Positions 1 through 64,000 of a DNA stretch of 64,000 nucleotides are shown one piece after another. Made by a program: the position numbers and the translations under genes. The stretch is from a virus: positions 19,588-83,587 of the IMG/VR virus record IMGVR_UViG_3300025162_000040; one strand, 5' to 3'. How positions within the stretch are numbered: position 1 is the stretch's first letter; the number at the start of each line of letters is the position of its first letter. The notes beneath the pieces are model-generated. The model was given only the letters and a program-made list of their open reading frames with translations, did not search any database and was not told the DNA's origin.

Positions 1-280
1 GAACCAAAAGAGTCAGATATCAAACGTTTTTTGAAAATCTAGGCTTGTCACACCATAGAGCGTTGCTGGGTGGGATCCGGGACAACTTGACCACACCGGC
101 CAATAGGCCGGACTAACAGTAACAACAACTAACTCGGTGGCAATTGATAAACCTGACGACCTCCATGGAGGTTATCGGGCTGAGGTGCTCGGTGGGGTCA
201 CCTGCTGAGACAGTGCGCACCACCTCTGGCTTAGTATTTTCAAACTTTTTTAACAACAACCAACAACAAGGGGGAACACA
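1..280 (+). other. Structured leader or 3' part of a non-coding RNA
   Basis: No convincing gene is present. Several strong stems can be drawn: CCGGCC (96-101) with GGCCGG (106-111) around an AATA loop; GATAA (146-150) with TTATC (172-176) enclosing the palindrome ACCTCCATGGAGGT (159-172); and GAGGTG (182-187) with CACCTC (221-226). The last 35 nt are an A/C-rich unstructured stretch leading to the ribosome binding site of the next ORF. I infer a structured 5' leader or the 3' end of a larger RNA that begins before the window. I looked for group I intron core elements and did not find them. Confidence 0.4.
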
Positions 281-415
281 ATGTCAGAAGAAGCGAAAAC
301 ACCAGCACCGGGAGCGTTCATTGCTTCCTTGAAGCGCAACAATAGCAAGATCCGTGAAGACCGGGCAATCGCCATTTCAGAGGACTGCTGTGCAGAAGAT
401 GCAACCTTGGAATAG
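281..415 (+). pseudogene. Truncated phage gene, 5' part only
   Basis: A well-placed ribosome binding site (GGGGGA, 8 nt upstream) precedes an ATG and a 44-residue frame beginning MSEEAKTPAPGAFIASLK. The first 35 residues (Ala/Pro start, then a basic helix-like stretch) look like the start of a normal protein. From about position 373 the same DNA reads, in another frame, as the C-terminal end of an endonuclease VII-like homing protein, so the last ~10 residues are out-of-frame readthrough. The rest of the original gene is absent. I interpret this as a gene cut by insertion of a homing element that later decayed. A short peptide may still be made; its function is unknown. Confidence 0.6.
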
Positions 416-483
416 GGTATTTAGGAGACTCCGTGTTAGCTCTCCAAGAAGCAATGCGCTACCTTGAAAACTACGAGAAATAA
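364..483 (+). pseudogene. Remnant of endonuclease VII-like HNH homing endonuclease
   Basis: Read from 364 (no start codon), the frame gives the segment RGLLCRRCN followed by LGIGYLGDSVLALQEAMRYL and a stop at 481-483. This matches the C-terminal ends of the two intact HNH genes in this window (10530-11081 and 14536-14970), which carry GLLCDKCNFILGQCGD and GLLCARCNFMLGYSGDS at the same place. Only the last ~39 residues survive; the frame is closed upstream by a stop, and the catalytic DH motif is missing. It is therefore a dead fragment of a third element of the same family. Confidence 0.75.
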
Positions 484-509
484 AAACATAACCAAATGGG
501 GGAGGGAAC

Positions 510-1271
510 ATGATTAAGGGTCTTGGGTTTACACACGAAACATTCAAGTTTCCGGTTGGAGAAATGCACGTTAAGGTGCACAGTTACACCCCGAACGACG
601 AAGTTGCGATTGAGTTCTACTTCGAGAGGACCGAGGAGCTGGTTGAGCTTATGCTCATTGCCAATGCCCTAAAGCATGCTGGTCTAACCCTTGAACGAAT
701 ATTTATGCCGTATGTTCCTTTTGGAAGGCAGGATAGGGTCGCTGTATCAGGGGAGTGCTTCTCCTTGGAGGTATTCGCCGGCATTATCAACTCGCTGGGG
801 GTTGTCGTGGAGATCGCTGACCCACACTCGGACGTTTCAACAGCCCTTATCCACAACTGCCTTGTAATACATCAGCATGAGATCTTTGAACCGATGCTTA
901 GGGAGATAGAGCCGTTTAAGTTGATCTGCCCGGATGGCGGTGCCAGGAAGAAGATCAACAAGATCAGCGACCTTCCTTCTATGACCAACCGGATCTTGGG
1001 TGTTGTTGAGTGTTCGAAGAAACGGGAGCCGCGGACAGGAGCCATCACCGGAACGGTTGTCTATGCCGACTCATTGGAAGGGGACACCTGTGTAATTGTT
1101 GACGATATTTGCGACGGAGGCAAGACTTTCATTGAGATCGCCAAGGTCCTTCGTGAAAAGGGTGCCAAGAAGGTCATTCTCATGGTGTCACATGGCTTTT
1201 TCACCAAAGGAATGGAAGTCTTCGACGGCATTATCGACGAGATATACACACTGAAAGGTAAAGTGAAATGA
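510..1271 (+). CDS. prs: Ribose-phosphate pyrophosphokinase
   Basis: Makes phosphoribosyl pyrophosphate (PRPP) from ribose 5-phosphate and ATP. PRPP is the co-substrate of the NadV enzyme encoded 0.85 kb downstream, so the two form an NAD salvage pathway. Visible motifs: YVPFGRQDR at 68-76 (ATP/flexible loop), DPHSD at 104-108 (metal/ATP), PDGGARKK at 141-148, and the PRPP-binding loop VIVDDICDGGKT at 195-206. At 253 aa it is shorter than cellular enzymes (about 310 aa), as is usual in phages with prs-nadV pairs. The start has a GGGGGAGGGA ribosome binding site. It overlaps the next gene by 4 nt (ATGA), indicating translational coupling. Confidence 0.93.
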   Translation: MIKGLGFTHETFKFPVGEMHVKVHSYTPNDEVAIEFYFERTEELVELMLIANALKHAGLTLERIFMPYVPFGRQDRVAVSGECFSLEVFAGIINSLGVVVEIADPHSDVSTALIHNCLVIHQHEIFEPMLREIEPFKLICPDGGARKKINKISDLPSMTNRILGVVECSKKREPRTGAITGTVVYADSLEGDTCVIVDDICDGGKTFIEIAKVLREKGAKKVILMVSHGFFTKGMEVFDGIIDEIYTLKGKVK

Positions 1272-1699
1272 GCGATAAGGAAAAAGACATGAACAGGCAA
1301 CTTGGGGAGTTTAAGGCCCGTGTTGAAAGTTTGGATATCATCCTAACGCTGAAAGATCAGCTGATAGAAGAAATCGAGGAAGCTCTGGGCATAACGGGGC
1401 ACTCGAAGGAAGTAACCGGCGAGAATGCCTTGGATGCGATAGCCGACCTCAAGCGTGAGAACGCAGAGTTGGAAGAAAGGCTGAAAGAAAATGATTGGCA
1501 GTTTGTTCAAGTCAAAAAATGTATTGAGCGCAAGGATAAGGAAATGGAAGAACTCCGCACTCGTAACGCTGAGTTGGAAAAGATTATGGAGGATGCTTCA
1601 AAAGGAGATTATGCGTTTGATTGTGCATTTGAAAAACTGGAGGCTGAAAACAAAGAACTCCAGAACCGCCTGTCCACTCTTGAGAAGGAGGGGAAATGA
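1268..1699 (+). CDS. Coiled-coil protein in NAD salvage operon
   Basis: A 143-residue acidic protein that is almost entirely predicted coiled coil, with repeated leucines spaced between runs of E, K and R (for example NAELEERLKEN and NKELQNRLSTLEKEG). No catalytic motif is seen and I do not recognise a named family. It overlaps prs by 4 nt upstream and the HAD gene by 4 nt downstream, so it is co-translated with the NAD salvage enzymes. Function unknown; a scaffold or oligomerisation partner is possible but unsupported. Confidence 0.75.
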   Translation: MSDKEKDMNRQLGEFKARVESLDIILTLKDQLIEEIEEALGITGHSKEVTGENALDAIADLKRENAELEERLKENDWQFVQVKKCIERKDKEMEELRTRNAELEKIMEDASKGDYAFDCAFEKLEAENKELQNRLSTLEKEGK

Positions 1700-2121
1700 G
1701 CCAAGTCGTTGATCCATATTGCGATGTAAATAGGTGCATCGAACGCCTCCGTAACGAGTTCAAAAAGTACGGTAACCTTGTTATCGGGTTCGACTTCGAT
1801 GAAACGATCTTTGACTACCACCACCAGGGACACTGCTACACCGCTGTTATGGAGCTGCTCCGCCGATGCAGTAAACTTGGGCTCACAATGTGCTTGTATA
1901 CTAACGAGTCTAATCCTGACAAGCTTAAGTTTAAGCAGGATTACTGTAGGTACTCGCTTGGGTTTATGCCAAGCTTCACCAATGAGAGTCCGCTGCTTAA
2001 AGACGGCGGAAAGCCATTTTTTAGCACCCTGCTTGACGACCGCGCCGGTCTCGGGCAGGCGTATATCGTACTGGAGGCTGTAGTGAACGAAATTGAAAAG
2101 GAAAGGATACAAGAAAAATGA
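1696..2121 (+). CDS. HAD-superfamily phosphatase-like protein
   Basis: The N-terminal motif GFDFDET at 31-37 is the HAD nucleophile motif DxD (Asp33, Asp35). CLYTNES near 66-72 fits motif II (Thr/Ser), and LLDDRAGL at 112-119 fits the acidic metal-binding motif IV (Asp114, Asp115). At 141 aa it is a minimal, cap-less HAD protein. It lies between prs and nadV with 4-nt overlaps on both sides, so a role in nucleotide or NAD precursor metabolism, such as removing a 5'-phosphate, is plausible. The substrate cannot be read from the sequence. Confidence 0.75.
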   Translation: MSQVVDPYCDVNRCIERLRNEFKKYGNLVIGFDFDETIFDYHHQGHCYTAVMELLRRCSKLGLTMCLYTNESNPDKLKFKQDYCRYSLGFMPSFTNESPLLKDGGKPFFSTLLDDRAGLGQAYIVLEAVVNEIEKERIQEK

Positions 2122-3584
2122 TTTCACCCATTGTACTCAAGGATTTCTACAAAACAGACCATAGAAGGCAGTACCCGACAGGAACTGAGATCGTGTACTC
2201 CAATCTAACGCCTCGCGGGAGCCGTGTGCCTGGGGTCGACCACGTGGTCGTGTTTGGAATCCAGTATTTTGTCAAAGAGTACTTGATTAAGCGGTGGAAT
2301 GAGGACTTTTTCAACCAACCAAAAGACGAGGTTGTTCGCAAGTACAAACGGCGCCTTGATAATGCTCTTGGAAAAGACTCTGTTCCCATTGAGCACGTTG
2401 GGGAGCTTCATGATCTTGGATACCTTCCTATTCTGCTCAAAGCTCTTCCAGAAGGAACTCTGTGTCCGATGCGTATTCCGATCCTAACGATCCGGAACAC
2501 CCACCCGAAGTTTTTTTGGCTAACAAACTTCATGGAAACAGTCATGTGTAATATCGTGTGGGGCCCAACCACTTCAGCATCTACAGCCTACGCCTACAGA
2601 AAGATGCTGGATGGGTACGCGGCAAGGACATCTGACATTCCGGAGTTTGTCAACTGGCAGGGCCATGACTTCTCGATGCGAGGAATATTTGGGATTGAGG
2701 GAGCCCTAATGTCTGCTGCTGGCCATCTGCTTAGCTTTACGGGCACGGACACGGTCCCAGCGATCGACTTCCTTGAAGAATATTACGGCGCTGACTCTGA
2801 CAAGGAGATGGTAGGTGGCAGTGTTCCGGCAACGGAGCACTCGGTCATGTGCCTCGGTGGTCTTCTGTCAGAAGAAGAGACGTTTCGCAGGCTCCTTACT
2901 GAGATCTATCCTACTGGCATTGTCTCTGTTGTGTCTGACACATGGGACTACTGGAATGTGATCACGAAGACCCTTCCGGCTCTAAAAGATGTAATTATGA
3001 ACCGGAACGGTCGGCTTGTGGTTCGCCCCGACAGTGGTGATCCTGTGAAGATCATCTGTGGCGACGCTGTGAGTGATGATCCAGCAGCCAAAGCCGGCAC
3101 TGTTGAGCTTCTGTGGAACACCTTTGGCGGCTACACAAACGCTAAAGGGTTCAAGCAACTCGACAAGCACATTGGGGTAATCTATGGCGACAGCATCACA
3201 CTTGAGCGGTGCGAAGCCATTTGTGAAGGTCTTGCACGAAAGGGGTTTGCGTCCACGAACATGGTGTTTGGCATCGGAAGCTACACTTACCAGTTTGTGA
3301 CACGTGACACCTTCGGGTTTGCCATGAAAGCTACCTGGGGCATCATCAACGGAAAGCCTGTGACTATCTACAAGGACCCGAAAACCGATAGCGGGATCAA
3401 GAAGTCCGCCCGCGGGCTCTTGCAGGTTAATCAAGATGCTACAACCGGAGAGCTCACGATGATTGAAGATGTCACGCCAGAACAAGAGGATCTTGGGCTG
3501 CTTACAACCGTATTTGAAGATGGCAAAATCGTAACCGAGTACACACTTGCAGACATTCGCAAGCGTCTCGGGTGCATAAAGTAG
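2118..3584 (+). CDS. nadV: Nicotinamide phosphoribosyltransferase
   Basis: Transfers phosphoribose from PRPP to nicotinamide to give NMN, the committed step of NAD salvage. The 488-aa length matches NAMPT/NadV. Family signatures seen: HDFSMRG at 183-189, SFTGTD at 206-211, PATEHS at 237-242 (His241 aligns with the phosphorylated catalytic His of human NAMPT), and RPDSGDP at 303-309 in the PRPP-binding half. Phage NadV with Prs is known to rebuild NAD after NAD-depleting host defences; that role here is inferred from the pairing. It starts inside the stop of the HAD gene (ATGA). Confidence 0.95.
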   Translation: MISPIVLKDFYKTDHRRQYPTGTEIVYSNLTPRGSRVPGVDHVVVFGIQYFVKEYLIKRWNEDFFNQPKDEVVRKYKRRLDNALGKDSVPIEHVGELHDLGYLPILLKALPEGTLCPMRIPILTIRNTHPKFFWLTNFMETVMCNIVWGPTTSASTAYAYRKMLDGYAARTSDIPEFVNWQGHDFSMRGIFGIEGALMSAAGHLLSFTGTDTVPAIDFLEEYYGADSDKEMVGGSVPATEHSVMCLGGLLSEEETFRRLLTEIYPTGIVSVVSDTWDYWNVITKTLPALKDVIMNRNGRLVVRPDSGDPVKIICGDAVSDDPAAKAGTVELLWNTFGGYTNAKGFKQLDKHIGVIYGDSITLERCEAICEGLARKGFASTNMVFGIGSYTYQFVTRDTFGFAMKATWGIINGKPVTIYKDPKTDSGIKKSARGLLQVNQDATTGELTMIEDVTPEQEDLGLLTTVFEDGKIVTEYTLADIRKRLGCIK

Positions 3585-3592
3585 GGGGCGTT

Positions 3593-4141
3593 ATGATCGA
3601 ATACAGCTCTGACGAAGCAGCAAAAAAAGTAACTGTGACCGGATGGATGTCTAAAGACGGTCACTTTTGGGGAGACAATGAGCACATGGCCCGCTGGTCC
3701 GGATGCACTCACTTGAAGTGCGAGTGTGGAGCAACCATGGAAAAGGGGTGGACAAAGTGCGAGTCCTGCAGAGAGAAATCAAAGCAAGAGAAGTTTGAGA
3801 AGTTTAAGGTCATTCAGTGGGACTACAAGACGCCAATCTCCATCTATGACACGGACACCTACTTCTTTGACGAGCAGGACCTGCTTGATTACTGCGACGA
3901 TGAAGGGTTGGAGCCAGAGGAACTGCAGCTAGTGCTCTGCAAACAGAACCGACGCCGTGTCCTTAACGTGTATGAGTTCCTTGAAGACGATGTTCACGAA
4001 GACTGGGACCCATCTGCTGATCTCGAAGCTGCCGTTATCGCCTTCAATGAAGCCGTGGCCAAGGACCCTTACCAGACATGGTTTGCCACGGACACTCGCG
4101 TTACGTTAGCACCAAAAGAGAAAGAAGCGGAGAATACATAG
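3593..4141 (+). CDS. Acidic zinc-ribbon protein, unknown function
   Basis: The ATG at 3593 is chosen because TAGGGGGCG lies just upstream; an earlier ATG at 3572 has none. The 182-residue product has a four-cysteine knuckle (CECGATMEKGWTKCESC, about residues 43-59), a typical small zinc ribbon. An acidic C-terminal half follows, including EDDVHEDWDPSADLEAAV. Phage genes with this general layout are common and uncharacterised. It follows nadV and overlaps the next GTG start by one base. Confidence 0.7.
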   Translation: MIEYSSDEAAKKVTVTGWMSKDGHFWGDNEHMARWSGCTHLKCECGATMEKGWTKCESCREKSKQEKFEKFKVIQWDYKTPISIYDTDTYFFDEQDLLDYCDDEGLEPEELQLVLCKQNRRRVLNVYEFLEDDVHEDWDPSADLEAAVIAFNEAVAKDPYQTWFATDTRVTLAPKEKEAENT

Positions 4142-4401
4142 TGAGACCCGTATTCAGGGCGGCGTCGTTTGAGGAAGTAGCTAGGAGGCCAAAACCCCCT
4201 GAAACTACTTTCGAGTTTGCCGTTGCTGAGTTACGGCGAAGGATGGTAGAAGTCTTGGGAATATCCGCCGAGTATTTTGGAGTGGATTGTGCCGTAACAA
4301 ATGGCGAACGCAATATAAATGTGTTTGTAAAGCCGGTTTGTCCAGCAGAGTTTATTACAATAACGTGCCAAGTGGCACCAACAACAAACAAGGGGGAATA
4401 A
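4141..4401 (+). CDS. FKAA-motif protein (short)
   Basis: Starts with GTG at 4141 overlapping the previous stop (taGTG). The product is about 86 aa and opens directly with the shared peptide as VFRAASFEEVARRPKPPE at residues 4-21. The same PRPKPP-type tail follows the motif in the gene at 37056 (EEVARRPKPPD), which argues that the two are related. No other domain is recognised in the remaining ~65 residues. It is an outlying member of the family concentrated at 57-64 kb. The start is inferred from the overlap and the position of the motif. Confidence 0.65.
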   Translation: MRPVFRAASFEEVARRPKPPETTFEFAVAELRRRMVEVLGISAEYFGVDCAVTNGERNINVFVKPVCPAEFITITCQVAPTTNKGE

Positions 4402-4402
4402 A

Positions 4403-4987
4403 ATGAAGGGGTTTTTAATTGGAATGGCAGTGGTTTTAGGGGTGCTTGCTTTTATAGCACTCTGCGTGTTCGGGTTTATCACAGGGAACTACAACTCACT
4501 CGTCCAGCAGCGTATTGAGTGCGTTACGCAGTGGGGCCAGGTCGAGACACAGTACCAGCGCCGGTTCGATCTTATTCCGAACCTCGTGAATGCTGCTCGT
4601 GGGTATATGGAGCATGAGCAGGTCGTGTTTAAGGCAATAGCAGATGCTCGTAAGAATTACGCCGGATCTAAGGGTGACGACAAGGTTAAGGCCCAGGGTG
4701 AGTTGGACGGTGCTATCTCAAGACTGTTAGTGATTATGGAGAATTATCCAAACTTAAAAGCCAATGAGACCGTTCAGGGGCTGATGTATGAGCTTGCAGG
4801 CACTGAGAACCGCATCAATGTTGCCCGTCAGCGGTACAACGAGTCCGTACAGATCTACGACACGTCCATTCAGTCATTCCCGGGCAACATCTTCGCCGGC
4901 TTCTTCCACTTTGAAGCCAAGACGATGTACACCAGTCAGAAGGGTGCCGAACTGCCCCCCCAAGTTAATTTGGAGGTGGCTAAATGA
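4403..4987 (+). CDS. lemA: LemA family membrane protein
   Basis: A 194-residue protein with an N-terminal membrane segment at about 5-29 and the LemA signature: YNSLVQQRIECVTQWGQVET, then RRFDLIPNLVNAARGYMEHE, a helical bundle, and NETVQGLMYELAGTENRI. The C-terminus includes FPGNIFAGFFHFEAKTMY, also typical. In bacteria LemA is usually encoded beside a TPM-domain protein, as here (next gene, 4-nt overlap). LemA function is poorly known but linked to the cell envelope. It is unusual cargo for a phage. Confidence 0.9.
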   Translation: MKGFLIGMAVVLGVLAFIALCVFGFITGNYNSLVQQRIECVTQWGQVETQYQRRFDLIPNLVNAARGYMEHEQVVFKAIADARKNYAGSKGDDKVKAQGELDGAISRLLVIMENYPNLKANETVQGLMYELAGTENRINVARQRYNESVQIYDTSIQSFPGNIFAGFFHFEAKTMYTSQKGAELPPQVNLEVAK

Positions 4988-5484
4988 GCCGGCGAGTTTG
5001 GTTAGTACCGATGATGTGTGTTTGGGCTCTCATAGCCTGTGGCTGCGATGTCTCTACTACAGCTGTGGAGAAAGTGCCCACTATCCCGGAAGCTACCGGC
5101 TATGTTGTTGACCAACTTGGCTTGTTAGACTCTTCGGCTGTGGATCAGATCACAACATTTTGCAAGTCTGTTGAACCACAACTTCAGGTTGCCGTACTGA
5201 TCGTGAACTCCACACAGCCGTGGTCGATTGAGCAGTTCGGCATCAAGGTAGCAGAGAAGTGGAAGGTTGGGTTTAAGGGCAAGGATAATGGCGTTATTGT
5301 TATCCTGGCTAAGAGTGACCGGAAGATCCGCATCGAAGCCGGCCGCGGAGCCGAAGCGTTCTTGCCTGACGCTAAAGCAGGCAACATCATCCACGATATC
5401 ATTGCGCCTCATTTTAAGCGGGGCGACTGGAAGGGTGGTATGGTAGCGGGACTTCAAGCAATCAACAAGGAGGTGAGACAATGA
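4984..5484 (+). CDS. TPM-domain lipoprotein (YgcG-like core)
   Basis: The N-terminus is basic and hydrophobic and ends in a lipobox LIAC (16-19), giving a predicted lipoprotein anchored at Cys19. A TPM domain follows at about 40-166, with family hallmarks VVDQLGLLDSSAVDQI, DNGVIVILAKSDRKIRIEAG and IIAPHFKRGDWKGGM. Bacterial TPM proteins normally continue into a transmembrane helix and a Gly-rich tail; here the ORF stops after the domain, and those pieces appear as separate downstream ORFs. It partners with LemA upstream by 4-nt overlap. Confidence 0.85.
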   Translation: MSRRVWLVPMMCVWALIACGCDVSTTAVEKVPTIPEATGYVVDQLGLLDSSAVDQITTFCKSVEPQLQVAVLIVNSTQPWSIEQFGIKVAEKWKVGFKGKDNGVIVILAKSDRKIRIEAGRGAEAFLPDAKAGNIIHDIIAPHFKRGDWKGGMVAGLQAINKEVRQ

Positions 5485-5852
5485 AAGAAGTCGGAGACGT
5501 AATTGTGTTGGCAGGCAAGTCTGTGACCATTGAATCCTGCACAGGGTGTGGTGCAGAAATGGTAAACGTACAGTACATTCCGGTAACCTCAGTCGAGCTG
5601 GACACATTGCGAGAGCTAGAGCTGCGTATGTGCAGCACCGATGACAAAAGAGTATGCCAGGAGTGTGGAGAAGAGCTCGCGTCCAGTCGCAAAAGAAAAG
5701 AAGAAGAGGATGAAGAGGAAGACCGTCAAAGAAGAGACGATGACTCCTCAGGTCCTAGCTTTGGCGGAAGCGGCGACGACGATTCCGGAAGTGGCTTTGG
5801 TGGATTTGGCGGAGGTGATTTTAGTGGCGGAGGCGCTACGGGCGATTTCTAA
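5481..5852 (+). CDS. Zinc-knuckle protein with Gly-rich TPM-type tail
   Basis: A 123-aa protein. Residues about 20-23 (CTGC) and 59-62 (CQEC) can form a zinc ribbon. A charged RKRKEEEDEEEDRQRRDDD stretch follows, then a C-terminal tail FGGFGGGDFSGGGATGDF. That tail closely resembles the GGGFSGGGASGxW ends of bacterial YgcG/TPM proteins. It overlaps the TPM gene by 4 nt. I infer that the tail has been moved from the TPM protein to a co-expressed partner. Confidence 0.75.
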   Translation: MKEVGDVIVLAGKSVTIESCTGCGAEMVNVQYIPVTSVELDTLRELELRMCSTDDKRVCQECGEELASSRKRKEEEDEEEDRQRRDDDSSGPSFGGSGDDDSGSGFGGFGGGDFSGGGATGDF

Positions 5853-6076
5853 TGACAAAAGGCGACGCTGATCAAATCTCGATATTGTTTCACACCCATC
5901 CTGTAATAGCGTGGGTAATCGCCATCGCCGTGGTCATTGTTGTCTTGTATGTCATTGCAAACTCTGACGATGATGGCATATTTGGTGGTGGCTGTGATGA
6001 CGGAGACGGCGGTGGTGGGTTTGGAGGTTTTGGTGGTGGTAGTTTCGGAGGCGGTGGTGCATCAGGAGGATTTTAA
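5852..6076 (+). CDS. Single-pass membrane protein with Gly-rich TPM-type tail
   Basis: A 74-residue protein. A membrane helix at about 17-38 (VIAWVIAIAVVIVVLYVIA) is followed by an Asp/Gly region and a tail GGFGGGSFGGGGASGGF. Together with the TPM domain at 4984 this supplies the transmembrane and Gly-rich parts that usually sit on one polypeptide. The ATG overlaps the previous stop by 1 nt (TAATG). Confidence 0.75.
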   Translation: MTKGDADQISILFHTHPVIAWVIAIAVVIVVLYVIANSDDDGIFGGGCDDGDGGGGFGGFGGGSFGGGGASGGF

Positions 6077-6090
6077 CAGGGGGGTGAAGC

Positions 6091-6330
6091 ATGGTAGGCG
6101 CGATGTTTGTTTTACTTCTTGCAATCTTCGGGTATTTTGGATTTCAAGAAGGCATGAAAAAGTGGGAACAGTTTCTTAACGACCGTAGGGAAATACTGAA
6201 GAGCCTGGAAGCTGAGGCGCTTAAAGGAGCGGCAAGTAAAACACAAGCTCCGATGAGCAACATACAGTTTACGGCTTTACTTGAAACAAACTGGCTGACA
6301 TGGGCCAAATCAAAAGGGATCATCAGATAA
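6091..6330 (+). CDS. Small membrane-anchored protein
   Basis: 79 aa, with one hydrophobic segment at 3-18 (GAMFVLLLAIFGYFGF) followed by a charged helical region. A GGGGTG ribosome binding site lies before the ATG. It belongs to the LemA/TPM/SPFH membrane cluster. No family was recognised. Confidence 0.65.
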   Translation: MVGAMFVLLLAIFGYFGFQEGMKKWEQFLNDRREILKSLEAEALKGAASKTQAPMSNIQFTALLETNWLTWAKSKGIIR

Positions 6331-6343
6331 GGAGGTGGTAGAA

Positions 6344-6550
6344 GTGTTTAGATTCATCGAGCTGTTCGGAATGTTGATACTGCTGTGGTTTGTAGCGAAT
6401 TTTGTCCATTATATTGTGTGGACAGCATCTGGATATGAAGGTCCGTCCAATATCCTGTTTGGAATGTCAAGTGGGTGGATAAAAAATGCAAAAGAAATGC
6501 AAGAAGAGTCGAAGCAAAGCACCAAACCAGCAACGAAAAAGGGGAATTAA
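6344..6550 (+). CDS. Small membrane protein
   Basis: The GTG at 6344 is preferred over the GTG at 6335 because the GGAGG ribosome binding site (6331-6335) overlaps the earlier codon and sits 8 nt before the later one. The 68-residue product has one N-terminal membrane segment (FIELFGMLILLWFVANFVHYI within residues 4-24) and a Lys/Thr-rich end. It lies directly before the SPFH gene. No family was recognised. Confidence 0.65.
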   Translation: MFRFIELFGMLILLWFVANFVHYIVWTASGYEGPSNILFGMSSGWIKNAKEMQEESKQSTKPATKKGN

Positions 6551-6551
6551 A

Positions 6552-7592
6552 ATGGAAAAAAGTAAACAAGTATTTGGAATAGGGGGAGCCGTCGTAGCAT
6601 TTATCGTACTGTTTGTGGCATTGCTCACATTCGGCTATGTAAATGTCCATCCTACAGAAGTTGCTGTTGAAGTGAACAAGTTCGCCGGTAAGGTTGTGCC
6701 AGAGCCCAGGGGGGTTGGGTACCACTTGTTTAATCATTGGCAGACGGATATGGTGATCTACCAGATATCCGCACGGTCATTCCCACATGACTCCATGAAG
6801 TCGGACCAGCACTCTAATGAGTGGAATATGTCACTCAAGACCATTGACGGTCAGGGTATTGACGTTGACATGACGATCATTTACTCGCTCAATGCCAAAG
6901 ACGTGCCGGCGCTTCACGCGTCAGTAGGTCCTGGGTACGAGGATCAGATTCTGCTTCCGCAGGTCCGGTCAGAGGCTCGTATTGCGATCGGGCAATACAC
7001 GGCTGAGCAGATGTACGATGGTAAGATCCGTGAACAAATCCAACAGTCCATTAAAACAAAACTTCAAGACGCTCTCAGCAAATATCCTGCCATTAACATT
7101 CAGGATGCCTTAATGAGGGATTTCCGGTGGCAGAATGCCCAGTTCCAACAGGCTATTGAGTCCAAGAAGCTGGCCTCACAGCAAGTTGAGGTCAACAAGA
7201 ACTTGGCTGCTGCTGCGGAACAGAACGCCTTGAAACTTAAAGCGGAAGCCGAGGGGGAGAAGTTCCAAGCGATCCAACAAGCACAGGGTCGTGGGGAGTC
7301 TCTTAAAGCGGAAGCCGAGGGCAATGCCGCAGCTATTAAGCTGAAAGCAGATGCCGATAGGTACCGTCTTGAAGCTGAAGCTGCTGGTAACCTTGCTCGG
7401 TACAAGGCTGAAGCAGAAGGCAAGAAACTGTCTGCCGAGGCTCTTGGTGGTGGTCAGAATGTCGTGAACCTTGCGTTTGCGGAGAAGCTGTCTCCGACGT
7501 TGCAGATTTGGGGTATTCCGGTCGGTAATAACAACACCTCTCTTATGGACGTGTCCGGGGTGTTCGGAAAGATGTTAAGCAAGAAGGAGTAG
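6552..7592 (+). CDS. SPFH/Band 7 (prohibitin/stomatin-like) membrane protein
   Basis: The ATG at 6552 follows AAAAAGGGG; an upstream in-frame ATG at 6486 lies within the previous gene and is less likely. The 346-aa product has an N-terminal membrane helix (about 9-29), an SPFH domain (YVNVHPTEVAVEVNKFAGK onward, to about residue 210) and a long Ala/Glu/Lys coiled coil with AEAEG repeats (KAEAEGEK, KAEAEGNAAA, KAEAEGKK), the classic flotillin/prohibitin tail that drives ring assembly. It closes the LemA/TPM cluster. Some phages carry SPFH genes; a role in membrane organisation or in blocking superinfection is inference. Confidence 0.88.
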   Translation: MEKSKQVFGIGGAVVAFIVLFVALLTFGYVNVHPTEVAVEVNKFAGKVVPEPRGVGYHLFNHWQTDMVIYQISARSFPHDSMKSDQHSNEWNMSLKTIDGQGIDVDMTIIYSLNAKDVPALHASVGPGYEDQILLPQVRSEARIAIGQYTAEQMYDGKIREQIQQSIKTKLQDALSKYPAINIQDALMRDFRWQNAQFQQAIESKKLASQQVEVNKNLAAAAEQNALKLKAEAEGEKFQAIQQAQGRGESLKAEAEGNAAAIKLKADADRYRLEAEAAGNLARYKAEAEGKKLSAEALGGGQNVVNLAFAEKLSPTLQIWGIPVGNNNTSLMDVSGVFGKMLSKKE

Positions 7593-7598
7593 CAAGAA

Positions 7599-7739
7599 AT
7601 GGCTGCTTGGGGGATTCAAGAGGAAACTAGCCGGGGAGAAGTCCTCGTTAACAGCACCTCCACTGGCGTGTTGCTAGTACTGTTCGCCAGTCCCCGAGCA
7701 GCCTATTTACTCGCACAGCATAACCAACAACTAACATAA
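7599..7739 (+). CDS. Small protein of 46 aa
   Basis: The ATG at 7599 sits 7 nt after AAGGAG, which itself spans the stop of the SPFH gene. The product starts MAAWGIQEETSRGEVLV and contains a mildly hydrophobic middle (GVLLVLFASPRAAYLLA). It is supported by the ribosome binding site, the spacing and the lack of any other gene there. Function unknown. Confidence 0.5.
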   Translation: MAAWGIQEETSRGEVLVNSTSTGVLLVLFASPRAAYLLAQHNQQLT

Positions 7740-7751
7740 GGAAAAAGAACC

Positions 7752-8039
7752 ATGGTAAAGCACACGAAGAACCACCCACTCGGTCTAACGGCTAAGCAAA
7801 TCGCGGACCTAGCGGGAATAAGTGTCTCTGAAATCAACTTGGCGGAGAGCTCCGCTGTGTACCCACACAGAGCAAACGGGACGCGATATGTGATCGCCCA
7901 CAAGCATCACTTTCGCGACAAAGTTATCGACAAGATCGACTTAGACATCAAAAAAGCTAAGGAGATCCTCAGGCACCTTAAAAAGGAAAAAGCTCAGCGG
8001 CAGCAGGCTCGTCAAGAAGCGATTACACCAAAAGCATAA
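7752..8039 (+). CDS. Small HTH-like basic protein
   Basis: A 95-aa basic protein whose segment LTAKQIADLAGISVSEINLA (about 12-31) has the spacing of a helix-turn-helix, followed by a Lys/Arg/Gln-rich C-terminal helix. An AAGGAAAAAGAA ribosome binding site precedes the ATG. It may bind DNA or RNA. It lies immediately before the large gene-free structured region at 8041-8784, so a link with that RNA is possible but not shown. Confidence 0.65.
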   Translation: MVKHTKNHPLGLTAKQIADLAGISVSEINLAESSAVYPHRANGTRYVIAHKHHFRDKVIDKIDLDIKKAKEILRHLKKEKAQRQQARQEAITPKA

Positions 8040-8040
8040 A

Positions 8041-8784
8041 TAACAAAAGTTGCGTAGGAGGCAAAGGTGGGTTGTGTCAGCATCAGGGCGTGCCAGAGTA
8101 ATACGTTGGGTGTTGCGGCTTGGCGTATGAGGGTAGGCACAGGAGTCGGAAATGGTCAGCGGTGATCGCAAACTAGCCCGCGAGAGTATCCGTAGCCCCA
8201 ATACCCGGTTAGCACGAATAAAACCCCCGGGAAACTGAACCCTCATGTGGTGCTGTGGGTAACAATTTGACAAAGAGTATTCCGGGACGCCGGCGGGTTG
8301 AAGCTCGAGGTTACAGGCGCTATTCGCTCATACAGGAATTTAAAGCGAAAAACCTACGTCGAGATACTCTTTAATTTGCGTAGTCGAATAGCGGGAAACC
8401 GTGCTATTAGGGGATAAACTCCCTAAAGTGATTGGGCTGTAGGCTTAGAAGTAGCCATCAGCTAAGAAACGTCGCCCGGCCGTTACTCTCAGAGGGGCTA
8501 AGTAAAAACGTACCAATCTATACGGCTACAAACTAATGTTGGTGGTGTTTTTAAACTATGCTTGGGGAAAGACCGCAACCAGTGAACCAAGACCACCAAT
8601 CGTTTGGAGCTGTGGCGTGTTACACGCACAGATAGTGGGGCGAGAGGCCGGTTGTTCAGAATTGACCGGCAGTGGGATGGCCAAAAACCCCGCCTCAGAT
8701 GAGGAGAAATACCACTTGAGTGGACGGACATGGTGGAAGAACCCGCCGCCCCGTTCGCCGGCTCCAACTAAATAGGAGAAGTAA
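8041..8784 (+). ncRNA. Large structured non-coding RNA candidate
   Basis: About 745 nt without a supported ORF between tightly packed genes. Complementary segments seen by eye: 8127-8134 (ATGAGGGT) with 8239-8246; 8204-8208 (CCCGG) with 8227-8231; 8291-8299 (CGGCGGGTT) with 8740-8748, closing a 458-nt domain; 8318-8326 (CGCTATTCG) with 8385-8393; and inside it 8354-8358 (CTACG) with 8379-8383. The loop of that hairpin (8364-8372, ATACTCTTT) is perfectly complementary to 8272-8280 (AAAGAGTAT) outside it, a pseudoknot. Two compact hairpins lie near the 3' end. Length, phage location and long-range pairing resemble ornate RNA classes such as GOLLD or ROOL, but I cannot confirm membership. Ends are approximate. 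Confidence 0.6.
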
Positions 8785-9048
8785 ATGACCCCCCGAAAAA
8801 CGTGTGTGCATTGCCAAGAGTACCCCTCTTGCAGAAATACCTCGGAAGAACCCTACTACGGAATACTGTCCTGCGGATGTACCACATGTGACTGCCACGC
8901 CCCTTCCACTGAGTTCACCTGCACCGAATGCGGAAAAAAGTTTACCATATGGAAACTTCTTTTCAAGCACCTAGACGAACACCGTAAACAACACGAAGAA
9001 GACATGTACAACAAGTCGGAGGACCCACGGTACACGTGGGGCATTTAA
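8785..9048 (+). CDS. Protein with a classical C2H2 zinc finger
   Basis: An 87-aa, cysteine-rich protein. Residues 46-66 match the textbook C2H2 pattern: Cys46-x2-Cys49-x3-Phe53-x5-Leu59-x2-His62-x3-His66. An extra CxC/CxxC cluster precedes it (CVHCQEYPSC at 7-16, CGCTTCDC at 30-37). Eukaryote-like C2H2 fingers are rare in phages. A single finger could bind nucleic acid or protein. The ribosome binding site is TAGGAGAAG. It is the first gene after the structured RNA region. Confidence 0.75.
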   Translation: MTPRKTCVHCQEYPSCRNTSEEPYYGILSCGCTTCDCHAPSTEFTCTECGKKFTIWKLLFKHLDEHRKQHEEDMYNKSEDPRYTWGI

Positions 9049-9049
9049 C

Positions 9050-9346
9050 ATGGGCCAATGGGGTGATGATTGGGAAGATGATAACTTTGAGGACTGGGGA
9101 GAATACAGCGGCGGGGACGCATATAGCAAAGTAACGTTTATGTCACTTGAGTTTCATTGTTTAAAGCACACAACAAAGAAGGCCTGGCTTGTGAGCTTCT
9201 ACAGCGCTAAGCCAATGAAAACAGTAACGGTATGGCTTCCAAAGAGCCAATGCATCCTAAGTCCTGAAACATTTATTGTAAAAGTTCCGGCGTGGCTGGC
9301 GGATCAGAACAACCTAACAAAGTATGTAAAAAAGCAACCACTATGA
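9050..9346 (+). CDS. Hypothetical protein, acidic N-terminus
   Basis: 98 aa. The first ~20 residues are rich in Asp, Glu, Gly and Trp (MGQWGDDWEDDNFEDWGEY); the rest looks like a small beta-rich fold (KAWLVSFYSAKPMKTVTVWL). It follows the C2H2 gene almost without a gap and overlaps the next start (ATGA). No family recognised. Confidence 0.65.
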   Translation: MGQWGDDWEDDNFEDWGEYSGGDAYSKVTFMSLEFHCLKHTTKKAWLVSFYSAKPMKTVTVWLPKSQCILSPETFIVKVPAWLADQNNLTKYVKKQPL

Positions 9347-9525
9347 GTAATACTCAGCCAAAGATAATGCTGCAGAAGTGCCTGATCTGTAACTACACAT
9401 GCGCGTACGAGGTACTGTCCAAAGAAGACGAGGATACTATCCGTGCAAGCTGCCTTTCCTGTGGGCATCAGGGAATGTTTACACTACTAGAGGAGGACCA
9501 CGATGGGCTATCTCGGGATAGATAA
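9343..9525 (+). CDS. Small zinc-ribbon protein
   Basis: The ATG at 9343 overlaps the previous stop (ATGA) and is preferred to a start at 9292 inside the upstream gene. The 60-residue product has two CxxC knuckles (CLICNYTC near 13-20 and CLSCGH near 39-44) in a C4 zinc-ribbon arrangement. Its end overlaps the RNA ligase start by 23 nt. Function unknown. Confidence 0.6.
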   Translation: MSNTQPKIMLQKCLICNYTCAYEVLSKEDEDTIRASCLSCGHQGMFTLLEEDHDGLSRDR

Positions 9526-10450
9526 TCTTTACAAGAACCAGGAAATTCTTATGTTCAAGCGCTGCTACGCTATGGAGAAGATCCACGGAACATCAGCACA
9601 TATTAGCCTTGACCGGTCCAGGCAGCTTGTGTTTGGACCTATCATTGGTGTTAACGAGGACGCGAGGCGGTACACTGAGGCTGAATGGCAAGAACGCTGG
9701 CCTGACAAGATTGAACTGCATTTTTTCTCCGGCGGTGAAAAGCACGAAAACTTTATAAAACTGTTTAACCACCAAGACCTAGAAAACAAGTTTCGAGCCA
9801 TGAACATCAAGGAGCTCATTGTTTTTGGGGAAGCTTATGGTGGCAAGCAGCAGGGCATGTCTGGCACATACGGCAAAGAGCTTAAGTTTATAGCCTTCGA
9901 CGTCAAGCTTGGTGGAAACTGGCTTGCTGTGCCTAACGCGGAGTCTGTGTGTGCTCAGCTCGGCATTGAGTTTGTTCATTATGAAGAGGTTGCCACAGAT
10001 CTTGATGTTTTAAATGCACTTTCCGAGGCAGACTCTGTCCAGGCTGTGCGGAATGGTGTTGGGCCCGGGCATATCCGTGAAGGTGTGGTTTTACGGACTC
10101 TTGTTGAGCTCCGGAAGAACAATGGTGAGCGGATAATAGCCAAGCACAAGAATGAGAAGTTCCAGGAGACTGCCAAGAAAAGAGAGGTGTCTAAAGAGCG
10201 CCTTGAAGTACTCACAGAGGCACAGGCTATCGCGGACGAGTGGGTCACGCGTCAACGCCTCATGCATGTGCTTGATAGGTTTCCGGATGCTACTATTACA
10301 GAAACAGGGGCTATTATAAAAGCAATGGTTGAGGACGTGCTTAAAGAGAGTGTCGGAGAAATTGTTTTTAGTAAAGAAGCCCAAACTGCTATTGGAAAAA
10401 AGACCGCACTTATATTCAAAGAGTACATAAAACAAAGCCTGTATGAATAG
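9503..10450 (+). CDS. RNA ligase, Rnl2-like
   Basis: Seals RNA nicks by ATP-dependent adenylyl transfer. Nucleotidyltransferase motifs are visible: motif I EKIHGTS with Lys26 as the AMP-accepting residue, motif IIIa/III around FGEAYGGK (108-115), motif IV REGVVLR (192-198) and motif V IIAKHKNEKF (211-220, Lys214/Lys216). The C-terminal ~95 residues are helical, as in Rnl2-type enzymes. The length of 315 aa fits. An AGGAGG ribosome binding site lies inside the upstream zinc-ribbon gene. Phage RNA ligases repair RNAs cut by host defence nucleases; that role is inferred from the family. Confidence 0.88.
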   Translation: MGYLGIDNLYKNQEILMFKRCYAMEKIHGTSAHISLDRSRQLVFGPIIGVNEDARRYTEAEWQERWPDKIELHFFSGGEKHENFIKLFNHQDLENKFRAMNIKELIVFGEAYGGKQQGMSGTYGKELKFIAFDVKLGGNWLAVPNAESVCAQLGIEFVHYEEVATDLDVLNALSEADSVQAVRNGVGPGHIREGVVLRTLVELRKNNGERIIAKHKNEKFQETAKKREVSKERLEVLTEAQAIADEWVTRQRLMHVLDRFPDATITETGAIIKAMVEDVLKESVGEIVFSKEAQTAIGKKTALIFKEYIKQSLYE

Positions 10451-10472
10451 CAAAAAAATGTTAAAATTTGTA

Positions 10473-10501
10473 TTGACAAAGTTGCAAAAACGTGGTATAA
10501 T
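10473..10501 (+). promoter_or_regulatory. Perfect consensus sigma-70 promoter before HNH gene
   Basis: TTGACA (10473-10478) and TATAAT (10496-10501) are separated by exactly 17 nt, the full bacterial consensus. It lies 29 nt before the ATG of the HNH endonuclease at 10530. It differs from the three phage-type promoters at 11.1, 18.3 and 25.5 kb, suggesting the endonuclease gene carries its own host-readable promoter. Confidence 0.85.
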
Positions 10502-10529
10502 ACTCTATAACTTAAAATAGGAGGATTCT

Positions 10530-11081
10530 ATGAGTACTATACCATGCAAAGTGCCAAACTGTGAGAAAGAAGCTGCAAGCAAAAGAAGTGGCCTATGTAA
10601 CGCGCATTATTTTAGATTGCGTCGCCATGGATCCTATGAGCTACCAATGACCCGGCGAGAAAAACTCATTAAAGAAGGAAAGTCATATTGTCCAAAGTGT
10701 CATGAGACAAAACCTCTAGATGAGTTTGGTAAAGACATACACACGGCTTTCGGAGTGGCGTGCTACTGTAAAGGCTGCTCTAACAAGAAGGGAAAAGACA
10801 GGTACAAAAATAACAAGAGAAAACACCAAGACTACCATCGAAAAAAAGAATTTGGCGTTACTTCAGAGTGGTACGACACAATGTTTACAAACCAAGACGG
10901 AAAGTGTGCTATCTGTAGCAAACTTCAGACTCCTGGAAGGCAGCTGTCGGTGGATCATTGCCATATGTCAAGCCAGGTACGCGGGCTCCTATGTGACAAA
11001 TGCAATTTCATACTCGGTCAATGTGGTGACAACATTGAGATCCTCGAGTCTGCTATACAGTATCTCAAATGCTACCGGTAG
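10530..11081 (+). CDS. Endonuclease VII-like HNH homing endonuclease
   Basis: 183 aa. The N-terminal half holds two cysteine clusters (CKVPNC...CNAH and CPKCHETK, CYCKGC) likely to bind zinc and DNA. The catalytic half carries GKCAICSK, then SVDHCHMSSQVRGLLCDKCN, the DH...N core of the T4 endonuclease VII/HNH fold. The LGQCGDNIEILESAIQYL end is shared with the gene at 14536 and the remnant at 364-483. It is free-standing, with its own sigma-70 promoter and an AGGAGG site, and is probably a mobile intron-less homing element. The TACCGG palindrome at the stop (CTACCGGTAG) is minor. Confidence 0.85.
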   Translation: MSTIPCKVPNCEKEAASKRSGLCNAHYFRLRRHGSYELPMTRREKLIKEGKSYCPKCHETKPLDEFGKDIHTAFGVACYCKGCSNKKGKDRYKNNKRKHQDYHRKKEFGVTSEWYDTMFTNQDGKCAICSKLQTPGRQLSVDHCHMSSQVRGLLCDKCNFILGQCGDNIEILESAIQYLKCYR

Positions 11082-11134
11082 TCATTGGTAAAAGGACTGC
11101 TCAGATGTTTCACCAGCGTCTGAAAAGCTCATTA

Positions 11135-11172
11135 AAAATATCATAATTTTTTCTTGAAACAGCCGTAATATA
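11135..11172 (+). promoter_or_regulatory. Phage-type promoter copy 1
   Basis: Two blocks are identical in three places: AAAATATCATAATTTTTT (11135-11152), 4 variable nt, then AAACAGCCGTAATATA (11157-11172). TAATAT reads as a -10 box; no TTGACA-like -35 lies at the right distance, only the A/T-rich block. It sits 38 nt before the replication initiator-like gene. I infer a promoter needing a phage sigma factor or activator. Confidence 0.7.
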
Positions 11173-11209
11173 TAGTGTGTGATGCTACAACCCCCTAGAA
11201 AGGTGACTA

Positions 11210-12169
11210 ATGGCGAGACCAATCAAAGAAGGACTAGACTATTTTCCTATGGACTGCGACATCGACCAAAAACTCGAGGAGCTAGAAGCAGAGTACGGGC
11301 TTGAAGGGTTTGGGCTGTATGTGCGGATACTACAGTGGGCATACAAGGACAGATCTGGTGAGGTTGTTATAAACGATCAGCATAACCCTAAATGGGCCTT
11401 GTGGGTACGCCGGACTGGTATTGAAGAGGATAAACTAAAAAGGATGGTCGAATACATGCTGCACATTGGCCTGTTTTCACAGAGTAGGTATGACTCGGAT
11501 GGCACCCTTACTTCTGGTGGCATACAAAAGCGGATTGGTGAGGTAAACAAGAAGAGAGACAGTAACAGAGCTATTTACGGCGGCAGAAACAATACAGAAA
11601 CTAGAGTTTCAGCGGGGTTTCAGACACCCGAAACCCTCCAGAAACTAGAAAATGTGGTTTCAGCGGGGTTTCAGACACCCGAAACCCTCCAGAAACTAGG
11701 GTTTCAGCAGGGTTTCAGCGGGGTTTCAGACGTCCGAAACCCTGCTGAAACGCCACAAAGTAAAGTAAAGGAAAGGAAAGAAAAGGAAAAGAAAGTAAAT
11801 TGTTCGCCTGACGGCGAGTACACACCTGTTGAGTCTCCTGACAAGCCACCTAAAGAACGCAAACTTGGGCCTTCTCAAGAGGTACTCGAGCTAATGCAGT
11901 ACTTCTACAAGTCGTACGAGCACAAGTTTAACCAGAAGTACTTTGCACAGAACTTCAACAACGACAGTAGGATCTTTAAAGACCTACTAGCAGGTGGGCT
12001 TGGTCCGACCAAGATACCTGTGCTCATTGATGCATTCTTTGAAGAAGACGAGGACGAGTTTGTTAAGAACAGCACATACACTACAGGGTTATTCAAGTCA
12101 GTGATTCATAAATACTTATCTAAAATCAATCCAAACCGCTCGGGCAACCGGGTACTGAAGGTAAAATGA
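11210..12169 (+). CDS. Replication initiator-like protein (DUF4373/Lin1244-type N-terminus)
   Basis: The first ~110 residues (ARPIKEGLDYFPMDCDIDQK, EAEYGLEGFGLYVRILQWAY, then a two-helix unit) match the DUF4373/Lin1244-Lin1753-like domain found in phage replication proteins of the DnaD type. The middle (about 130-185) is low complexity and encoded by the DNA repeat at 11595-11751. The C-terminal ~100 residues are helical. It is followed by DnaB-like helicase with a 4-nt overlap, consistent with an initiator or helicase loader. The embedded repeats suggest the origin lies inside the gene. Confidence 0.7.
   Translation: MARPIKEGLDYFPMDCDIDQKLEELEAEYGLEGFGLYVRILQWAYKDRSGEVVINDQHNPKWALWVRRTGIEEDKLKRMVEYMLHIGLFSQSRYDSDGTLTSGGIQKRIGEVNKKRDSNRAIYGGRNNTETRVSAGFQTPETLQKLENVVSAGFQTPETLQKLGFQQGFSGVSDVRNPAETPQSKVKERKEKEKKVNCSPDGEYTPVESPDKPPKERKLGPSQEVLELMQYFYKSYEHKFNQKYFAQNFNNDSRIFKDLLAGGLGPTKIPVLIDAFFEEDEDEFVKNSTYTTGLFKSVIHKYLSKINPNRSGNRVLKVK
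11595..11751 (+). repeat. Iteron-like direct repeats and 16-bp inverted repeat (origin candidate)
   Basis: A 43-bp unit occurs twice without mismatch (11606-11648 and 11657-11699), each ending in AGAAACTAG, which also occurs at 11596-11604. Each unit contains the inverted repeat GGGTTTC/GAAACCC. Next comes a perfect 16-bp inverted repeat, GTTTCAGCAGGGTTTC (11701-11716) with its complement at 11736-11751 around a 19-nt spacer. The array lies inside the initiator-like gene, as the lambda origin lies in gene O. The repeats are in frame multiples of 3 (51-nt offset), so the protein reading frame is kept. Confidence 0.7.
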
Positions 12170-13626
12170 ACTGGCTACCATTCTGGCAGAAGTTCCTTAC
12201 TGACGACGCTGTATTTGCCGAGTTCTGCGGGAAGCTCCCAAAGGACATCTTCGAAAATGCCGTGCAGAGCAACCTGCTTGAGCTAGCCTACCGCTTCGAC
12301 GACAAGTACTTCAAACGCCCTACGTTCGGCGACATGCTCATGATGCTCGGGGATCTCCCGGACCATGAGAAGGCTAATATTAAGACCTACGAGAAAACCT
12401 TAAACGATATCGCGGCCGTAGTAACCGATGTAAGTACAGAAGTCCTGATCGACAAGGTCTACCAAGAGCTTGGCCGGTTCGTATTTGAGCGCAACCTCAT
12501 CAAGATCGTCAACAAGATCACTCCAGGGAGCGACTACAGGCAGTTGGCTTACCAGTTCATGGAGACGGTTGAGAAGGCACCCAGGAAGCCACTTGGCGAT
12601 TCGTTTGACAACTCGTTTTTCATGGAGATTGATCAGGCTATAGACCGGCAGAACAGGGACCTAGCTAGGATTACACCGGACAAACTAGTCAAGTACTCTG
12701 TACCGGCTTTGAATGAGTGCTTGCTTGGAATATTTCCAGGGGAACTTGTTGTAGTAGGAGCCGAGAGTGGTGTCGGGAAAACTCAATTCGGCGCCGACAC
12801 AGCACGCATCAATGCGATGGCTGGGAAGAAGACATACTTGATTTGCTTGGAAGGTTCAAAGAATGAGGTTATATCTCGGTTCAAGTACGAGATCATCGCC
12901 AGGGAATACTTCTCACCCGAGAACCCCAATAAGGGGATGCCAATGTCCTACCCGCTTTATCTTGCCAATGGGTTGCGAGGGATTGAGCGCTTTGAGGCGA
13001 TTGCTGAGAAGGAGTTGGCAGCACTTAGGGGTAAGTTGGTCATCTACGGCAAGAACGAGTCAGACCTTCGCATTGATAAGCTACTCCAGCAGCTCGGTAG
13101 GATACAGGATGCAGACCTTGTCGTCGTAGACCACTTGCATTACTTCGGAATGGAAGACGACTCGTCCGAGGCTTCTCAGCTCTCTGGGATCATGCGGAAG
13201 GTCAAGGACCTAACTCAGGCGCGTGGCATTCCTGTGCTTATGTTCTCCCACCTGCGCCGTAAGGCAAGAGACAAGAAGATGCCTGACAATGATGATTTCC
13301 ACGGATCGAGCAATATCGCCAAGATCGCGGATACAACACTTCTAATTGTGCGTCAGTACGACGGGGCAAATAAAGACGTTAGCCCGACTATATTTTGTGT
13401 CGGGAAGTCTCGAAACGGGTGGGACCCTTTTTACGGATGGCTTGTCGACTTTGACAGGAGTTTAAGGTCCTATAGTGCTCCGTGGGATCTTGTTAAGATA
13501 CACCCGTGGAAGGACCCTGAGGCCGTAGCATCTGATAACTGGCCAAAGTACATCATAGACATTGTTGGAGTAGAAGCATTAAACAGGGTACGTGAACGGG
13601 AAGCACAAGACAGGAGGACTAGGTGA
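12166..13626 (+). CDS. Replicative DNA helicase, DnaB-like
   Basis: Unwinds DNA at the fork as a hexamer. The C-terminal RecA-like domain has Walker A GAESGVGKT (198-206), Walker B LVVVDHL (about 318-324) with HYFGMEDDS after it, and the motif PVLMFSHLRRKARDKKMP; the DnaB-family Arg/Gln-like sensor region is present near GSSNIAKIADTTLLIVRQ. The N-terminal ~170 residues are helical. The length of 486 aa is typical. It overlaps the initiator gene by 4 nt, and a separate primase gene follows at 15824. No primase domain is fused. Confidence 0.9.
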   Translation: MNWLPFWQKFLTDDAVFAEFCGKLPKDIFENAVQSNLLELAYRFDDKYFKRPTFGDMLMMLGDLPDHEKANIKTYEKTLNDIAAVVTDVSTEVLIDKVYQELGRFVFERNLIKIVNKITPGSDYRQLAYQFMETVEKAPRKPLGDSFDNSFFMEIDQAIDRQNRDLARITPDKLVKYSVPALNECLLGIFPGELVVVGAESGVGKTQFGADTARINAMAGKKTYLICLEGSKNEVISRFKYEIIAREYFSPENPNKGMPMSYPLYLANGLRGIERFEAIAEKELAALRGKLVIYGKNESDLRIDKLLQQLGRIQDADLVVVDHLHYFGMEDDSSEASQLSGIMRKVKDLTQARGIPVLMFSHLRRKARDKKMPDNDDFHGSSNIAKIADTTLLIVRQYDGANKDVSPTIFCVGKSRNGWDPFYGWLVDFDRSLRSYSAPWDLVKIHPWKDPEAVASDNWPKYIIDIVGVEALNRVREREAQDRRTR

Positions 13627-13856
13627 GACTTACGATTGAAGACGCGGATAACGGGTTTGTTTTGCGATACGAGGACGCTGACACTAAGAGCGAGAGGTTT
13701 ATTGCTGTTGAAGATGACGAGCATGCCTCGGAAGCCAGGAATGGTCGTAAGCTTCTTTGGGCGGTTATGGAGCACTTCGGTATGTTTGGGTCAAAGCACG
13801 ATGATGAGCGTATTCATGTAGTTATTAAGGATCAAGAGTTAAAGGAGTTTGAGTAA
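13623..13856 (+). CDS. Hypothetical phage protein of 77 aa
   Basis: GTG start overlapping the helicase stop (GTGA). The product (MRLTIEDADNGFVLRYED...) is a small acidic alpha/beta protein ending in HVVIKDQELKEFE. It resembles small uncharacterised proteins common beside phage replication genes. No catalytic residues are evident. Confidence 0.65.
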   Translation: MRLTIEDADNGFVLRYEDADTKSERFIAVEDDEHASEARNGRKLLWAVMEHFGMFGSKHDDERIHVVIKDQELKEFE

Positions 13857-13884
13857 AACCCACACTTTCGGGGGGTTAACACTT

Positions 13885-13956
13885 GCACCCATAGCTCAAT
13901 GGTAGAGCAGAGGACTCATAATCCTTTGGTTCCAGGTTCGAGCCCTGGTGGGTGCA
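13885..13956 (+). tRNA. tRNA with CAT anticodon (Met or Ile2)
   Basis: Full cloverleaf: 7-bp acceptor stem GCACCCA/TGGGTGC, D arm GCTC-AATGGTA-GAGC, anticodon stem GAGGA/TCCTT with loop CTCATAA (anticodon CAT), T arm CCAGG-TTCGAGC-CCTGG, discriminator A. The CCA end is not encoded (CTAA follows). It could read AUG, or AUA if the C34 is modified to lysidine; the sequence alone does not decide. Confidence 0.93.
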
Positions 13957-13977
13957 CTAACATAAAAGGGGGATAAA

Positions 13978-14358
13978 ATGACAGAGGGACAGGTTTATTG
14001 GTGGTTGATGTTGGACAATCTTCAGGGGTGGGGTATGGTTGCCACTATGTTATTCGTTTTTTCAGGCATTGGGTTGATCGTAGCAAGTGCGTGCAGCTTT
14101 ATGTCCTACTCTGACTCTGATAGAAAGACGGCTAAGATGGCTGTTGGCGGGGTACGAAGTGTGTTTGTTCCGGCTTTACTGATAGCGCTTGCACTAAACT
14201 TTGTTCCGACGTCAAAGCAGTACGCCATGATCAAGATTTTCCCAAAGATAGCTAATAGCGACATCGCCAAGGAGATGCCGCAGGATGCTAAGGAGATCTA
14301 CCAGATGGCGAAGGACTACTTGAAGAGCATGGTTAAAGTGGAAGCAGTAAAAAGATGA
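13978..14358 (+). CDS. Two-helix membrane protein
   Basis: 126 aa with two hydrophobic segments (about 17-41, GMVATMLFVFSGIGLIVASA, and 58-76, VFVPALLIALALNFVP) joined by a charged loop, then a soluble helical C-terminus. The ribosome binding site AAGGGGGAT is strong. It lies just after the tRNA. No family recognised; a single copy of a holin-like layout is possible, but there is no lysis gene nearby. Confidence 0.6.
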   Translation: MTEGQVYWWLMLDNLQGWGMVATMLFVFSGIGLIVASACSFMSYSDSDRKTAKMAVGGVRSVFVPALLIALALNFVPTSKQYAMIKIFPKIANSDIAKEMPQDAKEIYQMAKDYLKSMVKVEAVKR

Positions 14359-14525
14359 GTTACGCAGTAACCATGTGCCTCTCAAAAGAGGTGTTCAGTA
14401 CGGCTGCTGAGGCACAGAAGGTTGTGGACTGGTCAAGGGCATATAAGGACGCTCCAAAACTAAAGATATACAAGTGCCCTCTATGTACCAAGTACCACAT
14501 ATCAAGTGCTTGTAGGAGAAGATAA
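14355..14525 (+). CDS. Small zinc-binding protein of 56 aa
   Basis: Overlaps the preceding stop by 4 nt (ATGA). The C-terminal part, KIYKCPLCTKYHISSACRRR, gives CxxC plus His and Cys ligands for a zinc site. The N-terminal half looks like a short helix. This layout is seen in many uncharacterised phage proteins that read as CPxCxxYHxxS. Confidence 0.6.
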   Translation: MSYAVTMCLSKEVFSTAAEAQKVVDWSRAYKDAPKLKIYKCPLCTKYHISSACRRR

Positions 14526-14535
14526 ATCTTGACAT

Positions 14536-14970
14536 ATGCGAGAGTACAATAGACAGCGCCGCAAATTGCCGGAGGTAAAAGAGCGCGAAAGACAGTATCA
14601 GAGGACTGATAGAGTCAAAGAGTTGAGGAGAAAATACTATAGTTCTCCGGAGTGTAAGGAACTTAGGCGTCAATACCGTAAGTCGCTTAAAGGAGCCGAA
14701 TCAAAACGAAGAGAAGCTCTTAAGTATAACTATGGTATAGGTTTAGAAGAGTATGATAGGCTGTTTGATAAACAGCGTGGTAGATGTGCTATATGTTTTG
14801 AAACATGCCCAGGAAAAAAACGGCTTAGCGTTGATCACAACCATACTACTGGAGCTATCAGGGGCTTACTATGCGCTCGGTGCAACTTTATGCTAGGGTA
14901 CAGCGGCGACTCTATTTTAGTTTTACACGAAGCGGTACGTTACTTGGAGGCATCTAATGAAAAAGAATAA
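14536..14970 (+). CDS. Endonuclease VII-like HNH homing endonuclease
   Basis: 144 aa. A highly basic N-terminal region (about 1-65, DNA-binding) precedes GRCAICFETCPG, then LSVDHNHTTGAIRGLLCARC, the catalytic DHxH core with paired CxxC zinc ligands, and the LGYSGDSILVLHEAVRYL end. It is a paralogue of 10530-11081. The ribosome binding site is poor (no AGG-rich stretch), unlike neighbouring phage genes, fitting an inserted free-standing homing element. It separates two small phage genes. Confidence 0.85.
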   Translation: MREYNRQRRKLPEVKERERQYQRTDRVKELRRKYYSSPECKELRRQYRKSLKGAESKRREALKYNYGIGLEEYDRLFDKQRGRCAICFETCPGKKRLSVDHNHTTGAIRGLLCARCNFMLGYSGDSILVLHEAVRYLEASNEKE

Positions 14971-15325
14971 AAAAGCACTTCCGACGATGAAAAAGAAGAA
15001 AAAAGTATCTCCACAGATCCCGGAAGTAATTCCTCGTGGTACTGCTGGTAGGAAGCGGGATTCCATTAACGAGTTCATTGAAGACTTAGGGTACAGTGAA
15101 GAGGACAGGATTCTGCTAGCCGACGGGTTTGAGGACGCTTTTGTAGGAATCGCCTGCCAGTTCAATAAGCCTCTGGCGTGTTATGACTACGACGAATGCA
15201 TTAAGGTCCTTGTGGGAGAGGGTATGACAGAGGAGGATGCGATCGAACATATGTCCTTTAACGTAGAAGGCGGATGGGTTGGTGAGACAACCCCGTTATT
15301 TTTAAGGAGGAAGGCGTCAAGATGA
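14957..15325 (+). CDS. Conserved phage hypothetical protein (acidic, after basic N-terminus)
   Basis: 122 aa. The first ~15 residues are Lys-rich; the rest (DSINEFIEDLGYSEEDRILL through AIEHMSFNVEGGWVGETTPL) follows a pattern seen in many phages, with FNKPLACYDYDECIKVLVGE near the middle. Function unknown. It overlaps the HNH gene end, using the ribosome binding site TTGGAGGC. Confidence 0.7.
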   Translation: MKKNKKALPTMKKKKKVSPQIPEVIPRGTAGRKRDSINEFIEDLGYSEEDRILLADGFEDAFVGIACQFNKPLACYDYDECIKVLVGEGMTEEDAIEHMSFNVEGGWVGETTPLFLRRKASR

Positions 15326-15468
15326 AATCAATGGAATACACTGTGTGGCGACCCCACAAGAAGCATAAGACTAGTGTACAGTGCTCATGTCCTGTTAAGG
15401 TTCCTGCGGCAATTGAGCCGACGATGTGTGCCAGCTGTTTCAAGCTTTTGCCAAAGAAGAGAAAATGA
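15322..15468 (+). CDS. Small zinc-ribbon protein of 48 aa
   Basis: ATG overlaps the previous stop (ATGA). The 48-residue product has CSCP and CASC clusters (C21/C23 and C36/C39), a minimal zinc ribbon, and a basic end. It overlaps the next gene by 4 nt. Function unknown. Confidence 0.6.
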   Translation: MKSMEYTVWRPHKKHKTSVQCSCPVKVPAAIEPTMCASCFKLLPKKRK

Positions 15469-15824
15469 AAAGCATACTTATGGTTAGTGGATCGAGAGGG
15501 TATTGCTGTCCGGAACGCGTGCGCAGCATGGTTCGAAGGTTTTCTGATAAGGAGTGGATCTTGATTCATGGAGATTGTCCAGACTCTCCGGATGGGATTG
15601 CAGGTGAAGAGGCGGAGAGGCTAGGTATGGTGGTTGGCAAGTTTCCGTACGTTAGCTCTCTCGGCAGGGCGGGTGGCCATGTGAGAAACAGGGCAATGGT
15701 GGATATGGCCGACATGTGTCTATTTTTCTGGGACGGGGAGAGTTCTGGGACCGGAAAGACTATCGAGTATGCCAAGGCTTCTGGAAAGGATCATACTGTA
15801 TTTAGGACACAGGGGGTTGCTTGA
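15465..15824 (+). CDS. SLOG/YspA-like nucleotide-binding protein (DUF2493 type)
   Basis: The ATG at 15465 overlaps the previous stop; a start at 15426 lies inside that gene. The 119-residue product begins with the Rossmann-like strand ILMVSGSRGYCC, then a basic helix, WILIHGDCPDSPDGIAGEEA and AGGHVRNRAMVDMADMCLFF, which fits the SLOG superfamily as seen in YspA/DUF2493 proteins. These bind nucleotides or nucleotide-like ligands. In phage replication blocks their role is not established. Confidence 0.7.
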   Translation: MKSILMVSGSRGYCCPERVRSMVRRFSDKEWILIHGDCPDSPDGIAGEEAERLGMVVGKFPYVSSLGRAGGHVRNRAMVDMADMCLFFWDGESSGTGKTIEYAKASGKDHTVFRTQGVA

Positions 15825-16696
15825 TGTGGCAGGACACTCTTAAGAGGCAGTATAAGCACAAGGTCAATAGGGAGCAGATTATTTTAAAAGACTGCCCGTA
15901 CTGTGGTGGTACAAAGTACAACCTTGAGGTGCATTCAAGTAGGGGTGTGTTCCACTGTTGGGTCTGTGATGCTAAGGGAACGGTAAGGAAGTTTTTTAAG
16001 GATCAACACCTTGAGTTTGACGACAGTGACTGGAAGTCTAGTGAAGCAGTTGTTAGTGTAAGCAAGGAAGAACTTAGTCTTGACGGGTTTGTTCCGGTTG
16101 ACTATGAGAAAAATAAAGAGTACTTGGAGAGTCGTGGTCTTACAGCGAGTGACATAGGTACTTATAATCTTCTTACAGCCACTCAAGGGCGCTATAGGGG
16201 TAAGCTCATTATCCCTCTTTATGAGGGAGGTAAAGTAGTTTACTTTGTTTCTCGCCACATGTTTTTCGGAGGTAGATATTTGAACCCGGTCATAGATAAA
16301 AAGAAAATACTTCCGTACTTCTTGGGGAGTGTTAACAGACTGCGCTTATATATTGTTGAAGGAGCTTTTGACGCGATTTCAGTTCACAAACTTGGATTTA
16401 CGGTTACTCCGCTGCTTGGGTCTGGGATTTCTGACGAGCAGGTGGACAAGATTAAGACGATAGGGTTTAAAGAGGTTGTGGTTGCTCTGGACGGGGACAT
16501 CAAAGACAAAGCTATTGCGATGTATACGCGGTTAAAGGTGGCTGGTGTGCACACGAAGATAGTTTTTTTCCCTGGGAATGATGATCCTAACGAGCTTTAT
16601 CTGGCTGACAGAGACTACTTGAGGAAGATCCTGACAACTCCTACAGAAGTCAGTATTAAAGACAAGTTTGAGCTTGCCCTGTATGCTAGACGATGA
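15824..16696 (+). CDS. DNA primase, DnaG-like
   Basis: Makes RNA primers for lagging-strand synthesis. An N-terminal zinc-binding domain has Cys24, Cys27, Cys45 and Cys48 (CPYCGG, CWVC). A TOPRIM domain follows, with LYIVEGAFDA (Glu179) and the acidic motif ALDGDI (Asp223, Asp225). At 290 aa it is short and lacks a helicase domain, consistent with a separate DnaB-like partner. ATG 15824 is preferred to the TTG at 15821 because it overlaps the upstream TGA. Confidence 0.88.
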   Translation: MWQDTLKRQYKHKVNREQIILKDCPYCGGTKYNLEVHSSRGVFHCWVCDAKGTVRKFFKDQHLEFDDSDWKSSEAVVSVSKEELSLDGFVPVDYEKNKEYLESRGLTASDIGTYNLLTATQGRYRGKLIIPLYEGGKVVYFVSRHMFFGGRYLNPVIDKKKILPYFLGSVNRLRLYIVEGAFDAISVHKLGFTVTPLLGSGISDEQVDKIKTIGFKEVVVALDGDIKDKAIAMYTRLKVAGVHTKIVFFPGNDDPNELYLADRDYLRKILTTPTEVSIKDKFELALYARR

Positions 16697-16877
16697 TCTT
16701 TTAACAGCTGTGATATTCAAGCTGTCATCTGAGGACGACGTAAACAAGTTGGCTCATTTAAACAACATGATCATTCGCCGGATTCAGCTGCTGCAGGTAA
16801 TGCAGCGGTGTCCCCCGGCAGCACCGCAAGCTAAACAAGAGGAGCCACCAGTTGATAATCCTATTATGCCCAAGTAA
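16683..16877 (+). CDS. Small protein between primase and helicase
   Basis: ATG at 16683 (or a codon slightly earlier) gives about 64 aa: a helical N-terminus (LSSEDDVNKLAHLNNMII), then a Pro/Gln/Glu-rich tail (PPAAPQAKQEEPPVDNP). It overlaps the end of the primase and the start of the helicase. There is no clear ribosome binding site, so it is tentative. Confidence 0.45.
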   Translation: MLDDDLLTAVIFKLSSEDDVNKLAHLNNMIIRRIQLLQVMQRCPPAAPQAKQEEPPVDNPIMPK

Positions 16878-18294
16878 GTGTTTTGTTCAGGGAACCAGGG
16901 AAGAGCTTATGTGGATAAGGAGTGTGCTCACTTTTGACGTTCCAGGGGCTAAGTACTCGATGGCGTACAAGAGAGGCCAGTGGGACGGTAAGAAACGGAT
17001 GTTTGACATTAGGACGGGTGTGTTTCCGATAGGGCTGTTGTCCTATGTGCTAAGGTCCGGGAAGCTCCGTAAGATTGACGTTGTGGATAATAGGAAGTTT
17101 CCGAAGGTGGACCAGGGACGCCTTGAGCTCAACACAATTGACGTTAATGATCCTGATCGGCATTACCAGCTAAAGGCGATCGACGAGTGCATTGCTAACA
17201 AGAACTGCTTAATTGAGGCTGCCACAAACGCTGGGAAGACGGCCATTTTCTCAGGGTTGATAAAGAAGCTTGCTCCGGCGCCAACTCTCGTGTTAACACA
17301 CAGGTCGGAGCTGTTGAAGCAGACTGTGGAGTATATTGAAAGGTACACGGGACTTAAGTGCGGCTTCATTACGGCGAAAGACATTCTTATAAGACCAGTT
17401 ACTGTAGCTATGATTACAACTCTTGTTAATAGACTCGGAGCTGACCAGGAGGTTGATGACTATTTTAAAAGTCTCCAGTGCGTTATACAGGACGAGGTTC
17501 ACCATGCTCAGGCGGCGCAGTTCACTGCTGTACTTGAAGCATGCCCGGCGCCTTACCGCTGGGGCTTCAGTGGCACGGTGCCACCTGCCAACGAATACAA
17601 CGGAGTTTTGGTGAGGCAGTTTTTGGGAGACGTGGTCTACAAGATCTCAAACGACGAGTTGATAGCGCTTGACGTGTCAGCGAAGCCCAAGATCTTCATG
17701 TATGAGATGGACGTCTCAAGCCAGGTTCGCGGCGTTATCGGAATGGCCAAGGCGGAGCTCGAGGCCAAAGACGAGCTCTATTCTGGCCAGCAGCTCATGA
17801 AGAAGGTATACGAGATGGTAGTCAAGCTCGGCATCGTGCAGAACAGCGAGCGCAACGGAAAGGCCGTCGAGATCATCAAGAACAACCCAGGTAAGTCAAC
17901 TTTGATCGTGGTGGACTACCTTGAGCATGGGGAGATTGTTGAGCAGCTACTAAGTAATAACGGGATAAGTTCTGTGTTCATATCAGGAAAAGCTGCCCAC
18001 AGGGCTCAGGCGTTGTCTGACTTCAAGGCCGGTAAACTACAGATACTTATTAGTACAAACATCATTGACGAGGGAATTGACATCAGCCGGATTGAAGTGT
18101 TAATCCTTCTTGCTGGTAAGAAGTCGCGCCGGCAGTTGCTTCAGAGGATAGGTAGGAGTCTTCGCCGTAAGGAGGGAGAAAATGTTGTGTCGGTGTACGA
18201 TTTTTGCGACCACGGTAATAAATACTTACTTAAGCATTCGAAAGAAAGAATGTCTATATACAAGCAAGAGCAGTTTGAAGTAGAGTTTTGCTAG
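16852..18294 (+). CDS. SF2 DNA helicase, UvsW-like
   Basis: 480 aa. Motif I is AATNAGKT (123-130), motif II DEVHH (214-218), motif III SGTVPPA, and motif VI QRIGRSLRR near the C-terminus, with STNIIDEGIDI as motif V. The N-terminal ~100 residues (DVPGAKYSMAYKRGQWDGKK) resemble the UvsW substrate-recognition domain. T4 UvsW unwinds branched DNA and R-loops and controls the switch in replication mode. The TTG start at 16852 is supported by AAGAGGAG 9 nt upstream. Confidence 0.85.
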   Translation: MIILLCPSKCFVQGTREELMWIRSVLTFDVPGAKYSMAYKRGQWDGKKRMFDIRTGVFPIGLLSYVLRSGKLRKIDVVDNRKFPKVDQGRLELNTIDVNDPDRHYQLKAIDECIANKNCLIEAATNAGKTAIFSGLIKKLAPAPTLVLTHRSELLKQTVEYIERYTGLKCGFITAKDILIRPVTVAMITTLVNRLGADQEVDDYFKSLQCVIQDEVHHAQAAQFTAVLEACPAPYRWGFSGTVPPANEYNGVLVRQFLGDVVYKISNDELIALDVSAKPKIFMYEMDVSSQVRGVIGMAKAELEAKDELYSGQQLMKKVYEMVVKLGIVQNSERNGKAVEIIKNNPGKSTLIVVDYLEHGEIVEQLLSNNGISSVFISGKAAHRAQALSDFKAGKLQILISTNIIDEGIDISRIEVLILLAGKKSRRQLLQRIGRSLRRKEGENVVSVYDFCDHGNKYLLKHSKERMSIYKQEQFEVEFC

Positions 18295-18330
18295 TTATTG
18301 CTAGTTTATTATACGTGTAAAATAGTTCAA

Positions 18331-18368
18331 AAAATATCATAATTTTTTCCGAAAACAGCCGTAATATA
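18331..18368 (+). promoter_or_regulatory. Phage-type promoter copy 2
   Basis: Same two blocks as at 11135: the A/T-rich 18-mer at 18331-18348 and AAACAGCCGTAATATA at 18353-18368, separated by 4 different nt (CCGA). Only 15 nt separate it from the ATG at 18384, so the leader is very short, but the GAGGTGAT ribosome binding site remains. Confidence 0.7.
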
Positions 18369-18383
18369 GAGTGAGGTGATGAT

Positions 18384-18671
18384 ATGGGCTATTACATTCA
18401 GACTCCAGGGCATAACACGGGTAAGGCGCAGAGGATATGCGAAGAGCATCAAGAAGCGTTTATTATCCCGCGACCGACTGTGTTTGCTAAGGTTCCTGAT
18501 AACATGGGTCTTGTTTGTGTGATCGATAACGGTCTTTTTGACGCTGCCGGATACTGCTATAACTTAAGGGAGTTTTTGGAGTTCAGCAACCCAGATGATA
18601 CGCGCCCAAAGACGTGGTTGCTCATGGATAAAAAGAAAGCGGAGAAGCTCAGCGGGTATACGCTTAAATGA
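18384..18671 (+). CDS. Conserved phage hypothetical protein of 95 aa
   Basis: First gene after promoter copy 2. The sequence (MGYYIQTPGHNTGKAQRICE, then a helical part and FLEFSNPDDTRPKTWLLM) resembles a small uncharacterised family common in phages and sometimes in bacteria. No catalytic motif. The strong GAGGTGAT ribosome binding site supports the start. Confidence 0.7.
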   Translation: MGYYIQTPGHNTGKAQRICEEHQEAFIIPRPTVFAKVPDNMGLVCVIDNGLFDAAGYCYNLREFLEFSNPDDTRPKTWLLMDKKKAEKLSGYTLK

Positions 18672-18814
18672 CAGGGTGCAGGCGTCACAAGCTATTTATA
18701 GTTGGCCACAGTAATGACGCATACTATGTTTGTTATATGTGTAATAAGAGGTTTTACAAAGATTCTCCTGTATACAAGAGACGTATCAGAAAGTTAAGGA
18801 GCGGTTCCAAGTGA
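18668..18814 (+). CDS. Small basic protein of 48 aa with possible zinc site
   Basis: ATG overlaps the previous stop (ATGA). It carries Cys4, Cys22 and Cys25 (CYMC) with His7 and His14, a possible single zinc site, and ends in a strongly basic helix (YKRRIRKLRSGSK). It overlaps the next gene by 4 nt. Confidence 0.55.
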   Translation: MTGCRRHKLFIVGHSNDAYYVCYMCNKRFYKDSPVYKRRIRKLRSGSK

Positions 18815-19026
18815 AGATGAAATACTGTCCGGTAAAAACATGTAAGCAGCACGGATTTGCGTGGTCCGGCGATAAGTTTTGTAACACGTGTGGAGCAGTT
18901 TTGTCGTCTAGGGAGTCTAACAAGTGCCCTGACTGTAACGCGGATCACTTTGAGCACCACAAGTTTTGTCCTAAGTGCGGGTACTCGTTTACTCCAGGAG
19001 TGTTATGCAGTCCAAATCAAAAATAG
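18811..19026 (+). CDS. Double zinc-ribbon protein
   Basis: GTG start overlapping the previous stop (GTGA). The 71-residue product has CNTCGAVL and CPDCNADH then CPKCGYSF, i.e. two or three CxxC knuckles. This is the double zinc-ribbon layout found in many regulatory and scaffolding proteins. Function unknown. Confidence 0.65.
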   Translation: MKMKYCPVKTCKQHGFAWSGDKFCNTCGAVLSSRESNKCPDCNADHFEHHKFCPKCGYSFTPGVLCSPNQK

Positions 19027-19565
19027 TGGCATTGATTGGGGCGCCAGCGTCCGGTAAGACTACACTGGCCCTCAACCTTGCCACACAGTTGAAGGTCAGG
19101 AACAAGAACGCGAAGTACATCCTGGAGTATCCGAGGGACTACATCGAGAAGTATGGGCACCCTGAGCACATATCGGAGCAGATGCTAATATTCTTAACGT
19201 GGAACAGGCTTCTAGAAAACGCCATCAGCACACAGTATGACTACATCGTATGTGACAGCCCTGTGTTCGTATCATACGTTTATGGAGTGTTTAAGGCGGA
19301 TATGAAGTCCCCTAAGGACCGCATGTGGGTTAGGGAGCTCTTAGACATGACTTTGGAGTCCGCACAGACGTATGACAAGGTATTTTACATCAAGCCGGGT
19401 AAAAAGTTTCCGATCAAGGATAACCTTAGGCACTCCAATTACGAGATTCAGAAGAGGATTGACGAGAGCATACGCGGCTTCCTGCGCTTATACAAGATTC
19501 CGTACGAGGAAGTGGTCAACACGGACTTGAAAAAGTCCACAGATTACATACTTGAAAGGATCTAG
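19005..19565 (+). CDS. P-loop ATPase/kinase-like protein (AAA_28/NadR type)
   Basis: The ATG at 19005 has CCAGGAG upstream; an earlier one lies in the zinc-ribbon gene. The 186-aa product begins with IVALIGAPASGKTTLAL (Walker A GAPASGKT), then YILEYPRDYIEKYGHPEHIS, the strand YDYIVCDSPVFVSYVY (Walker B-like) and a helical C-terminus. The pattern fits AAA_28 proteins related to the NadR kinase domain, which phosphorylate small molecules such as nicotinamide riboside. The substrate is not certain. Confidence 0.75.
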   Translation: MQSKSKIVALIGAPASGKTTLALNLATQLKVRNKNAKYILEYPRDYIEKYGHPEHISEQMLIFLTWNRLLENAISTQYDYIVCDSPVFVSYVYGVFKADMKSPKDRMWVRELLDMTLESAQTYDKVFYIKPGKKFPIKDNLRHSNYEIQKRIDESIRGFLRLYKIPYEEVVNTDLKKSTDYILERI

Positions 19566-19566
19566 C

Positions 19567-20115
19567 ATGTTTACACCGCATATTGAGAAGATAACTAAGG
19601 TGCAGTGGAACGGAGAGGGCCAGGTAGACTTTGAGTTTGACAGGTGTAGCTGGAGTGGGGCTAAGCGCAAGGACTTTTGGCATCCGGAGAAGGATTGGGA
19701 GAAGATTATAGTTCCAGGGGCATTCATCAGGACCTGGACTGTCCAGGGGAGTACTGTAATCGGGTTTGAGGTGTTCACAGACGACACATTTGAGCATGTG
19801 TGGTGTATTGCTAATGACTTTCAGACAAAGGACGAGCGTATGGCCGGTGACAAGGCGTACAATGATTTTATTACAAACGAGGGTAATAAGATCGCGTTAC
19901 TGATCGACAACGGTAGGTCACTAAAGAAAATTGACTCACTTATTGATGACGGTCATAGTGGTAACACGTACGCGTGTGCACTTGCTCTTGGGATAGCAAA
20001 GGCTAAGAACAGGAAGAACGCGGAGAAGATCAGGAAGGCACATAACAAGATCTGGGGAGTTAAAGAGTCAAAGGGTGTGGTTAATCCGGCCGTGTTGACA
20101 TTGACAGCAAAATAA
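19567..20115 (+). CDS. Hypothetical protein of 182 aa
   Basis: Begins MFTPHIEKITKVQWNGEG, two nt after the previous stop. The middle (FWHPEKDWEKIIVPGAFIRT, GFEVFTDDTFEHVWCIAND) looks like a beta-rich fold and the C-terminal third is helical and basic. I do not recognise the family. It is the last gene before the RNA array. Confidence 0.65.
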   Translation: MFTPHIEKITKVQWNGEGQVDFEFDRCSWSGAKRKDFWHPEKDWEKIIVPGAFIRTWTVQGSTVIGFEVFTDDTFEHVWCIANDFQTKDERMAGDKAYNDFITNEGNKIALLIDNGRSLKKIDSLIDDGHSGNTYACALALGIAKAKNRKNAEKIRKAHNKIWGVKESKGVVNPAVLTLTAK

Positions 20116-20122
20116 CAAGTTT

Positions 20123-20177
20123 GGGGCATAGGGAGTTCCTATACACTTTACTATGACAAAGAGATACTCCCCGCCCC
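20123..20177 (+). ncRNA. RNA array unit 1
   Basis: Outer stem GGGGC (20123-20127) with GCCCC (20173-20177); ATA; inner stem GGGAGT (20131-20136) with ACTCCC (20166-20171); TCCTA (20137-20141); the apical part can form a short CTTT/AAAG hairpin; unpaired C at 20172. Confidence 0.8.
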
Positions 20178-20186
20178 AGCAGTATT

Positions 20187-20261
20187 GCGGCAAAGGCTGT
20201 TCCTAACATATCAGACGAGGCCCTTAGGGGCCTCGATACATAGCGAACTACAGCCCGCTGC
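20187..20261 (+). ncRNA. RNA array unit 2
   Basis: Outer stem GCGGC (20187-20191) with GCTGC (20257-20261), one G-U pair; AAA instead of ATA; inner stem GGCTGT (20195-20200) with ACAGCC (20250-20255); TCCTA (20201-20205); a long apical hairpin CGAGGCCC/GGGGCCTCG region; unpaired C at 20256. Confidence 0.8.
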
Positions 20262-20268
20262 ATAACTT

Positions 20269-20333
20269 CTGGCATAAGAGGTTCCTAATAAAAATGGGCG
20301 CACCCTTCGGGGTGCATAAATACCTCTCGCCAG
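20269..20333 (+). ncRNA. RNA array unit 3
   Basis: Outer stem CTGGC (20269-20273) with GCCAG (20329-20333); ATA; inner stem AGAGGT (20277-20282) with ACCTCT (20322-20327); TCCTA (20283-20287); apical hairpin GCACCC (20300-20305) with GGGTGC (20310-20315) closed by a TTCG tetraloop; unpaired C at 20328. Confidence 0.85.
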
Positions 20334-20340
20334 TAACACA

Positions 20341-20392
20341 GAGGCATAAACGGTTCCTACAAACTTCTATCTGAGAAAATACCGTTCGCCTC
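20341..20392 (+). ncRNA. RNA array unit 4
   Basis: Outer stem GAGGC (20341-20345) with GCCTC (20388-20392); ATA; inner stem AACGGT (20349-20354) with ACCGTT (20381-20386); TCCTA (20355-20359); small apical hairpin TTCT/AGAA; unpaired C at 20387. Confidence 0.8.
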
Positions 20393-20413
20393 GTCACTAA
20401 CAGGAGAAACACA

Positions 20414-22369
20414 ATGAAAGCATCGATCCGGTTGTTCAAAGCAGTTCCAGTTTCCGACAGCAGGTTAGCAAGCGCCGTCAGTAAAGAGATTATGACAGCT
20501 ACAGTACGGCAGGGTTTTATCTTTTCTCCAGTTGTCGCCGGTAACTACACTGAAAAGGAGCTCTTGAAATTGGTCGATGTGGTGTCACGAGAAGTAGGTC
20601 TCTCTGGTGACAAGATGAATGCGTCTTTTCATAAGTCGTGGTCTAAGGTCCGTGACGCGAGCCTTGAGCAGCTGTTTCTTGAGCAGGTTGTTCACTACAT
20701 AACTACTTACGGATTTGAGGCCATGGGTGTGTACAGCCAGGACTCTGTCTACATACCGGCGGAGAAGCTCACTATTCCTAAAGTCAAGCTAGACAAGGTC
20801 AGCCTGACTGTAATTAAGGGGTACACAAAGGCTGAGCTAAAAGAAAAGCTTACTACGTTTCTTGGGTCTGGTATCGCTCTTAGCGATGATACAAAGGTTG
20901 ACGTCATTGACCTCATTACGTTCATCGGGTTCAGCCAGGCGGAGATATTTGCAGTTAAGAATAAGGAAGTACGGGTCGCGCTCTATGACCTCACAAATGT
21001 GCTTCCTTCGGACCCGACCGAGTTTTTGCGGTACTTGGTCTACAAGTCCACTAATACGACTATGCTTATCAAGGACAGGATGACCATAGCTGACATCAAG
21101 ACAAAGGACAACCTTGCCGTATATGGGCTTCTGAAGAGGTACAAGGATAGCTATGGGCTTGAGAAGCTTGCTGAGATCTTTTATCGGTTTAAGCCACTCT
21201 TTCTGGCATTCAGGACTAAGCCTGGGCTCAAGATAATCATCAATAAGATCCGGAAGCTCGCTGTGAAGAATCACAAGCCTATGCCTGAGGATTACTTGAA
21301 CTCAGTAACGGCAAAGATTAAGTCCGGCACGGGGCTTAATACAAAGGTTATGGACGCTGAGCTGTCTAAGGCAAACATCTTCAGAAAAATACGCCTTGCG
21401 TATGCACTAAAGTACCGGACCACGGACGCGGAGTCTATCTTGTATAAGGTGCGCAATGGCAAGAGCTTCGCGACGAAGTTCGACTTTCAAGAGCAGGACG
21501 TGGCCGATGCAGCTTTGTCCAAGGTTGTCGACTCTATTGCTAACGACATCAAGCCACAGGTCGATGGAAAGAAGATTTACCTGCCTACTGGAGTTCAGTA
21601 CTCCCTTCCTACGACAGAGAAGCAGTTTACCGGGGACCTTCCATCCGGAACTTCCGTGTTTGTTCCTAAGGATATCATTGTAGGTGTTCACTGGGGTAAC
21701 GTAGGTAAAAACCGAGTTGATCTGGACTTGTCTTTAATTCGTTGCGACGGTGACAAGATGGGATGGGATGGCTATTACAGGTCAGGAGACAGCGACGTTT
21801 TGTTTTCCGGAGACGTTACTGACGCGCCAGGGCCTAATGGAGCGTCTGAGCTGTTTTATGTAAAGAACCAGAAGCAGGCGTCGTATATCGTGATGCTCAA
21901 CTACTTTAACTGTGACGGTGGGTGGGGTGAGACCGAGTCCGGCCTTGAAGTTCCGTTTACGATTATCGTCGCATCAGAGAAGACAAAGAGCATGGAAAGA
22001 AACCACGTGGTTAACCCGAATAATGTGGTATGCACCGCGAAGTCAAAGATCAAGGATAAGCAGAAGATGCTCGGTCTTTTGGTAACGTCTCCAGAAGGAA
22101 ACAAGTTCTATTTTGCCGAAGGGTACATAGGAAAGTCTATTACGGCGTACGGAGCGGATTACGTGCAGGATGCCAGGAAGTCCATGCTGCACTTCTACTC
22201 CAATATGATTAGCCTTAAAGACGTTCTCGTAAAGGCTGGCGCTGTGATTGTCACTACCCCAGGCGTCTCGTTAGAAGACGGGAAGCAGGTTAAAAATGGT
22301 CATTGTGACATAGACCTTTCGTACGAGAACATCGCCAAGGATAGTATAGTCAAGATTTTAGTAAAATAG
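20414..22369 (+). CDS. 651-aa protein: helical N-terminus and TerD-like C-terminus
   Basis: Residues 1 to about 380 are helical, with basic stretches such as KPGLKIIINKIRKLAVKNHK and RKIRLAYALKYRTTDAESIL. The C-terminal part (about 410-620) reads as beta-rich: VGVHWGNVGKNRVDLDLSLI, then YRSGDSDVLFSGDVTDAPGP, and YIVMLNYFNCDGGW. The DLDLS start and the GD...G...E pattern recall TerD-type Ca-binding folds, but the match is by eye only. Helical N-terminus with basic patches, and direct linkage to a four-unit RNA array, make an RNA-binding role possible. No named family is certain. The AGGAG ribosome binding site is clear. Confidence 0.7.
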   Translation: MKASIRLFKAVPVSDSRLASAVSKEIMTATVRQGFIFSPVVAGNYTEKELLKLVDVVSREVGLSGDKMNASFHKSWSKVRDASLEQLFLEQVVHYITTYGFEAMGVYSQDSVYIPAEKLTIPKVKLDKVSLTVIKGYTKAELKEKLTTFLGSGIALSDDTKVDVIDLITFIGFSQAEIFAVKNKEVRVALYDLTNVLPSDPTEFLRYLVYKSTNTTMLIKDRMTIADIKTKDNLAVYGLLKRYKDSYGLEKLAEIFYRFKPLFLAFRTKPGLKIIINKIRKLAVKNHKPMPEDYLNSVTAKIKSGTGLNTKVMDAELSKANIFRKIRLAYALKYRTTDAESILYKVRNGKSFATKFDFQEQDVADAALSKVVDSIANDIKPQVDGKKIYLPTGVQYSLPTTEKQFTGDLPSGTSVFVPKDIIVGVHWGNVGKNRVDLDLSLIRCDGDKMGWDGYYRSGDSDVLFSGDVTDAPGPNGASELFYVKNQKQASYIVMLNYFNCDGGWGETESGLEVPFTIIVASEKTKSMERNHVVNPNNVVCTAKSKIKDKQKMLGLLVTSPEGNKFYFAEGYIGKSITAYGADYVQDARKSMLHFYSNMISLKDVLVKAGAVIVTTPGVSLEDGKQVKNGHCDIDLSYENIAKDSIVKILVK

Positions 22370-22399
22370 ATGCGTGGATAAATCAACCGGAGGTGTTGC

Positions 22400-22549
22400 G
22401 TGCGTCAGGTGACAGAGTGGTGTGAGAACAAGAGAGAGCTTCAGTTTGCTTTTGATCAGATCGAGAAGTACGAGCCCGGTGTTGCTGTGTTTAAGCGGCG
22501 CGTAGAAGAGGATGTAGAGCAGTTTTGCGTCTGTAAGGCAACGAAGTGA
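22400..22549 (+). CDS. Small protein of 49 aa
   Basis: GTG start 6 nt after CCGGAGG. A helical, charged product (EWCENKRELQFAFDQIEK) ending CVCKATK. It overlaps the next GTG start by 4 nt. Function unknown. Confidence 0.55.
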   Translation: MRQVTEWCENKRELQFAFDQIEKYEPGVAVFKRRVEEDVEQFCVCKATK

Positions 22550-22776
22550 GTGAACGAAAGCCGTATTCATGCTGCGGCGGAGATCCTACGTGTTGGCTAA
22601 ACAAGACAGAGCGGTTTATAGACAGCTTGTTTGCTCTGTACAGCACGGATCCTGAGGCGGCTAAGGACAGTCTGTTTTCGTACATGGAGTCAGTAGAGAT
22701 GGACCGGGATTGGGCCCGGGCAAAACTAAAAGAAGCTATAAATAATATAATACCAAAGAAGGAGGATCGCACGTGA
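22546..22776 (+). CDS. Small protein with N-terminal cysteine cluster
   Basis: GTG start overlapping the previous stop. 76 aa; YSCCGGDPTCWLN near the start could bind zinc, and the remainder is helical (FIDSLFALYSTDPEAAKDSL). No family recognised. It overlaps the next gene by 4 nt. Confidence 0.6.
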   Translation: MSERKPYSCCGGDPTCWLNKTERFIDSLFALYSTDPEAAKDSLFSYMESVEMDRDWARAKLKEAINNIIPKKEDRT

Positions 22777-23123
22777 GCGTACGGGAAAAGCTAAAAAATA
22801 TATTTAGTAAGCCGATATTGAGCACCATTGGGTTGGTTGGGCTTATCTTTTTTGATGTGTGCCTGATTGCCATCTGTTTCATTTGCCATCAGTATTGGTG
22901 GGCGTTCTTTTGGATTGGGATCACGGCTCTTGTGGGAATGTTTGAAGGATTGTCTTATTGTGTCACTGGACATACCATTAGTCAATGGTGGTGGATTTGG
23001 TCTGAGTCAAGTCCTCAGATGATGTGGTGGAGTCTTGCCGCGGCGTTCTGTTTCTACGCGGCTATGACCTGCCTTCTTCTTCATCTTATTTCACCCATTT
23101 TGGCCAAGCTAGCAGGTAACTAG
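22773..23123 (+). CDS. Integral membrane protein
   Basis: GTG start after AAGGAGGAT. 116 aa with three hydrophobic segments: about 17-38, 43-62 and 85-112. It has many Trp residues (QWWWIWSESSPQMMWWSLAA). It sits just before the polymerase, overlapping its start by 1 nt. Function unknown. Confidence 0.7.
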   Translation: MSVREKLKNIFSKPILSTIGLVGLIFFDVCLIAICFICHQYWWAFFWIGITALVGMFEGLSYCVTGHTISQWWWIWSESSPQMMWWSLAAAFCFYAAMTCLLLHLISPILAKLAGN

Positions 23124-25510
23124 TGGTCAATGTTGCAAAGCTCATATCTGCTAAGAATGAAGACAAAACTAAGCGAGAAGAATGCGCCAAGTGCCCATAC
23201 TTGTCGCGTATTTTTGTTCCTTCGTACACCTGCAACAATGATTTAGTTGTTGTTGGTGATGCTCCAACAGGGATTGACGCTGTTGAAGGGGTTCCATTTG
23301 GCGGTGAGAGCGGAAAGCTGTTCAGAAAGACACTATCACAGGTAGGTTTTAACGTATCACAAGTAACTTTTACGAACGCATGCCGGTGCAACCCGCCAGC
23401 GAATGAGCCTCCAAAGAAGAAGGCTCTGAAGCTTTGCACTGGCATGTATCTTTTTAATGAGCTAAAGGATCTAAAGCCGAAGCTTGTTGTGCTTGTCGGA
23501 GCAGCAGCTCTGGAGGCGTTTTTTCCCAAAGAACGCATCATGAGTAGGGCCGGTAATTTCATGCAGACTATGGGCATGACTTTTCTTCCTGTTATCGACC
23601 CGGCATATTGTATTCGTAATCCAACTTCCCTACCAAGGCTTAGAAAAGATCTTAATACGGCCCACCGGTATCTGCACAACGATCTTGGTTCGGATAACAA
23701 CTTTATCGTTGTGGACACCGAAGATAAGCTTGCCGCGGCGTATAGCGATCTTGTGTTGGCCTCACCAGAGCTCATTAGTTTTGACGTTGAGACTAATGAG
23801 ATGCTTGACGTTTTTGACAAGGCGATGAATCTATGGAGTTGCGGATTTGGCCTTGGTGGAGGGAAGTGTTACTCGGTTCCTTTGGACCATCCTGAGAACG
23901 TTAACATTGAGTTCCGTGATAAGTGTTGGGATCTAGTGAGGACTGTCATGTCAGGACCGTCTAAGAAGATCGCACACAATGCCGCGTTTGACCTTAAGGT
24001 TCTCGTGAAGATGGGGGTTTCCTATAAGAACTTTTACGCTGATACGATGGTTATGGCGTTTTTACTTGACGAGAACAGGCACTCGATAGGCCTTAAGCAG
24101 CTGTCAGCAGAGTACCTGGATGGGTGCATGTTCGAGTTTACGAAGGACATGGTAAAGCTGTGCATTTACAACTGTGAAGACTGCAACAACACCATGGGGC
24201 TGTTTCGCAAGTTTGAGCCCGAGATCCGGCTTAGCCCGGTAATGTGGAGCCTGTTTGAGACTGTTTTGATGCCGATGATTGAGGTTATTGTTGGTATGGA
24301 GCTTGAAGGGGTTCTCATAGACACTGCCGCGAGTACAGCACTTGCTGGAGATATTCACAGAAGGCTCGAGGCCGTGTATGAGGCTATCGCTGACACATAC
24401 CCTGAGTCAAAAGATGTTAACCTAAGCTCTACTAAGCAGTTACGTGATCTTTTGTTTAAGGTACTGAAATATCCTGTTCTCAAGAAGACAGAGTCTGGAT
24501 TACTAAGTACCGATAATGAGGTTCTTGAGAACCTGTCAAGGCAGGGGTATAAGCTGGCGACGTATCTAATCAGAATACGTAAGCATGAGAAGATGCTTTC
24601 AACCTATGTGGAGAAGCTTCCGGGGCTTATAAAGGACGATGGTAGGCTTCACGGTAATTTCAATATCTGTGGTGCCCGCACAGGACGGCTTTCCAGCTCA
24701 GGGCCAAACCTCCAGAACATCCCTAGGGACAAGGCTGTAAAGAAGATGTTTGTGGCCTCTCCCGGATGTATTCTGCTTCAGGCAGATGCCAGTCAGATGG
24801 AGCTCAGGGTGGCTTGTTCTGTTGCTCCGGAGCCGACAATGATACAAGCCTACCAGGATGGGCATGATATTCATCGTTTAACGGCCTCTAAGGCCCTCCA
24901 CGTTGCAGAGAAGGACGTAACCAAGGATCAGCGTCAAATCGCTAAGGGGATCAATTTTGGCTTTGTTTACGGGCAGTCTGCAGAAGGGTTCCAGGTGTAC
25001 GCAGAGACGAAGTATGGGGTTAAGTTGTCGATTGAAGAGTGTAGGGCTTTTCGTAACGCGTACTTCTCAACGTATACGGGTTTTGAACCCTGGTACGCCA
25101 GGACCAGACGTGTTTTGTCAAAATGCGGGTTTGTGGAGTATCCTACAGGAAGGATGCGCCGGTTTCCAGAGGCAAAAGGCGTATTAGCAACCAATGTACC
25201 TGATGATATCACTAGGCAGGCCGTAAACAGTCCTGTTCAGGGCAGTAGTTCAGACATGATTTTGTTTACGATGGTAAGGATGCGACGAATCATAGCCAAG
25301 TATAAGCTACCCGTCAGGACGATTCTTACGGTCCATGACTCAATAGTGTTTGAGGGCCCCGAGGAGCCTCTTTACGATGTTGCTCATGAGATGAACAGTG
25401 TATGTTCCATTGACCTTCCTAGAAGCTTTTCGTGGCTAAAAGTGCCTATGAAGTTTGATTACTCGTTCGGCAAGAACTGGGGCGAACTAGAGGAGGTCAA
25501 GGTGAACTAA
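23123..25510 (+). CDS. Uracil-DNA glycosylase / DNA polymerase I (family A) fusion
   Basis: 795 aa. The first ~190 residues are a family 4-like UDG: GDAPTG (45-50), FGGESGKLF (59-67) and TNACRCNPP (84-92), with Cys21, Cys24, Cys87 and Cys105 possibly holding a 4Fe-4S cluster. A 3'-5' exonuclease follows (ISFDVETNE, IAHNAAFDLKVL), then the polymerase: motif A LQADASQMELR (about 551), motif B RQIAKGINFGFVYGQ (about 604) and motif C TVHDS (about 736). A Phe rather than Tyr at the O-helix position favours normal dNTPs. An N-terminal UDG-like domain on a family A polymerase is known in some phages such as SPO1. The GTG start overlaps the previous stop. Confidence 0.92.
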   Translation: MVNVAKLISAKNEDKTKREECAKCPYLSRIFVPSYTCNNDLVVVGDAPTGIDAVEGVPFGGESGKLFRKTLSQVGFNVSQVTFTNACRCNPPANEPPKKKALKLCTGMYLFNELKDLKPKLVVLVGAAALEAFFPKERIMSRAGNFMQTMGMTFLPVIDPAYCIRNPTSLPRLRKDLNTAHRYLHNDLGSDNNFIVVDTEDKLAAAYSDLVLASPELISFDVETNEMLDVFDKAMNLWSCGFGLGGGKCYSVPLDHPENVNIEFRDKCWDLVRTVMSGPSKKIAHNAAFDLKVLVKMGVSYKNFYADTMVMAFLLDENRHSIGLKQLSAEYLDGCMFEFTKDMVKLCIYNCEDCNNTMGLFRKFEPEIRLSPVMWSLFETVLMPMIEVIVGMELEGVLIDTAASTALAGDIHRRLEAVYEAIADTYPESKDVNLSSTKQLRDLLFKVLKYPVLKKTESGLLSTDNEVLENLSRQGYKLATYLIRIRKHEKMLSTYVEKLPGLIKDDGRLHGNFNICGARTGRLSSSGPNLQNIPRDKAVKKMFVASPGCILLQADASQMELRVACSVAPEPTMIQAYQDGHDIHRLTASKALHVAEKDVTKDQRQIAKGINFGFVYGQSAEGFQVYAETKYGVKLSIEECRAFRNAYFSTYTGFEPWYARTRRVLSKCGFVEYPTGRMRRFPEAKGVLATNVPDDITRQAVNSPVQGSSSDMILFTMVRMRRIIAKYKLPVRTILTVHDSIVFEGPEEPLYDVAHEMNSVCSIDLPRSFSWLKVPMKFDYSFGKNWGELEEVKVN

Positions 25511-25520
25511 AATATTTAAA

Positions 25521-25558
25521 AAAATATCATAATTTTTTACGTAAACAGCCGTAATATA
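25521..25558 (+). promoter_or_regulatory. Phage-type promoter copy 3
   Basis: The A/T 18-mer at 25521-25538 and AAACAGCCGTAATATA at 25543-25558, separated by ACGT. It lies 31 nt before the GTG of the 157-aa gene that opens the recombination block (SSB, recombinase). Confidence 0.7.
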
Positions 25559-25588
25559 GAGTGAAGGATCAAACAGGGGGTAGCAACA

Positions 25589-26062
25589 GTGGATTTCAAC
25601 ATGAAGGTCAGAGTCAATGTTGGTGATAAGGTGTTTGACGGGACTCTCAGAGAGGTCATGCAGATAAACGATGCGACTCTCAACGACGAGTTCATTAAGC
25701 AGCCCAGCACTTATGCGTACTTTGCGGCTCTCTCCGAATTTGCAGTAGCTGACGTTGAGCAGAAGAAGTTAGCTTTTTCGGTTTTGGAGGCGAACCTTGA
25801 CGCTCAGAAGAGGCTCGAGCTAAAGGAGACTAAGGTCACTGAGGCTGTTATTAAGTCCGCCATTGTACGAGATAAGAGGTACCAGATGATGGCAGAAGAG
25901 CTCATTGAAGCAGAGCGCCAGCTCGGGATCCTCAAGTCTTTTGTTAAGGCGTTGGAGCAACGGAAGGATATGCTGATTCAACTCGGAGCTTCTAAACGCC
26001 AGGAGATTAGCTTACATGATTTCGGGATCAATACTGACAAAGTTAGGGCACACAACAATTAA
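25589..26062 (+). CDS. Helical protein before SSB and recombinase
   Basis: GTG start after GGGGGTAG. 157 aa, beta-like N-terminus (MKVRVNVGDKVFDGTLRE) then long helices (VRDKRYQMMAEELIEAERQL, FVKALEQRKDMLIQL). It is placed where T4-like phages have recombination accessory genes, and the helical layout resembles a mediator such as UvsY, but no sequence match is claimed. Confidence 0.6.
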   Translation: MDFNMKVRVNVGDKVFDGTLREVMQINDATLNDEFIKQPSTYAYFAALSEFAVADVEQKKLAFSVLEANLDAQKRLELKETKVTEAVIKSAIVRDKRYQMMAEELIEAERQLGILKSFVKALEQRKDMLIQLGASKRQEISLHDFGINTDKVRAHNN

Positions 26063-26077
26063 ACGGGGGTAATGCAG

Positions 26078-27043
26078 ATGGGCTTAGACATTGTAAAGAT
26101 GAGAGAGCAGTCAGAAAAGAAGGCCGGTAAGGAGAACAGGTTTGAGCTGCAGGATGGCGACAACAACATTAGGATTCTGCCTCCTTCACTTGAGTACTTC
26201 TCCAGCAACATACCGTACTTTGGGTACAAGTACATGATGCACTACCAGCTTGGTGTTGAGGGTAGCAAGACGGCTGAGGTGTGTCCCAAGACTTGGGAGA
26301 CGGTCACAACCAAGATACGGTGCCCTATCTGTGAGGTCGCCGCAAAGCTTTGGGCGACAAAAGACCCCGAAGACGAGAAGCTAGCCAGGAAGATCAGCAA
26401 GAAGACTCGTTATTTGTTTAACGTAGTTGACTTGAACAACAAGGATAAAGGCATCCAGATTATGGAGGCCGGTATTCAGGTCCATACGGATCTTAAGGGG
26501 TTTATAGAGAACCCAAAGTGGGGCGACATTCTCGACTTGGACACTGGTAGGGATGTTGTTATTACAAAAGTAAGTGCCAAGCAATCCCAGAGTGGCTACG
26601 CAAGCTACAGCGCGGCTCCAGACCCGTCAGTGTCTTCGGCACGTGGATATCTTCCGAAGAACTTTAAGGAGGCGATAGAACTTCTTAAAAACGAGGTTCC
26701 AAAAGCTAAATCTTATGAAGAGCTTAAGATTACATTGGAGGGAGGCGAAGGTGCCGTTGATGTTGGTGCTGTACGTGCTGCGGCTGCGGTGGAGAAGCAC
26801 CCGGCTGATCAGGAAGAGCCAATGAGGAGACACCAAAAGCTTCCTGTTCCAGTGGCTGAGGTGAAGCATGAAGAGCCTTTGAAGACCCACCAAAAGCTTC
26901 CTGTTGTCGAATCCGTGGAGAGTACTTCGGACGAAGGAGGAGAAACCCCCGAGTGTTTCGGAGAGCTGTACGGACCAAGGCGCCCTGAGTGCGTTCCGTG
27001 CACATTCAAGGCATCGTGCAGGGACAAGTTTTTGAATATGTAG
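26078..27043 (+). CDS. Single-stranded DNA-binding protein, gp32-like
   Basis: Coats single-stranded DNA during replication and recombination. FELQDGDNNIRILPPS starts the OB-fold, and Cys69, Cys82 and Cys85 (CPKTW, CPIC) form the gp32-type zinc site. The C-terminal third is low complexity with two copies of a peptide, EEPMRRHQKLPVP (246-258) and EEPLKTHQKLPVV (265-277), also found in the recombinase. The extreme end has another cysteine cluster (CFGELYGPRRPECVPC). The ATG at 26078 is preferred to 26072 because of ribosome binding site spacing. Confidence 0.82.
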   Translation: MGLDIVKMREQSEKKAGKENRFELQDGDNNIRILPPSLEYFSSNIPYFGYKYMMHYQLGVEGSKTAEVCPKTWETVTTKIRCPICEVAAKLWATKDPEDEKLARKISKKTRYLFNVVDLNNKDKGIQIMEAGIQVHTDLKGFIENPKWGDILDLDTGRDVVITKVSAKQSQSGYASYSAAPDPSVSSARGYLPKNFKEAIELLKNEVPKAKSYEELKITLEGGEGAVDVGAVRAAAAVEKHPADQEEPMRRHQKLPVPVAEVKHEEPLKTHQKLPVVESVESTSDEGGETPECFGELYGPRRPECVPCTFKASCRDKFLNM

Positions 27044-27059
27044 TTTGGTGCTGGCAGTT

Positions 27060-27083
27060 GGGCGGGGGTAGCTATCCCCGCCC
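27060..27083 (+). promoter_or_regulatory. GC-rich hairpin between SSB and recombinase
   Basis: An 8-bp perfect stem, GGGCGGGG (27060-27067) with CCCCGCCC (27076-27083), loop GTAGCTAT. No U-tract follows (TAACCATTC), so it is not a classic intrinsic terminator. It may protect the upstream mRNA end or adjust the SSB to recombinase ratio. Confidence 0.6.
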
Positions 27084-27116
27084 TAACCATTCAATAAACG
27101 TAATCAAGGAGATACA

Positions 27117-28226
27117 ATGACACAGGTCGAAGAGCCTTTGAAGAGACATCCGAAGCTGCCGGTGGTCGATAAAGGTGTGAAAGGCATTGATCCGAAGTTC
27201 ATATCAAGCCTTATTAGCAAAGTAGAGGGGGTCGCGTCAGGCACAGAGTCTAAGGTAGATTTCTGGCTTGACTCCGGAAACTACGCTCTCAACAAAGTAA
27301 TTTCAGGCGACTACACTAGAGGGCTCCCTTTCGGGCGCGTTATTGAAGTGTTTGGTGACCCTTCCACAGGTAAGTCGCTTCTCATATACCACTGGATTGC
27401 CGCTGTTCAGCAGATGGGTGGCATTGCCATTTTGGACGATACCGAAGACGCTTACACGGAGCAGTTTGGGGCCATGCTCGGCATTGACAGCAGTGCGCTC
27501 ATTCTTCTCAGCTCGCTTACAGTTGAGGAACACTTTGAGAAGGTTTTTCTTGGGTGGAAGGACTCTAACGGAAAGAGCAAGCCGGGGCTCGTGGATCTTA
27601 TTTGGGAGAAGGATACTGAGTGCCCTATTTTGATCGCTCTGGACAGCCTTGCGCTGTTGTCTACGAGGCACGAGCAGGAGGTGATGCTAGAGAAGCCCGA
27701 TATGACGAAGGCTAAGCAAATACGGGCAGCTCTAAGGAACTCTGCTAGGTACATGAAGAAGGGCAATATCATGCACGTAGTGGCCAACCACGTTACCACC
27801 AAGATTGGTGTAATGTTCGGCAACCCCAAGACAACTCCTGGAGGCTCTGGTATGCCTTTTTCAGCGTCTGTGAGGCTTGAGCTGAACTATTCCGGAAAGA
27901 TCAAGGATGTGGACAACCCGGACCGTGTTGTCGGCGTAATGTCAACAGCAAAGGGGTCCAAGAACCGCATCGCCATGCCGTTTCAGGAGTCTTGCTTGGA
28001 TATCTATTTCAATAAGGGTGTGGATCCGTTCAGCGGTCTCTTGGAAAACATGATTACGAATGGGATAGCTAAGGACGGTGAGAAGCGTGGTTACGTCGAG
28101 ATCGCCGGAGAGCAGGTCCGGAAGAGTGAGTTTAAGGAGTATGTAAAGAAGAACCTGGACAGGCTTAGTTCTCTGTCTACTGTGGCGCCTGTAGTGGAAA
28201 AGGTCGAGGAAGAGGAAAAAGATTAA
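27117..28226 (+). CDS. uvsX: RecA/UvsX-like recombinase
   Basis: Strand-exchange ATPase. Walker A GDPSTGKS (80-87), Walker B-like ILIALDSLALLS, and the L2-like NPKTTPGGSGMPFSASVRLE. The 369-aa length and a basic C-terminal domain fit UvsX/RecA. Residues 5-17 (EEPLKRHPKLPVV) repeat the peptide seen twice in the SSB and once at 34486-34524, suggesting that these proteins dock to the same partner. GAGATAC upstream is a modest ribosome binding site (AAGGAGAT). Confidence 0.9.
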   Translation: MTQVEEPLKRHPKLPVVDKGVKGIDPKFISSLISKVEGVASGTESKVDFWLDSGNYALNKVISGDYTRGLPFGRVIEVFGDPSTGKSLLIYHWIAAVQQMGGIAILDDTEDAYTEQFGAMLGIDSSALILLSSLTVEEHFEKVFLGWKDSNGKSKPGLVDLIWEKDTECPILIALDSLALLSTRHEQEVMLEKPDMTKAKQIRAALRNSARYMKKGNIMHVVANHVTTKIGVMFGNPKTTPGGSGMPFSASVRLELNYSGKIKDVDNPDRVVGVMSTAKGSKNRIAMPFQESCLDIYFNKGVDPFSGLLENMITNGIAKDGEKRGYVEIAGEQVRKSEFKEYVKKNLDRLSSLSTVAPVVEKVEEEEKD

Positions 28227-28244
28227 AAATATTTAAAAAGATCC

Positions 28245-28272
28245 TTGACTTTTTTGGTTTTTATGCTAGCAT
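28245..28272 (+). promoter_or_regulatory. Possible sigma-70 type promoter
   Basis: TTGACT (28245-28250) and TAGCAT (28267-28272), 16-nt spacer, in the 172-nt gap after the recombinase gene. This is a moderate match only; the gap also has A/T-rich -10-like sequences (TATTATAGG) nearer the next start. Confidence 0.4.
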
Positions 28273-28398
28273 GACGCAATTCTCATAGCACAACTTTGAT
28301 CATTCAGCAGCAAAGAAGGGGGGCGAACTCTTTTTAGTTTCTTTAGGACTAGATGTTAGTATATTCTTATTATAGGTTTTTAATTCGCGAGTAGAATA

Positions 28399-29169
28399 AT
28401 GTCAATATCGTACCCCCCAGATTACGAAGATACTGACCAGATAGACGGACTCATGCCGGAGTCTGCCGGCAATGCAACAATCCCGCACGTAGATGAAAAA
28501 AAGTTCCCGCTAACAAAGCAGTGGCTGCAGCTAATCGTAAGATACTCCTTCGTGTACCACCGATCCGTAATTGACTTTCTCCAAGAGGCCTACATTCTTG
28601 AGTGGGATATGAAAAAAAGAGTGTACGAGTCGCTAGCTCACAAGCAGAACAGTTTTAAAAGGTCTCTATATGCTCTCCTTTATCGCAAGCGGAACGATTG
28701 GGAAGGTATTTTGGAATATTCCTCTGTTGATAAAGATGGAAAGAAATCTGAATACGGGTTTACGTCCGGAAAAAGCTATATCGTTACCGAGACTGAGGAC
28801 GAGATGGCTGAAAGACGCGAGCATGGGAGGCTATTAAAAACAAAGCCGTCCAAGGACGCACCCATTCGACGTAAGAAGACCTACCAATCTGACACGATCA
28901 GCCTTGACGTTGACCTCGTGGATTCGCTTATTCAGATGCGCCCCTTTGATGAGGTGTACTATCAGGATCTAGTGGCACATACAGCTATTCTGTTGGCTCA
29001 GAAGAGCTCCCTGGCAAGGCAAATGTTTTTGGACAGGGTGAACTTGAAGCTCCAGTGGAACGAACTGAGGAATGAAGCACATTACAAGGAAGTAGCACAT
29101 TACAGTTTTTATAACGCCGTTAAATTCATAAAGAGAGTAGTCAGGAAAGAAATGTACTGTTTCGCCTGA
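28399..29169 (+). CDS. Hypothetical protein of 256 aa, possibly sigma-like
   Basis: A charged, largely helical protein. Its last ~50 residues (VNLKLQWNELRNEAHYKEVA, then HYSFYNAVKFIKRVVR) have helix-turn-helix-like spacing, and the N-terminal part contains FLQEAYILEWDMKKRVYE. This could be a divergent sigma-related or DNA-binding protein, but the family is not recognised. It heads the transcription unit with the Mre11-Rad50 gene, behind a gap holding candidate promoters. Confidence 0.55.
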   Translation: MSISYPPDYEDTDQIDGLMPESAGNATIPHVDEKKFPLTKQWLQLIVRYSFVYHRSVIDFLQEAYILEWDMKKRVYESLAHKQNSFKRSLYALLYRKRNDWEGILEYSSVDKDGKKSEYGFTSGKSYIVTETEDEMAERREHGRLLKTKPSKDAPIRRKKTYQSDTISLDVDLVDSLIQMRPFDEVYYQDLVAHTAILLAQKSSLARQMFLDRVNLKLQWNELRNEAHYKEVAHYSFYNAVKFIKRVVRKEMYCFA

Positions 29170-29186
29170 CGATTCCGGAGGACGCT

Positions 29187-32132
29187 GTGCGTTTTGGTCT
29201 TGTATCGGACACCCATTTTCAGAATTGGCAAGCGTTCGGCCAATGTCACGAGAACAGGATCTCAAAGAGACTCTTAAAGCAGCGGGATAATTTTCTTCAG
29301 GCAGTATCTGTTTTTAAGAGAGAGCGGGTCGATTGTATTATTCATGGTGGCGACTGGGGGCATTCAGTCGGCACTATTAGTAACGAGGTTCTCAACCTAA
29401 GCAAGGACCTTCTTGGAAGTTTTGAAACACCGATACTCTTTGTCTGCGGCAATCACGACACACCTATAAGAACTGCACCAAAAGATCACCACCTGCTCAC
29501 GAACATACTTGAAGGGTTCCGGGCAACATTTCCACTCGACTTCCCTAATGCAGAATGTCTCGGTAAGGGAAAGCTGTGTCTGATCAATTTTCAGGACGAG
29601 ATCGATTACGAGAAGGTCAAGGGGTATGATCTAGTTGTTGTTCATAAGACTCCAGTCGGCGCTCAGTTGGGTAATTACACCTTTGGCGAGGGAACTAACT
29701 GGCGCCGGCTGGCCTCCCAAAATAAATTTGTAGCGTTTGGGCATATCCACCAAATGCAGAAGCTAAGCGAGAACTGCTTCATCATTGGAGCTCCGATGCC
29801 ATTTACATTCGGAGATGACGGGCGCCGCGGGGTATGGACGGTCGACACGGACGAGGGCACCTGCACCTTCCACAAGCTTGATTACCCAGAGTTCATCACT
29901 GTCAACAGCCCTGAAGACATTAAGGATGATGGGAACTACTACAAGTTGTTCGGAACCAGACTAAAGATAGAAAACGAGAACGTGATATCTGTGGTTACTC
30001 CAGACACATTCAAGGAGCGGATCAAGGCGCAGGACTTTCATGGGATAGTGCACGAGTGGATAGAGCTCAACGGAAAAGACGACACATATTTTGATCTTGT
30101 TAAGGACATCTTGGATGAGAAGATGTCGTTTGTGAAGAGCTTTTACAAGGGAAGGCTGGCTAAGGTTTCCATTCAAGATTTTTTGTCCATTCAGTCCGCG
30201 GAGTACAAGGTTCCGGAGAGTGGCTTCACGCTCATTACTGGAGAGTCGGATGGGTTTAGCAGTAATGGGAGTGGCAAGAGCTCCATAATAGGCGAGTCAA
30301 TATGCTGGGCCCTATTTGGGGAGACCACAAAGGGACTTACTGGAGATGATGTTATACGAAATGGTCAGAACGACTGCTCTGTTGAACTTCTTCTTGACGC
30401 TGGAGGTTCAAATGTGATCGTTAAGAGAAGTCGCAAGAGCGGTTTGTCAGTCATGGTTATCGAGAATGGTCAGGCGAAGCTCCCTACCGAGGGGATGCTC
30501 CAGAAGCAGGCTCAGGAGCTACTGGAGGGCATTCTTGGGTTCGATAAGAGCGTGTTCCTGTCGTCAGTATACTTTAGCCAGGAAAATCTCCTTATGATGG
30601 CTAAGATGTCTGACACCGAGAAGACGAGCATGATAACGGACCTTCTTGGGTTTGATCAGTATGACGACTTGCAGGAGCTGGTTCTTCAGAAGACGACCAA
30701 GATAAGCGGGGACATATTAAAGGACGAGCGGGCTAAGACTGAGTCCGAGAAGGACCTTGCCGTAGCCCGGGCAGTTCTTGATGGGGTTCTGAGGGCTATC
30801 GAAGAAAAGGCGCACAAAGTTAAGGAGTGCCTGGCAGCGATAGATACACACAAAGACGGGATCGCTGAGCTTAAGTCTAACGGGGTTGTCAAGCTTTCCT
30901 TTGAGAAGGTTGATTACGACTCAAAGATACGAGAGACAGAGGAGGCTAAGGAAACTATCCACAAGAAGCTTGAGGCTATCCGTGAGACGGTTGACTTAGT
31001 TCATAAGGAGCAGGGGGACTGCTCTGCTAAAATGGTTGTTTTGAAGGTGGAGCTCGACTCTTTGAAAGCGTCTAGGAAGAAGATTGAGAGCGAGATAAAC
31101 GTTCTCAGAGGGGCACAGGTAGGTGTCCGCTGTGACAAGTGCGGATCCACAGTGTCAGAGGACAGCGTGGACTCTTTTATCAATGACAAGGAGTCCGATC
31201 TTGTTCAGATCGATGCTGACAGGACTGTTATTGAGGCGGAGTTAAAGGGTAAGGAAGCTGCTTTAAAAGATGTAATGCTTAGGCTAGTTCAGCTTGACGC
31301 AAAGGAGGACGGCTTCAAGGCGCAGGAGTCTGAGATCGGTCCAGAGCTGTCCAGGCTTAACCGCCTAAAGACAGAGCAGCTGTCGAAGCAGCACGAGCTC
31401 GAGATGGCACAAGAACGTATGCGTGGTGAAATTGAGCGACATAAGTCATTTATAGACGAGTATTCGGTACGCGCTGACGGTATCCGCAAGGAGAAGCATT
31501 GGCTTACAGTAGACAGGGACGATAAAGAAGAGGCCATCAAAATACTTGAAGAAGTTATGGGCAGATTCAGTACGCGTATCAGACAGTCCGAGGAGAAGAT
31601 CGAGAAGCTTTCTTTCTGGAAGACAGCCTTCTCACCAAAGGGCATCCGGTCGGTTCTTCTGGACAGGTTCTGCAATGATATTAATGCGACTATTAACGGG
31701 TATTTGTCTACGGTGAGTGGCGGGACCATGAGCATCATGATGACTCCGACTAAGACCACTAAGGCCGGTGAGGAGCGTAACAAGATCGGGATGCTTATTC
31801 GTCTTAATGGCAACGAGACTAAGTATGAGGCGTTGTCAGGCGGAGAGAAGAGACGCGTTGATGTATCGCTGTGTTTTGGCCTAAATAAGTTCGTGTCGGA
31901 GAAGTACCAGGTACCATCTGGTATACTTGGAATTGTTATTCTTGATGAGGTGTTTTCGTTTTTGGACAGATCAGGCGAGGAGTCTGTGGCGGATCTACTC
32001 TACAGCGAGGGTAAGAGCCGCAATGTGTTTGTAATAGATCATGCGCTTAATCTTAGTAGCTATGCCGATCAGGTGTGGGTGGTCAAGAAGGAACATGGCA
32101 TTAGCACGCTGAACGTCAGGAGAGATTCATGA
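29187..32132 (+). CDS. Mre11-Rad50 (SbcD-SbcC, gp47-gp46) fusion
   Basis: A single 981-aa chain holding both halves of the nuclease complex. The N-terminal phosphoesterase has Asp8/His10 (SDTH), Asp56 (GGDW), GNHD (88-91), His153 and GHIH (185-188). The ATPase half has Walker A at about 360-366 (NGSGKSS), coiled coils, the zinc hook CDKC at 649-652, the ABC signature LSGGEKRR at about 883 and Walker B GIVILDEVFSFLD at about 914-926. These are normally two genes. It processes DNA ends in recombination-dependent replication. GTG start after CCGGAGGA. Confidence 0.92.
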   Translation: MRFGLVSDTHFQNWQAFGQCHENRISKRLLKQRDNFLQAVSVFKRERVDCIIHGGDWGHSVGTISNEVLNLSKDLLGSFETPILFVCGNHDTPIRTAPKDHHLLTNILEGFRATFPLDFPNAECLGKGKLCLINFQDEIDYEKVKGYDLVVVHKTPVGAQLGNYTFGEGTNWRRLASQNKFVAFGHIHQMQKLSENCFIIGAPMPFTFGDDGRRGVWTVDTDEGTCTFHKLDYPEFITVNSPEDIKDDGNYYKLFGTRLKIENENVISVVTPDTFKERIKAQDFHGIVHEWIELNGKDDTYFDLVKDILDEKMSFVKSFYKGRLAKVSIQDFLSIQSAEYKVPESGFTLITGESDGFSSNGSGKSSIIGESICWALFGETTKGLTGDDVIRNGQNDCSVELLLDAGGSNVIVKRSRKSGLSVMVIENGQAKLPTEGMLQKQAQELLEGILGFDKSVFLSSVYFSQENLLMMAKMSDTEKTSMITDLLGFDQYDDLQELVLQKTTKISGDILKDERAKTESEKDLAVARAVLDGVLRAIEEKAHKVKECLAAIDTHKDGIAELKSNGVVKLSFEKVDYDSKIRETEEAKETIHKKLEAIRETVDLVHKEQGDCSAKMVVLKVELDSLKASRKKIESEINVLRGAQVGVRCDKCGSTVSEDSVDSFINDKESDLVQIDADRTVIEAELKGKEAALKDVMLRLVQLDAKEDGFKAQESEIGPELSRLNRLKTEQLSKQHELEMAQERMRGEIERHKSFIDEYSVRADGIRKEKHWLTVDRDDKEEAIKILEEVMGRFSTRIRQSEEKIEKLSFWKTAFSPKGIRSVLLDRFCNDINATINGYLSTVSGGTMSIMMTPTKTTKAGEERNKIGMLIRLNGNETKYEALSGGEKRRVDVSLCFGLNKFVSEKYQVPSGILGIVILDEVFSFLDRSGEESVADLLYSEGKSRNVFVIDHALNLSSYADQVWVVKKEHGISTLNVRRDS

Positions 32133-32653
32133 CCATTATCGGGATCGACAATGGAATTTCTGGACAAATTGGTGCTGTGTACGATAACGGCGAGGCACAC
32201 TTGTGTCGCACTCCTACTATGAAGCTCCTGCACTATACAAAGCAGAAGCAGTATTTTACACGAATTGACACGCCGGCTCTTGAGGCTGCTTTTACGAAGA
32301 TACTTGACTATGCTTTGTCTGTGAACAAGGTTCTTTTGCCGGCTTTTGTGCTTCTGGAGCGGCCCATGGTGAACCCAACACGGTTTAAGGCCACTGAGTC
32401 CGCTGTTCGGTCGTATGAGGCCACTCTGATTGTTATTGAGCGTCTTAAGATTGGGTATCGTGTCGTTGATAGTAAGGAGTGGCAGAAGAAGATGCTTCCG
32501 GAAGGGCTCAAGGGCCCGGAGCTCAAGAAGGCTTCTTTAGCTGTGGGAAAGCGGACGTTTCCGAAGATTGACTTTACGGGGTTCGATGACGCAGATGGGC
32601 TTCTACTGGCCGAGTATGGTAGAAGGTTTGGTGGTGCTCAATGGCTAAAATGA
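32129..32653 (+). CDS. RuvC-like Holliday junction resolvase
   Basis: 174 aa, RNase H fold. Asp7 (IIGIDNG), Glu77 (VLLERP), and the acidic pair in GFDDADGLLLAEYGRR (Asp152-Asp155) fit the RuvC catalytic set. It resolves branched DNA before packaging. ATG overlaps the Mre11-Rad50 stop by 4 nt, consistent with a shared recombination role. Confidence 0.85.
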   Translation: MTIIGIDNGISGQIGAVYDNGEAHLCRTPTMKLLHYTKQKQYFTRIDTPALEAAFTKILDYALSVNKVLLPAFVLLERPMVNPTRFKATESAVRSYEATLIVIERLKIGYRVVDSKEWQKKMLPEGLKGPELKKASLAVGKRTFPKIDFTGFDDADGLLLAEYGRRFGGAQWLK

Positions 32654-32817
32654 GTCACAAGCCGTTTGTTACACAGCTTAGAGAGTGCGCGGATAACGGA
32701 ACCCGTAAGGAGATAAGTAATGTTTACGGGACGTACCCAGAAACTATTTTGCTGTGTACAAAGTATCTAGAGATCTGCAGCAGTAATGTTTGCCGAAAAG
32801 ATCGGAGGGTAAAGTGA
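32650..32817 (+). CDS. Small protein of 55 aa
   Basis: ATG overlaps the resolvase stop (ATGA); a second in-frame ATG lies 9 nt upstream. The product is basic at its end, with Cys at 13, 36, 43 and 48 (CTKYLEICSSNVC) as possible metal ligands. Function unknown. It overlaps the next GTG by 4 nt. Confidence 0.55.
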   Translation: MSHKPFVTQLRECADNGTRKEISNVYGTYPETILLCTKYLEICSSNVCRKDRRVK

Positions 32818-33047
32818 GCTACAAGAAGGATTTGACGATGCGAATAGTTAGGACTAAGCATATCATTGAATTTTATAACAATACGCGTGCTATGGACTTG
32901 ATGGCTGATTTGGCTAACGTTCCAAAGGAAGCACGTTTGGTTGAAGTGTGTGAGGCGTGCAATGATGGCGAGGTTATTATTAAGGGTGCCAGTCGTCCGC
33001 ATAGCCCCCACAAGCTTGTATTTGAACTTGAGGAGGAGCAGAAATGA
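32814..33047 (+). CDS. Small protein of 77 aa
   Basis: GTG start overlapping the previous stop (GTGA). Sequence begins MSYKKDLTMRIVRTKHIIEF and has a short CEAC pair and an acidic end. Function unknown. Confidence 0.6.
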   Translation: MSYKKDLTMRIVRTKHIIEFYNNTRAMDLMADLANVPKEARLVEVCEACNDGEVIIKGASRPHSPHKLVFELEEEQK

Positions 33048-33694
33048 GCACACAAGTTGATTTTGGGTTCTGGGTGTCAATAGTCTCGGACAAGATGGTG
33101 GATGGTTGGGTCAAGAAGAAGTACATACCCAGTAGGGATGTTTTGCTGTTCAGCGAGAACGGGGACGACGGGGAGTTTAAGCACGGTGATATTATTCACA
33201 GGCTCTCAATGCGGGATAACGACGGGAAAGTTTTGCAGGGTGTTGATGATGCTGGAGAGGAGTACTACCTGTCAGAGTGGGTCAGGTCAGAGGATAAGTC
33301 TAACGAGCTTAAGGCGCTCGGGTACAAGTCAGACGACTACGAGCGTCTGGTGATTGACAGCAAAATTTATAACAGGATGCGTGGGCAGGTTGGTAAGTGG
33401 TATGACAAGATCTTTGATGATGTAGAGAAGTGGCTTCGTAAAAGTGGGCTTATGCACATCTCTAAGGGAAGCATTAAGACAGGGTTTTGTGTGGAGAGTA
33501 ACCCTGATCATGAGGTCGTTAAGAACTGGGGCGCCCCACTGGCTAAGAAGGAGAACAAGGTTATTCAGATGAAGGAAAAGTTTGGGCGCATTGTGGTGTA
33601 TTTTATGGGCCTTACGGAGGAAGAACGGGAAAAGGTTGATAAGTTCGCCTTAGATGTTGAAGCTAAGTATGACTGCACCTGTGATTTCATATGA
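33044..33694 (+). CDS. Hypothetical protein of 216 aa
   Basis: Overlaps the previous gene by 4 nt. The N-terminal part is beta-like (FGFWVSIVSDKMVDGWVKKK), the C-terminal part helical, ending VEAKYDCTCDFI. A segment VIQMKEKFGRIVVYFMGLTE recalls other uncharacterised phage and bacterial proteins. Function not assigned. Confidence 0.6.
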   Translation: MSTQVDFGFWVSIVSDKMVDGWVKKKYIPSRDVLLFSENGDDGEFKHGDIIHRLSMRDNDGKVLQGVDDAGEEYYLSEWVRSEDKSNELKALGYKSDDYERLVIDSKIYNRMRGQVGKWYDKIFDDVEKWLRKSGLMHISKGSIKTGFCVESNPDHEVVKNWGAPLAKKENKVIQMKEKFGRIVVYFMGLTEEEREKVDKFALDVEAKYDCTCDFI

Positions 33695-33867
33695 ACGACT
33701 GTGCTGCTGGTCATTACATAACCAACGTGGTGGTTACGAGAAACCCGTTGGTATGTTCAGGAGGGTTTGGGCAGCCGCGGTGCATCTACTATCAAATATG
33801 CCTTTACCAGAATGGATACAAGCTCAGTAAGAACGGCCGCAGGATAAGGGTTAAGCGAAAGGACTAG
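33691..33867 (+). CDS. Small cysteine-containing protein of 58 aa
   Basis: Overlaps the previous stop by 4 nt (ATGA). Four Cys residues (C4, C22, C31, C37) and a basic tail (NGRRIRVKRKD). The strong overlap pattern supports translation. Function unknown. Confidence 0.5.
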   Translation: MNDCAAGHYITNVVVTRNPLVCSGGFGQPRCIYYQICLYQNGYKLSKNGRRIRVKRKD

Positions 33868-33869
33868 TT

Positions 33870-34076
33870 ATGTGGATCGTTACTCTTGACGACAGCACTA
33901 ATGATGAGCAGGTAGAGGTTATTGCGAGTGATCTCGCGGAGCTTCAGCATATACTCGATTACATTAAGGTTAAGGAAGACAGGTTTGACCTGCTGAACGT
34001 TGAGCAGAGATGGCTGCTTCTTGGTTTTGACGGCTTAAGGGATATGGCCGGTGAATATATCCCAGACAAAATATAA
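33870..34076 (+). CDS. Small acidic protein of 68 aa
   Basis: Begins MWIVTLDDSTNDEQVEVIAS two nt after the previous stop. Likely alpha/beta. No family recognised. Confidence 0.6.
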   Translation: MWIVTLDDSTNDEQVEVIASDLAELQHILDYIKVKEDRFDLLNVEQRWLLLGFDGLRDMAGEYIPDKI

Positions 34077-34089
34077 CGGAGGTTAGAAA

Positions 34090-34539
34090 ATGAAAGTGAA
34101 ACTAGGAACAATTAAGGGGGCGCAGTCTGGATTTATCGCCATTATGCAAGCACAGATGCCCATTAAGTTGGCGTATGCGGTTAGTAGGAACTTGAAGAAG
34201 ATCGCCTCAGAGATGGAAGACGTGGAAAAGGTCAGAATGGATCTTATCCGCAAGTATGGTGCTCCTGACGAGAAGAGCGGTGGTATGCAGGTTACGAAAG
34301 AAAACATGGAAGTGTTCGAGAAGGAGTATGGAGACGTTCTTGCAAACGAGGTTGAGCTCGATCTGTGGAAGCTCCCGTTAAGCAAGCTCTCTGACGCTGG
34401 CGTTCGTCTTACACCCACTCAGATCGTTACTATGGAAGATTTCATTGAGGATGATCTTCCGCCAGATGCCTCTCCAGCTCTCATTGACGATCCGTTGAAG
34501 AGATATCCGAAACTTCCAGAAGAAACTCCAGGTAAGTAG
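34090..34539 (+). CDS. Helical protein with a C-terminal KLP peptide
   Basis: 149 aa. The N-terminal half ([20 protein letters not shown] onward) resembles DUF1617-like phage proteins seen near structural or replication genes. Near its C-terminus, [13 protein letters not shown] (133-145) repeats the peptide present in the SSB and in the recombinase. Its neighbours are peptide deformylase and a phosphoesterase. I infer a shared binding partner with the recombination proteins. Confidence 0.65.
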
Positions 34540-34543
34540 CCCC

Positions 34544-35059
34544 ATGATAGTTCAGGATCGCGAGAAGCTTACAATACCATGTAGGGAGACCACTATTGAA
34601 GAGTGTAAGTCTCTTGACGTGTTTTCAAAGCTATCTAGCGAACTAGCGGAGAGCCCTGTTCCAGGAGTAGGGCTCTCCGCGAATCAAATCGGATTGGACG
34701 TTAGGGCTTGTGTTGTGAAACTGGAGCTCGGCTTATTTGTCAACATGGTCAATCCGAAGATAGAGGCAACCCATTTTCCGACTGTTAGTGAAAACGAAGG
34801 TTGCTTGAGCTTCCCCGGAGTCCGTTTGAGCACGGACCGGTACATGCAAGTCACATGTTCGTGGCTTGACTTTGATAGTGGTGAGAGCCGTCGTGCAATC
34901 TTTTACGGCATGGAGGCTTTTATACTACAGCACGAATGTGACCATCTTGACGGGGTGACACTCTTTGACAGAGCTTCGAAGCCTGCTTACAAGGTTGGAC
35001 GTAATGATCTTTGTCCATGTGGTTCTGGTAAAAAACACAAAAAGTGCTGCCTAAAATAA
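34544..35059 (+). CDS. def: Peptide deformylase with C-terminal SEC-C zinc motif
   Basis: Removes the formyl group from nascent N-terminal methionine. All three PDF motifs are present: GVGLSANQ (41-48), EGCLS (85-89, metal ligand Cys87) and HECDH (130-134; two His metal ligands and catalytic Glu). An added C-terminal SEC-C motif, [18 protein letters not shown] (152-169), normally found on SecA and other proteins, binds zinc and may contact the ribosome or SecB-like partners. The fusion is unusual. 171 aa. Phage deformylases are known in some marine phages. Confidence 0.92.
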
Positions 35060-35072
35060 GGGAGACGGCAGT

Positions 35073-36167
35073 ATGGCTAAAGAATGGGGAACACAGGACT
35101 TAGAGCAGTTGGACCGGTTGATTAGGGATGGGCACAACGACTCCTCCATAGCAAGGATTATGGGCAGGACAATAGGATCAGTTGAGCATCAGACACGTGG
35201 TACTAGACCGAAGTGTCAGAGAGAGTGTAAGAGCCAGGAGTCATATCAAGGCATGAACGAGGAAGAGTCTAGTTTTATTGACAAGATGAACGAGCATCTG
35301 AAGTCTCTTAAGTCATATAAGCTTAAGAGAAAGGATAGGAAGCCGCCTAAAAATGGTGACACGTTGGTAGTACACCTAACGGACTTTCACGCTGGAAAAA
35401 TAGTCAAGGACCAGGATGGTACAATATACGACGAAAATATTTTTCGTAACAGGATCGAGCACCTCTGTTTGAATATCCTCAAGATACTTGATAACAATAT
35501 CAGTAAGGGAGTTCCGATCACTGACGTTGTTATTATAGCGACCGGGGATCTAACTAATGGCGAAGACATTTACGCCACCCAGGCTTACGAGCAAGAGATG
35601 CCGCCTCCAAAGCAGGTAATGCTTTGTGTGGATGTGCTCATACAGCTGATGCTTGCATTTGTGGACAGGAAGCTCCCGGTTAGCTTCTACGGTGTTCGTG
35701 GGAACCACGGTAGGACCGGCAAGGAGACTGATCCCACCTCAAACTGGGACATAATGATCTACAAGATCTTGGATTTCTGGGTTGAAACACAAAAGCTGTC
35801 GAATAAGGTTATAGTAGATTATGCAGAAAACACCGAGGCTCTTAACTTCAAGATCCGCGGGCACAACTACCTAGCAATGCACAGGGCCCCGGAGCAGGGT
35901 GGGACACCTTCCGGACGCGTTAAGTTTAACGCGTGGGCGCGGGCCAACGAAGCAAAGGCAGTTGTCTACGGTCATTTTCATCACTTCTCGGTAGATGACG
36001 TTGATGGTGTCAGAGTATTTCGTGGAGGGTCTACTGTAGGGGGGGACGGACTTTCAGAGTCCATGGCTAAGTACTCAGAGCCCACTCAGTGTGTCTGGGG
36101 GGTTACAGATGACCGCATAATGACTTTCTTTTACGCGATCGACTTGAATGGGTTGAAGGAAAAATAG
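35073..36167 (+). CDS. Metallophosphoesterase with HTH-like N-terminus
   Basis: 364 aa. Residues about 1-45 look like a small helix-turn-helix (HNDSSIARIMGRTIGSVEHQ). The calcineurin-like domain has HLTDFHAGK (metal Asp/His), ATGDLTNG, GVRGNHGR and VYGHFHHF near the C-terminal third, the standard two-metal set. The substrate could be DNA or nucleotides. The layout recalls phage DNA-acting phosphoesterases. The ribosome binding site AAGGGAGAC is clear. Confidence 0.8.
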   Translation: MAKEWGTQDLEQLDRLIRDGHNDSSIARIMGRTIGSVEHQTRGTRPKCQRECKSQESYQGMNEEESSFIDKMNEHLKSLKSYKLKRKDRKPPKNGDTLVVHLTDFHAGKIVKDQDGTIYDENIFRNRIEHLCLNILKILDNNISKGVPITDVVIIATGDLTNGEDIYATQAYEQEMPPPKQVMLCVDVLIQLMLAFVDRKLPVSFYGVRGNHGRTGKETDPTSNWDIMIYKILDFWVETQKLSNKVIVDYAENTEALNFKIRGHNYLAMHRAPEQGGTPSGRVKFNAWARANEAKAVVYGHFHHFSVDDVDGVRVFRGGSTVGGDGLSESMAKYSEPTQCVWGVTDDRIMTFFYAIDLNGLKEK

Positions 36168-36168
36168 T

Positions 36169-36330
36169 ATGACTAGCCTTGAACTTGCCAAAGAGCGGAT
36201 TATGAAGGACTTGTGCCCGCTTTGTGGCAAGTTCATTGCTGGTCACAGTGTAATGGTAGTGGATCCAAATCTTGGTAACATTTTTATTTGCAGACACCAC
36301 CTAGAGGGAGAGAAGCAAAATGAAATGTAA
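36169..36330 (+). CDS. Small zinc-binding protein of 53 aa
   Basis: ATG just after the previous stop. Contains CPLCGKF (Cys16, Cys19) and a later Cys/His cluster (CRHH), a simple zinc site. Overlaps the start of the next gene by 11 nt. Function unknown. Confidence 0.55.
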   Translation: MTSLELAKERIMKDLCPLCGKFIAGHSVMVVDPNLGNIFICRHHLEGEKQNEM

Positions 36331-36733
36331 CGTGTGTGGTCTTGAGCCCGACGGCATTATGATCGAAAAAGTTAAGCAGTACGGAGTTCCGTTTAAGTGC
36401 AGTGCCTGTGGGATGTTGACGTTCCCGATCCAGGCTGTGAATGGGGTAATAATGGTGTGGCCAAAGCCTGTTCCGGAGACTCACGGATTGATTCATATCC
36501 CCGAGAATTTGCGGCCTACGTTTAAGGACACTGTTTGTATGGTTATGTCCACTGGAGGAGGCTGCATAGAGCAGAGGACTAAGAAGTTTGTTAAGACCAA
36601 GGTTGCCCCCGGAGACATTTTGTCTTACGACAAGAACGTTCCATGGCAGCTTGAGGTAGCGGACTCGTCCGGTAAGAAACATACAGTGGACATGATGAAC
36701 GTGCTTGATGTTCTGGCTACAATAAAGGAATAG
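36320..36733 (+). CDS. Zinc-ribbon GroES-like protein
   Basis: 137 aa. An N-terminal C4 zinc ribbon (Cys3, Cys6, Cys27, Cys30) is followed by a region reading like a co-chaperonin fold: VWPKPVPETHGLIHIPENLR, then VMSTGGGC, VAPGDILSYDK and HTVDMMNVLDVLATI, which parallel GroES strands and the PGD turn. It differs strongly from the canonical GroES at 37717. I infer a diverged or specialised co-chaperonin; whether it caps GroEL is unknown. Confidence 0.6.
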   Translation: MKCNVCGLEPDGIMIEKVKQYGVPFKCSACGMLTFPIQAVNGVIMVWPKPVPETHGLIHIPENLRPTFKDTVCMVMSTGGGCIEQRTKKFVKTKVAPGDILSYDKNVPWQLEVADSSGKKHTVDMMNVLDVLATIKE

Positions 36734-37063
36734 ATGAAAAAGATTGTAAACCTTACTTCAGGGGAGATAGAGGATATGAAGGATCGCGCCTATCGCAGGG
36801 ACCAGGATAAGCGGGTAATAACGAAGCGTTTAAAATTGGTTAAACAACGCGACAATAAGCTCAGAGACAGCTCGGGTAAGACCTACTACGAGCAGATAGC
36901 GGCAGAGCCCGGAAGACTGCGTAAGCATCATCCTTACGACTGCGGAAATCCGCGATGCGGGCTCTGCCACTCTGAAAAACTGTCAGGTAAGCCTAAGATA
37001 GTGGACGTAAAACAGGCAATGCACGGAGAGCTGGACGAAGAGGACTACCTTGATGATGAGTGA
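36734..37063 (+). CDS. Conserved phage protein with HxxxDCGxPxCxxCH motif
   Basis: 109 aa, basic helical N-terminus, then RLRKHHPYDCGNPRCGLCHS, a probable zinc site (Cys/His) repeatedly seen in phage hypothetical proteins. Acidic end (GELDEEDYLDDE). It starts directly at the previous stop and overlaps the FKAA gene. Function unknown. Confidence 0.7.
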   Translation: MKKIVNLTSGEIEDMKDRAYRRDQDKRVITKRLKLVKQRDNKLRDSSGKTYYEQIAAEPGRLRKHHPYDCGNPRCGLCHSEKLSGKPKIVDVKQAMHGELDEEDYLDDE

Positions 37064-37694
37064 TGGTGCTGAGCCGGTGTTTAAAGCAGCTAGCCCTGAG
37101 GAAGTGGCACGTAGGCCAAAGCCTCCCGATCCGTATCTGGGCGTTAAGACTAGCGAGGAGTGGGACGCTATCCACGCGGAATGGAAAAGGAAGCACCCTA
37201 TTCTCGCGTGGCTTAAGACTAATGTCTACTATCCGTCCTGTAGGTTCTGGCGTTGGTTTAGTGACGTTCCTTTCCAGATCAAGTACTTCATCCAACGTGG
37301 CATCAGGGGATGGTCGAACCAGGATGCTTGGGGGGCTTACTACCACATATCGTCCGTGACGCTCGGGATGCTCAAGTGGCTAAAGATCAACAAGCATGGT
37401 GTTCCATGCGGATGCATAAATGACGCGGAGCCGTTTGAAGTCGGCCAGAAGCGTTGGGACGATATCATGGACAAGATGATCTACTCATTCCAGTGTCTTG
37501 TCGATGCCGAGAATGGTAAGTCTGAATTTTGGACGCCCCATCCAGATGCTCCAGAGGTCCACTTGCTTGAGTATGGGGATAATCCGTGGTCGCAGAAGTA
37601 TCCGGAGGTCCACTTGATGAACAAGGAAGAGGACGACAAGTACAACGAAGGGATGCAGCTATTTATAAAATATTACCAAAGTCTTTGGGACTAA
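37056..37694 (+). CDS. FKAA-motif protein with conserved phage domain
   Basis: 212-214 aa, depending on which of the ATG codons at 37053 and 37056 is used. Residues ~5-22 carry the shared peptide as PVFKAASPEEVARRPKPPD. The rest (EEWDAIHAEWKRKHPILAWL, then KYFIQRGIRGWSNQDAWGAY and GMLKWLKINKHGVP) resembles a phage family that occurs elsewhere without this leader, so the peptide appears to have been added to a pre-existing protein. It overlaps the previous gene and lies just before groES. Confidence 0.75.
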   Translation: MSDGAEPVFKAASPEEVARRPKPPDPYLGVKTSEEWDAIHAEWKRKHPILAWLKTNVYYPSCRFWRWFSDVPFQIKYFIQRGIRGWSNQDAWGAYYHISSVTLGMLKWLKINKHGVPCGCINDAEPFEVGQKRWDDIMDKMIYSFQCLVDAENGKSEFWTPHPDAPEVHLLEYGDNPWSQKYPEVHLMNKEEDDKYNEGMQLFIKYYQSLWD

Positions 37695-37716
37695 CCAAAC
37701 AAGGGAGGAAGAAGTA

Positions 37717-38019
37717 ATGAACCTAATACCGTTACGCGACAATGTAGTAATCAAGATGGACAAGGCGGAAGAGACATCCGCCGGAGGCATATTCATGCCT
37801 GAGACTACAAGAGAAAAGCCGTCAGAAGGTGATGTGCTTGCAGTTGGTCCGGGTGTTGATATGGAAGACGGTAGTGTTAAGCCGGTTGTGGTGAATGTTG
37901 GTGACAAGGTTTTGTTCAGTAAGTATTACACTCCTGTGGCTGTTAAGGGCATGGACAGCGTTGTTATCATGGGCGAGAACAACATTATTGCAATACGGAA
38001 ACAGAATGAAAATCTCTAA
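37717..38019 (+). CDS. groES: Co-chaperonin GroES
   Basis: 100 aa, full length. Strands and loops match GroES: PLRDNVVIKMDKAEETSAGG (mobile-loop region just after), IFMPETTREKPSEGDVLAVG, VNVGDKVLFSKY and ENNIIAIRK. It caps GroEL. The groES-small ORF-groEL order on one strand parallels bacterial groESL operons. The sequence is close to bacterial GroES, suggesting acquisition from a host. Confidence 0.92.
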   Translation: MNLIPLRDNVVIKMDKAEETSAGGIFMPETTREKPSEGDVLAVGPGVDMEDGSVKPVVVNVGDKVLFSKYYTPVAVKGMDSVVIMGENNIIAIRKQNENL

Positions 38020-38194
38020 AGAAGTTGAGGAAATGCTCAAGACTGAGGAGGGAAGGCAGAAGCTTACAGCACTCAAGCTTTGTGAGATCGCTGAGCTTTT
38101 GAAGAACCAAAGGATATCAATAACGCAGACTCAAAGTAACAAATCACCAAGTATGTGGGAAGCCCTATTCGGGCATAAAGCCAACGAGTGGTAA
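38006..38194 (+). CDS. Small protein of 62 aa between groES and groEL
   Basis: ATG 38006 overlaps the end of groES by 14 nt. A helical, charged product (KISKEVEEMLKTEEGRQKLT) ending WEALFGHKANEW. No family recognised. Its placement inside the chaperonin operon is notable. Confidence 0.6.
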   Translation: MKISKEVEEMLKTEEGRQKLTALKLCEIAELLKNQRISITQTQSNKSPSMWEALFGHKANEW

Positions 38195-38197
38195 TAA

Positions 38198-39862
<1,665 letters not shown>

Positions 39863-39863
39863 A

Positions 39864-40133
39864 GTGATTTATATTCCAGACCTCGACAAGTTTGGAAAGC
39901 ACCCCGAAGGTCTTACAGGGGATGAGATCATCGAGTATTTGACTTACGTTTATAACTCGGTGACAGGTAAGGATGTTGACGTTTGCCCCAGCGGTATTGT
40001 GGAGAAGTTTTACAGTATCGCTGGGGCGAACACCGTAGCGGTTGGCCCTAAAGGCGAGTCACTTATGTACAGGCACGATGTTAAGCGCTTTGTTGATAAA
40101 TTATTTTTTAATACAGACACTTATTTCGATTAG
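39864..40133 (+). CDS. Hypothetical protein of 89 aa
   Basis: GTG start immediately after groEL (TAGAGTG). Alpha/beta protein with DLDKFGKHPEGLTGDEIIEY and NTVAVGPKGESLMYRHD. No family recognised. Confidence 0.6.
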   Translation: MIYIPDLDKFGKHPEGLTGDEIIEYLTYVYNSVTGKDVDVCPSGIVEKFYSIAGANTVAVGPKGESLMYRHDVKRFVDKLFFNTDTYFD

Positions 40134-40147
40134 GAGAAGTAGTTAAC

Positions 40148-40477
40148 ATGGATTGGTCGAATTTTTTTGGAACGCGTGTGAAGCATTTGCGGTCCGAGTC
40201 TTCTGACATAGAGACCGCACCATTCTCGGAGCCAGTTAAGATCTTTGTTAACGAGGTTAAGTCGATAGACACAACCCCACCTATGGTAAACCTGGCTATC
40301 GTTCCAAAAAGTATTACTTGTTTGAGAGACGCTGTGGCACTTGACAGGAAGGTAGCAAAGAGTCTTGAGAGGAAGCTACGCCCAAGGGTTGGCGACATCG
40401 TGTGTGTTATAGAAGACGATCCTACAAACATATACAAGCAAGTCCTGTTTGCTATCGTTCGAAGGGGCAAAGTATGA
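40148..40477 (+). CDS. Hypothetical protein of 109 aa
   Basis: Basic, with a C-terminal part that could be an SH3/barrel-like strand set (RPRVGDIVCVIEDDPTNIYK, VLFAIVRRGKV). The ribosome binding site AGGAGAAG is clear. Function unknown. Confidence 0.6.
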   Translation: MDWSNFFGTRVKHLRSESSDIETAPFSEPVKIFVNEVKSIDTTPPMVNLAIVPKSITCLRDAVALDRKVAKSLERKLRPRVGDIVCVIEDDPTNIYKQVLFAIVRRGKV

Positions 40478-40483
40478 AGAAAA

Positions 40484-41224
40484 ATGAGTGACTACAAAGG
40501 TCCTATTAAGCCAGAAGGGCACTCGGACGTTTTGAATGACTCGTCTACGAGTTATGTCTATTGCTACTGTGATCCTCGAAAACCATACAACAAAGTGGTG
40601 TACCACAGTAAAGCAGCCTTTGAGCCGTTTTATGTTGGGTGTGGGGTAAAAGGACGTAGATTTAGGCATCTTACGTCTAATGATGCAAACAAGCTAAAAG
40701 TAAATAAAATTCGTAGTATTCAGGCGGATGGCTTAAGCCCAATTGTGCTTATTTTGAAGGAGGGGTTGCTTCCAAGCTTAGCCCGTTCGATAGAAAAGTT
40801 TGTTATAAAAGAATTAGGTACTATAGCGGTAGTGCAAGGAGTAAAGAGAGGCATCTTAACAAATCTAACTCCTGGCGGAGACGGCGGCCCTACGTGGTTT
40901 GGACGCAAGCATACCCAAGAGCAGTTGCAGAAGATGAGTGCAGCACATACCGGAAGGAAGCGGTCAGATAGTGCACGTCAAGCCATGAGTCGTGCTCAAA
41001 AAGGTAAGATTATATCACCAGAGCATCTTGAGAAGCTCCATCAAGGACATAAAAATATGTCCACCGACTCAAAAGGTAGGATAAGTAAGGCGACTAAAGG
41101 CACTAGGTGGGTGTATAACCCGGAGACACTTAAGCGAGAGCGTGTTATAGCTGACTTGTTAGACACCTATATGCAAAAAGGATGGAAGTTAGGGCACCAC
41201 GGATTCCAACAAAAGGGGGACTGA
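40484..41224 (+). CDS. GIY-YIG homing endonuclease with NUMOD3-type repeats
   Basis: 246 aa. The GIY-YIG core is seen as SYVYCYCDPRKPYNKVV and EPFYVGCGVKGRRFRHL, with catalytic Arg and Glu (SIEKFVIKELG, NLTPGGDGG). The second half has NUMOD3-like DNA-binding repeats (WFGRKHTQEQLQKMSAAHTG, RKRSDSARQAMSRAQKGK). These are SegE-like free-standing homing enzymes. It is inserted before the packaging genes and lacks a strong ribosome binding site. Confidence 0.88.
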   Translation: MSDYKGPIKPEGHSDVLNDSSTSYVYCYCDPRKPYNKVVYHSKAAFEPFYVGCGVKGRRFRHLTSNDANKLKVNKIRSIQADGLSPIVLILKEGLLPSLARSIEKFVIKELGTIAVVQGVKRGILTNLTPGGDGGPTWFGRKHTQEQLQKMSAAHTGRKRSDSARQAMSRAQKGKIISPEHLEKLHQGHKNMSTDSKGRISKATKGTRWVYNPETLKRERVIADLLDTYMQKGWKLGHHGFQQKGD

Positions 41225-41476
41225 ATGAAGGACAAATCTTCGCTAAAGTCTGTCGAGAAGGTTACCGTGTTCACGAAGACCCCGCCTAAAGTTGTTAAGG
41301 TGAAGGGCGGGTACATTTACGAGTTCACGACTGTTATGTCCATCCTAAACCAGAAGGAAGTACACGCGACCAATGTCAGTATTAGTGACATTAAGAAGTT
41401 TTGCGATATTAAGAACAGGTTGGGTGCTTCAAGTACTGGCAAGGATAGTGAGACTCAAATGGAGTTTCCGTTTTAA
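41225..41476 (+). CDS. Hypothetical protein of 83 aa
   Basis: Directly after the GIY-YIG gene (the ATG overlaps its stop). Basic N-terminus, then beta-like strands (YIYEFTTVMSILNQKEVHAT). Function unknown. Confidence 0.55.
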   Translation: MKDKSSLKSVEKVTVFTKTPPKVVKVKGGYIYEFTTVMSILNQKEVHATNVSISDIKKFCDIKNRLGASSTGKDSETQMEFPF

Positions 41477-41491
41477 CTTAAGAGGATATGT

Positions 41492-42223
41492 ATGGAAGAG
41501 AAGGATAGGATTGAGGAAGAGACACGAAGGGCGCTTGCTCTTCATGGGTTCGACGAATTACTAACGGCGCAGTCGCTTGGGCTCGACCTGGATTATGTTG
41601 CAGATATACGTAAGAAGATGAAGCAGTATTTTAAAAAGAACCCAGATGAGAGCCTTGTGGTTGCAGAGAACATATCGGCTCTCATTAAGGAAGGCCACAT
41701 GCAGGTTATGCGGAACTTGTGGGAGATGCGTGAAATCTACAGGAAGCGTGGGCAGCGTCCGTCGTGTGAGGTCTGTTCTTCAGATGTTCGAGAAGACACT
41801 TCCCAGTCAGTTCCGGCGTTTTACTGCCCAAAGTGTGGAACACACGTTAAGACGATACTGCGAGACTTTATAGAGATGGCACAATTGGAACTCGAAATAA
41901 TCGGAGCTATTTCTGCTCAGAACGATAAGCTTATTAGCAATATGGCTAAGATGGATTTGTTAATCAGAGCTACTCCGCCAACATTGGTGGGTGAGGAGCC
42001 ACCTCCCCAAAAGCCTGCCGGGCAGTTGGAGGACAAAAGGCAGGCTAGTATTGGCGACAGTGTAGAAGAAAAGAACATAGTTGATGGGTATATGAACTTA
42101 AGGCCGTTGGATAGAGCTATCTTTATAGAGAAGCTACGGAAGGATTTGGTACGCCTATATGCAGAGTACAGACAGGAAGGCTCAGCTGGCTCGGACAATA
42201 GAGGGGATTCAAACACACTATGA
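41492..42223 (+). CDS. Probable small terminase-type or packaging accessory protein
   Basis: 243 aa immediately upstream of the large terminase. The N-terminal ~75 residues are helical (EEETRRALALHGFDELLTAQ, a possible HTH); a C4 zinc ribbon follows (CEVCSSDV, CPKCGTH), then a long helix and a Pro/Gln-rich linker. Position, helical content and zinc site suggest a small terminase or regulator, but no family match is certain. It overlaps the terminase ORF. Confidence 0.5.
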   Translation: MEEKDRIEEETRRALALHGFDELLTAQSLGLDLDYVADIRKKMKQYFKKNPDESLVVAENISALIKEGHMQVMRNLWEMREIYRKRGQRPSCEVCSSDVREDTSQSVPAFYCPKCGTHVKTILRDFIEMAQLELEIIGAISAQNDKLISNMAKMDLLIRATPPTLVGEEPPPQKPAGQLEDKRQASIGDSVEEKNIVDGYMNLRPLDRAIFIEKLRKDLVRLYAEYRQEGSAGSDNRGDSNTL

Positions 42224-44111
42224 TTTTGCAATGGCGAAGGACTACAACGAGTCGCCAGTAGATGTTTGGACTTTTCTAACTGATAACAGATTCTTGGGTA
42301 AGAGCACAAACAACGGGAAGGCTATTTTTCCGGTGTGGAAGGACGCGCTTACTGAGATCTTTGACGATATGAGCAAGACCACTATTGTTCTTACCGGGTC
42401 AGTTCGTACTGGAAAGTCCACAATTGCTCTGTATGGTCTTGCTTACGTTTTGTACCGGCTTCTTATTTTGAAGAACCCATGGGACTACTTTGGGCTCACT
42501 TCTTCAAGCCGCATGGCTATTATTTTCTTCAACCTCAACAAGACGCTTGGTGGATCAAGGGGGTTTTCAAAGTTGCAGGCTTCACTCATCAAGTCGACTT
42601 GGTTTAGGAGTAAGGCGTCGTATACTTCTCAGACTAAGTACGGGGATACGCTCGTATTCCCTAATGTTGAGTTTCTATTAGCGTCTCCGTACTCCAAAGG
42701 CTACGGTATCGTCGGGTCAGACGTTGTGTCCGGTATTCTGGACGAAGTTGACACCGAGGACGAGTCCCTCACCCAGAAAAGGCGAGTCTTAAACGTCTAC
42801 AACGCTGCTGAGATCCGGTTTAAGACAAGCTTTGCGAGTGAAGGGAACAGCTTGGGTAAGCTCTTCGTCGTATCGTCTAAGATGGACGAGATGTCATTTA
42901 TGGACGCGTTCATTGCCGAGCGCAAGAAGTTTCCTGAGGTAGCTATCTATGACGTTCCTCTGTGGAAGGCACAGCCAGCAATGAAGTATTCAGGAAAGAC
43001 GTTTCCAGTTGCTGTTGGGGACTCGTTTAACCCACCACAGATCCTCAATGACGGGCAGCAGGCGGCCTACGTGGCCAAAGGATATAGCATCATTGATGTT
43101 CCTGTAGAGTTCAAGTCGAACTTTGCAAGCGATCTTATAAGAGCTTTGCGTGAAATTGCAGGTGTTACCGTTGCCGGTGTTAGAAAATCGAAGCTGTTCG
43201 CATCCAGGCAGGACATTTTAACTTGTCTCGACAACACTAAGCAGAATCCAGTAAAGGTTGAGGTGATTGAGACCGGGTTAAACGATCCGAGTGAGTACAT
43301 TAAGTATTTTGACCTAAGCCGGATACGCCTACCTAAGGACAAGCACCGCTTCTTCCACTATGACATTGCGTTCTCTGGAGAGGGTGACGCTTGTGCCTTG
43401 TCTATGGCCGGAGTTAAGGAATGGCGGTCAGTCGACATTCAGAACGAGGACGGGACCTACAGGAAGGACATGGTTCCTATAGTTGAGACAGACTTTTCAG
43501 TCAGGATTAAAGCTAGGCCTGGGGATAGGATACCGTTTCACAAGATCCGTAAGCTTGTGCTGGACATAAGAGCTGCAGGGTACTTTATTGAGCTGTTCAC
43601 AGCGGACTTGAAGAACATGTCTGAGGATACTCAGCAGCTGCTTACTGCCGCGGGAATTACGACAGATGATCTTAGCTTGGACAGAACACTTCAGCCATAC
43701 TTCTCGTTTAGAGACGTTGTTCAGGAAGGTCGTTGGGTATGTCACCACCTTCCTTTGCTAATTACCGAGCTGGATAACCTCGAACATGACAAGATAGAGG
43801 GCAAGATCGACCACCCAGACAGGTTTATCGACAGGGATGCTTCAGGAGAAGAGAAGGTGCTAAAGGGTTCAAAAGACTTGGCCGATGCTACAGCCGGTGC
43901 AGTGCACAACGCCTTAAAGTCTAAGAAGCCTATGAACTTTGACCTTATATCGAAGATGATGGACCGGACGTCCACAAAGGCGCAGGACACAACCGAGAAT
44001 ATATCAAGGCTTACCGAAACTAAGAAGGGCGAGACGATCGTCGGAACAAAGCAGGGAGACACAGTCGACAAGATAAATGACATATTTAAACGGATGCATA
44101 ATCGGGGATAG
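42159..44111 (+). CDS. Large terminase (DNA packaging ATPase/nuclease)
   Basis: Drives DNA into the procapsid. Walker A GSVRTGKST (80-88 from the upstream start), Walker B region ILDEVDTED (about 193-201), and the C-terminal RNase H-like nuclease with HYDIAFSGEGDA (about 400-411) and later acidic residues (LFTADL, GSKDLADA). 650 aa matches tailed-phage terminases. Two starts are possible: ATG 42159 overlapping the previous gene by 65 nt, or ATG 42231, which gives 626 aa and no overlap. Neither has a strong ribosome binding site. Confidence 0.9.
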   Translation: MQSTDRKAQLARTIEGIQTHYDFAMAKDYNESPVDVWTFLTDNRFLGKSTNNGKAIFPVWKDALTEIFDDMSKTTIVLTGSVRTGKSTIALYGLAYVLYRLLILKNPWDYFGLTSSSRMAIIFFNLNKTLGGSRGFSKLQASLIKSTWFRSKASYTSQTKYGDTLVFPNVEFLLASPYSKGYGIVGSDVVSGILDEVDTEDESLTQKRRVLNVYNAAEIRFKTSFASEGNSLGKLFVVSSKMDEMSFMDAFIAERKKFPEVAIYDVPLWKAQPAMKYSGKTFPVAVGDSFNPPQILNDGQQAAYVAKGYSIIDVPVEFKSNFASDLIRALREIAGVTVAGVRKSKLFASRQDILTCLDNTKQNPVKVEVIETGLNDPSEYIKYFDLSRIRLPKDKHRFFHYDIAFSGEGDACALSMAGVKEWRSVDIQNEDGTYRKDMVPIVETDFSVRIKARPGDRIPFHKIRKLVLDIRAAGYFIELFTADLKNMSEDTQQLLTAAGITTDDLSLDRTLQPYFSFRDVVQEGRWVCHHLPLLITELDNLEHDKIEGKIDHPDRFIDRDASGEEKVLKGSKDLADATAGAVHNALKSKKPMNFDLISKMMDRTSTKAQDTTENISRLTETKKGETIVGTKQGDTVDKINDIFKRMHNRG

Positions 44112-44124
44112 TCGAGATACGTGT

Positions 44125-44682
44125 ATGCCTATAGCTGATTTTACAAACTGGACACCGGAGCACTGTAAGAGAGTTATCCACAAGTACCAGGAAACTAGGG
44201 ATGAGAAGTTATTTGATTTGCTTTTGCTTAAATATGACAAGTACTTGGTCAAGCTGGCGTGGAGGTATCGTAACAGGTTGAACGTTTCTCTGGAGGACGT
44301 ATATCACACGGCTATACTTGGGTTTGGAAACGCTATGGCACAGTTTAAGCCAGATGCCCCGGCATTTATAATTATGAAGGTTATCTGCGCGTATGTTAAG
44401 CGTGAAATAGAAGCTAAGTACATTACGATAAAGACGGAGGAGCCTGTGGGGCTCCTGGAGAACGCGCCCGTTGTGACCAGGCCATCTGATGACGCACTCG
44501 AGGCACACTTTATTTTTAATGCTCCGTATCTATCTGTTAAGGAGCGGGAGCTGCTGTCGCTTCGATTTGAAAAAGGTATGTCTTTTTTTGAGATGGGTGA
44601 GGTTATCGGTGTTAGCCGACGGGCTGTTTCCAGGAGATTGGCAAAGGTTATAGCTAAGGTAAAAAATGAGATCGGAAACTAA
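44125..44682 (+). CDS. Sigma-70 family RNA polymerase sigma factor (ECF-like size)
   Basis: 185 aa from ATG 44125, chosen because it lies after the terminase stop; an ATG at 44077 would overlap that gene. Region 2-like sequence (KYLVKLAWRYRNRLNVSLED, ILGFGNAMAQFKPDAPAF) is joined to region 4 with LSVKERELLSLRFEKGMSFF and EVIGVSRRAVSRRLAKVIAK, a clear sigma HTH. It is a candidate for reading the three phage-type promoters at 11.1, 18.3 and 25.5 kb. No anti-sigma was seen nearby. Confidence 0.8.
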   Translation: MPIADFTNWTPEHCKRVIHKYQETRDEKLFDLLLLKYDKYLVKLAWRYRNRLNVSLEDVYHTAILGFGNAMAQFKPDAPAFIIMKVICAYVKREIEAKYITIKTEEPVGLLENAPVVTRPSDDALEAHFIFNAPYLSVKERELLSLRFEKGMSFFEMGEVIGVSRRAVSRRLAKVIAKVKNEIGN

Positions 44683-44701
44683 AAACAAAATAGGGGGTAG
44701 T

Positions 44702-44935
44702 ATGCGAACGTTAATAGGGTTGTCCGTAGTGGCGGTTGGTGTTGCGTTAGGTGTATGGCTTGGGGTATGGGTCATGCTAGTTGGTGGGATAGTTCAGTTA
44801 ATTAACGGAGTTAAGGCAACTCCAGTTAACGCAACGTGGATTGCTTTTGGTATCGCTAGGGTAATGTTTTCAGGGTTTTGTGGGTGGGTTTCTGGGTTGA
44901 TTGGTGTGTCCATCGGAACGGCAATCCTTGCATAG
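44702..44935 (+). CDS. Small membrane protein of 77 aa
   Basis: ATG 44702 follows TAGGGGGTAGT. It is highly hydrophobic with two or three membrane segments (LIGLSVVAVGVALGVWLG, VMLVGGIVQLI, GWVSGLIGVSIGTAILA). Function unknown. A start at 44666 would overlap the sigma gene and is less likely. Confidence 0.6.
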   Translation: MRTLIGLSVVAVGVALGVWLGVWVMLVGGIVQLINGVKATPVNATWIAFGIARVMFSGFCGWVSGLIGVSIGTAILA

Positions 44936-44943
44936 GTACTGAC

Positions 44944-45579
44944 ATGACACGGATAGTAACAATATCTGACACGCACGGGTTGCACACTCACGTTGAGGTT
45001 CCAGACGGGGATATTCTGGTTCATGCCGGGGATGTCACTATGGATGGCTCATTCAAGAGCTTTATAAACTTCCTAGCGTGGTTTAAGAAGCAGCCACATA
45101 AGCACAAGGTGTTCATTGCCGGAAATCATGACGAGGTACTTGAGAAGGGCTTTGGCACTGTAGAGGGGCTTATAGTAGAGTCCGGGTGTGTGTACTTGGA
45201 GAACACAGGCTGTGTGTTGGATGGTTTAAAGTTTTGGGGGTCTCCGATGACACCTAGGTTCATGTACTGGCACTTTATGGAGGACAGGGACAAGATAGGA
45301 AGGTACTGGGAGGGGATACAGAAGGGGTTGGATGTTTTGGTAACACACGGACCTCCTTACAAAATACGCGACTACGTAATGCACACCTATGGAGACCACC
45401 ACGTTGGTTGTAAGGCATTGCTTAGTAAGATACAAGAAGTAAGTCCGCGTGTCCACGTGTTCGGGCACATTCATAGGGGGTTTGGTGAGGAGAAGATAGG
45501 AGACACCAGGTTTGTTAATGCGTCTGTATGTACCGAGGACTACGAGCCGAAGTACAGGGCAATGATGTTAGATCTATAG
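44944..45579 (+). CDS. Calcineurin-like phosphoesterase
   Basis: 211 aa from ATG 44944. Motifs: ISDTHGLH (Asp/His), ILVHAGDVT, FIAGNHDE, LVTHGPPY and VFGHIHRGFG, the full metallophosphoesterase set and close in order to Rv0805/MPPED-type enzymes. Substrate unknown (cyclic nucleotides or other phosphodiesters are possible). The third phosphoesterase in the window after 29187 and 35073. Confidence 0.85.
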   Translation: MTRIVTISDTHGLHTHVEVPDGDILVHAGDVTMDGSFKSFINFLAWFKKQPHKHKVFIAGNHDEVLEKGFGTVEGLIVESGCVYLENTGCVLDGLKFWGSPMTPRFMYWHFMEDRDKIGRYWEGIQKGLDVLVTHGPPYKIRDYVMHTYGDHHVGCKALLSKIQEVSPRVHVFGHIHRGFGEEKIGDTRFVNASVCTEDYEPKYRAMMLDL

Positions 45580-45591
45580 GATGATGTACCC

Positions 45592-45681
45592 ATGATAAAA
45601 CTGATTGTAGGTGTTGTGCTCTACCTCTTAGTGGTATTTTGCATAATAAGAGTTTTCGGATACGGCATCAAGGACAACTGA
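45592..45681 (+). CDS. Tiny membrane protein of 29 aa
   Basis: One helix (LIVGVVLYLLVVFCIIRVF) with a short polar end. Spaced 12 nt from the previous stop and overlapping the next start by 1 nt (TGATG). Small size limits certainty. Confidence 0.45.
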   Translation: MIKLIVGVVLYLLVVFCIIRVFGYGIKDN

Positions 45682-45776
45682 TGTCAGGCGGGGATGGAGC
45701 AGAATTGGATAGGCTTGTGATCAGAGTGTGCATTGCAGTTACACTATTTATGGTACTGCTCCTGATAATGTCGTAA
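45681..45776 (+). CDS. Tiny membrane protein of 31 aa
   Basis: Starts in the stop of the previous ORF (TGATG). Acidic N-terminus, then one membrane helix (VCIAVTLFMVLLLIM) near the C-terminus. The pairing with the previous ORF suggests a two-component small membrane pair, but function is unknown. Confidence 0.45.
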   Translation: MSGGDGAELDRLVIRVCIAVTLFMVLLLIMS

Positions 45777-45794
45777 GTAAAACTAAGTCATAGA

Positions 45795-45809
45795 CCACGG
45801 ACACCGTGG
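45795..45809 (+). promoter_or_regulatory. Hairpin at the ribosome binding site of the RNR gene
   Basis: CCACGG (45795-45800), loop ACA, CCGTGG (45804-45809). It ends within GTGGAGAAGGA, the ribosome binding region of the RNR gene at 45817, so it may limit initiation or serve as a translational operator. It is a 6-bp hairpin only; the role is inference. Confidence 0.45.
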
Positions 45810-45816
45810 AGAAGGA

Positions 45817-47745
45817 ATGAGACAGATGACTGACAAGATAATTACTGACGGGTTCTTAGCCAAATACAAAGACAAGACCCCGCCATTTGGGTTTAATGGT
45901 CTTGGATATGTTGTATACAAAAGGACATATAGTCGTATTAATCCGGACGGAAGTAACGAGGAGTGGTATGAGACCGTTGCACGTTGTATCAACGGGGCTC
46001 AGGAGATCGGTGCTGGCTATACAAAAGATGAGGCGGAACGGCTATTTGATCACATGTTTAATCTTAGATGTAATATGGCCGGCCGAATGCTTTGGCAACT
46101 TGGGACTTCCGGTATAAAGAGGTACGGAGGCAACGGCCTTTTGAATTGCTGGTTTGTGCAGATGAACGAGCCAGAGGACTTCTGTTTTTTGTTTGAGAAT
46201 TTGATGCTTGGCGGAGGAGTTGGGTTTTCTGTAAGCCGCGAAGATGTTTATGAGCTTCCTAAGGTTCAGGAAGGGGTAAAGATTACTCATTTAAACACAA
46301 AGGACGCCGACTTCATTGTACCGGATAGTCGCGAGGGATGGGTAGCGTTGTTGCGTCGCTTGCTCAAGTCTTTCTTTGTAACGGGACGTTCCTTTAGCTA
46401 CTCAACCATAATCGTTCGCGGGTACGGAGAGAAGATTCAGGGCTTCGGAGGCACTGCGTCAGGACCGGGTATTCTTGTTGAGGGGATAGCAAACATAACG
46501 AAGACACTTCAGTCGAGGGAGGGTAAAAAGCTCCGGTCGATCGATGTGCTCGATGTGTGTAACATCATTGGGAGCATCGTTGTATCCGGGAACATTCGTA
46601 GATCCGCTCAGATCGCATTGGGCGACCCGGATGATTACCTCTTTATCCGTGCAAAGAGGTGGGACTTGGGGCACATCCCTAACTGGAGAGCTCTTTCCAA
46701 CAATACCATCTTTGCTGATGACTACACTCATATCACAAACGACGTGTGGGAAGGGTACCACGGTAATGGGGAGCCCTACGGGCTCTTTAATGTGAAGCTC
46801 GCTCAGAGGATCGGGCGCGTGGGTGAGCATCGCAAGGACAACTGCCAGGGGGTCAACCCATGTGCTGAGATTGCACTGGCTGACAAGGAGTGCTGCAACC
46901 TGTCTGAGTTGTATCTAAATAATGTCCAGTCTAAAGAGGAACTGATTGACTGCGCAAAGCTTCTATACAAGGCGCAGAAAGCGGTCTGCAACCTTAACTT
47001 TATCCATGAGGAGACAAATAAGATCGTCCATAAGAACATGCGTATTGGAGTTGGGTGCACGGGCATCTGCCAGTCATTTCACAAGCTCGAGTGGCTAAAT
47101 GAAGCATACAAGGCTCTTCGAGTGTTTGACAAGGAGTGGAGTAAGAAGCAGGGGTATAACGAGAGCATTAAGCTCACTACAGTTAAGCCTAGCGGCACTT
47201 TGAGCCTTCTCGCAGGAGCTACTCCCGGTATTCACCCGGCCTATAGCAGGTATTACATTAGGCGCGTACGCATGTCCTCAGATGATAAGTTGATCGATGT
47301 GTGCAAGAAGCGAGGATACAAGGTTGACTACGTATCGAACTTTGATGGGACAGTTGATCACGCGACTATGGTAGTTGAGTTTCCATGCTTTGCCGGGAAT
47401 GACGTTATGCTCGCAAAGGACATGACAGCCATCAAGCAGCTGGATCTCGTAAAGCAGATGCAGACCGTGTGGGCCGATAATGCTGTAAGTGTCACGGTGT
47501 ACTACAAGAAAGAGGAGATCCCGGAAATAAAGAAGTGGCTTAAGGAGCATTACAAAGAGAACATTAAGAGCGTCAGTTTCTTATTGCACAGCGAGCATGG
47601 GTTTGATCAGGCGCCTTACGAAGAGATAACGGAAGACAGGTATAAGGAGCTTATTGCCGGGCTCAAGGATATAACAAAGACAAATATCGGTACTGAGGAC
47701 TTGAACGTGGAAGAATGCTCAAAGGGAGTTTGCCCAATCAAATGA
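45817..47745 (+). CDS. nrdJ: Adenosylcobalamin-dependent (class II) ribonucleotide reductase
   Basis: 642 aa. Reduces ribonucleotides with a thiyl radical generated from coenzyme B12, so no second subunit is needed. Seen: NCWFV with Cys111, NPCAE with the thiyl Cys349 and Glu351, a following Cys pair (KECCNLSE), GTLSLLAGATPGIHP, and a C-terminal redox pair Cys634/Cys639 (ECSKGVCPIK). The monomeric form resembles the Lactobacillus type. Class II enzymes work with or without oxygen. The start may be ATG 45817 or 45826. Confidence 0.92.
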   Translation: MRQMTDKIITDGFLAKYKDKTPPFGFNGLGYVVYKRTYSRINPDGSNEEWYETVARCINGAQEIGAGYTKDEAERLFDHMFNLRCNMAGRMLWQLGTSGIKRYGGNGLLNCWFVQMNEPEDFCFLFENLMLGGGVGFSVSREDVYELPKVQEGVKITHLNTKDADFIVPDSREGWVALLRRLLKSFFVTGRSFSYSTIIVRGYGEKIQGFGGTASGPGILVEGIANITKTLQSREGKKLRSIDVLDVCNIIGSIVVSGNIRRSAQIALGDPDDYLFIRAKRWDLGHIPNWRALSNNTIFADDYTHITNDVWEGYHGNGEPYGLFNVKLAQRIGRVGEHRKDNCQGVNPCAEIALADKECCNLSELYLNNVQSKEELIDCAKLLYKAQKAVCNLNFIHEETNKIVHKNMRIGVGCTGICQSFHKLEWLNEAYKALRVFDKEWSKKQGYNESIKLTTVKPSGTLSLLAGATPGIHPAYSRYYIRRVRMSSDDKLIDVCKKRGYKVDYVSNFDGTVDHATMVVEFPCFAGNDVMLAKDMTAIKQLDLVKQMQTVWADNAVSVTVYYKKEEIPEIKKWLKEHYKENIKSVSFLLHSEHGFDQAPYEEITEDRYKELIAGLKDITKTNIGTEDLNVEECSKGVCPIK

Positions 47746-48011
47746 AAAAGACTAGGCAGCTAAAGGTAGGTGAGTTGGTTGTGCTTGTGGGGTGCCCGTT
47801 TGACGAGCAGATCCCCGGGGAGGCAATGAAATACGCCTGTTTAAAGAGTGAGGTAATGAAAGTTTTAGAGACACGAAAGGTTTCGTTTGAAGGCACCTCA
47901 GGTCAGTGGATTAAGGTAAGTAAGATCAGCGGATGGATTGATAAGGCGTGGTTCACGCCAGTTATAAGTCGCCAAAAGAGGTCTTCCGGTGGCACTTCTG
48001 GCGAGGTATAG
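47742..48011 (+). CDS. Hypothetical protein of 89 aa
   Basis: ATG overlaps the RNR stop (ATGA). Probably beta-rich (KVGELVVLVGCPFDEQIPGE, GTSGQWIKVSKISGWIDKAW), like a small SH3/KOW-type fold. No family recognised. Confidence 0.6.
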   Translation: MKKTRQLKVGELVVLVGCPFDEQIPGEAMKYACLKSEVMKVLETRKVSFEGTSGQWIKVSKISGWIDKAWFTPVISRQKRSSGGTSGEV

Positions 48012-48197
48012 ATGAGTACAGGAGACATTCCAATGTGCCCAATTTGTAGGCGGTATATGTACCCTCAAGAGACCCACTCGCACACGGCAGCTGAGATGTG
48101 CCCGTTCTTCAGCCGCGTAGCAGAACTTTCACAGAAGCCGTTAGAAGACATTATGAATCGCAGAAAAGAAGGGCCAACCGGAATGGTGCTGGATTAG
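48012..48197 (+). CDS. Small zinc-binding protein of 61 aa
   Basis: ATG directly after the previous stop. MCPICRRYMYPQETHSHTAA then MCPFF gives Cys/His ligands for one zinc. Part of a run of small zinc-containing genes. Function unknown. Confidence 0.6.
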   Translation: MSTGDIPMCPICRRYMYPQETHSHTAAEMCPFFSRVAELSQKPLEDIMNRRKEGPTGMVLD

Positions 48198-48201
48198 AGT
48201 T

Positions 48202-48468
48202 ATGGGCTACCGAAAGCTGGAAATTCCTAAATGTCGCGTTGGAGAGCTCAAGGAGCCTGAGAGAACTGTCATGATGAATCTTATCGAGCTGTTTTGTGAC
48301 ACATACGGATTTTACGAATATCTTAGGCTTCCTAAGGAGGCTACCGAGACTGCACTGATGCAGCTTATAGATACAGGAATGCTTAAGGTTTTCTCAGATG
48401 GTAATGAGTTCTGGCTTGAGGCATACAACGTTGACACAGAGTCTTACGAGACGAAGGGTGAGATATGA
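48202..48468 (+). CDS. Hypothetical protein of 88 aa
   Basis: Helical, possibly a winged-helix fold (LKEPERTVMMNLIELFCDTY; LRLPKEATETALMQLIDTG). The last codons overlap the next gene by 4 nt. Function unknown. Confidence 0.6.
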   Translation: MGYRKLEIPKCRVGELKEPERTVMMNLIELFCDTYGFYEYLRLPKEATETALMQLIDTGMLKVFSDGNEFWLEAYNVDTESYETKGEI

Positions 48469-48644
48469 AATACGGAATGACGGATGTCGGGGCTTATGTG
48501 CAGTTGTATGGGAGTAATGTTAGATTCGTGAGTCACTACAAGGACTTTTTGGATGTCTTGTGGAGGAAGTACGAGGAGTCTGATTTTGGTGTTCCGGGAT
48601 CCCCAGTAAAACGGTACGGCAACAGGAAAGGTTGTAAATCATGA
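48465..48644 (+). CDS. Small basic protein of 59 aa
   Basis: ATG overlaps the previous stop (ATGA) and the next start overlaps its own stop, so the chain of overlaps supports it. Alpha/beta N-terminus, basic C-terminus (KRYGNRKGCKS). Function unknown. Confidence 0.5.
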   Translation: MKYGMTDVGAYVQLYGSNVRFVSHYKDFLDVLWRKYEESDFGVPGSPVKRYGNRKGCKS

Positions 48645-49231
48645 ACGTAGATAACAATCTTCACATGACAAATGTCTCCTGGCAGACGGAGTTCATACGT
48701 AAGAAGTTTAGTGAGCAGATCAAGAGGGTCGGGGCGTTTGTCATTGACTGCAATGAGCCTAACTGGGATAGCTACAACGCTGAAGAGGTCAGTGTTAAGA
48801 CGCTGAAGTTCGCGGCTAATGTTCTTCTTGAGTTGTGCGGTTGGTGCATGGATAACCTCGGGTTCTTTAACAACAGGAGTTTTGAGATCTTTACGTGTCC
48901 TTCATGTAACGGCGAGGTTCATGTAGAGTTTAACTACGACAACAATTTCGAGATAGACATATACGCTAAGCATGGTGAGCCCATTCACTGTTATTTTCAT
49001 CCGCAGTACCGGATCAGGCTTGACGGGACCAGGACGATCGCCGACAGGGACTTCCCGCTCGTTTTTTCTAAGGATGATCTCGAGATCGTGTGCGACTTGA
49101 AAGATCTTAGGGGCTTCTTAAACGAAGGGTTTTATGACCACAAGTGGAAGTTTGAAGAGGACTATTTTCCAAAAGAGACGCGTATGAAGGACGCCGGCCT
49201 TGCAGACCAGCAGAAGGAGGCTGTGGCATGA
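48641..49231 (+). CDS. Hypothetical protein of 196 aa
   Basis: Contains CNEPNWDSYNAEEVSVKTLK, a pattern met in many bacterial and phage uncharacterised proteins, and a central CPSCNGEVHVEF zinc-type cluster. The later part is beta-rich. Overlaps both neighbours by 4 nt. Function unknown. Confidence 0.6.
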   Translation: MNVDNNLHMTNVSWQTEFIRKKFSEQIKRVGAFVIDCNEPNWDSYNAEEVSVKTLKFAANVLLELCGWCMDNLGFFNNRSFEIFTCPSCNGEVHVEFNYDNNFEIDIYAKHGEPIHCYFHPQYRIRLDGTRTIADRDFPLVFSKDDLEIVCDLKDLRGFLNEGFYDHKWKFEEDYFPKETRMKDAGLADQQKEAVA

Positions 49232-49725
49232 AAAGCAACTACGAAGATATCTATATGGCGGCTTCTGAGGGGAAGCTTCTGGAGCCGGTTTGGTTTGACG
49301 AGAATGGGTGCCCGAGGTTCGCTGTGTTCACTCCGGAGCTCTGCCCTGACATCTACGCCCAGGAAGTGATTCTGCTTGAGATTGCCTGCCAGGATTGCCA
49401 TAAGAAGTTCCTGGTTCAGATGTCTAACTGGGCATGGAAGAGAGTGGAGTGTAGCTTCGCGAGGAGGATGTCCCAGTACGTCAAGGACAAGAAGTTAGGG
49501 GTATGGTCACCACTCCACTACGGGGATCCGCCGAACCACGGATGCATAGGGGATACGATGAACTGCTATGACCTGAGGGTTGTGGAGTTTTGGGACAAAT
49601 CCTGGGAGAGAGACAACACCTGGCTGAGACACCCAGAGTTTGAGGTTCAGCTGATGAAAGAGGAGGACTACGAGGACGATAAGGGAGATGAGTTGGACTA
49701 TAGGGCGAGTGAAAATGAAGGATAA
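49228..49725 (+). CDS. Hypothetical protein of 165 aa with cysteine cluster
   Basis: Segment LEIACQDCHKKFLVQM and the later YGDPPNHGCIGDTMNCYDLR suggest a zinc ribbon split across the chain (CxxC and C...C). The WxxWxR-rich C-terminus is acidic. Similar HGCxGDTMNC patterns occur in uncharacterised phage proteins. Function unknown. Confidence 0.6.
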   Translation: MKSNYEDIYMAASEGKLLEPVWFDENGCPRFAVFTPELCPDIYAQEVILLEIACQDCHKKFLVQMSNWAWKRVECSFARRMSQYVKDKKLGVWSPLHYGDPPNHGCIGDTMNCYDLRVVEFWDKSWERDNTWLRHPEFEVQLMKEEDYEDDKGDELDYRASENEG

Positions 49726-49891
49726 GTGCAAGCTGTGTGACAAGGTAAGGCGTGGTAAATGGGCATTGCTCTTCAGTCCCCCAATCATATCAGGGAGGAC
49801 TATGGGAAGTGGTGTTTGGAAGCACCATATATGCCCCAGCTGTTATGAGGGTATCCTAACAAGTAAGAGAGGGCACAGGGATGTAAAATGA
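49715..49891 (+). CDS. Small zinc-ribbon protein of 58 aa
   Basis: ATG 49715 is preferred over 49688; it overlaps the previous gene by 11 nt. CKLCDKVRRGKWALLF and ICPSCYEG form a C4 zinc ribbon. Function unknown. Confidence 0.6.
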   Translation: MKDKCKLCDKVRRGKWALLFSPPIISGRTMGSGVWKHHICPSCYEGILTSKRGHRDVK

Positions 49892-50100
49892 GAATAGCCG
49901 GCGTAGCAAGGATGCACGAGTTTTGGGGCCGTTGTATGGATACGTTGAACGAGCAGATATCACCACTGGAACAGGAGGAATCGAAGAAGTTGGCTATACA
50001 AGCTGTTCAGAGGACGTTACGGTCGTACCTTGATGATAAAGATGGTAAGAAGATAGTTCTTGATATAGTCGCGTATTGCCGGCTAAAGGACGACATGTGA
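49888..50100 (+). CDS. Small helical protein of 70 aa
   Basis: ATG overlaps the previous stop (ATGA). Mostly helical (EQEESKKLAIQAVQRTLRSY). It overlaps the next GTG start by 4 nt. Function unknown. Confidence 0.6.
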   Translation: MRIAGVARMHEFWGRCMDTLNEQISPLEQEESKKLAIQAVQRTLRSYLDDKDGKKIVLDIVAYCRLKDDM

Positions 50101-50366
50101 ACCTTTCAAGCGTTTGTGACAGATGCGGAGGAAGTCCGGAGCCGTTTGAGTGTGATAACGAGGACGGCAGCTTAGGGTACGAGACAGCCTACTATCACAT
50201 AGTTTCTAAGGGGTACCAGGATCCAACTACTCTTATGAGCAGCGGCGCCATAATGTTCAAGGTCGCGGTCATAAAAGAGCACCCGGTCCTTGAAGACGAG
50301 AAGTTTATATGTGCCTGTTGCTTCGATGAACTGTTTGAGGAAGAAGACGAGGACGACGAGTACTAG
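50097..50366 (+). CDS. Zinc-site protein of 89 aa
   Basis: GTG start overlapping the previous stop (GTGA). CDRCGGSPEPFEC near the start and CACCFDELFE near the end can form one zinc ribbon. It ends in an acidic tail (FEEEDEDDEY). The last gene before the terminator. Confidence 0.65.
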   Translation: MNLSSVCDRCGGSPEPFECDNEDGSLGYETAYYHIVSKGYQDPTTLMSSGAIMFKVAVIKEHPVLEDEKFICACCFDELFEEEDEDDEY

Positions 50367-50668
50367 GGGCCACCACCCAACGCAAGACAGCACTCATAAT
50401 ACTTACGTCAGTACCTGTGCAAGACTTATTAAAACAATTTAGCTTTACCCCACGAAGCCGGTATCAGGGTATCTTTCCTGGTGCCGGCTTTTTCTTTGCC
50501 ATTAAGTTTTTTTAACTATTTTTTATAAAAACGTACCATCTTTTTTGTCCGCCGTTATACTTATTTGGTAAGAGTAGTTATGCGAAGATTAGTTTTCTAA
50601 GGCTTTTTAAGTGAAAACAGTGAGAAAAGGGCTCTTTTGGCCTTTATAAATGGTTTAAGAGAAGTAAC
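50367..50668 (+). other. Intergenic region with terminator and a possible promoter
   Basis: 302 nt with no gene. Beyond the terminator it is A/T-rich, with CCGTTATACTT at 50553-50563. That -10-like element (TATACT) resembles the CCGTAATATA of the phage promoters, but the upstream block differs. A promoter for the portal operon is likely here, though the exact site is not sure. Confidence 0.5.
50455..50493 (+). terminator. Rho-independent terminator
   Basis: A 14-bp stem: AAGCCGG (50455-50461) with CCGGCTT (50484-50490), continued by TATCAGG (50462-50468) with CCTGGTG (50477-50483, two G-U pairs), loop GTATCTTT, then a T-rich tail (TTTTTC). This is the strongest intrinsic terminator in the window and separates the metabolic block from the portal block. 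Confidence 0.9.
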
Positions 50669-50899
50669 GTGATCCGGCCGAATATTGACGAGTTAACGAA
50701 GCAACTTAACCAGGCAAGGCTCAAGGTAGCGGGTAAGTCTTACTTGTACGTAGACGAGTGCGATACCTGCGGAGCACCAATAGTCAAGTCCTACCAGCAG
50801 GGAAGGCCACGCAGCATGTGTAAGGAGTGCGTGGAAGCGGCTAAGGTGGCACGTAAGTGGGCAAGGAAGCAAGCACGCATTGAACAACTGACACAATAG
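50669..50899 (+). CDS. Small zinc-ribbon protein before portal
   Basis: GTG start; 76 aa. CDTCGAPI and CKECVE (Cys29, Cys32, Cys48, Cys51 approximately) form a C4 zinc ribbon, followed by a basic helix (RKWARKQARIEQLTQ). Function unknown; it may act with the portal or in packaging. Confidence 0.65.
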   Translation: MIRPNIDELTKQLNQARLKVAGKSYLYVDECDTCGAPIVKSYQQGRPRSMCKECVEAAKVARKWARKQARIEQLTQ

Positions 50900-50914
50900 G
50901 GAGCCCCCAAGAAG

Positions 50915-53900
50915 ATGGATATCCTAAAGTTTCTACGCCAAAAGTTAGTTCCTGAACGCACCCCAGTCACCCCGCCAGAAGTAAAGAAAGTAGCAACCTC
51001 CAAAGAAGACGCGGATATGTGGAAGGCGTATGGGATATCCAACGAAGCTCTCCGCCAGGTCATCTCAGACCAAAACCTCATCATCTACGAACGCAGCTGC
51101 CTTCGTGGGGACACTAGAATTTCCCTCCTAGACGGAACTACTCCAACAATCAAAGAGATGGCTGAGAACAACCAAGACTATGTTGGGAAGTACGTTCTTT
51201 CAGTTAATCCAACCACGCTTGAAATCGAGCCAGATAAGATATTAGCCGCAACAAAAACTCGCCTAAATGCAGAGATGATTCGCGTTCATCTAGACAATGA
51301 GAATCACATTGACTGCACACCAGACCATAAGTTTATGCTTAGGAATGGGACCTTTAAGGAAGCAAAGGACTTGGCTCAAGGGGAAAGTTTGATGCCTTTG
51401 TACCTAAAGAAACCAGCAAAAGTTTTAAAAGATTATTTAATGGTTTACAAGCCGAAGGGTGGGTGGACATACGTTCATTGGCTAGTTGATAAGTTTTTCA
51501 ACGGCAAACGCCCTAAGGGAGTGATAGTGCACCACAAGGGAGACGATCGGTGCAAATATGATAAGGTAAACAATGACCCATCTTGTCTGGAAAGGATGTC
51601 AAAGTCCGACCACAACAAGATACATTTTAACGAAGTAAGTCACAAGGAGCATTTACAGAAACTTCATAGGAAGATGGTCAAGCCCAGAGAAACCAGAGAA
51701 TGTTTGGGCGGATGCGGTCTTACAAAGACAGTTATTGTTACAAGCGACTGGAGGGTGTGCAGAGACTGTGCTAACAAACTAAACGCACAGAAGCCATTTT
51801 GGCTGCAAAAACGTAAAGATGCACAACAGGCTTTATGGAACAGTCCAGAATACAGGGAACAGCAAACAAAGGCTATTTGGAATATCAAAAGATATCGTAG
51901 ACCCCTCCTGACTAAAACGTGTGTTGTGTGCGGATGTGAATTTACGACCAAAGTGGGGAATCGCCAGTCGTGCAGTAAGCGCGATTGTGTAATAGAGCTT
52001 ATCAGACGAAAAACTACTGGGGTTAAGAAAACCAAGTCGCTCAAAAACCACAAAGTTTTATTTGTTGAGACGCTTACTGTTCGTGAAGATGTTTACGATA
52101 TTTCAACAGAACGTAACCACAATTTTCCAACGGTTGCCGGAGTATTTGTTCACAACTCGGTTTACCAGGTAGTCGATCGCTCACTTAACCACGCCCTCAT
52201 GTGCTTCACAGGTGACACCAAGGTCGCCCTGCTTGACGGCAGGGATGTGTCAATGGAGCAGTTGGCTAAAGAGTATGAACAGGGTAAAGTAAACCATGTT
52301 TATTCGATAGACCTAGACGGTAAGAAGATCGTTCGTAGCCCGATTAAACGAGCTTGGAAGACTGGGACTAAGGAGATCTTGAAGGTTGTCTTGGACAACG
52401 GCGAAGAGATCCGCTGCACACTAGACCATAGGTTCATGCTTAGGGACGGATCATACAAGGAAGCCCAGCAGCTTAAGCCAGATGACTCCCTTATGCCTCT
52501 ATACCGGTATGTGGATAAGGAGTACCGCAAGGGGTATTGGCGGCTCTACGACCCATTTAACGCACGCCAGGCAGAGCCAAAGCACTATAGCGTCCAGTAC
52601 ACATACTTCAACAAGAACCGCGGTACAGGTAATCATGTCCACCACTCTTACACAAATTTCAAAGACTCCGCATTAAATAAACTAGATGACTCTCCGGAGA
52701 ACCACTCCATCCTCTCCAAAAAAGACCACAGTGCAGTTCACACGAAGCCACAGGAAGCCAGGTTCGCCCAGGCTATTCGTACCATTCAGAACCATTATGG
52801 GGTTAGCCGCGAAGAAGCCATTAGGATCTATGAGTTCAATCACAAGAAAGTTCCTTGCCCTGTATGCACGGATCTGATGGATCCACGTCGTAAGACGTGT
52901 TCGTATGAGTGTAGGAACTCCGCAATGAGAGGCAGGGCTCCTCACAATAAGGGTAAGATCGGGCAGACGGCTTGGAACAAAGGGCTGACAAAAGAAGACA
53001 TTAGAGTTGCTAAGTATGCGACTAAGCCGCGTTGGAACGTCGGGCTCACAAAAGAGACAGACGAGCGCGTCATGCATATGGCGGAGTCTAAGGTTGGTGG
53101 GACACCGTGGAATAAGGGGATTAGGAATCACAAGGTAAAAGAAGTTGTAAGGCTAAACGCTGTGGCAGACGTCTATGATCTAACAATAGAGCCATTCCAC
53201 AATTTTGCTTTGTCCGCCGGAGTGTTTGTTCACAATAGCGCGGCGTGTGTCGCATTTGCAGACACAGCTTGTCAGCGCTCCCCACTACACGGTTCAACTG
53301 TGTGGGTAACTTCTGACAATAAAGAATATCGCTACCAGCTGGAGAAGATGCTGGACGTGATCAACATCGAGGAAGTCATATACGATTGGGCCTGGACTAC
53401 AGCAGCTTTCGGTGATCTCTTTGTAGAGTGTTTTGGAGAACCAGGCGTAGGACTCATATGCGTCAACGATGATAACCATCCAATCAACGTCAGCAGGGTA
53501 GATCACAACGGAAGATTAGTGGGGTTTTTCCAGACTCCACTCGGCTACGCAACTACAGACACCCGTAAGTTACTAGCACCGTGGGACCATGTACACTTCA
53601 GACTCTTAGGAGCCAAGAAGCGGAGGCCACTATACGCCGATCAACAATATTGTATAGCTGGAAATACACGAATAAATCTTCTAGATAATACAACCCCAAC
53701 CATAAAAGAAATCACAGAGAACCTCGCTTTCTATAAAGGAAAATCTGTACTAACAATCAATCCGCAGACCCTTAATCTTGAGGTTGGGCAAATTGTAGAT
53801 GCAAAGAAAACCCGCCTAGATGCTCAACTGGTACGTGTTCATCTTGATAATGAACAACATATTGACTGCACACCAGATCATAAGTTTATGCTTAGGGATG

Positions 53901-56900
53901 GTAGCTACAAGGAAGCGCAGGATCTTTTCCAGGGAGAGAGCCTAATGCCGTTGTATACTCGAGAAGATTCCAGAAAGAGATTTAAGGATTACCAGCAGGT
54001 ATATAACCCAGCAGATGGAGAATGGCATTTTATTCATAGGCTGGTTGCCAAGCAAACATATGGTAAGACTCCAAAAGGCAGTATTGTCCACCACTGGGGG
54101 GATGAACGAAAGTTGTTTGATAAGAAGAATAATGATCCCAAGTGTTTAGAGGTTGTTACTAAGGCTAAGCACATGGAGATACATGCAAATAACTTAGATG
54201 AGCTTAGGCAGGATCCCGAATGGAAAGAGGCCCATAGAAAGTCAGTTAAGGATGGGGTCGCACGAAGTAAAGCTGAGAATCCTGAGCTGTGGGATGAGCA
54301 CGGCAAGAAAATTAGTCAGAAAGCGGTAGAACGATTTGAAGACCCTGCTTATAGAGATAAGTTTAACCGGGCTATGGAAGAGCGAAATGAAAATACTGAG
54401 TGGAAAAGAAACATTGGAGAAGGCTCGAAGAAGGTTTGGAGCGATAAAGAGTATCACGATAAGCAGGCAAAAAGGACGAAAGAAGGTCAACAAAAAGCAT
54501 ACTCAGACCCAGCATTTAGACACCATTGTACAAACCTAATAAAAGAAGCTGTAAATGAGATAAAAGAACTAACCTGCAAATATTGTGGAAAGAAATGGGT
54601 AGGAAAATATCCAGGATTAGCAGGGCATGCCAAGGGATGCAAGGTGAGCCCCAAGAATTTAGAGAAGGCCGCTGTTCTAAACCACAAGGTAGTCATAGTT
54701 GAGTGGCTAACTGAAAGAGAGGATACTTACGATATAGAAATTTCAGGCAACCACAATTTTCCAGTAACAGCGGGTGTGTTTATTTCCAACAGCGAGTTCA
54801 GGACGGTGAGTATAATGACCCCAGATGCACGCCGATTAACCTCCAAGTACGGCACAAGCATCCTCGCAGACGCCCTCCCAATTTGGAAACGCCTTAGGCT
54901 CGCAGAAGACTCTATCATGATGGCGCGAATTATGAAAAGTCCTCAACGCTTCCTCTTCAAAGTGACGATCCCAGAAGATAATGCAAACGCGGAAGCTGTA
55001 GCTAACCTGGTAGACCAGTACATGACTGAGATCAAACGTTGCTTGGTTGGTGACACCAAAATAGCTTTGTTGAACAATACTAATCCTACAATTAAGGAAA
55101 TGGCTGAAAATAAGGAGAAGTATGTTGGAAAATACGTATACAGTGTTAATCCAATAACGAAGGCTATTGAGCCTGACAAGATTGTAGATGTCGCTAAGAC
55201 AGTTGTTGATGCTACTGTTATGAGAGTTCATTTAGACAATGAAGAGTATGTCGAATGCACTCCAGACCACAGGTTTATGATGAGGGACGGGAGCTTCAAA
55301 GAAGCCAAGGACTTGGTTCAGGGTGATAGCCTGATGCCATTGTATACTAAGGTAAGCAGCGAAGGCAGACGGCAGGTTCTTAACCCCAAGACTGGAAAAT
55401 TCCCGTTGGTGTATAAGCTTGTTTCGGAATGTATAGACGGGAAAACTCCTAAAGATTGTGTAGTTCACCACGAAAACGAAAACAAGCTGGACGATGACCC
55501 GTCTAATCTGAAGATTGTTACCAAGCATGACCACATGTCTATTCATCACTTATTCACGGATAAGATTATTGCTAAGCGAGGGTCTATACAAGCGTGGAAT
55601 AAAGGATTGACTAAAGAAACCGATGAAAGAGTTGCAAAGTATGCTAAAAGTGTTTCGGAGACCCAACAGGTACAATATGACTTAGGTTTTAGAAAAAGTT
55701 GGAATGACGGATTAACTAAAGAAACTGACCGTCGAATGCAAGTAATATCGGATAAAGTTAAACAGAGTAATCCGATGGGTCGCCCCGAGGTTCGTGCCAA
55801 AGCGTCTAAGTCAAAGATGGGTAACCACAATAAACCAGTAGCACCTAAAGAGACTCGGGTTTGTGGGTGCGGTTGTGGTGAAACATTCGAATGTAAGATA
55901 AGTTCAGATCAAGCGTATGTTCAATACCATCACAGGAAGAATAAGAAAAATAGTCAGGATCATAATCGTAAGATTGCATTATCACATATTGGAAAGCCCG
56001 GGCATAAACAAACATTTGAATCGAGGAAGAAAATAAGTTTGGGCGGAAAAATTAGTTGGGCTAAGCGGAAACACACAGTTCTCAACCATAAAGTAATAAG
56101 TGTAGAAGTTCTGCCGTATACAGTTGATACGTATGATATTTCTACAGAGAAGAACCACAACTTTGCATTGAGTTGTGGTATTTTTGTCCATAACTCTAGA
56201 GCACTCAATCTCGACTCCAACAACCCAGGCTACTTGGATCGCTTCAACGCTATGGCAAGTTGTGAGGATTTGATATTCCCGGTATGGGGAGACAGCAACA
56301 ACCTCACGGTAGAGACCCTAGGTGGAGATACGGATATTAAGTGGATCGCTGACGTAGATAAACTTGAGAATCAGTTGATTACCGCTCTAAAAGTCCCAAA
56401 GCAGCTCCTCGCGGGATTCTCAGGTGAAGGCGGTGGGGGCTTCGAAGGCGGTACAGCCTTAGAGCGTATGGACATCCGGTTCGCCAGACAAGCACGTAGA
56501 GTACAGAGAAGTTTGATCAACGGGCTCACCAGGATGGCACAGATACACCTTGCTTGGCAAGGCCTCGATCCTGACCTAGACCTTTTCCAGATCCACATGT
56601 CGCAATCTTCCAGTGCAGAAGAGGTAGAGCTCCAGGACGCACTAGGGAAGTCTGTGGATGCCACCCGCGGTTTGTACGACATGCTTCAGGATATGGTTGG
56701 AGTAGACCTCAACAAGAAAGAGCTCCTTACGTACTTCAATGAGAAGTTCTTTAAGCTGTCAGACCTTGACTTAGACACCTTGTACCTGAAGGGTGATGCT
56801 AAGGCCATACAGGGAGACCATAGAGATGTTCCTGTACCTGGTGTAGAAGAGCCAGCAGCTGAAGGTGGAGAAGAGGAGCAAGAGGCAACCAACCCATTTA

Positions 56901-57034
56901 GAGAAAGTAAGGAGTCGCTACGAATCAGTGACTTGAGCTCGCCCCTTCCAAACCACAAGACAGGACAGTTGTGGGAGAGCCAGTGGAAGGATGCTCCCAT
57001 TAACGTTACCTCCCTGAACGAAGGGACAAAGTAG
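50915..57034 (+). CDS. Portal protein interrupted by four inteins
   Basis: The 2039-residue frame contains four inteins (residues 62-414, 430-774, 913-1292, 1376-1760). Removing them leaves 576 residues, the usual size for a tailed-phage portal. The host sequence has portal traits: LEKMLDVINIEEVIYDWAWT, KYGTSILADALPIWKRLRLA, SPQRFLFKVTIPEDNANAEA, LITALKVPKQLLAGFSGEG and an acidic Pro-rich C-terminus. It is the ring through which DNA enters the capsid, here upstream of the FKAA genes. The portal assignment is by motif and by its place downstream of terminase. Confidence 0.87.
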   Translation: MDILKFLRQKLVPERTPVTPPEVKKVATSKEDADMWKAYGISNEALRQVISDQNLIIYERSCLRGDTRISLLDGTTPTIKEMAENNQDYVGKYVLSVNPTTLEIEPDKILAATKTRLNAEMIRVHLDNENHIDCTPDHKFMLRNGTFKEAKDLAQGESLMPLYLKKPAKVLKDYLMVYKPKGGWTYVHWLVDKFFNGKRPKGVIVHHKGDDRCKYDKVNNDPSCLERMSKSDHNKIHFNEVSHKEHLQKLHRKMVKPRETRECLGGCGLTKTVIVTSDWRVCRDCANKLNAQKPFWLQKRKDAQQALWNSPEYREQQTKAIWNIKRYRRPLLTKTCVVCGCEFTTKVGNRQSCSKRDCVIELIRRKTTGVKKTKSLKNHKVLFVETLTVREDVYDISTERNHNFPTVAGVFVHNSVYQVVDRSLNHALMCFTGDTKVALLDGRDVSMEQLAKEYEQGKVNHVYSIDLDGKKIVRSPIKRAWKTGTKEILKVVLDNGEEIRCTLDHRFMLRDGSYKEAQQLKPDDSLMPLYRYVDKEYRKGYWRLYDPFNARQAEPKHYSVQYTYFNKNRGTGNHVHHSYTNFKDSALNKLDDSPENHSILSKKDHSAVHTKPQEARFAQAIRTIQNHYGVSREEAIRIYEFNHKKVPCPVCTDLMDPRRKTCSYECRNSAMRGRAPHNKGKIGQTAWNKGLTKEDIRVAKYATKPRWNVGLTKETDERVMHMAESKVGGTPWNKGIRNHKVKEVVRLNAVADVYDLTIEPFHNFALSAGVFVHNSAACVAFADTACQRSPLHGSTVWVTSDNKEYRYQLEKMLDVINIEEVIYDWAWTTAAFGDLFVECFGEPGVGLICVNDDNHPINVSRVDHNGRLVGFFQTPLGYATTDTRKLLAPWDHVHFRLLGAKKRRPLYADQQYCIAGNTRINLLDNTTPTIKEITENLAFYKGKSVLTINPQTLNLEVGQIVDAKKTRLDAQLVRVHLDNEQHIDCTPDHKFMLRDGSYKEAQDLFQGESLMPLYTREDSRKRFKDYQQVYNPADGEWHFIHRLVAKQTYGKTPKGSIVHHWGDERKLFDKKNNDPKCLEVVTKAKHMEIHANNLDELRQDPEWKEAHRKSVKDGVARSKAENPELWDEHGKKISQKAVERFEDPAYRDKFNRAMEERNENTEWKRNIGEGSKKVWSDKEYHDKQAKRTKEGQQKAYSDPAFRHHCTNLIKEAVNEIKELTCKYCGKKWVGKYPGLAGHAKGCKVSPKNLEKAAVLNHKVVIVEWLTEREDTYDIEISGNHNFPVTAGVFISNSEFRTVSIMTPDARRLTSKYGTSILADALPIWKRLRLAEDSIMMARIMKSPQRFLFKVTIPEDNANAEAVANLVDQYMTEIKRCLVGDTKIALLNNTNPTIKEMAENKEKYVGKYVYSVNPITKAIEPDKIVDVAKTVVDATVMRVHLDNEEYVECTPDHRFMMRDGSFKEAKDLVQGDSLMPLYTKVSSEGRRQVLNPKTGKFPLVYKLVSECIDGKTPKDCVVHHENENKLDDDPSNLKIVTKHDHMSIHHLFTDKIIAKRGSIQAWNKGLTKETDERVAKYAKSVSETQQVQYDLGFRKSWNDGLTKETDRRMQVISDKVKQSNPMGRPEVRAKASKSKMGNHNKPVAPKETRVCGCGCGETFECKISSDQAYVQYHHRKNKKNSQDHNRKIALSHIGKPGHKQTFESRKKISLGGKISWAKRKHTVLNHKVISVEVLPYTVDTYDISTEKNHNFALSCGIFVHNSRALNLDSNNPGYLDRFNAMASCEDLIFPVWGDSNNLTVETLGGDTDIKWIADVDKLENQLITALKVPKQLLAGFSGEGGGGFEGGTALERMDIRFARQARRVQRSLINGLTRMAQIHLAWQGLDPDLDLFQIHMSQSSSAEEVELQDALGKSVDATRGLYDMLQDMVGVDLNKKELLTYFNEKFFKLSDLDLDTLYLKGDAKAIQGDHRDVPVPGVEEPAAEGGEEEQEATNPFRESKESLRISDLSSPLPNHKTGQLWESQWKDAPINVTSLNEGTK
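51098..52156 (+). mobile_element. Intein 1 (HNH type)
   Basis: 353 aa, starts Cys (CLRGDTRISLLDG) and ends VFVHN before Ser. Block B is CTPDHKFMLRNG (TPDH). The HNH-like region is VIVHHKGDDR through SKSDHNKIHF. A later zinc-type cluster (CVVCGCEFTTKVGNRQSC) may bind DNA. All residues for splicing (Cys1, His-Asn, +1 Ser) are present. Confidence 0.92.
52202..53236 (+). mobile_element. Intein 2 (HNH type with NUMOD3-like repeats)
   Basis: 345 aa, starts CFTGDTKVALLDG, ends VFVHN before Ser. Only 15 extein residues separate it from intein 1. Block B CTLDHRFMLRDG. The nuclease region has HVHHSYTNFK and SILSKKDHSAVH. NUMOD3-like repeats follow (TAWNKGLTKEDIRVAKYA, NVGLTKETDERVMHMA, TPWNKGIR). It is the most diverged of the four at its N-terminus. 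Confidence 0.9.
53651..54790 (+). mobile_element. Intein 3 (HNH type, penultimate Ser)
   Basis: 380 aa, starts CIAGNTRINLLDN, ends VFISN before Ser: the penultimate residue is Ser instead of His, which normally assists Asn cyclisation. Block B CTPDHKFMLRDG; nuclease region SIVHHWGDER and VTKAKHMEIH. Repeats of ENPELWDEHGKK type and a CKYCGKKW zinc-like cluster precede the C-terminal splicing block. Confidence 0.9.
55040..56194 (+). mobile_element. Intein 4 (HNH type with NUMOD3-like repeats)
   Basis: 385 aa, starts CLVGDTKIALLNN, ends IFVHN before Ser. Block B CTPDHRFMMRDG; nuclease region CVVHHENENK and VTKHDHMSIH. NUMOD3-like segments (QAWNKGLTKETDERVAKYAK, SWNDGLTKETDRRMQ) resemble those of intein 2, so repeats have been exchanged between elements. 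Confidence 0.9.
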
Positions 57035-57105
57035 TGTCCTGTATTCACGATTCCAAGAGGTGCGGCAGTTGCCCTAGGACAGACTGTCCGGATAGGGGGA
57101 AATAA
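57034..57105 (+). CDS. Tiny cysteine-rich ORF of 23 aa
   Basis: GTG start overlapping the portal stop. The product (HDSKRCGSCPRTDCPDRGK at its end) has Cys residues spaced as in small zinc sites. The ribosome binding site is weak; very small size. Tentative. Confidence 0.35.
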   Translation: MSCIHDSKRCGSCPRTDCPDRGK

Positions 57106-57263
57106 TGGCTGTAAGAGAGCTGACATTTGAAGTTACGAAGTACGACGACAAGAAGAACCCACTAGAGTGCAAGTTAACCGCTGTGGGAGATCATGCGGAT
57201 CTTCAGAAGGCGTTTAAGGAGCTTAGCCTTAACGTTATGAAAGCCAATGAGGACAAGAAGTAG
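57105..57263 (+). CDS. Small protein of 52 aa
   Basis: ATG after GGGGGAAATA, overlapping the previous stop by one base. Short beta strand then helix (ADLQKAFKELSLNVMKANED). Function unknown. The next gene follows with no gap. Confidence 0.55.
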   Translation: MAVRELTFEVTKYDDKKNPLECKLTAVGDHADLQKAFKELSLNVMKANEDKK

Positions 57264-58961
57264 ATGCCTAATCACGTAACGAACATACTCACCATAGAAG
57301 GCCCTACCAAGAGAGTAAAAGAGATCTTTGCTGCCATCTCTCCTGTGGACCCAACGCTTGCCAGTAAGCCACTTCCGGCTCGCAAGGCTGGTGTGGTATT
57401 TGCTGCGGCCTCTGAAGAAGAGGTGGCCCGCAGAAAAGTAGACATCCACGAGATTGACTTCGACAAGATCATCCCGGCTCCTAAGACGAAGGCATATAGG
57501 AACCAGGGATGGTACAACTGGAACATTGAGCATTGGGACACTAAGTGGAATGCCTACAGCCAAGAGAAGGTAGATGACCATACGATGCGGTTTGATACTG
57601 CTTGGGGGGCTCCTTACGCTATCTTTAGAGCACTTAGCGAGAAGTTCCCGGATGTCACTATCAAAGTTAGGTATGCTGACGAGGACTTTGGCCAGAACTG
57701 CGGGGAGCTCGAGTATCGTGGAGGCAGTGAGACCTACAACGCTGGCATAGAGGAAGGAAGCAAGGAAGCCTATGAGCTAGCGTTTGATGTTAAGGGGTAT
57801 GGCGCGGATGAGTATGTATACGACGAGAAGAAGGGTACTTATGTCTACAGAGACAACGCTGAAGATAATGAGCCTGTCCACAACGAGTCAGTTAAGAACG
57901 TAGGCAGGATGACTGCGGACCTAAAGAGTATCTTTGAGGCTGATCATGTGTTCAAAGCGGCTAGCGCTGAGGATGTGGCCAAGCGCAGGGAAGATCTGGA
58001 CCGGAAGACGGGGGAAGTAAGCAAGTCTTTCTACGACGCTGAGTACAAGAGGAACGTGGACGTTTTACTATACAAGCGCCGGTCGGACTGGTCAGACTCA
58101 GATGCTCCTAAGTGGACAGTTGAGTTCGACAATGGCTACCACGGCGGGTATTACGTAAGCACAATCTTTGGGAAGGATGAGAGGATTGGACATTACCGCA
58201 GGGTGGGCTGTCGCGGGGTGGGTCTAGTACTGCACGGTGGGGATGAGAACAGGTCAGCAATAGGCGCACAGTGCATGGATACGATCATGGACTGGATCGC
58301 GGCTACGATACATGCTCGCGGCGAGAAGATCGAAGAGGCGGGTGTGATGCCTAACGCAGGGGATGAGAATCTGATCAGCCACGAGACTCTTAGCGGAACG
58401 GACTACAAGCATCAGTCAGTCAACAAGCCAGTATTTAAGGCTGCTAACCAGGAAGAGCTTGCAAGGCGTGGGATCAAGCAGCCTAAGTTCCAAAATGGTC
58501 AGCGGGTTGTCTACCACACTTCAATACGCGGCATTGATGATTACTTGGATGGGCGCATTGGAACGATAGCGATGTATCGCCCTGTTGAAGACTCAACAGG
58601 CGGGGTGCTTTACCGTTACGAAGTTAAGTTCGTGCACCCATTTATTTTCTTTAGGTGGACTACTGAGGATTACCTGACTCCTGTGACGAATGAAGCGGCT
58701 GAGGAAGTGTTCAAAGCAGCAAGTCCAGAAGATGTAGCTAAGCGTCCTGAGTCAAAGATTCAGGTTGGGGACACAGCAATGTACATGGGCGGAAATCCAT
58801 CAAGCAAGTACTACCGCAGGTTTTGCAAAGTTACTGACATGCGCACAAATACTTACGGGACTAACTGGGTAGTGCACGATGTCAGGGCCGACATCAAGTT
58901 CCAGGATGGTAAGGGACTTAGGAATGTGGATGTTGATCACTTGGAGAAGATTTTTCAATGA
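57264..58961 (+). CDS. Four-module FKAA protein with DUF1281/Api92-like start
   Basis: 565 aa with four copies of the shared peptide: VFAAASEEEVARR (45-57), VFKAASAEDVAKRR (229-242), VFKAANQEELARR (390-402) and VFKAASPEDVAKR (482-494). Copy 1 lies inside an Api92/DUF1281-like domain, between MPNHVTNILTIEGPTKRVKE and EIDFDKIIPAP, and NWNIEHWDTKWNAY follows. Copy 2 is preceded by MTADLKSIFEADH, which looks like the start of a separate gene of this family, so earlier genes appear to have fused. Modules after copies 3 and 4 are small beta barrels (FQNGQRVVYHTS; IQVGDTAMYMGG). Function unknown. Confidence 0.8.
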   Translation: MPNHVTNILTIEGPTKRVKEIFAAISPVDPTLASKPLPARKAGVVFAAASEEEVARRKVDIHEIDFDKIIPAPKTKAYRNQGWYNWNIEHWDTKWNAYSQEKVDDHTMRFDTAWGAPYAIFRALSEKFPDVTIKVRYADEDFGQNCGELEYRGGSETYNAGIEEGSKEAYELAFDVKGYGADEYVYDEKKGTYVYRDNAEDNEPVHNESVKNVGRMTADLKSIFEADHVFKAASAEDVAKRREDLDRKTGEVSKSFYDAEYKRNVDVLLYKRRSDWSDSDAPKWTVEFDNGYHGGYYVSTIFGKDERIGHYRRVGCRGVGLVLHGGDENRSAIGAQCMDTIMDWIAATIHARGEKIEEAGVMPNAGDENLISHETLSGTDYKHQSVNKPVFKAANQEELARRGIKQPKFQNGQRVVYHTSIRGIDDYLDGRIGTIAMYRPVEDSTGGVLYRYEVKFVHPFIFFRWTTEDYLTPVTNEAAEEVFKAASPEDVAKRPESKIQVGDTAMYMGGNPSSKYYRRFCKVTDMRTNTYGTNWVVHDVRADIKFQDGKGLRNVDVDHLEKIFQ

Positions 58962-59311
58962 GCCTGGAAAAAGACATTACATCACTCAAGAAGATCATGG
59001 AAGCTGACAACGTCTTCAAGGCTGCTGGTGGTGATGAACTAACCAGGCGCATGGGACCTATAGCCGCTGAGAAGAAGGCCGCTATTGCCGAGGGCAAGGT
59101 ATGGTGCAATGACTGCATGAAGGTTCCTAGAGCGCTTATGGTTGAGTTTGGTATAGCTAATCAGAAGGTACGGCTTAAAGACGATGGCAAGTCCATCGCT
59201 AGCTTGGGAGAGGTGAACGTTCAGGAGCCTAACTACATTGTCTGCGTTGACTGCTACCAGGGTAATTTAGTGAATGAGAAGCAAATAATAGACAAGCTGA
59301 ATGATTGGTGA
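58958..59311 (+). CDS. FKAA leader protein with zinc-ribbon domain
   Basis: 117 aa. Leader MSLEKDITSLKKIMEA, then NVFKAAGGDELTRR. The body (AEGKVWCNDCMKVPRALMVE, later VCVDCYQGNL) is a C4 zinc ribbon and is paralogous to the gene at 60822 (AEGKVWCNVCEAVP). The ATG overlaps the previous stop by 4 nt. Confidence 0.75.
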   Translation: MSLEKDITSLKKIMEADNVFKAAGGDELTRRMGPIAAEKKAAIAEGKVWCNDCMKVPRALMVEFGIANQKVRLKDDGKSIASLGEVNVQEPNYIVCVDCYQGNLVNEKQIIDKLNDW

Positions 59312-59314
59312 TTG

Positions 59315-60403
59315 ATGAGCTTAGAAAACGACGTTACTCAGGTGATGGCTCAGCTGCATGAAGGGTATGCAGACGCTAAACGTACGTTTGTTGACTTGGG
59401 GAAGATTGCTGAGGATGCATTTGAGCAGCTTTCTGAGAAAGATCCGACCAGTCAGAAGAAGTACCTTGTGTGGATGTGCAGGCAATACATTACCACACCC
59501 GAGTTAGGAAAGTTCGATATTATCCGGCAGTTCCACGACTTGGCTTTTCGGGGGATTATTAAGAATAGCGATATATATTCTTATAAAAGCATCCAAGATG
59601 TGGAGAAAGCAGTGGAGGATTCCCAAGGTATATTTACCGGATCTTCTCTTAGGAAAGGGTCTAAAGAGATTGGTAAGATCCCAGCAGATATTGTGAGACT
59701 TGACAATGACAAGGTTGTGATTATTGAACCCCGTGATAAGAACGAAGCTATTTACTATGGAAGAGGGTCTAAGTGGTGCACGGCCGCTATGGGAAGAGGC
59801 AATCTGTTTAGTAACTACCATACTGCAAACAAGAGGCTCTATTACATTTTAGCTAAGAATCCTACTAATGAGGAATCAGACAAGTTTGCGGTATCCTACA
59901 GGTTGCTTTCACCTCGCGTGTTTGGGCACGAGGATCCATCTAGCACGCCTAGGTATGAATGGATATTATGGACAAAGGAAGACCGTGGCTATTACCGCAA
60001 TGACAGGGGGGTAGATACCATCCTTAGTCAACTAGGGTTGTCTGCTAGTGATTTAGCTGGGATGTTTGATAAGTATGCTCCAAAAGAGTTCACAATAGGT
60101 GAAGCCAGTGTAGTGTATGACTCGCCTAAGATAAAAATCTACTACATAGATGATGTGGATACTGCGATCGAGCTCGGTAAGGGTACTGAATGGTTTGTGG
60201 CCGCTCCTTCCGATAATCAATTTGGTAATTACTACGGAATGAGCGGATACAACATATATTACTGGTTTTCAAAGATTGATGATCATAAATACTTGATGCT
60301 TCAGCCGCCTGCTGATGGTGGCAGTAAGGTGACACTGTGGGACGAACGAATGATTCCCGCTAATTTTAAAAAGATGGCGGCTAAATATGGAGTTCCTGCA
60401 TGA
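59315..60403 (+). CDS. Protein with two GKGTxW-type domains, no FKAA peptide
   Basis: 362 aa. The leader-like MSLENDVTQVMAQLHEG is present but the FKAA peptide is absent. Two copies of a domain occur: EAIYYGRGSKWCTAAMGRGN with LYYILAKN, and TAIELGKGTEWFVAAPSDNQ with YNIYYWFSK. A third copy lies in the next gene. The pattern has been seen in other phage hypothetical proteins; its function is unknown. ATG 59315 is preferred over TTG 59312. Confidence 0.7.
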   Translation: MSLENDVTQVMAQLHEGYADAKRTFVDLGKIAEDAFEQLSEKDPTSQKKYLVWMCRQYITTPELGKFDIIRQFHDLAFRGIIKNSDIYSYKSIQDVEKAVEDSQGIFTGSSLRKGSKEIGKIPADIVRLDNDKVVIIEPRDKNEAIYYGRGSKWCTAAMGRGNLFSNYHTANKRLYYILAKNPTNEESDKFAVSYRLLSPRVFGHEDPSSTPRYEWILWTKEDRGYYRNDRGVDTILSQLGLSASDLAGMFDKYAPKEFTIGEASVVYDSPKIKIYYIDDVDTAIELGKGTEWFVAAPSDNQFGNYYGMSGYNIYYWFSKIDDHKYLMLQPPADGGSKVTLWDERMIPANFKKMAAKYGVPA

Positions 60404-60825
60404 ATCTATACGAAGCAGTGACATCACTTAAGAAGATGTTTGAAGCGAACTGGGTGTTTAGAGCGGCCGACCCGGAAGAGGTTGTGGCGCGTCGGGAGAT
60501 CTACAAGTCCTGGGTCGTACTGGATACTGCTGATGTGAGGGTTGTTGAGCTTGAGTCTAAGGAACTTGCGATCGAGTACGGCAAGGGTACTAAGTGGGAA
60601 ATCTCAAGCCCTGACGCGTCAAGGAATACGTTCTCTAGATATTACGCACTTGGCTATTCATTTTACATTGTCTTTAACAAAAGATCAGGCAAGCGAATGG
60701 TAGTAAGTATTCCTCCTCCTGATGCCGATTCAACCGACATAGAGTATTACTCGGAAGATAACACTGTTATTCCTGAAGAGACGGCTAAGCAGGAGCTGAA
60801 AGAACTCGGAGCTATAGCATTATGA
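60400..60825 (+). CDS. FKAA leader protein with GKGTxW domain
   Basis: 141 aa. Leader MNLYEAVTSLKKMFEA, then WVFRAADPEEVVARR. The body contains ELAIEYGKGTKWEISSPDAS and YSFYIVFNKRSGKRMVV, a third copy of the domain doubled in the previous gene. It thus links the two families. Overlaps both neighbours by 4 nt. Confidence 0.75.
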   Translation: MNLYEAVTSLKKMFEANWVFRAADPEEVVARREIYKSWVVLDTADVRVVELESKELAIEYGKGTKWEISSPDASRNTFSRYYALGYSFYIVFNKRSGKRMVVSIPPPDADSTDIEYYSEDNTVIPEETAKQELKELGAIAL

Positions 60826-61160
60826 GCTTACACGAAGCAGTGACATCACTTAAGAGAATGTTTGAGGCAAGTCCAGTCTTCAAAGCTGCCGGGCCAGAGG
60901 ATATGGATAAGCGTAAGAGTGTGATGTCCTCAGCGAAGCAGAAGGCGTTAGCAGAAGGCAAGGTGTGGTGCAACGTCTGCGAGGCTGTTCCGACGTCTCT
61001 CTCGTGTACTTACGAATGGGCTACAGAAAACGCTAAGCTCAAGGACGGCAAGTTTGTTGACGGGTATTGTGGTGTCGACGAGACAGGCGATCGCAGTGCG
61101 ACCAGCTGCGGCGAGTGTTACGAGTATGACTTAGAAAACATGGATAAGGTTGTGTGGTGA
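60822..61160 (+). CDS. FKAA leader protein with zinc-ribbon domain
   Basis: 112 aa. Leader MSLHEAVTSLKRMFEA, then PVFKAAGPEDMDKR. The body AEGKVWCNVCEAVPTSLSCT and SCGECYEYDL is a zinc ribbon, paralogous to 58958-59311. Its leader is closer to that of 60400 than to 58958, so leaders and bodies have been reshuffled. Confidence 0.75.
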   Translation: MSLHEAVTSLKRMFEASPVFKAAGPEDMDKRKSVMSSAKQKALAEGKVWCNVCEAVPTSLSCTYEWATENAKLKDGKFVDGYCGVDETGDRSATSCGECYEYDLENMDKVVW

Positions 61161-61161
61161 T

Positions 61162-61437
61162 ATGAGCCTATCTAAAGATGTCTCAGAGATAAAGAAACTT
61201 GTTGAAGCTAAGCCTGTGTTCAAAGCAGCTAGTAGGGAAGAAGTGGCTAAGAGACCCAATCCCTTTAAGACGCACAGGTTTAAGTTTGATCTTTGGAATC
61301 TTGTGGATGTGAACGAGCTTAACGAACACCTTGATTCTTTAGTTGGGAATGAAATGCCGTCAGACATTACGTATAAGTTTTTAAGAATAACTCCGGATGG
61401 CGTTGTTACAGTCGATGCCACTTACGTTGCTGAATAA
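61162..61437 (+). CDS. FKAA leader protein, short
   Basis: 91 aa from ATG 61162. Leader MSLSKDVSEIKKLVEA, then PVFKAASREEVAKRPNP. The body (FKFDLWNLVDVNELNEHLDS, then ITYKFLRITPDGVVTVDATY) is a small alpha/beta domain without recognised motif. Confidence 0.7.
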   Translation: MSLSKDVSEIKKLVEAKPVFKAASREEVAKRPNPFKTHRFKFDLWNLVDVNELNEHLDSLVGNEMPSDITYKFLRITPDGVVTVDATYVAE

Positions 61438-61450
61438 AATAGGAATAATT

Positions 61451-61726
61451 ATGTACGCGGAACTATTAAAAGAACTCATCGAATCCAGGAAGAAGTACTT
61501 CGTTGCCGACAGCATCAATGCTGAAGAAGAGATCGGCTATACAGACGAGCAGCTCTCTGAGGTTATTAGAGAGAGCATGGAGCTTACAAGCAATCTTTTT
61601 AGCGAGATGTGTGAAGTTGAGGAAGTACACGAGAACATTCACAACCCTCGGTGGGGGTACAACGACCAAGAAGATTTATGTTGGTGCTACAGCCCAGAAG
61701 AGAACATGTGCTATTTTTACCGATAG
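61451..61726 (+). CDS. Small acidic protein of 91 aa
   Basis: ATG 61451, after TAGGAATAATT. Acidic (INAEEEIGYTDEQLSEVIRE) with a Trp/Cys-rich end (DLCWCYSPEENMCYFYR). No FKAA peptide. It lies just before the homing endonuclease. Confidence 0.55.
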   Translation: MYAELLKELIESRKKYFVADSINAEEEIGYTDEQLSEVIRESMELTSNLFSEMCEVEEVHENIHNPRWGYNDQEDLCWCYSPEENMCYFYR

Positions 61727-61732
61727 GACTCT

Positions 61733-62425
61733 ATGAATAACTACGGGTACATATATGAAACGATAAATAGTGCGACGGGGATGCTTTATGTCGGTAAGCA
61801 TAAGGGCGCTTTTGAGTCTTGGTATCACGGAGGGGGCACGCGTATAAACCGTGCAATTAAAAAATATGGTAAGAAAGCTTTTACAACAAGGCCAATTGCT
61901 TATGCAAGAACTAAGGATGAGCTTAACGAGCTTGAAGTAGAGCACATAGCCAAGTACAAAGCTACGTATGGGGCAGACAAGCTCTACAACATATCTGAGG
62001 GTGGCGACGGAGGCGGCGGCCTTACTCGTCACTCTAGTGATTGTGTGTGCTGTTTTTGCATGGGTAAGCGTGGAGAGTTGAGTGGGTCTAACTGTCCTAG
62101 GTATGGCAAAACGTATCGATATGTTCGTAACAAGGCTACTGGTGAAAGACGTATGATTGCTCCTGAGATGCTTAGTGAATACATTATTGCCGGCTGGGTT
62201 AGATGCTCTACTGGGAGTAGGGTTGGCAAGAATAATGGTATGTACGGTAGACGGCATACAGAGAAAGCTAGGAAGGGAATGAAGGAGAATCGGCCAGACC
62301 AGTCAGGCAAAAGCAATGGTATGTTTGGGGTTCACCGGTATGGAAGCGCCAATCCGATGTTTGGTAAGAGTGACTCAGCTAAACGTGGCTGGGAGACTAG
62401 AAGAAAGAACATGGTGACTAAATGA
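61733..62425 (+). CDS. GIY-YIG homing endonuclease
   Basis: 230 aa. The GIY-YIG module is YGYIYETINSATGMLYVGKH, with NRAIKKYGKKAF, ELNELEVEHIAKYKA (Glu) and NISEGGDGGGG. The C-terminal part has NUMOD3-like repeats (NNGMYGRRHTEKARKGM, SNGMFGVHRYGSANPMFG). Free-standing homing element, second of this type; it splits the FKAA gene run. Confidence 0.88.
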   Translation: MNNYGYIYETINSATGMLYVGKHKGAFESWYHGGGTRINRAIKKYGKKAFTTRPIAYARTKDELNELEVEHIAKYKATYGADKLYNISEGGDGGGGLTRHSSDCVCCFCMGKRGELSGSNCPRYGKTYRYVRNKATGERRMIAPEMLSEYIIAGWVRCSTGSRVGKNNGMYGRRHTEKARKGMKENRPDQSGKSNGMFGVHRYGSANPMFGKSDSAKRGWETRRKNMVTK

Positions 62426-62940
62426 GCCTGTCTAAAGACGCAGCAGAGATCAAGAAGATGGTGGAAGCTAAGCCTGTATTTAAGGCGGCTAGCCCTGAAG
62501 AAGCACAAGCACGTAGAAATGTGACGGCAACTCAGAGGCCTTGGGCTATTTCTAAGAGATCTCCAAAGATCATTGAGTCTGCAGATGGCAAGTATCGTAT
62601 TGCTAAGTTGTTTGGGGATGAGTACGACTCTGATGAAATGGAAGCGAACGGAAAGTTAATTGTAAATGCGGTTAATGCTTACAAAGCTAGTGTAACTGAA
62701 GCTAAGCCAGTTTTCAAGGCAGCTGACCAGGCGGAGCTAAATAAGCGCCGGGCGGCCCGCGGGACTAAGCTCTACCGTTTCATCTACAAGTGCTATGCAG
62801 TTATCGAAGCGGCAAGCCCGGAAGATGCCCAGAGCAGGTTTGAAGAGATCGACCTGTTTTCAGATGACATGCACAGCGCACAGGACGTGAAGATCTTCGA
62901 CGTGCTTGATTCAGGATACCCTGAGGAATACACATCGTGA
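62422..62940 (+). CDS. FKAA leader protein, two copies
   Basis: 172 aa. Leader MSLSKDAAEIKKMVEA, then PVFKAASPEEAQARR. A second copy in the middle (VTEAKPVFKAADQAELNKRR) precedes a domain with LYRFIYKCYAVIEAASPEDA. The phrase VIEAASPEDAQSRFEEIDLF may be a third, worn-down copy. This fits joining of two leader-bearing genes. Confidence 0.7.
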   Translation: MSLSKDAAEIKKMVEAKPVFKAASPEEAQARRNVTATQRPWAISKRSPKIIESADGKYRIAKLFGDEYDSDEMEANGKLIVNAVNAYKASVTEAKPVFKAADQAELNKRRAARGTKLYRFIYKCYAVIEAASPEDAQSRFEEIDLFSDDMHSAQDVKIFDVLDSGYPEEYTS

Positions 62941-63332
62941 GCTTAGAGAAGGACATTACACTTATCAAGAGCATGGTTGAGTCCGGTAATCCAGTCTTCA
63001 AGGCCGCTAGCCAAGAAGAGGTGGCTAAGAGGAGCCCTAAGGACTTTAAGATACGTATCGAGCCGGCTCCGGGGGAAGACTACAACATAATTACTGTAAG
63101 CAACTTTCGCTTGCCGCTTGGGAATAACTATAGATCAGACCACTTCTTTCGTGCTCTCATCGAAGAGTATCCGGAGATCATTGACGAGCTAAGGGCGTAC
63201 TCAGCCAATGACTCTGTTAGGTTCGACTATCGTGGAAGCTACGGGGCACACGAGGATAACTTTTCTATGTTAGACATATACGACTATGTGCGTGCTCACT
63301 ATGACGATGTTCGTGCTAACGAGGAGCTCTAA
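62937..63332 (+). CDS. FKAA leader protein
   Basis: 131 aa. GTG start overlapping the previous stop by 4 nt. Leader MSLEKDITLIKSMVES, then PVFKAASQEEVAKRSPK. The body (IRIEPAPGEDYNIITVSNFR, FFRALIEEYPEIIDELRAYS) is alpha/beta without recognised motif. Confidence 0.7.
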   Translation: MSLEKDITLIKSMVESGNPVFKAASQEEVAKRSPKDFKIRIEPAPGEDYNIITVSNFRLPLGNNYRSDHFFRALIEEYPEIIDELRAYSANDSVRFDYRGSYGAHEDNFSMLDIYDYVRAHYDDVRANEEL

Positions 63333-63931
63333 TGAAACCGGGACATGACGCGGTAGAACTTAAGAAGCTCTTCGAAGCTGGTCCAGTCTTTAAGGCAGCT
63401 GGCCCCAAGGACCTCAAGCAGCGCAAGAACGCGCTTGGCAAGCCGTGGCTGAGCATTCGTGTGGTGTTAGCTAATAACGAAGAGCAGGCTGTAGAGCAGG
63501 TGGTTGAAGGGAACTTCGAGGAGACTCACCCGCTGTGCGACGTGGTGCTTCCGGCCTCAGACGTTAAGGTGAACAACAAGTCAGGCAGCACCTGGGCGTG
63601 GACCCCGGTTGATCAGATGACCGAAGCTTCCAAGCCTATATTCAGAGCAGCCGGCCAAGAGGATATGTACAAGAGGGCGGCGGAGCTTAGGGCTAAGAGT
63701 CCAGCAATAACTCCTGAGAACAAAGCTTTAGCGCAACTCTACTGGAAGACTGTTACCGATATCGAGTACGAGCTTGCCCAGTTGAGAGAGCAGTACGGGT
63801 TAGACGATGAAGACAAGTGCGAGTGCGAGATCACGGACTCAATCTCTTTTCCAGATGATTACGGCAGCATCGCTAACTACTGCCTCAAGTGTGGTGGTGA
63901 TGCTGGCAGCCGGCCGGAGGTGGCTGAATGA
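63332..63931 (+). CDS. FKAA leader protein, two copies
   Basis: 199 aa. Leader MKPGHDAVELKKLFEA, then PVFKAAGPKDLKQRK; second copy MTEASKPIFRAAGQEDMYKR in the middle. The first body resembles the second body of the 62422 gene (SIRVVLANNEEQAVEQV; a strand-helix unit). The C-terminus has CECEITDS and CLKCGGDA, a split zinc site. Overlaps the next gene by 4 nt. Confidence 0.7.
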   Translation: MKPGHDAVELKKLFEAGPVFKAAGPKDLKQRKNALGKPWLSIRVVLANNEEQAVEQVVEGNFEETHPLCDVVLPASDVKVNNKSGSTWAWTPVDQMTEASKPIFRAAGQEDMYKRAAELRAKSPAITPENKALAQLYWKTVTDIEYELAQLREQYGLDDEDKCECEITDSISFPDDYGSIANYCLKCGGDAGSRPEVAE

Positions 63932-64000
63932 GCTACGAGCGGGATATTATTGCACTCACGGAAGACATTGAGAACGCTGTCTTCAAGGCCGCTAACGCTG
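63928..64000 (+). CDS. FKAA leader protein, cut by window end
   Basis: Only the first 24 residues are visible: leader MSYERDIIALTEDIEN and AVFKAANA. It shows the family continues beyond this window. Confidence 0.6.
   Translation, partial: MSYERDIIALTEDIENAVFKAANA

Follow-up and report, generated by a model that had tools for sequence, protein, structure and literature searches.

The FKAA peptide lodged in an Api92/DUF1281-like domain belongs to a repeated element that probably marks cut sites in the head proteins of a T4-like phage

Why does a short peptide that recurs in otherwise unrelated phage proteins also stand inside a folded domain? The question is raised by a gene in the window, i.e. 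the whole stretch of 64,000 nucleotides analysed here, which spans bases 19588-83587 of a virus record of 83.6 kb, up to the end of the contig. The gene follows the portal gene, from which a single small ORF separates it, and carries four copies of a peptide of 13-15 residues, called here the FKAA tag. The initial annotation placed the first copy in a loop of an Api92/DUF1281-like domain and was reminded of the coding palindromic elements of Rickettsia, although it noted that codon choice pointed to constraint on the protein.

The FKAA copy in the Api92/DUF1281-like domain

The features relevant to this copy are the following.
57264..58961, + strand: gene for a 565 aa protein with four FKAA tags; unit 1 is the Api92/DUF1281-like domain
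57339..57455 (approximate), + strand: insertion relative to 12 homologues, residues 26-64; limits uncertain by several residues
57393..57437, + strand: tag 1, VVFAAASEEEVARRK, residues 44-58, within 57366-57449
57543..57797, + strand: ferredoxin-like part of the domain, DUF1281_C, residues 94-178 (Pfam)

The domain assignment was borne out. The C-terminal part matches the Pfam family DUF1281_C (Api92-like) above the cut-off (residues 94-178, E 1.9e-16), the MPNHVTN...WGTKWNAY motifs of the family are present, and relatives found by tblastn extend through both flanks of the insertion, those in viral contigs reading MPNHVTN...DFNKIIP...WGTKWNAY. The second strand of the domain (DF[ND]KIIP and similar) begins at residue 65 in the 57264 protein as against residues 27-36 in 12 relatives, and pairwise alignment with one of them (L007) shows a single 29-residue gap where this strand begins. 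The insertion, 29-38 residues long and located between the first helix and the second strand, is therefore clean, as the initial annotation had supposed, with uncertain edges. That annotation had also asked whether homologues have an equally long loop at this place: the 12 relatives have a short turn only. Most relatives do contain a long variable loop, but it comes later, after the IIPMP strand, where the 57264 protein is short. Because of this later loop multi-sequence MAFFT alignments misplaced the insert, and the pairwise A4 alignment and residue positions were used instead. An AlphaFold2 model built from a two-row alignment was poor (mean pLDDT 48), with the lowest values in the insertion (28-35); this agrees with the exposed loop that had been suggested but falls short of proving it.

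Scored with a leave-one-out profile made from the other 37 copies, VVFAAASEEEVARRK reached 29.9 bits, whereas the best non-tag 15-mer scored 16.4 and the next 10.8 among the 316,304 15-mers of the background (six frames of both contigs, forward and reversed). The 16.4-bit sequence is probably itself a decayed tag. VVFAAASEEEVARRK is thus an authentic copy of the FKAA peptide and not a chance likeness. An unrelated loop merely resembling the tag, as the missing Lys and cut site might suggest, is very improbable in view of these scores.

This copy is atypical nevertheless. It is among the very few tags without a hydrophobic-x-E site (no upstream xE|A), and the only one of the 38 with Ala in place of the Lys or Arg after Phe; one other tag has Gln. 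Since both the cut site and the Lys are absent, the copy in the Api92-like domain is, judged from its sequence, probably an uncut loop. A cut at this place would divide the domain in two. Read most simply, this is an insertion that has retained the peptide and is not cut; the location of this copy within a folded domain is an exception among the tags. The third tag of the same gene gave a NUP50 match in Pfam with E 0.012, below the cut-off, and this identity was set aside. An Rfam scan of 57000-59000 returned no match.

Copies of the peptide, the leader and the upstream motif

The further tags and tagged or leader-bearing genes of the window are listed below; all are on the + strand.
57945..57989, + strand: tag 2 of the 57264 gene, HVFKAASAEDVAKRR, after an internal leader-like MTADLKSIFE|AD
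58428..58472, + strand: tag 3 of the 57264 gene, PVFKAANQEELARRG, no xE|A site
58704..58748, + strand: tag 4 of the 57264 gene, EVFKAASPEDVAKRP, after TNE|A
58958..59311, + strand: gene with leader (MSLEKDITSLKKIME|AD), tag NVFKAAGGDELTRRM at 59009 and a unit that looks zinc-ribbon-like by eye
59312..60403, + strand: gene with leader (MSLENDVTQVMAQLHEG), untagged
60400..60825, + strand: gene with leader and tag WVFRAADPEEVVARR at 60451
60822..61160, + strand: gene with leader and tag PVFKAAGPEDMDKRK at 60873; its unit is paralogous to that of the 58958 gene
61150..61437, + strand: gene with leader and tag PVFKAASREEVAKRP at 61213
62422..62940, + strand: gene with leader, tags at 62473 and 62707, and a decayed copy, AVIEAASPEDAQSRF, at 62797
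62937..63332, + strand: gene with leader and tag PVFKAASQEEVAKRS at 62991
63332..63931, + strand: gene with leader and tags at 63383 and 63635
63928..64000, + strand: first part of a gene for 643 aa with five tags, continued on contig G001; exact 73-base overlap
4147..4191, + strand: tag PVFRAASFEEVARRP, outside the head cluster, without leader
37074..37118, + strand: tag PVFKAASPEEVARRP, near the N-terminus of gene 37050-37694, without leader and cut site

Altogether, the window and the adjacent contig G001 contain 38 copies. Of the clear copies detected by the profile scan, 15 lie in the first contig and 23 in the second; every one is on the coding strand, and the reversed sequences of both contigs gave none. 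Phe, both Ala residues and Arg are invariant in all 38, and 36 have Lys or Arg after the Phe. Most tags sit after a leader at the start of the protein or between separate units, which points to an element used in processing and addressing head proteins. Among the polyprotein-like genes, that of 643 aa has five tags, that of 953 aa six and that of 532 aa three; the units that follow the tags are 66-277 residues long. A stand-alone gene in the related genome G005 is similar to unit 3 of the 953-aa protein and another, in G006, to a 203-aa tagged protein; a polyprotein of G002 contains two of the units, beside different neighbours.

The motif [ILVMF]xE[ASG] stands just upstream of 30 of the 38 tags, compared with 5.1% of background windows in the same proteins (p 6.5e-32); the rule that counts a site within about 10 residues upstream was set after the pattern had been seen. 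In 22 tags the distance from Glu to Phe is exactly 5 residues. Although the motif is also found elsewhere by chance, the fixed spacing and the size of the effect make a chance coupling unlikely. The residue at P3 is mostly L, V, I or M, slightly broader than in the T4 motif.

Nineteen genes match the leader pattern MSLEKDIT..., most of them with a Glu at about residue 15, and most tagged genes between the portal and the protease gene begin with such a leader of about 15 residues. In T4 a short propeptide at the N-terminus, about 10-20 residues long, forms the capsid targeting sequence (CTS); the cut by gp21 falls after L/I-x-E, and gp22 is cut at a Glu-Ala bond (PMC9026906, PMC7411985). Here, too, a short common N-terminal leader is found on otherwise unrelated proteins and ends in a gp21-type site ([LI]xE|). 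Several leader genes have no tag, and the two genes outside the head cluster have the tag with neither leader nor site. These leaders without peptide and peptides without leader or site indicate that cutting is probably not all that the peptide serves.

The phage, its head module and its relatives

G001 (66.8 kb) opens with the last 73 bases of the window and continues its open gene. The evidence that the two contigs belong to one phage is strong but, because the overlap is short, not proof. The phage is an uncultured, T4-like phage; among cultured phages no close relative was found, all being below 60% identity. Its portal gene (50915..57034, + strand, upstream of the tagged cluster) encodes 2039 aa with, by eye, four intein-like blocks, and with matches to HNH endonucleases; the portal of G008 is likewise oversized (L147:3224-8659, 1811 aa). 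Elsewhere in the window are genes for a NAMPT-like enzyme (2118-3584), a single-chain SbcD/SbcC-like protein (29187-32132), GroEL (38234-39862) and ribonucleotide reductase (45817-47745).

G001 encodes a head maturation protease (PHROG; gene at L038:3581-5695) whose putative triad H76/S140/D172 is invariant in 7 relatives. Its structural model has a pLDDT of 82, and T4 gp21 chains were the only significant fold matches in the PDB, where phmmer had given nothing useful. A cognate gp21-fold protease with its catalytic triad is thus encoded in the same genome, as in T4. G001 also has a gp23-type capsid protein (Gp23 match) with a conserved N-terminal ALLE|[SG]G; no relatives of it were confirmed in genome contigs. 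Just after the capsid gene lies an HNH-like gene (L038:7285-8049) with a leader-like N-terminus of its own, MSFEMDVTVVKELMEK. The order portal - tagged genes - protease - major capsid protein is found in G000/G001 and in G006.

Variants of the tag occur in two related genomes. In G002 it reads DIFKGAS, with most copies after xNE or IKE, and in G006 DIFKPPTEEEL, with ten N-terminal copies, mostly after LLE. Most tagged G006 genes are paralogues; a stretch of leucine-rich-looking paralogues (L073:9550-17840) mostly carries this tag. Scanning DNA for the patterns FKPP/FKPA brought up mostly unrelated matches; G006 alone had multiple copies. In G004, G005 and G008 the head module is present and no recognised tag was found. 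The tag is therefore patchy and diverging within this phage group. A tblastn search of cultured phages with the 33-aa leader plus tag gave no match, nor did searches with the polyproteins and single units. The VFKAASxEEV pattern had 15 single matches in bacterial genome contigs, which were taken as chance on the estimate that about 8 would arise by chance.

What the peptide may do

Because the tag usually stands just after a predicted protease site, it is probably a mark of the positions at which long head proteins are cleaved into separate packaged proteins. We infer, with a probability of about 70%, that the leader is a packaging signal, the E|A bond the cut site of the prohead protease, and the FKAA peptide the new N-terminus of each unit. 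The sequence itself shows the repeat, its spacing, the leader, the protease, the synteny and the insertion; packaging, cleavage and the labelling role are inferred. New chains would begin with the leader, about 15 residues reading MSLEKDITxIKKMVE, which would direct them to the prohead core, as the CTS does in T4; next would come the cut by the gp21-type protease after [ILVM]xE, giving units that begin A-x-x-P-V-F-K-A-A-[SG]-x-E-E-V-x-x-R. As site and peptide are repeated between the units of the polyprotein-like genes, as many as six or seven small packaged proteins would come from a single chain. Once the cut is made, the peptide may label the N-terminus, so that the protein is retained in the head or delivered to the host.

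The most serious competitor, though rather unlikely, is that the peptide is a docking motif for one partner shared by the tagged proteins, be it scaffold, portal, DNA or a host factor, that multi-tag proteins stay whole, and that every tag is an additional binding site. It would account for the invariant F, A, A and R, which lie on the side not required for cutting, for tags without a cut site, including those of the two genes outside the head cluster, and for leaders without a tag, but it makes a coincidence both of the tight link, at fixed spacing, between tag and [ILVMF]xE|A and of the gp21-type protease that the phage encodes. Docking and cut marking may also both be true together. A papain-family (Peptidase_C1) gene lies among the tagged head genes (L037:13816-14676), and a similar-looking gene occurs in G004 (L050:128-892). 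Phe at P2 and Lys or Arg at P1 suit papain-family enzymes, whereas Pro after the scissile bond disfavours their cutting. The tag could accordingly be the substrate of the phage C1 protease (Peptidase_C1 match, E 2.9e-13), cut at F-[KR]|A-A. We consider this improbable: the G006 variant reads FK|PP, so that the bond is not suitable in all tag variants, G004 has the papain-like gene (by eye) yet no tag, and the upstream xE|A would be left unexplained.

The many copies in unrelated proteins and the clean insertion in the Api92-like domain could also suggest a mobile coding element that inserts in frame, the likeness to Rickettsia drawn by the initial annotation. This reading is largely refuted. 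No inverted repeat or palindromic DNA was found in 57000-59400, the position after the leader is fixed, and the copies are not related at the DNA level: the best pairwise DNA identity is 80%, and at the conserved positions (the invariant F, A, A and R) the same codon is used about as often as, or less often than, genome codon usage predicts, so the tags were not recently multiplied as DNA. The protein-level constraint noted in the same annotation is upheld.

A bolder form of the preferred reading, in which the leader directs packaging and the protease cuts at E|A, is tentative and in our view somewhat less probable than its opposite: internal head proteins would be made as polyproteins and cut into dozens of small proteins sharing one N-terminal peptide, a post-cut address recognised in the capsid, during ejection or in the host. 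Its least certain step is the peptide perhaps being an address; we found no description of such an N-terminal address signal of phages in the literature. If true, multi-domain genes would give rise to head proteins that are packaged separately and share one recurring peptide, comparable to the polyproteins of animal viruses. There would also be a sequence rule for spotting candidate injected phage proteins, otherwise too diverse to find, in metagenomes, and a new short signal with a partner to look for.

Several known systems share parts of this arrangement. Api92/DUF1281-like proteins have the same domain without the insertion of 29-38 residues. The Rickettsia palindromic elements likewise place a peptide in frame in unrelated proteins; here, in contrast, there is no palindrome, the DNA likeness comes only from protein constraint, and the position is fixed. 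In phage P1 the N-terminal 30 residues of DarB suffice for packaging, and no N-terminal consensus or tag is reported for the Dar proteins (PMC9024508). In phiKZ and SPN3US a gp21 relative (gp175 and gp245, respectively) cuts many head proteins after x-x-E, and the ejection proteins have several sites each (PMC5694885, PMC10052503); propeptides are removed there and, as far as the excerpts of these papers go, no repeated peptide at mature N-termini is described, unlike here. A further parallel is T4, which has a gp21-fold protease, a gp23-type capsid protein and diverse small head proteins alike only in their leader, with internal proteins (IPI-III, Alt) whose short N-terminal leader is cut after [hydrophobic]-x-E (PMC9026906, PMC3012670). 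What distinguishes the present phage from T4 is the additional conserved peptide after the cut site, in about 38 copies, many of them inside long multi-unit chains.
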